A stretch of 15,641 bases of DNA from Hydrogenophaga sp. (GTDB lineage Bacteria > Pseudomonadota > Gammaproteobacteria > Burkholderiales > Burkholderiaceae_C), in contig JAUXXN010000186.1 in the NCBI GenBank assembly GCA_030684755.1, positions 1 to 15,641 on the forward strand, read 5' to 3'. The notes beneath the pieces were generated by a model, which worked only from the letters and a program-made list of their open reading frames with translations, ran no database searches and was not told where the DNA came from. A program made the position numbers and the translations under genes. Below, piece after piece: positions 1-15,641 of the stretch. The stretch's first letter is position 1. Each line of letters opens with the position of its first letter.

Positions 1-110
1 ATGTGACCCGCCGTGGAGGGGCTGGACCGGCAACCCCTCTGCCAGGGGCGGTGCGACGTACCCAAAGGGGCTTGACGCGGCCAGTCGCCCAAGGCGAACC
101 CGTCAATGTA
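1..110 (+). other. GC-rich structured stretch, possible orphan SAM-I-clan-like RNA
   Basis: No convincing coding sequence is seen here. The plus strand holds several potential stems: CCCCT/AGGGG around 36-50, and TTGACG (73-78) with CGTCAA (101-106) enclosing TCGCC/GGCGA. The string CTGGACCGGCAACCCC followed by GGTGCGAC and CCC resembles from memory the core of SAM-I/SAM-IV clan riboswitches (GGCAACC ... GGTGC). No plus-strand gene follows for about 1.6 kb, and the 5' side is cut by the window edge, so a riboswitch role is doubtful. It may be a leader of unknown type or chance similarity. Confidence 0.2.
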
Positions 111-165
111 ACACGGCTAGGGAAAAACTGCAAAAAACAGCGCCTGTGCCGGTCATCAGTTCCCC

Positions 166-382
166 GCTTGTTATCTCTCTATAGCTTTAATACAAATTAG
201 TAGCAGTAGTAGAGGGACCGATTTTTTGTGAACAAGTGGGTTTTCTTCAATATAAACATGCACTTAGATCTTTCAAAAGGCTGTGCAGAGAGGCCTGCCA
301 CTCAAATTCAGAAAAGGGGACAACTTGCCGAAGCATCAAACACCTGTGTATAACTCGGTAGTTGCTAAAAAGTTATGCACAA
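166..382 (-). repeat. Origin-like repeat, copy A (DnaA boxes plus DnaA-trios), inverted
   Basis: Read on the minus strand this is the first of three related modules. In order it has a DnaA box at 373-381 in the opposite orientation (TTATGCACA on plus), CTTTTTAGCAAC, a box TTATACACA (345-353), the block AGTTGTCCCC, TGCACAG, TAAGTGC, TTGAAGAAAA, a box TTGTTCACA (227-235), a 14-nt spacer, and five trinucleotides CTA CTA CTG CTA CTA (212-198). The tail contains TATAGAGAGATAACAAGC. Positions 166-216 are identical, as reverse complement, to 7012-7062 in copy C over 51 bp. DnaA box followed by CTA-type trios is the known layout of the bacterial basal unwinding system. Function of this copy is inferred. 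Confidence 0.75.
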
Positions 383-410
383 GGTTGTGATCAACCGCTG
401 TTTGGCGGTT
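383..410. other. Two overlapping small inverted repeats beside copy A
   Basis: GGTTG-TGAT-CAACC (383-396) and AACCGC-TGTTTG-GCGGTT (393-410) are perfect short hairpins that share bases and so are mutually exclusive. They lie just past the stop of the prenyltransferase gene, where they could act as a weak minus-strand 3' hairpin. No U-tract follows, so an intrinsic terminator cannot be claimed. Confidence 0.3.
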
Positions 411-450
411 GCAGTAGGTTTGCTGTGCTCACACCAACAGCCAAAAACAA

Positions 451-1485
451 TCAGCGCAGTTGGGCCAGCTGTAAAAATCCTGCCGCCAAACCCAAGCCGT
501 GCAACAAAACGGCGGCCACGCTGAGCACCAACGCCGGTTTCAGTCGCGCGGGTTGGTGCACGTGCCAAGCCAGCCAACCAGCCGCTGCCAGGGAAAGCGG
601 CAAAGAGACCAGACCCCACAAGGCTTGTGTGGGCGGGACCAACAGCCACACCCCCGCCACCAGCCAAAGGTGAGCAGCCAGCACCAGCAGAGCGTACAAA
701 GCACTGGAGCGCACTGACCCCAGACGCACCACCAACGTGCGTTTGCCCACTTGGGCGTCTCCTTCAGCGTCTGGAAAACCATTGATCAAAAGCAACGCCG
801 CCACCAGCAGCGCAAAACCCAGCGCCACCCACGCGGGGATGGGGAAGAAGTGTCGCCGCTGTACATAGTCAGCGCCCACTACCACCAAAAACCACACCAG
901 GGCTACGGTCAGTTCGCCCAAACCACGCGACATCAACTTCAGCGGTGGCGCCGAATATGCCCAGGCCAGCGCCAGCCCTGCCATGCCCAGGAGCAACACA
1001 CCACCGCCGGTCTTCACCGCCAACAGCAAACCCGCTGGCACCAGAAAAACCAACAAGGCTGTGGCCAGTTCGGCGGTTTGCCGTTCGTTCACCACACCGG
1101 TCTGTATCAAGCGGGAGCCGCCCGTGAATGGGAAGATGCCTTGCCGGTTGGCCGCGTCGGCGCCGTTGCGCGCATCATGCAAATCGTTCAACACATTGCC
1201 TGCAGCATGCGCCAGCACAGCCAGAAAGGTGGCGCCCAGTGCCAGTGGCAGATCCAGCCCACAGCCACACGCGGCTGCGGTAGCGGTACCCAGAACGCAG
1301 GCCACCACCGTGAGCAGCAAAAACGCCGGTCGCGTCATGCGCCACCACACCCGTGTCTGCCGCCAACCCCATGCAGTCTTCGAAGGAACTGGCGAAGCCA
1401 TCTCAGGCTGATGATCTGGAGATGCCGTGAGCGGTGGTGGTTGCGTCTTCATCACGTGGCAGTATGGTGCGTTCGAAATCCACAT
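451..1485 (-). CDS. UbiA/MenA-family membrane prenyltransferase
   Basis: The 344-residue product is very hydrophobic, with about eight or nine membrane segments. It carries the two Asp-rich signatures of UbiA-superfamily prenyltransferases: GNVLNDLHDARNGAD (N97, D101, D104) and NGFPDAEGDAQVGKRTL (D239, D243, K248, R249). TGGSRLIQTG and YSAPPLKLMSRGLGE resemble MenA (1,4-dihydroxy-2-naphthoate prenyltransferase) more than UbiA. The family moves a polyprenyl chain from its diphosphate to an aromatic acceptor in the inner membrane. The acceptor is uncertain: no other menaquinone gene is in view, and many relatives use only ubiquinone. The start is ambiguous: ATGs at 1485, 1452 and 1401 are in frame, none has a strong ribosome-binding site, and the first 40 residues look poorly conserved in style. 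It diverges from minC. The family call is secure; the substrate is not. Confidence 0.85.
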   Translation of the reverse strand: MWISNAPYCHVMKTQPPPLTASPDHQPEMASPVPSKTAWGWRQTRVWWRMTRPAFLLLTVVACVLGTATAAACGCGLDLPLALGATFLAVLAHAAGNVLNDLHDARNGADAANRQGIFPFTGGSRLIQTGVVNERQTAELATALLVFLVPAGLLLAVKTGGGVLLLGMAGLALAWAYSAPPLKLMSRGLGELTVALVWFLVVVGADYVQRRHFFPIPAWVALGFALLVAALLLINGFPDAEGDAQVGKRTLVVRLGSVRSSALYALLVLAAHLWLVAGVWLLVPPTQALWGLVSLPLSLAAAGWLAWHVHQPARLKPALVLSVAAVLLHGLGLAAGFLQLAQLR

Positions 1486-1486
1486 G

Positions 1487-1541
1487 CATTGTTAAATAGC
1501 AATCTGTATACCGTCTTGCGCGCGAATCCAACATTGTTAAA
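1487..1541. repeat. 10-bp direct repeat CATTGTTAAA
   Basis: CATTGTTAAA occurs at 1487-1496 and again at 1532-1541, 45 bp apart, next to the prenyltransferase start in the 237-bp divergent spacer (1486-1722). It could be a pair of regulator sites or coincidence. No clear sigma-70 promoter stands out in this spacer for either gene. Confidence 0.3.
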
Positions 1542-1584
1542 GGACGGCGCGTGGTCAGAAAATACCCGTATTCGGCAGCTGTTC

Positions 1585-1602
1585 ACACTTGGCTACAAGT
1601 GT
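1585..1602. promoter_or_regulatory. Perfect inverted repeat ACACTTG-N4-CAAGTGT upstream of minC
   Basis: Two 7-bp arms separated by GCTA form a perfect dyad about 120 bp upstream of the minC ATG, in the spacer between the prenyltransferase gene and minC. Its size and symmetry fit a binding site for a dimeric regulator. It could also form a small RNA hairpin, but no T-run follows. The regulator is unknown. Confidence 0.35.
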
Positions 1603-1722
1603 CTGACGGTGATGCTGCGCCCGGCTGATAAGATGCCGGAGCTTGGGTAGCGGGCTTGAAAGGGATTCGCGTCCGTTGCTTTTTTCCTTGGAATCCCCGG
1701 TTTTGAGTCTGTAGCACCATCC

Positions 1723-2481
1723 ATGTCCGTTGCATTCGCTGCCAACGCCCCGACCACCTTCGAGATCAAGAGTGCCAACTTGCCTCTGGTGGCTCTGTTG
1801 CTCAAATCCGCCAATTTGTCCCGTCTGGATGCAGAGTTTGCCCAACACTTCGGTGATGTACCCGATTTTTTTGACCATGATTCACTGGTCATAGACCTCT
1901 CTCCTCTTCAATCGGTTGAACCGGACGCCAGCCTTGACTTTTCGGCACTGGTGCACATGTTGCGCCAATACAGGCTGACACCCATGGCCGTGCGTGGAGG
2001 TACCGCAGAACAAATGGCCCGGGCCATCGACGCAGGTCTCATTTCAGCCCCAGACGCTGCGGTGCACCGTGTGGCGGCGACGCCCACAGCCAGTTCGGCC
2101 GCATCCGACACACAAACGGCAGCGGTTCCACCCGCCGATGCATTGATTGTTGACAAACCTCTTCGCTCAGGCCAGCAGGTCTATGCCCGAGGGCGTGACT
2201 TGGTGTTGCTGGCCATGGTCAACCCTGGAGCTGAAGTCATGGCTGACGGTCACATTCATGTTTACGCTCCCCTGCGCGGCAAGGCCATTGCAGGTGCTCG
2301 CGGCAACACCGAAGCCCGAATTTTTGCCCTCAACATGGCGCCCGAGTTGATCTCGGTTGCGGGTATTTACCGCACCTGCGAAGTTCCTTTGCCGGCCACG
2401 GTGCTGGGCAAAGCAGCCCAAGTTCGCTTGGTGCTTGGGGAGGATGGGGAAAAGCTTGTGATCGACCCTTTGTCTGTGTGA
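1723..2481 (+). CDS. minC: Septum site-determining protein MinC
   Basis: MinC inhibits FtsZ assembly at the cell poles and is brought to the membrane by MinD. The 252-residue product has the MinC N-terminal domain (about 1-105, opening with TFEIKSANLPLVALLLKS), a variable linker rich in Ala, Thr and Pro (about 110-145), and the C-terminal beta-helix domain (about 148-250). The latter includes LRSGQQVYARGRDLVLLA and GHIHVYAPLRGKAIAGARG, which carry the RSGQ and G-rich surface that binds MinD. It is first in minC-minD-minE, with a 58-bp gap to minD. The ATG at 1723 has no obvious Shine-Dalgarno sequence but fits the family N-terminus exactly. Confidence 0.95.
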   Translation: MSVAFAANAPTTFEIKSANLPLVALLLKSANLSRLDAEFAQHFGDVPDFFDHDSLVIDLSPLQSVEPDASLDFSALVHMLRQYRLTPMAVRGGTAEQMARAIDAGLISAPDAAVHRVAATPTASSAASDTQTAAVPPADALIVDKPLRSGQQVYARGRDLVLLAMVNPGAEVMADGHIHVYAPLRGKAIAGARGNTEARIFALNMAPELISVAGIYRTCEVPLPATVLGKAAQVRLVLGEDGEKLVIDPLSV

Positions 2482-2539
2482 TGCCGTACTCCATCCGATT
2501 GGCGCCACACACCACCGTGCTTCTGAAAGAATTTTCACC

Positions 2540-3355
2540 ATGACCAAAATTGTTGTCGTTACCTCTGGCAAAGGCGGGGTGGGTAAAACCACCACCAGCG
2601 CCAGTTTTTCGACCGGTCTCGCCATGCGAGGCCACAAAACCGCTGTGATTGACTTCGATGTCGGTTTGCGCAACCTCGATCTCGTCATGGGCTGCGAACG
2701 CCGTGTGGTCTACGACCTGATCAATGTCATCCATGGTGAAGCCAACCTGAACCAGGCGCTCATCAAAGACAAGCAGTGCGAGAACTTGTATGTGCTGGCC
2801 GCCAGCCAAACGCGCGACAAAGACGCGTTGAGCCAGGAAGGTGTGCACAAAGTGCTGACCGACTTGGCATCCATGGGTTTTGAATACATCATTTGCGATT
2901 CGCCCGCTGGTATTGAAACGGGTGCCCTCATGGCCATGCACTATGCCGACGAAGCGCTGGTTGTGACCAACCCCGAAGTTTCCAGCGTGCGCGACTCTGA
3001 CCGCATTCTGGGCATGTTGGGCAGCAAGACTCAGCGCGCCATTGAGGGCAAGGAACCCATCAAGGAACATCTGCTGATCACGCGCTACAACCCCACGCGC
3101 GTGGCCGAGGGGCAGATGCTTTCACTAGAAGACATTCAAGACATCCTGCGTGTCAAGCTGATTGGGGTCATTCCCGAGAGCGAAAGCGTGTTGACCGCTT
3201 CCAACCAAGGAACACCAGCGATCCACCTCAAGGGCACCGACGTGGCTGAGGCTTACAACGACGTTGTCGACCGCTTTCTCGGTACCGACAAGCCGCTGCG
3301 CTTCATTGATGCTGAAAAAGCCAGCTTTCTCAAGCGCATATTTGGAAGGAAGTAA
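2540..3355 (+). CDS. minD: Septum site-determining ATPase MinD
   Basis: MinD is a membrane-associated P-loop ATPase of the ParA/MinD superfamily. It dimerises with ATP on the membrane, recruits MinC, and is released by MinE. The 271-residue product shows the deviant Walker A motif GKGGVGKTT (residues 10-18, with signature K11 and K16), the switch region IDFDVGLRNLD near 38-48, and CDSPAGIE at the Walker B site near 118-125. A C-terminal amphipathic membrane-targeting helix (KASFLKRIFGRK) ends the protein. Length matches the family. The gene ends three bases before minE, and AGGAAG in its last codons serves as the minE ribosome-binding site. Confidence 0.97.
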   Translation: MTKIVVVTSGKGGVGKTTTSASFSTGLAMRGHKTAVIDFDVGLRNLDLVMGCERRVVYDLINVIHGEANLNQALIKDKQCENLYVLAASQTRDKDALSQEGVHKVLTDLASMGFEYIICDSPAGIETGALMAMHYADEALVVTNPEVSSVRDSDRILGMLGSKTQRAIEGKEPIKEHLLITRYNPTRVAEGQMLSLEDIQDILRVKLIGVIPESESVLTASNQGTPAIHLKGTDVAEAYNDVVDRFLGTDKPLRFIDAEKASFLKRIFGRK

Positions 3356-3358
3356 GGT

Positions 3359-3619
3359 ATGTCGCTCTTGTCATTCTTGCTTGGTGAAAAAAAGAAAACA
3401 GCCAGTGTCGCCAAAGAGCGGTTGCAGATCATCCTGGCGCATGAGCGCGGTGGCCGAAATAAGGACGAGCCTGATTATTTGCCCGCGCTACAACGCGAGC
3501 TGATGGCTGTGATCAGCAAATACATCAAGATCAATCCCGAAGACATCAAGGTCATGCTGGAACGTGAAGACGATCTGGAAGTGCTTGAAGTCAAGATTGA
3601 GTTGCCCGAACGCAAATAG
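3359..3619 (+). CDS. minE: Cell division topological specificity factor MinE
   Basis: MinE stimulates MinD ATPase and drives the pole-to-pole oscillation that restricts MinC to the poles. The 86-residue product has the N-terminal membrane-binding segment MSLLSFLLG, then the MinD-contact helix [14 protein letters not shown] (about 17-30). The topological-specificity dimerisation domain follows (about 35-86), with [19 protein letters not shown]. Length and order match the family. It is the last gene of the min operon. The AGGAAG in the minD end and AGG at 3355-3357 precede its ATG closely, so translation is likely coupled to minD. Confidence 0.97.
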
Positions 3620-3646
3620 ACGCTGAACCAGTCAGCTTCCAAAGCA

Positions 3647-3682
3647 AAAAAAGCTCCAAAACAAAAGTTCTGGAGCTTTTTT
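3647..3682. terminator. Bidirectional intrinsic terminator between minE and the RRM gene
   Basis: A 12-bp perfect stem pairs AAAAAAGCTCCA (3647-3658) with TGGAGCTTTTTT (3671-3682) around a 12-nt loop. It gives a U-tract on both transcripts: six T on plus after minE, and seven A on plus (3646-3652), read as U from the minus-strand RRM gene. The two genes converge here, so one hairpin can stop both. Confidence 0.9.
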
Positions 3683-3685
3683 CAG

Positions 3686-3706
3686 GACTCAACGCCAAGT
3701 TGAGTC
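3686..3706. other. Hairpin in the RRM gene 3' untranslated region (inner)
   Basis: GACTCAAC-GCCAA-GTTGAGTC is a perfect inverted repeat with 8-bp arms and a 5-nt loop. It sits directly beside the bidirectional terminator on the RRM-gene side. It has no U-tract, so it is unlikely to be a separate intrinsic terminator. It may stabilise the 3' end of the RRM mRNA or bind protein. Confidence 0.55.
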
Positions 3707-3716
3707 AACTGGGGTA

Positions 3717-3736
3717 CAACGGCATGGTTGCCGTTG
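3717..3736. other. Hairpin in the RRM gene 3' untranslated region (outer)
   Basis: CAACGGCA-TGGT-TGCCGTTG is a perfect inverted repeat with 8-bp arms and a 4-nt loop, 16 bp past the RRM stop codon. With the hairpin at 3686-3706 and the terminator it makes three consecutive stems within 90 bp. No U-tract follows. Confidence 0.55.
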
Positions 3737-3752
3737 ACAGAAGTTGCAGGGC

Positions 3753-4121
3753 TTAGTAGCCGCCGCGACCGCCGCCGCCGCCGTAGCCGCCACCGCCGGA
3801 ACGGTCGCCGCCATAACCACCACCGCCACCTGAGCGGTCACCGCCGTAGCCGCCGGTGCGGGGAGGACGTGCCTCCATCGGGCGAGCTTCGTTCACTGTG
3901 ATGCTGCGGCCGCCGAGCGACTGGCCATTCATGCCGTTGATGGCAGCTTGTGCTTGGGCGTCATTGCCCATTTCAACGAAACCGAAACCTTTGGAACGAC
4001 CCGTGTCGCGCTCCATCATGACTTTGGCGCTGCTGACAGAGCCGAATTCGCTGAAAGACTGTTGCAGGTCTTCGTCGCGGACGGTGTACGGCAGATTGCC
4101 GACGTAAAGTTTATTGCCCAT
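3753..4121 (-). CDS. Glycine-rich RRM RNA-binding protein
   Basis: The 122-residue product is a single RNA-recognition motif with a Gly/Arg/Tyr tail. RNP2 is LYVGNL (residues 5-10) and RNP1 is KGFGFVEM (44-51), with the aromatic residues that stack on RNA. Residues from about 88 onward are low-complexity, with the unit GGYGGDRSGGGG occurring twice. This resembles cyanobacterial Rbp and plant glycine-rich RNA-binding proteins, which are often cold-induced and act on RNA folding or stability; here the target is unknown. The start is well supported by GAGGAG about 5 nt before the ATG. The gene converges on minE and has a strongly structured 3' end. Confidence 0.92.
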   Translation of the reverse strand: MGNKLYVGNLPYTVRDEDLQQSFSEFGSVSSAKVMMERDTGRSKGFGFVEMGNDAQAQAAINGMNGQSLGGRSITVNEARPMEARPPRTGGYGGDRSGGGGGYGGDRSGGGGYGGGGGRGGY

Positions 4122-4202
4122 GGGGACTCCTCAAAAACACGTAAAACAAAGCGATGGGGTCCCGAAAGCACAACAAACCAAAAAAGTACCGCCGTAGCGC
4201 GC

Positions 4203-4248
4203 GAAACTGACCGATCACCTAACCCGTGCAGCCAGTGAAACTGACCGA
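4203..4248. repeat. 12-bp direct repeat upstream of the RRM gene
   Basis: GAAACTGACCGA occurs at 4203-4214 and 4237-4248 (TCGGTCAGTTTC on the RRM coding strand), 34 bp apart start to start. It lies about 80-130 bp upstream of the RRM start, in the 318-bp divergent spacer 4122-4439. This could be a tandem operator or part of the 5' leader. Apart from this and a possible ABC1 promoter, nothing else was recognised in the spacer. Confidence 0.4.
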
Positions 4249-4291
4249 ACGTTTGGATTATGCGCCTATAAAAACCGATCTGCTGAAATTC

Positions 4292-4320
4292 TTGCTGCAC
4301 AACGTTGCTGGTTGGATAAA
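4292..4320 (+). promoter_or_regulatory. Possible sigma-70 promoter for the ABC1-family gene
   Basis: TTGCTG (4292-4297), a 17-bp spacer and GATAAA (4315-4320) form a plausible -35/-10 pair about 120 bp before the ATG at 4440. Each hexamer matches consensus at about four of six positions, so this is a weak call. Confidence 0.3.
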
Positions 4321-4439
4321 ACGAGGACTGCGCCAGCCTGTCTCTGTCGTTCAACGGGCTTGAACACCGCTTGCACGGTGTGTTTCTCATTCCCTGCTTC
4401 CAACCCGCAGAGGCATGGCCTCCCGTCTATCATCCGGCC

Positions 4440-6143
4440 ATGCTGATCGAAACGCTGGGCGCTGCCCGAGACATGGGGCGGCTCAATCAAATTTTTGGAG
4501 TGCTGATTCGCCACGGTTTTGGCGACAGCGTGCGCCGCCTTGGCCTTGCCGACCCGCTTGAGCGCGCCGGACATGCCCTGAAATGGGACCACGCCGCCGA
4601 CCTCGCCCGCCTTGAACCCCCGGTGCAGGTTCGCCGGACCCTCGAAGAACTTGGCCCCGCCTTTGTCAAGCTCGGCCAAATTTTGGCCGGTCGCGCCGAC
4701 TTGTTTGGTCCCGAATACATCGCTGAATTCGAAAAACTGCAAAGCCACGTGCCCGCCGTGCCACTGAACAGCCTGCGCGCCCAGCTGCGCGAAGACCTGG
4801 GTGGTGAGCCTGAAGACGTGTTTGCCCGCTTCGACCCCGAGCCACTGGCCGCCGCTTCCATTGCGCAGGTGCACCGCGCCCAGCTCAAAGACGGCACCGA
4901 AGTGGTCGTCAAAATCCGCCGCCCCGGCATCACCCACACCATCGAAGCCGACCTGCGCCTGCTCGCCCGCCTCGCCGCCGTGGCCGAAGCCGAAATACCC
5001 AGCCTCAAGCCCTACCGGCCCCAACAACTGGTGCGCGAACTGGCGCGATCGCTCAAGCGCGAGCTGGACTTGGCCAGTGAATGCCGCAACGCCGAGCGCA
5101 TCGCCGCCAACCTCGCACCCTTGCCCTGGATCGTGGTGCCCAAAGTCCATTGGCAGCACACCACCGAGCGCGTCAACGTGCAAGACTTTGTGGGTGGTGT
5201 GGCCGGTAACGACTTGGCGGGTCTCGACAGCCAAGGTTTTGACCGCAAACTGCTGGCCCAACGTGGCAGCCAGGCCGTTTTGAAAATGATTGTGCAAGAC
5301 GGTTTTTTTCACGCCGACCCGCACCCCGGCAACGTGTTTTATTTGGAAGGCAACCGCATCGCCTTCATCGACTTCGGCATGGTCGGACGCCTCTCGCAGC
5401 GCCGCCGCGACGAACTGCTCAACCTGCTGCTTGGCCTGGTTGAACGCAACTCGCAAACCGTGGCCGACGTGCTATTGGACTGGACCGGCGACGAACACGG
5501 GGTCAACCTTGCGCAACTCGAAACAGAAATCGAAACCTTCGTAGACCAGTACCACGGCATCCCGTTGGCCCAGCTCAATCTCGGCCAAATGCTGGCCGAC
5601 GTGACCACCATCTTGCGCGAACACCACCTCGGATTGCCCACCGACATGGCCCTGCTCATCAAAGCCTTTATCACCCTGGAAGGCATGGGCCGAGGGCTCG
5701 ACCCTGCGTTTCACACGACCACCGAAGCCTTGCCGCTGCTGCGCCAAGTGGTGCGCACCCGCTACAAACCCCAAGCGGTGGTCAGCCGGGCTTGGCAAAC
5801 CCTACGCCGTACCCTGGCTGTGGCCGAACAGCTGCCCCACGACGTCAGCCGCTTGCTGCGCAACGCCCGCCGGGGCCGTCTGCACGTGGGCATTGAGCTG
5901 GCCCATCTCAAACGCGTGGGCGACCAGATCGACCGAGCGGCCAACCGTCTCACCATGGCGCTGGTCATCGCGGCACTCATCATCGGTTCGTCCATCGTCA
6001 TGACCGTGCAAGGCGGACCTACCCTGTTCGGCTTGCCCGCCTTCGGCTTCATCGGCTTCGCCAGCGCCTTCGTGGGCGGCCTGTGGCTGGTGCGGGCCAT
6101 CTGGCGCAGCAGCAAAGGGCGGGATGTGGTGGATGGGGAGTGA
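4440..6143 (+). CDS. ABC1/UbiB-family atypical kinase-like protein
   Basis: The 567-residue product belongs to the ABC1/ADCK/UbiB family, which uses ATP to support ubiquinone and other lipid metabolism at membranes. It has the family KxGQ motif (FVKLGQ, 75-80), the Ala-rich nucleotide loop AAASIAQVH (138-145), a conserved Lys in VVVKIRRPG (K158), the HADPHPGN catalytic-loop-like motif (291-298) and DFG (311-313). Two C-terminal hydrophobic segments (about 504-523 and 530-552) fit a UbiB-type membrane anchor. The N-terminus differs from that of typical proteobacterial UbiB as I know it, so this may be a second ABC1 paralogue. The ATG at 4440 is preferred; a 23-codon upstream extension to 4371 has no family-like residues. 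Its plus-strand coding sequence is C-rich, unlike copA. Confidence 0.9.
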   Translation: MLIETLGAARDMGRLNQIFGVLIRHGFGDSVRRLGLADPLERAGHALKWDHAADLARLEPPVQVRRTLEELGPAFVKLGQILAGRADLFGPEYIAEFEKLQSHVPAVPLNSLRAQLREDLGGEPEDVFARFDPEPLAAASIAQVHRAQLKDGTEVVVKIRRPGITHTIEADLRLLARLAAVAEAEIPSLKPYRPQQLVRELARSLKRELDLASECRNAERIAANLAPLPWIVVPKVHWQHTTERVNVQDFVGGVAGNDLAGLDSQGFDRKLLAQRGSQAVLKMIVQDGFFHADPHPGNVFYLEGNRIAFIDFGMVGRLSQRRRDELLNLLLGLVERNSQTVADVLLDWTGDEHGVNLAQLETEIETFVDQYHGIPLAQLNLGQMLADVTTILREHHLGLPTDMALLIKAFITLEGMGRGLDPAFHTTTEALPLLRQVVRTRYKPQAVVSRAWQTLRRTLAVAEQLPHDVSRLLRNARRGRLHVGIELAHLKRVGDQIDRAANRLTMALVIAALIIGSSIVMTVQGGPTLFGLPAFGFIGFASAFVGGLWLVRAIWRSSKGRDVVDGE

Positions 6144-6176
6144 CGCACTCACGGGCATGGCCAGCGGACTTACCCA

Positions 6177-6392
6177 CAAGTCTATTGATAACTTTTTATC
6201 AACCACTGTGTTATCCACAAAACAGCGGGGCGCCTGCCAGTTGTCCCCATTGCTGCTGCCAGACAACAGGGGTTTCTGCACAGGCTTTTGCGTGGCTTAA
6301 GTGCTTAATTTGGTTGAAGAAAACCCGCTTGTCCACACAAAAAGGTGACCTCTACTACTGCTACTAATTTGTAATAGTACTTATAGAGAGAT
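6177..6392 (+). repeat. Origin-like repeat, copy B
   Basis: Order of parts: a short palindrome TTGATAA-CTTT-TTATCAA (6185-6202) in place of the first DnaA box, a perfect DnaA box TTATCCACA (6211-6219), AGTTGTCCCC, TTCTGCACAGG, TAAGTGCTT, TTGAAGAAAA, a DnaA box TTGTCCACA (6329-6337), a 14-nt spacer, and trios CTA CTA CTG CTA CTA (6352-6366). The tail TTATAGAGAGATAG is more diverged than in copies A and C. The distance between the two boxes is 109 nt, exactly as in the other two copies. Confidence 0.8.
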
Positions 6393-6572
6393 AGGAGGCG
6401 GGAACCAAAAACCTGTTTTTCTGAAAATTTAAGACTTGCGAGCGGTTCCGGCCGCACGGCCCGTGCCGAACACCGTCAATGGTGTGCAAAAAATTTGAAA
6501 ACCCTCCGTGGTGGACGCCCTGGCCTAATCGGCATTCAACGTGGACAGCGGCAAGCCTGTGCGCAGTGCAAC

Positions 6573-6838
6573 CTACAGTGCGCACAGAGCGGGCACCACC
6601 GCTGGTGAATTTTTCAGTGCCACCAGAGTGGCCTCGGCGCAAGCCACGCCTGCCGGTTGGGTGCCAGGCACCAGCCAGAGCAAGGCCATCGACGCTTCCG
6701 GCACAAACCTCATGCCCAGCTCATCCATGTGGGCCTTGAGGTCCAGGGAGCGGACCGGCTTGCGCGACCGCATGAAGGTGTGCATCTCGTCCACAGCGGT
6801 GGTGGCTGCGGCTTGTTTGTTGCCCCACTGGTTTTCTT
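6573..6838 (-). pseudogene. Coding-like remnant between origin copies B and C
   Basis: On the minus strand an open frame of about 88 codons runs from the edge of copy C to a stop at 6573-6575. Its first two thirds have strongly GC-biased third positions and a plausible protein texture (MHTFMRSRKPVRSLDLK, then MDELGMRFVPEASMALLWLV). The frame continues upstream only into the repeat, and no start with a ribosome-binding site is seen, although in-frame ATGs exist near 6780. I do not recognise the family. The likeliest reading is a gene whose 5' part was replaced by copy C; a short intact gene starting at an internal ATG is possible. Confidence 0.35.
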
Positions 6839-6839
6839 C

Positions 6840-7062
6840 ACAAGCCTGTGTACAACTTTTTAACAACCACATGGTTATCCACAGGTTCAGGCTGTTTTGC
6901 CCAGTTGTCCCCTTTTCTGTCGGCAAGCAACAGGGCGGGCTGCACAGGGTTTGGCAGGGGCTAAGTGCTTGTTGGGGTTGAAGAAAATGGGGTTTTCCAC
7001 ACAAAACTGCCCCCTCTACTACTGCTACTAATTTGTATTAAAGCTATAGAGAGATAACAAGC
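6840..7062 (+). repeat. Origin-like repeat, copy C
   Basis: Parts in order: a reversed box TGTGTACAA (6847-6855), CTTTTTAACAACC, a perfect DnaA box TTATCCACA (6875-6883), AGTTGTCCCCTTTTCTG, CTGCACAGG, TAAGTGCTT, TTGAAGAAAA, a perfect-consensus box TTTTCCACA (6993-7001), a 14-nt spacer ending in a C-run, trios CTA CTA CTG CTA CTA (7016-7030), and the tail TATAGAGAGATAACAAGC. It shares 51 identical bases (7012-7062) with copy A. Box-to-box distance is again 109 nt. Confidence 0.82.
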
Positions 7063-7089
7063 AGGAAGCCCAACAGGGCAAGCGGGGCG

Positions 7090-7120
7090 AAAAAAAACCG
7101 CCGGGTAGGCGGTTTTTTTT
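7090..7120. terminator. Strong bidirectional intrinsic terminator after pat
   Basis: A 13-bp stem pairs eight A plus CCGCC (7090-7102) with GGCGG plus eight T (7108-7120) around the loop GGGTA. It gives a U-tract on both strands. It lies 24 bp past the stop of the minus-strand pat gene and 27 bp from the end of origin copy C. It would keep pat transcription out of the origin region. Confidence 0.92.
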
Positions 7121-7144
7121 GGGTTGGGGCTTTAAAACCCGGTT

Positions 7145-9823
7145 TTACAGGGTGTGTGTCACCAGTTTGAAGTCGGGGTCTTCGGCAAAAGTTTTCACTT
7201 CGTAGCCCAGGCCCTTCATGAGCTTGAGCATGCCGGGGTTGTTGGCCAACACCAGGCCTTCAATTTCAGTCAGGCCTTTGTCGCGGGCTTCTTCCATGAT
7301 GCTGAGCATGAGCCGCGAGCCCAGGCCTTTGCCGTTGAAGTCGTCGGCCACCAACAATGAGAACTCGCAGCTCGATTTGTCGGGGTTGGTGATGTAGCGC
7401 GACACACCCACGATGCGTTCGGTTTCCACCGTTTCACCGTCAGCGCTGTTTTTGCGGGTGCGGTGAATGGCAACCAGGGCCATTTCGCGGTCGTAATCGA
7501 TCAAGGTGAGCCGCGAGAGCATGGATGGCGGAAGTTCTTTGAGCGATGAGACGAAGCGGAAGTACCGGCTTTCGGGTGACAGCTCTTTGACCAGCGTTTG
7601 CACCATCTGCGCGTCGTCGGGGTGGATGGGGCGGATGGTGTACTCACCACCGCCGCGCAGCGGCCACACCTGCTCATAACGGGCTGGGTAGGGCAGGATG
7701 GCCAGGTGGGCGTAGTTGCGAGCGGTGGCGGGTGCGTTGTCGATGACGATACGGGCGTCCACCGCCACTGCGCCGGAGGCGTCTACGATGATGGGGTTGA
7801 TGTCCATCTCGCGCAGCTGGGGCAGTTCGCACACCATTTCTGACACGCGCAGCAGTACATGTTCCAGTGCGTCCATGTCCACTGCGCTGGCGCCGCGCCA
7901 TTCGCCCAGGGTTTCTGCCACGCGGGATCGTTCAATGAGCCGACGTGCCAGAAACTGGTTGAGCGGTGGCAGCTCCATGGCTCGGTCGTTGATAAGCTCG
8001 ATCATGGTGCCGCCGGCGCCAAAAGCGATGACGGGGCCGAACGGGTCGTCGGTGACGAGGCCGATGTAGAGTTCGCGCCCGCGCTTGTTGGGCGCCATTT
8101 TCTGAATGGTGACACCGTTGATGCGGGCGCTGGGCTGGGCTTTGGCCACGGCCTGGATCATGGTGTTGTAGACGTCGCGCACCCCCACAGCGTTGAGCAC
8201 GTTCAGGGCCACGCCGTTCACATCGCTTTTGTGGCTGATGTCTGGAGAATCGATTTTGAGCGCCACTGGGTAGCCCAACTGGGTGTCGATCATCATGGCT
8301 TCGTTGGCGCTGCGGGCCAAGATGGTTTGTGTGACCGGGATGTGAAAGGCCGAGAGCAGGGCCTTGGATTCCATTTCGGTGAGCACTTTGCGCCGCTCGG
8401 TGAGCACGTTTTCAATCAGCAGGCGAGCGCCTTCAATGTCGGGCTTGGCCAGGGTGGACAGGGGCGGCGGCGTTTGTTGCAGCAGTTGCTGATTTTCGTA
8501 GAAGCTGGCGATGTTGCCAAAGGCGCCTACGGCGGCTTCGGGAGTGCGAAAGCTGGGAATGGCCGCAGCCGCCAACACTTCGCGGGCTTCGATGACGGAG
8601 GCGTCGCCCATCCAGCAGCACAGCAGCGGTTTGCTCATCTTGCCTTTGAGGCTGGCCATGGCGCGGGCCACGTCGGCGGCGTCGGTGCCGGCTTTGGGCG
8701 AGTGCACCACCAGCACGCCGTCGATGGTGCGGTCGTGGCCGGCGGCGTCGATGGCGGCTTGGTAGTGCGCGGGTGTGGCTTCTTCCGACAGGTCGATCAG
8801 GTCGCACAGCGAGGCCAAGGGCGCCAGCTGGGGCTGGAGGGCTTTGACGGCATCGGGGGCTAAGCGACCGAGTTCAAGTTTAATTTCGCTGATCCAGTCG
8901 GCCGCCAGCACGCCGGGGCCGCCGCCGTTGCTGACGATGGCCAAGCGTTTACCCACCGGGCGGTAGCGCGAGGCGAGGCACTTGGCGGCTGAAAAAAGTT
9001 CTACAAACGAGCGCACGCGCACCGCGCCCGCGCGTCGCAGGGCGGCGTCGAACACGTCGTCGCTGCCCACGATGGTGCCGCTGTGTGTTTGCGCAGCTTG
9101 GTTGCCAGCGGTTTTGCGCCCGGCTTTGAGCACCACCACCGGTTTGGCGTTGGCGGCCGCGCGCAGCGCGCTCATGAAGCGCCGGGCGTTGTAGATGCCT
9201 TCCATGTAGACGACGATGCTGTGGGTTTGAGCATCGGAGGCCAGGTAATCGAGCACCTGCGACAAGTTGACGGAGGTGTTGGGACCGAGCGAGACGACGG
9301 TGGAAAAGCCGACTGCGTTGAGGCTGGCCCAGTCGAGGATGGAGGCGGTGAGCGCGCCCGACTGTGAAACGAGGGCCAGCGGACCGACGGAGGTCAGTGG
9401 GCCTGCAATGCTGGCGTTGAGGCCGCTGCGCGGGCGCTGAAAGCCCATGCTGTTGGGGCCAAGCAGGTGCATGCCGTGTCGGCGCGCCACGCGGTGCATC
9501 TCTAAGGCCTTATCGGCGGGTGTGCCGCTGCCCACGACAAGGGCTGCTCGGCATTTGATGCGGCCAGCGAGTTCGAGCGCTTCAAGGGCTTCGTCGGGGG
9601 GCAGCACGATGATGGCGAGGTCGGCCCGGGTTTGCGCCAGGTCGGCCAGGGTGCCGGTGGTGTGGATGTCGAGAAACACCAGCTGGCCGTTGAAGCGCTG
9701 CTGGGTGAGCGCGGCCACCAGCGCCCGCGCTTGCGTTGTTTGAAGTTCGGGGCTATCGCTGTTGCCGGCAAAGACGGCGATGGTTTCGGGTTGAAAGAGG
9801 GGGGTGAGGTAATGTTTGTCCAT
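7145..9823 (-). CDS. Pat-type protein lysine acetyltransferase (acyl-CoA synthetase-like plus GNAT)
   Basis: The 892-residue product fuses an NDP-forming acyl-CoA synthetase-like region (about 1-710) to a C-terminal GNAT domain (about 728-892). This is the layout of Pat/PatZ (YfiQ), which acetylates lysines such as that of acetyl-CoA synthetase using acetyl-CoA. Visible parts are a CoA-binding N-terminal domain, LLGPNSMGF (120-128), ALVSQSGALTASILDW, a His in AAQTHSGTIVGSDD (H247) aligning with the phospho-His of active acyl-CoA synthetases, and an ATP-grasp segment (ALKIDSPDISHKSDVNGVAL). The GNAT acetyl-CoA loop is FNGKGLGSRLM. Retention of His leaves open residual ligase activity. The ATG at 9823 is chosen because the protein aligns from MDKHYLTPLF; a further 78 codons upstream look non-coding. 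The HDAC-family gene is 152 bp upstream on the same strand. Confidence 0.9.
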   Translation of the reverse strand: MDKHYLTPLFQPETIAVFAGNSDSPELQTTQARALVAALTQQRFNGQLVFLDIHTTGTLADLAQTRADLAIIVLPPDEALEALELAGRIKCRAALVVGSGTPADKALEMHRVARRHGMHLLGPNSMGFQRPRSGLNASIAGPLTSVGPLALVSQSGALTASILDWASLNAVGFSTVVSLGPNTSVNLSQVLDYLASDAQTHSIVVYMEGIYNARRFMSALRAAANAKPVVVLKAGRKTAGNQAAQTHSGTIVGSDDVFDAALRRAGAVRVRSFVELFSAAKCLASRYRPVGKRLAIVSNGGGPGVLAADWISEIKLELGRLAPDAVKALQPQLAPLASLCDLIDLSEEATPAHYQAAIDAAGHDRTIDGVLVVHSPKAGTDAADVARAMASLKGKMSKPLLCCWMGDASVIEAREVLAAAAIPSFRTPEAAVGAFGNIASFYENQQLLQQTPPPLSTLAKPDIEGARLLIENVLTERRKVLTEMESKALLSAFHIPVTQTILARSANEAMMIDTQLGYPVALKIDSPDISHKSDVNGVALNVLNAVGVRDVYNTMIQAVAKAQPSARINGVTIQKMAPNKRGRELYIGLVTDDPFGPVIAFGAGGTMIELINDRAMELPPLNQFLARRLIERSRVAETLGEWRGASAVDMDALEHVLLRVSEMVCELPQLREMDINPIIVDASGAVAVDARIVIDNAPATARNYAHLAILPYPARYEQVWPLRGGGEYTIRPIHPDDAQMVQTLVKELSPESRYFRFVSSLKELPPSMLSRLTLIDYDREMALVAIHRTRKNSADGETVETERIVGVSRYITNPDKSSCEFSLLVADDFNGKGLGSRLMLSIMEEARDKGLTEIEGLVLANNPGMLKLMKGLGYEVKTFAEDPDFKLVTHTL

Positions 9824-9975
9824 GGGGGACTCGGGTTGCTGCAAAAAAGATGCGGTGGCGTGTTGATTTATGCCTGAAACATCATGCCCAAAACCCATGC
9901 CTTTGGACAGCAGCCCGCCCAGCGGCGGAGCCCCTGAATCCCACCAGAGGCGGGAAAAAGGGTATGGGGTAGATG

Positions 9976-10902
9976 TCAGTCGGCTCCAATCAACACACGT
10001 ACATGGGCGGCCACACTGCGAGCCAGGGGGCTGAGCACGTAGCCGCCTTCCAGGCAAGAAATGACGCGGCCTTTACCGTGTTTATTGGCGATTTTCATGA
10101 GTTCTTGGGTGACCCAGGCGTAGTCTGCTTCGACCAAACCCAGGTTGCCCATGTCGTCTTCTCGGTGGGCGTCAAAGCCGGCCGAGATGTAGATCAATTC
10201 CGGGGCAAAAGCGTCGAGAGCGGGCACCCAGTGCTGGGTGACGGCTTCGCGAAAGGCGTCGCTGCCAGAGCGGCTGGGCAGGCCGACGTTGACCATGTTG
10301 TCGCCGGTGGCGGTTTCGCCGTTGAACGGATAGAGGCCTTTTTCAAAAATGGAGCACATGAGCACGCGCTCGTCGCCCTGAAAAATGTCTTCGCTGCCGT
10401 TGCCGTGGTGCACGTCAAAGTCGATCAGCGCGACGCGCTGCACACCGTGGACGTTGAGCGCGTGGCGAATACCCACGGCCACGTTGTTGAAGAAACAAAA
10501 GCCCATGGCGGCGGAGCGTTCGGCGTGGTGGCCGGGCGGGCGTACGCAGCAAAACGCGGTGGGTGCGTCGCCGGCGAGCACAAGGTCGGTGGCTTGCACG
10601 GCGGCACCGGCGGCGCGCAGGGCGGCGGTGAGGGTGTGGGGACACATGTTGGTGTCGGGGTCTACCGCGTGCAGGCCTTCTGCGGGCGAGGCGTTGAAGA
10701 TTTCACTGACGTAGAGCGAAGCGTGCGCGCGACTGAGCTGTTCTTCGGTGGCCAGCGGGGCGTCGTACGGGATCATGTAGTCCAGCAGGCCCTTGACCAA
10801 CAGGTGGTCGTTGATGGCGCCCAGACGGTCGGGACATTCGGGGTGGTGCGGGCCCATGTCGTGGCGGGCGCAGTCGGCATGGGTGATGTAGGCGGACAGC
10901 AA
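9976..10902 (-). CDS. Histone deacetylase/AcuC-family zinc deacetylase
   Basis: The product (308 residues) is a class II-like HDAC-fold amidohydrolase that removes acetyl groups from lysine or small acetylated amines. All active-site motifs are present: PPGHHAERS (H125, H126), DFDVHHGNG (zinc ligands D163 and H165), SAGFDAH (zinc ligand D244) and LEGGY (Y288). I chose the TTG at 10902 because GGAG lies 7 nt before it and it gives the family N-terminus LSAYITHADCARHDMGPHHPECPDRL. An in-frame ATG at 10953 would add 17 Pro-rich residues without a ribosome-binding site. The next gene downstream is the pat-type acetyltransferase, suggesting a lysine acetylation/deacetylation pair, as with acuA/acuC in Bacillus. 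The substrate is not known; acetylpolyamine hydrolase activity is an alternative. Confidence 0.9.
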   Translation of the reverse strand: MLSAYITHADCARHDMGPHHPECPDRLGAINDHLLVKGLLDYMIPYDAPLATEEQLSRAHASLYVSEIFNASPAEGLHAVDPDTNMCPHTLTAALRAAGAAVQATDLVLAGDAPTAFCCVRPPGHHAERSAAMGFCFFNNVAVGIRHALNVHGVQRVALIDFDVHHGNGSEDIFQGDERVLMCSIFEKGLYPFNGETATGDNMVNVGLPSRSGSDAFREAVTQHWVPALDAFAPELIYISAGFDAHREDDMGNLGLVEADYAWVTQELMKIANKHGKGRVISCLEGGYVLSPLARSVAAHVRVLIGAD

Positions 10903-10984
10903 GTCGGGTCTCCTCGGCTTTGGGTGGTTGTCTGGCGGGGAATCCGCAGGCATCGGGCGTGCCTGTGCAGAGCTAGCTCGACAA

Positions 10985-11123
10985 TTTAGACCTGAATGCT
11001 GACGTTCGCCTTGATGAAGCGCAATATGTTTTGGCGGGCGTTGTGGGTACCGTAGCCAGCACCTGTGCCACGTTGGCCGGTGCGGCCGCGTGAAATGAGT
11101 GGCTTGCGCAGGCCTTTTGAACC
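10985..11123 (-). other. 46-codon open stretch directly after the ubiM-like stop
   Basis: Beyond the TGA of the ubiM-like gene the same minus-strand frame stays open for 46 codons, ending KANVSIQV and a TAA at 10987-10989. It includes RGRTGQRGTGAGYGTHNAR. There is no ATG, GTG or credible ribosome-binding site. It could be a remnant of another gene or chance in GC-rich DNA. No promoter or terminator was recognised in the spacer 10903-11123. Confidence 0.2.
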
Positions 11124-12341
11124 TCAGTGCAACCCGGTCAACGACGCCGCTACTGCGCGTTTGAACGGGGTGAAGCGCTCACCAAGATCCACCAAGACTT
11201 GACGCAAGAAGCGGGCCGGTGCTTCTTCGCGGGTGTAAAGCTGCGCCAATGCGTGGGTAGCCATGTACAAGCCTCGGCTGGCGTTTTGGTGTGTGCGTTG
11301 ATAACGCTCCAGCAAGGTTGGCGAGGCGATGTCTTGACCTCTTTGGTGCGCTTGGGTGAGCAGTTGCGACAAGGTATGGATGCTGCGCAGACCCAAGTTG
11401 AATCCATGCGCTGTGACGGGGTGCATGCCCACGGCGGCGTCGCCCACGGCAGCGAAGCGTTGCGCCACCAGGCGGCGCGCCCACACGCCCACCAGCGGGT
11501 AGGCGTGGCGGGTGCTGCACAGGCGCATGGCGCCCAACTGGTGACCAAAGCGCTCGGCCATGGCGGTGTTGAAGGTGGCTTCGGGCAGGTCCATCAACGG
11601 CTGCAAGGCTTGGCTGGGCAGGGTGAGCACCACCGAGGAACGCGGCAAGCCGCTGAGCGGGCAGGGGTTCATGGGCAGCAGGGCCAGCGTCTGGCCGTGG
11701 TCGAACCATTCCCACGCAGTTTCATGGTGGGGCTGTTCGTGGGTCATGTTGCACACCAGCATGGTGCGGCCATAGTCGTGCATGTCGGCCGGTATGCCCA
11801 TGGCACGGCGGGTGCTGGAATGGCGGCTGTCGGCGGCCACGGCCAGCCGGGCGCTCAGAGTGGTGCCGCTGGCCAGGGTGAGATGGGCGCCGTGGGCGTT
11901 GGTGTGGATGTGTGTGACCTGTTGTTCGCTGTGCAGGGTGGGGGGCGTTCCGGGGGTATCACCGTCTGTGGCCATGGTCGCTTCAAAGGCGGCGCGGCGG
12001 ATGTGGTGGTTGGCCACCAAATAGCCCAGCTCGGGCTTGGGGCTGAGGGTGTGGCTGATGTGCATGCGCGATTGGCTGCGCCCGGAGCTGCCGTCGAGCA
12101 CGAGGGCATCGCGCAGCGGCGCAATGTGGGATTCGCCCAGCCGTGACCACAGACCGAGCTGGCGCAGCAGCACCGCGCTGTGTTGGGTGAGGGCAATTTC
12201 CCGACCGTCAAACGCCGGGTTTTGCAGCGCCGCCAAGCTGCTTTGCTCGACCATGCCGATGTGCAAACCGCTGCCGCGCAAAGCCCGGGCCAAGCACAAC
12301 CCGGCGGGGCCTGCGCCGATGATGATGAGGTCGAAGTCCAT
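11124..12341 (-). CDS. ubiM: UbiM-like FAD-dependent ubiquinone hydroxylase
   Basis: The 405-residue product is a group A flavoprotein monooxygenase of the UbiH/UbiF/Coq6 family, which hydroxylates the aromatic ring during ubiquinone synthesis using NAD(P)H and O2. It has the FAD dinucleotide motif GAGPAG (9-14), FDGREIALT (44-52) and the second FAD motif GDAAVGMHPVTAHGFNLGLR (about 300-319). FDGREIALT, LGYLVANHHIR, AWEWFDHGQTLALLPM and HPVTAHGFNLG look closest to the UbiM subgroup (5-demethoxyubiquinol 5-hydroxylase). UbiF/UbiH remain alternatives. The ATG at 12341 begins the beta-strand of the Rossmann fold directly; an extension to 12395 runs through the upstream terminator and is rejected. 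There is no Shine-Dalgarno sequence. An FNR-type box is centred 43 bp upstream. Confidence 0.85.
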   Translation of the reverse strand: MDFDLIIIGAGPAGLCLARALRGSGLHIGMVEQSSLAALQNPAFDGREIALTQHSAVLLRQLGLWSRLGESHIAPLRDALVLDGSSGRSQSRMHISHTLSPKPELGYLVANHHIRRAAFEATMATDGDTPGTPPTLHSEQQVTHIHTNAHGAHLTLASGTTLSARLAVAADSRHSSTRRAMGIPADMHDYGRTMLVCNMTHEQPHHETAWEWFDHGQTLALLPMNPCPLSGLPRSSVVLTLPSQALQPLMDLPEATFNTAMAERFGHQLGAMRLCSTRHAYPLVGVWARRLVAQRFAAVGDAAVGMHPVTAHGFNLGLRSIHTLSQLLTQAHQRGQDIASPTLLERYQRTHQNASRGLYMATHALAQLYTREEAPARFLRQVLVDLGERFTPFKRAVAASLTGLH

Positions 12342-12351
12342 GGCGGGGCAG

Positions 12352-12391
12352 CTTATCGGCTGGCTGCGGCGCAGGGCTTGATGCACATCAA
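12352..12391 (-). promoter_or_regulatory. FNR/Anr-type box and likely promoter for the ubiM-like gene
   Basis: TTGAT-GCAC-ATCAA (12378-12391) is a perfect FNR/Anr consensus, inside a longer perfect dyad GCTTGATG-CA-CATCAAGC (12376-12393). On the minus strand a -10-like GATAAG lies at 12357-12352. A start site near 12343 would put the box at about -41.5, the class II activator position, and leave only a 2-nt leader before the ATG. Activation at low oxygen is inferred from geometry. The box also overlaps the foot of the neighbouring terminator. Confidence 0.6.
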
Positions 12392-12425
12392 GCAAAACAG
12401 CCCCGGGTGGGCGGGGCTGTTTTGC
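12392..12425. terminator. Terminator-like hairpin after the Spy-like gene
   Basis: A 13-bp perfect stem pairs GCAAAACAGCCCC (12392-12404) with GGGGCTGTTTTGC (12413-12425) around an 8-nt loop. It has a four-T run on each strand. It lies 33 bp past the stop of the Spy-like gene and separates it from the ubiM-like gene. Confidence 0.75.
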
Positions 12426-12457
12426 TGGGCAGGGCGGGCGTCATGCGCCCGAGGGGA

Positions 12458-13063
12458 TCAGCTTTGTTTTTGCATGCCAGCTTCACAGCCCATGCCGCCC
12501 ATGCTGCCCATGCCTTTGTGGCCGCCTTTGCCGCCCATGCGGTGCTCACCTTTCATGCCAGCGCGCTGCATGCCGCCGTGGGCTTGGGTGTCAAACACTT
12601 TTTGCTGCTCGGGCGTGAGCGCGGCGTAAAAGCTTTTGGTGGCATCGATGCGCTGGGTCATCTGAGCGTCGCGCTCGGCCTTTAGGGCTTGCATTTTGTC
12701 CAGGCGCTCAGGGGTGGTCAGTTTGGACCAGTCTTCACGCGCACCGGCTTTCATGGCGCGGGGCTCGTGCGCTGTGCGTGCCACAAAGGCATTCCAGGCA
12801 GGTTCCTGGTCGGCAGTGAGCTTCAGCTCGGTTTTCAGTTGTGCCTGGCGCTCAGCATGGTATTTCTGCATGCTTTCCATGCGCTGAGCCTGGCGTTGGG
12901 CCATGTCGGGCTGGCCGGCTGCGGTGCTGCCCTGGGCCATGTGTTGTGCGTGCATGCCGTGCGACATGCCGCCCATGCCTTGTGCAATGGCGGTGGCTGA
13001 AATGCCCACAAAGGCGGTGGCAAGTGCGGCGGCGATCAAGCCTTTTTTGGAAATCAGTTTCAT
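12458..13063 (-). CDS. Spy/CpxP-like LTXXQ periplasmic protein, Met/His-rich
   Basis: The 201-residue product begins with a signal peptide (MKLISKKGLIAAALATAFVGISATAIA, likely cut after A27). The mature part is mostly helical with two LTxxQ motifs (LTADQEPAW and LTPEQQKVF), the mark of Spy/CpxP-type envelope-stress chaperones. Unusually, both ends carry metal-liking clusters: GMGGMSHGMHAQHM just after the signal peptide, and a tail of about 40 residues with many Met, His and Gly and one Cys (HGGMQRAGMKGEHRMGG onward). Together with cueR, copZ and copA next door this suggests a periplasmic copper-binding chaperone. That role is inferred. The ATG at 13063 is set by GGAG about 8 nt upstream and by the signal peptide; an upstream ATG at 13111 is inside a hairpin and rejected. 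Confidence 0.85.
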   Translation of the reverse strand: MKLISKKGLIAAALATAFVGISATAIAQGMGGMSHGMHAQHMAQGSTAAGQPDMAQRQAQRMESMQKYHAERQAQLKTELKLTADQEPAWNAFVARTAHEPRAMKAGAREDWSKLTTPERLDKMQALKAERDAQMTQRIDATKSFYAALTPEQQKVFDTQAHGGMQRAGMKGEHRMGGKGGHKGMGSMGGMGCEAGMQKQS

Positions 13064-13096
13064 GGTGTTCACTCCTGGGTCGTTGGTTGAAAGACG

Positions 13097-13130
13097 TTCC
13101 AGAAATCGCATCGGTTGTGTGTTTCTGGAA
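13097..13130. promoter_or_regulatory. Perfect inverted repeat upstream of the Spy-like gene
   Basis: TTCCAGAAA (13097-13105) and TTTCTGGAA (13122-13130) form 9-bp perfect arms around 16 nt. They start 34 bp upstream of the ATG at 13063. Either a 5'-leader hairpin or an operator for a dimeric regulator fits. No clear -35/-10 pair was found in the spacer 13064-13236. Confidence 0.45.
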
Positions 13131-13225
13131 TGGCTTCAGTGTGCGAGTCCTGTGTATCGGCTCGGTGACCTATTGAATCGCTTCTGTAAAGATTTGTTCC
13201 GTTTGCGCGCAGGGGTGGTGTGGCT

Positions 13226-13241
13226 CTTGACGCAGGTCAAG
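13226..13241. repeat. Inverted repeat CTTGAC-GCAG-GTCAAG at the cueR 3' end
   Basis: Perfect 6-bp arms with a 4-nt spacer overlap the cueR stop codon (13237-13239). The minus strand contains TTGACC, a possible -35 for the Spy-like gene, but no -10 follows at the right spacing. It may be a hairpin at the copZ-cueR mRNA end. Confidence 0.3.
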
Positions 13242-13695
13242 GGTGGGCCAGGTCGTCCAGGATTGGGCAGCCGGGACGCCCATCGCCAGGGCACAGGTTG
13301 AGTAAACCGTCCAAGCTGCGTTGCATGGCTTGCAGCGCTTCAATGCGTTGGCTCAGTTCGTCGCGGTGTTTCTGGGCAATGCGCTTCACACTGGCGCTGC
13401 TGCGACGGCGGTTGTGCCACAGGCCCACCAGCTCGGCAATGGCGTCTAGGCCAAAGCCCATGTCGCGCGAGCGGCGGATGAAGCGCAGCGTGTGCACATC
13501 GGCCAGGCTGTACTGGCGGTAGTTGTTGTCGGTGCGGTTGACCGTGCCCAGCAGGCCGAGCGATTCGTAGTGGCGCAGCATTTTCGGGGAAATGCCGCTG
13601 AGCCGCGCCGCTGAGCCAATGTTGACCGGCCAAGCGTTGACCGCCGCCAGCGACGGGTCGGTGTCTTGGGTGGGCGTGTGGTGGCAGGTTTTCAT
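13237..13695 (-). CDS. cueR: Cu(I)-responsive MerR-family regulator CueR
   Basis: The 152-residue product is a MerR-family activator that senses Cu(I) and untwists promoters with 19-bp spacers. The N-terminal winged helix-turn-helix spans about 24-90 (NIGSAARLSGISPKMLRHYESLGLL), followed by the long dimerisation helix. The metal-binding loop LCPGDGRPGCPI has C135 and C143 with the same spacing as C112/C120 of E. coli CueR. A Ser in RRSSASVK (S100) matches the monovalent-metal signature. The first 22 residues, with Cys and two His, extend beyond the usual start. The ATG overlaps the copZ stop as ATGA, so translation is coupled and copZ-cueR is one operon. Two CueR-type boxes flank the copZ/copA divergence. 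Confidence 0.9.
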   Translation of the reverse strand: MKTCHHTPTQDTDPSLAAVNAWPVNIGSAARLSGISPKMLRHYESLGLLGTVNRTDNNYRQYSLADVHTLRFIRRSRDMGFGLDAIAELVGLWHNRRRSSASVKRIAQKHRDELSQRIEALQAMQRSLDGLLNLCPGDGRPGCPILDDLAHP

Positions 13696-13889
13696 GGAGC
13701 CACGTTGTAGCCCTCTTCACGAATGGCTTCAGCCACCGCTTCGCGGGGTTGTTCGGTGTCCACTTCGACCCGGTTCTGGATGCGGTCAATGCTGACGACG
13801 GCTTGGGGGTCAAGCAGTTTGATGGCGGTGGTGACGGCTTTTTCGCAGTGACCGCAGGTCATGCCTTGCACGGAAAAAATCTGGTTCAT
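13692..13889 (-). CDS. copZ: Cytosolic copper chaperone CopZ (HMA domain)
   Basis: The 65-residue product is a single heavy-metal-associated domain with the ferredoxin-like fold order and GMTCGHCEKAV; the CxxC pair is C12 and C15. Such proteins bind Cu(I) in the cytosol and hand it to CopA or CueR. It is transcribed away from copA, starts 67 bp from its CueR-type promoter core, and overlaps cueR by 4 bp. A weak GGAA lies before its ATG. Confidence 0.9.
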   Translation of the reverse strand: MNQIFSVQGMTCGHCEKAVTTAIKLLDPQAVVSIDRIQNRVEVDTEQPREAVAEAIREEGYNVAP

Positions 13890-13925
13890 GGTGTGTTCCG
13901 GTGGGTAGAGATAGACGATGTGCCC

Positions 13926-13956
13926 ATGCTCGGGCTTGACACGGTGTCAAGGTCAA
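13926..13956 (-). promoter_or_regulatory. CueR-type promoter for copZ-cueR
   Basis: On the minus strand the -35 TTGACC (13956-13951) is followed by a 19-bp spacer and a weak -10 GAGCAT (13931-13926). The spacer contains the dyad CTTGACAC-C-GTGTCAAG (13935-13951). Half-sites ACCTTGA and TCAAGCC flank 7 bp, as in CueR operators. The long spacer is typical of MerR-regulated promoters. Confidence 0.7.
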
Positions 13957-13988
13957 GTTGCTGAAAAAAGAACGATACACCTTGTCGC

Positions 13989-14019
13989 TTGACCTTCCTA
14001 CTGGGGGAAAGCTTATGCT
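13989..14019 (+). promoter_or_regulatory. CueR-type promoter for copA
   Basis: TTGACC (13989-13994), a 19-bp spacer and TATGCT (14014-14019) form a MerR-type promoter. Half-sites ACCTTCC and GGAAAGC flank 7 bp, closely matching the E. coli copA CueR operator (ACCTTCC-N7-GGAAGGT). The expected transcription start is about 14026, which is the A of the copA ATG. Confidence 0.85.
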
Positions 14020-14025
14020 GTGGGA

Positions 14026-15641
14026 ATGAAAAGTTTGAATACAGCGACCGAAACGCCCAGCCAAATCGACCTGGGTATTGGCGGCATGACTTGTGCCTCG
14101 TGTGTGTCGCGGGTAGAAAAAACGCTGAAAAAGCAGGCGGGCGTGAGCGAAGCCACGGTGAACCTGGCCACCGAGTCGGCGCGCATCACACTGACCGGTG
14201 CGCACGATGCCCAGACCCTGGCGCGCCTGAAGCGCGCCGTGCGTGACGCTGGCTACGAACCGCGCACCCCCGACGCCATGGACGACAGCACGCCCGCGCA
14301 CTGGATGGGCTTACCGGTGGACTTGTGGCCGGTGTTGGTGGGTGTTTTGCTGTCAACGCCGCTGGCGCTGCCCATGGTTGGAGACCTGTTTGGCAAGCAT
14401 TGGATGCTGCCCGCCGCCATCCAGTTTGTGTTGGCCACGCCGGTGCAATTTGTGCTGGGTGCGCGCTTTTACAAGGCAGGCTGGCACGCGCTGAAAGCGC
14501 TCACGGGCAACATGGAATTGCTGGTGGCCATCGGCACAACGGCGGGTTGGGCGTTGTCCACCTGGCTGTGGTGGAAGGCCGAGCCGGGCGAGATGGTGCA
14601 CCTGTATTACGAGGGTTCGGCGGTGGTGATCACGCTGGTGCTGTTGGGCAAATGGTTGGAAACCCGCGCCAAGCGCCAGACCACCAGCGCCATCCGTGCG
14701 CTGCACGCGTTGCGGCCCGAGCGCGCCCATTTGTTGCCCGACGGCGTTCGGCGCATGGAAATCACCGATGTGCCGGTGGACGAGCTGTTGCCGGGCGACA
14801 TCATCCGTGTGCTGCCGGGTGAGCGCTTTGCCGCCGATGGCGAGTTGCTGCTGGGCCACACGCAGGCCGATGAGTCGATGCTGACTGGCGAGGCCATGCC
14901 GGTGAGCAAAAAGACGGGTGATTTTGTGACCGGTGGCGCGCTCAATGGCGAGGGTTCGGTGGAGGTGCAGGTGCGCGCCATTGGCGCACAGAGCGTGCTG
15001 GCCCAGATCATTGCGCTGGTGCAAGACGCACAAGCCACCAAGGCGCCGGTGCAGCGCTTGGTGGACCGGGTGGCTGCGGTGTTTGTGCCGGTGGTGCTGG
15101 TCATTGCCGCCGTGACGCTGGCGGCTTGGCTCTGGAGCGGTGCGCCGGTGGAAGAAGCCTTGCTGCACGCTGTGGCGGTGTTGGTGATTGCCTGCCCTTG
15201 CGCGCTGGGCCTTGCAACGCCCACGGCCATCATGGCCGGAACCGGTGTGGCCGCGCAACACGGCATATTGATCAAGGATGTGCAGGCGTTGGAAATTGCG
15301 CACCGCGTGGACACGGTGGCGTTTGACAAAACCGGCACGCTCACCGTGGGTCGTCCACGGCTACAGTTGATTGAAGCCATGCCCGGCGTGGACGAGCGGG
15401 CGGTGCTGCAAGCCGCCAGCGCACTGCAAGCGCAGAGCGCCCACCCGCTGGCCCGCGCGGTGCTGGACGCTGCCGCTGCGGGGGGGCTGGTGTTGAGCAG
15501 CGATGCCGCGCAAGATGTGCAGGCCGTGGCTGGGCGCGGTGGCTGGGGCACGGTGCAGGGTGTTCGGCTGGCGCTGGGCAGTTTGCGCTGGATGGATGAA
15601 TTGGACGCACCGCTGGGTGTGCTGGCCAAACGCGCGACGGT
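14026..15641 (+). CDS. copA: Cu(I)-exporting P1B-type ATPase CopA (3' end outside window)
   Basis: At least 538 residues are in the window and the frame is open at the edge, so the C-terminal ATP-binding part and last two membrane helices are missing. The product pumps Cu(I) out of the cytosol. One N-terminal HMA domain carries GMTCASC (20-26). Membrane segments follow, then the actuator motif TGEAMP (287-292), the CPC ion-binding motif in ACPCALGLATP (C390, C392), and the phosphorylation motif DKTGTLT (D434). The CPC motif marks a Cu(I)/Ag(I) pump rather than a zinc or cadmium pump of unknown class. The ATG at 14026 lies only 7 bp after the -10 of its CueR promoter and lacks a Shine-Dalgarno sequence in any transcript, suggesting a leaderless mRNA. 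Confidence 0.95.
   Translation, partial: MKSLNTATETPSQIDLGIGGMTCASCVSRVEKTLKKQAGVSEATVNLATESARITLTGAHDAQTLARLKRAVRDAGYEPRTPDAMDDSTPAHWMGLPVDLWPVLVGVLLSTPLALPMVGDLFGKHWMLPAAIQFVLATPVQFVLGARFYKAGWHALKALTGNMELLVAIGTTAGWALSTWLWWKAEPGEMVHLYYEGSAVVITLVLLGKWLETRAKRQTTSAIRALHALRPERAHLLPDGVRRMEITDVPVDELLPGDIIRVLPGERFAADGELLLGHTQADESMLTGEAMPVSKKTGDFVTGGALNGEGSVEVQVRAIGAQSVLAQIIALVQDAQATKAPVQRLVDRVAAVFVPVVLVIAAVTLAAWLWSGAPVEEALLHAVAVLVIACPCALGLATPTAIMAGTGVAAQHGILIKDVQALEIAHRVDTVAFDKTGTLTVGRPRLQLIEAMPGVDERAVLQAASALQAQSAHPLARAVLDAAAAGGLVLSSDAAQDVQAVAGRGGWGTVQGVRLALGSLRWMDELDAPLGVLAKRAT

Follow-up and report, generated by a model that had tools for sequence, protein, structure and literature searches.

Where does a chromosome begin its replication when three origin-like modules surround its min genes and its dnaA gene lies elsewhere? 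In the textbook view a bacterial chromosome has one origin, usually at dnaA. The window, by which we mean the whole stretch of 15,641 nucleotides of Hydrogenophaga DNA that was analysed, carries three modules, each made up of two DnaA boxes with 109 nt between them and, 14 nt beyond the second box, five DnaA-trios (Table 1). Copies A on the minus strand and B and C on the plus strand, as named in the original prediction, were recovered at their places and strands, and in all three the starts of box 1 and box 2 are 118 nt apart (109 nt in between), the spacer from box 2 to the trios is 14 nt, and the 15-nt trio tract does not vary, four of the five trios being CTA (complement 3'-GAT-5'), just as had been claimed. 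The divergence described between the boxes is also real: the 109-nt interval aligns without gaps among A, B and C at pairwise identities of just 61-64%, whereas boxes and trios are conserved at 30/33 columns (hypergeometric P 1e-5). Over 228 nt module A is 75% identical to C, and B is 73% identical to C. Box 1 and box 2 are TTATACACA and TTGTTCACA in A, TTATCCACA and TTGTCCACA in B, and TTATCCACA and TTTTCCACA in C, and by these sequences the boxes of A are the weakest of the three. The box clusters lie in non-coding sequence, as is typical of oriC, the overlapping ORFs there being mechanical only, and the tract past the trios is 62-66% AT in every copy. A strict module scan of 3.45 Mb of mononucleotide-shuffled sequence, which served as the chance control, gave 0 hits. 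An Rfam search of the window at gathering scores matched no family, and a reading as an RNA element was dropped. The window very probably holds the replication origin of the chromosome, beside the min genes rather than dnaA.

Table 1. Coordinates of the modules, genes and flanking segments in the window
Feature	Position	Strand	Details
Left flank	14..132	+	Beyond aarF in two relatives; matches L213:3060-3178 and L212:2625-2743, 78%
Module A	163..390	-	Box 1 345-353, box 2 227-235, 14-nt spacer 213-226, trios 198-212, AT-rich tract next
ubiA-family prenyltransferase gene	451..1485	-	Pfam PF01040, synteny; within putative inverted block
minC	1723-2481	+	Pfam MinC_N/MinC_C
minD	2540-3355	+	CbiA/ParA-type ATPase match in Pfam
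minE	3359-3619	+	Pfam MinE; minCDE together 1723..3619
RRM RNA-binding protein gene	3753..4121	-	Pfam PF00076; within putative inverted block
aarF/ubiB-like (ABC1 kinase) gene	4371..6143	+	Pfam PF03109; end of putative inverted block adjoining module B
Module B	6175..6404	+	Box 1 6211-6219, box 2 6329-6337, spacer 6338-6351, trios 6352-6366
B-C spacer	6440..6825	+	Two matches inside G259:C64:44060-44634, 75% and 83%
Module C	6838..7067	+	Box 1 6875-6883, box 2 6993-7001, spacer 7002-7015, trios 7016-7030; copy on the acs side
Acyl-CoA synthetase (ATP-grasp)-GNAT fusion gene	7145..10057	-	Domain search, synteny; adjoins the module on the right in many Hydrogenophaga loci

The statement that no dnaA is nearby holds for the window; in this broken assembly dnaA-dnaN lies on another contig (C349, 3.6 kb) that has no module. 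Two box-like sites were seen by eye upstream of this dnaA and would serve its self-control. The genome-wide search that had been proposed, made both by blastn and by profile in the 3.62 Mb assembly (82.6% complete), returned the same three copies each time and no further strong match, that is, no dispersed repeat. In relatives of the genus the module stands beside minCDE, 42-210 kb from dnaA (n = 12 measured) and no more than 3 kb from minD in 14 of 15 genomes, and the profile has no match at dnaA in 15 of 15. Proximity to dnaA is usual for oriC, not obligatory: of the 23 genomes in which a single contig carries module and dnaA, 20 have the two 38.7-458.6 kb apart, hence at least 38.7 kb, and three have them less than 0.2 kb apart. 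All 68 family genomes tried, a hand-chosen set in which many are earlier hits or profile sources, have one to three modules, so that, as expected of oriC, relatives share the module and each chromosome has it at a single locus. There is a single match in 38 of them, a count in which stricter filters lose weak matches. The chromosomes of the other 30 each carry two or three complete modules, with all copies on one contig within 40 kb in 28 and on different contigs in two. In a first family search the match fell inside the dnaA-dnaN gap in 10 of 24 relatives' loci, in some other genera. An exact scan of 257 Gb for box, 14 nt and trios found 84 loci, 10 at dnaA/dnaN, 63 in a min/LTXXQ/acs neighbourhood and 11 in neither; nine of the 10 at dnaA/dnaN belong to records titled outside Burkholderiales.

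Raw GC skew in the window changes sign near 6.1-6.6 kb, being negative before and positive after. We rejected this flip as a decisive sign of an origin because it is weak alone and largely reflects gene direction: most genes to the left of the modules point right, most of those on the other side point left, and the third-position skew of coding strands has a mean of about -0.1 across these genomes. For this reason skew corrected for gene direction was used. With a genus-wide coding term, the 12 genes of the window give -0.15 (se 0.09) for the 6 on the left, which is not significant, and +0.25 (se 0.03) for the 6 on the right. Pooled over 8 genomes, corrected GC3 skew is -0.009 (se 0.009) beyond dnaA, -0.006 (se 0.006) from dnaA to the module and +0.0375 (se 0.006) past the module, and the 20-kb flanks have +0.072 (0.010) just past it versus +0.008 (0.010) just before. 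The pooled skew therefore steps up at the module and not at dnaA, the strand asymmetry expected of oriC, while on the dnaA side of the module it is near zero, not clearly negative. Taken singly, G058, in which module and dnaA are 459 kb apart, has -0.021 (0.011) between them and +0.037 (0.014) past the module; G190 steps weakly at the module, G003 has only the negative left side, G214 and G264 (2 of the 8 pooled) do not step at the module, and G260 has no step. G264 carries two tandem modules with 587 bp between them, and its dnaA is 42 kb away. A second set of 8 Hydrogenophaga genomes gives a slightly positive +0.023 (0.013) on the left, the dnaA side, and +0.130 (0.015) on the right within about 10 kb, estimates that are not independent because the relatives share the same neighbouring genes. 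The stretches measured are samples of chromosomes, and B and C are indistinguishable by skew. In G259, the nearest relative, two modules are separated by 40 kb carrying a type I-F CRISPR-Cas system; corrected skew is still negative between them (-0.064, se 0.015) and becomes positive (+0.123, se 0.030) only once the second is passed, which makes long-term firing look single-copy there. Skew favours the acs-side module as the main start, and by comparison with relatives module C is at the main-origin position.

If the main start is on the acs side, how did module A come to lie beyond the min genes? In the relatives compared, the modules are all on one side of min. The left flank of the window was found outside aarF in two of the six relatives compared, which supports an inversion of the block ubiA-minCDE-aarF in the window, with putative junctions near 133-163 and 6143-6175. 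Module A would thereby have come to lie 6 kb away from B and C. The original description of modules bracketing the division-site genes is thus literally true here but would be a product of this inversion. G259 shows the assumed gene order incompletely, because aarF has no match in its 109 kb; the G259 stretch matched by the B-C spacer adjoins cas genes, between the two modules of that genome. Misassembly is an unlikely source of the layout, since the modules are only about 75% alike. At the far end of the window, the ORF at 14356-15304 is miscalled, a shadow of copA.

The module looks like the oriC unwinding unit of the family. The basal unwinding system (BUS) of bacterial oriC, defined in B. 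subtilis, comprises a DnaA box, a spacer and DnaA-trios. As given in the methods of PMC8287927, it has a box with at most two mismatches, a spacer of at most 16 nt (commonest 13) and at least three trios, and the published program narrows to one candidate in almost all genomes. Box 2 has at most two mismatches in each copy (TTGTTCACA, TTGTCCACA, TTTTCCACA), and every copy has five trios after a 14-nt spacer and an AT-rich tract beyond. Unlike the BUS, the modules add a further box at a fixed distance of 109 nt upstream, and they are multiplied in the 30 genomes with two or three complete copies. By analogy with B. subtilis and other species, each module would be a complete basal unwinding system, in which DnaA would bind the cluster of box 1, box-like sites some 30 and 63 nt farther along, and box 2, an oligomer would extend from box 2 across the spacer and cover the five trios on one of the strands, and the AT-rich tract would then open, followed by helicase loading; this chain is borrowed from those species, and what is observed here is anatomy and locus. 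The main start, judged from skew and G259, would be the acs-side module(s), either C or B plus C. Module A would have split off through inversion of the ubiA-min-aarF block and, since it keeps all elements, probably acts as a secondary or auxiliary start, or else as a DnaA-binding site. We have good confidence in the joint reading that the locus is an oriC away from dnaA, with the acs-side module(s) as main start and A as auxiliary after inversion.

Could the acs-side module be the sole origin, the other copies being leftovers of rearrangement that no longer start replication? The single matches in 38 of 68 genomes (from which filters lose weak ones), the skew of G259 and the grouping of 37 Hydrogenophaga modules in one clade, which implies that copies turn over, would all suit this, and it has somewhat less than an even chance; against it, drift in the window copies has changed the interval but left 30 of the 33 columns of boxes and trios conserved, and 27 upstream modules of Acidovorax and its kin form a separate clade (100/95). 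We regard as rather unlikely, and put forward tentatively, a distributed family origin, in which two or three complete modules would be interchangeable starts at one locus, more than one of them loading helicase or sharing DnaA. Modules are spread over up to 7 kb in the window and 40 kb in the close relative, and with such an origin they could be lost, split or inverted without loss of initiation, a freedom that would also account for the departure of the origin from dnaA.

The original prediction of a DnaA-trio origin detached from dnaA around the min genes is supported by the module in the dnaA-dnaN gap of other genera, its presence in 68/68 genomes and the pooled skew step, and of the three roles it offered, the primary oriC is favoured over a secondary origin or a DnaA-titration locus. 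Several intergenic DnaA boxes in multiple copies far from dnaA might be expected of a titration or DnaA-ATP control cluster of the datA or DARS type, the real origin being at dnaA. However, such control sites are box clusters without an unwinding element, whereas all three copies have trios and the AT-rich tract; with the module occupying the dnaA-dnaN gap elsewhere, unmatched at dnaA in the genus (0/15) and accompanied by no pooled skew step at dnaA, this role is improbable. A secondary origin plus a working one at dnaA would place two distant starts on each chromosome, as the 42-210 kb to dnaA in the 12 measurable relatives would allow, but the same lack of profile matches and the flat pooled skew at dnaA, together with the reading of the two box-like sites there as probable self-control, make it equally doubtful. 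The direct and inverted copies, and a block inversion between copies, are reminiscent of a dispersed or mobile repeat, whether insertion remnant, plasmid or phage origin. We give this almost no credence: three copies in the assembly contradict scattering, the position near minD is kept in 14 of 15 genus genomes, and at E 0.01 blastn found no match to the module among 72,556 plasmid and 50,697 phage records, on which ground a mobile element, plasmid or phage origin was rejected.

In the bipartite oriC of B. subtilis and H. pylori, the parts are sub-regions around dnaA that serve one start. The origin described here resembles it in being built from separated DnaA-box clusters, but each part is a complete module, the parts are 0.3-40 kb apart, and dnaA is tens to hundreds of kb off. 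The term bipartite is used for both species in PMC4403523. Putative double origins from DoriC (Gao 2015), such as the hemE-side and dnaA-side oriC of Ralstonia pickettii, are similar in that a chromosome is predicted to have more than one origin, one of them away from dnaA; in R. pickettii one origin is still at dnaA, whereas here paralogous modules share one locus off dnaA. In single-chromosome Vibrio cholerae strains, too, a natural chromosome has two working origins (PMC6284228), but these differ in type and derive from two chromosomes, whereas here one unit is multiplied. Among the literature matches listed, with subscription papers mostly outside their scope, no title concerned a min-gene origin or a Hydrogenophaga oriC. 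The family can be viewed as a set of natural experiments, with the module at dnaA-dnaN in some genera and about 40-460 kb off in others, and with one to three complete modules in tandem, inverted, or with a CRISPR-Cas island in between. Origin movement, and the firing of two equal modules on one chromosome, become questions that harmless cultured strains can answer directly, and in these bacteria an oriC assigned to dnaA, or by raw GC skew, might be put in the wrong place.

Phylogenetic analysis of 91 modules from 54 hand-picked loci, 27 of which were chosen for having two modules, places the 27 upstream modules of the two-module loci of Acidovorax and its kin in the clade mentioned above, apart from the downstream modules, and by this sequence comparison two-module origins look old in that group. 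The downstream modules do not form a single clade: 20 of the 27 group at 95/84, five are nearer the upstream clade and two nearer Hydrogenophaga, with part of these forks weak. Module A falls together with the acs-side copy of G259 (95/85), but its flank runs into ubiA, as in the other copy of G259, a conflict that may reflect gene conversion.

What might explain the presence of DnaA-box modules on both sides of the min genes in this Hydrogenophaga window? Modules A, B and C of the window share the same order of box1, 109 nt, box2, 14 nt, the trio tract CTACTACTGCTACTA and an AT-rich tract. Across the three copies, 30 of 33 box and trio columns are kept, compared with 92 of 156 over the whole module (P 1e-5), and a strict module scan of 3.45 Mb of shuffled sequence gave no matches. 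This anatomy agrees with the published definition of the basal unwinding system, i.e., a box within 2 mismatches, a spacer of up to 16 and at least three trios (PMC8287927). DnaA would be predicted to bind and unwind the modules, with replication firing from one copy and perhaps from more. The possibility raised in a quoted passage, not reproduced here, recurs in the Ori-Finder 2022 paper (PMC10225481). As far as our literature searches go, a multiplied, movable putative origin module across a family is new.

Modules of the Hydrogenophaga window, with the methods that located them
Feature	Position	Strand	Method
module A	163-390	-	blastn + motif scan
module B	6175-6404	+	blastn + motif scan
module C	6838-7067	+	blastn + motif scan

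No fourth copy was found by blastn and profile in the source assembly (3.62 Mb in 689 contigs, 82.6% complete), of which the window is contig C94. With copy C as the query, blastn gave matches in 25 of 200 family genomes, its own included, at an E-value of 0.001; at an E-value of 1 it gave matches in 62 of the 67 genomes of the genus, many of the latter being weak or short. A sequence-only profile built from 50 modules detected one to three modules in each of the 68 genomes searched (31 of the genus, own included, and 37 from 31 other genera), a set that is not a random sample because the genomes were hand-picked as complete or as earlier matches, and some had supplied the profile. Two or three matches occur in 30 of the 68. 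Where all copies lie on one contig (28 genomes), they span less than 1 kb in 12 and 2-40 kb in 16, and a copy is inverted in two, G000 and G224. G224, the second such genome in the genus, has its inverted modules at 107729 (+) and 120030 (-) of contig C115, 12.3 kb apart; the single-contig genome G004 carries three direct-repeat modules over 29 kb (C1:40052-69420). In a set of 91 modules drawn from Hydrogenophaga, Acidovorax and their kin, the box distance is 118 in 60 and 119 in 31, and additional box-like sites are conserved about 30 nt and 63-65 nt past box1.

Of the 24 relatives' loci from a first family search, 10 have the module in the gap that separates dnaA from dnaN. A DnaA search of 26 genomes found dnaA and a module on the same contig in 23, separated by 38.7-458.6 kb in 20 (the largest distance, 459 kb, being at G058:C1:1785672) and by 160 bp or less in three; in 12 genus genomes the distance is 42-210 kb. 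The strict scan, applied to 27 dnaA loci from the 26 genomes, with the window's own genome represented twice, found one module, in G174, and the profile adds modules at dnaA in G017 and G164, with no profile match at dnaA in any of 15 genus genomes. The nearest module lies within 3 kb of minD in 14 of the 15 genus genomes searched with MinD (about 20 kb away in G246), versus only one of 11 genomes outside the genus (G015; G017 gave no MinD match), and the min association is therefore mainly a trait of the genus. Scanning 257 Gb for the exact pattern of box, 14 nt and trios returned 84 loci, comprising 63 in the min/LTXXQ/acs neighborhood, 10 near dnaA or dnaN and 11 near neither, and included named Hydrogenophaga records with the gene order of the window. 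Judged by record title, nine of the 10 dnaA or dnaN loci come from outside Burkholderiales (Poribacteria, Acidimicrobiaceae, Cocleimonas twice, Thiotrichaceae, Jorgensenbacteria, Epulopiscium, Oscillospiraceae and Christensenellaceae), and thus outside the family the pattern falls mostly at canonical origins.

Raw GC skew is confounded by gene direction; the corrected skew is the third-position GC skew minus a per-genome coding term. In sampled stretches within 700 kb, pooled from eight genomes in which the module lies well away from dnaA, it was -0.009 (se 0.009) beyond dnaA, -0.006 (0.006) from dnaA to the module and +0.0375 (0.006) past the module. The jump falls at the module, the preceding 20 kb giving +0.008 (0.010) and the following 20 kb +0.072 (0.010). 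Taken singly, G058 (459 kb apart), G246, G114 and G227 agree with a step at the module, G190 agrees weakly, in G003 the step is visible only through a negative left side, and G214 and G264 do not agree. On the dnaA side the pooled skew is close to zero instead of negative; speculatively, a mixed stretch of this kind could be what an origin leaves behind on moving away from dnaA. In G259, the nearest relative of the window genome (DnaA 98% identical), with modules at 39 and 79 kb, the corrected skew is near zero left of the first (+0.025, se 0.026), negative between them, and turns sign past the second, acs-side module. In the window it is positive in genes past C, and the A-to-B genes lean negative, not significantly. 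The acs-side module is thus likely the main start, with skew unable to separate B from C. Coding GC3 skew, typically about -0.1, is unusually positive in ubiA (451-1485; +0.316) and very negative in the RRM gene (3756-4121; -0.590), with the same signs in their G259 homologues.

The usual genus order is aarF(-) minE(-) minD(-) minC(-), sometimes ubiA(+), module(s)(+), then acs-GNAT(-) or LTXXQ(-). Relative to this, the ubiA-to-aarF block of the window is inverted, and on one reading recombination between inverted module copies flanking the block would have turned it. Of six relatives compared, two have sequence beyond aarF that matches window bases 14-132. The B-C spacer matches sequence between the two G259 modules. 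The 40 kb between those modules holds a type I-F CRISPR-Cas system with an array, plus other genes; Cas1f, Cas3f, Csy1, Csy2 and Csy3 (NCBIfam) and a repeat array of 60-nt period lie at 6495-18480 of the G259 locus L198. In the module tree, all 27 upstream modules from the 27 two-module loci of Acidovorax and kin fall into a single clade (support 100/95). Their downstream counterparts lie outside it and are not a clade of their own, 20 of 27 grouping together at 95/84. In Acidovorax and kin, upstream and downstream modules thus appear to have long been passed on as parallel lineages, whereas the 37 modules from Hydrogenophaga make up a single clade (100/100). An LTXXQ gene, which we take to be CpxP/Spy-like, a MerR regulator and a P-type ATPase gene, presumably copA-like (window 12458-15639), recur close to the putative origin in many loci of Hydrogenophaga; an LTXXQ gene is near the module in Acidovorax loci too.
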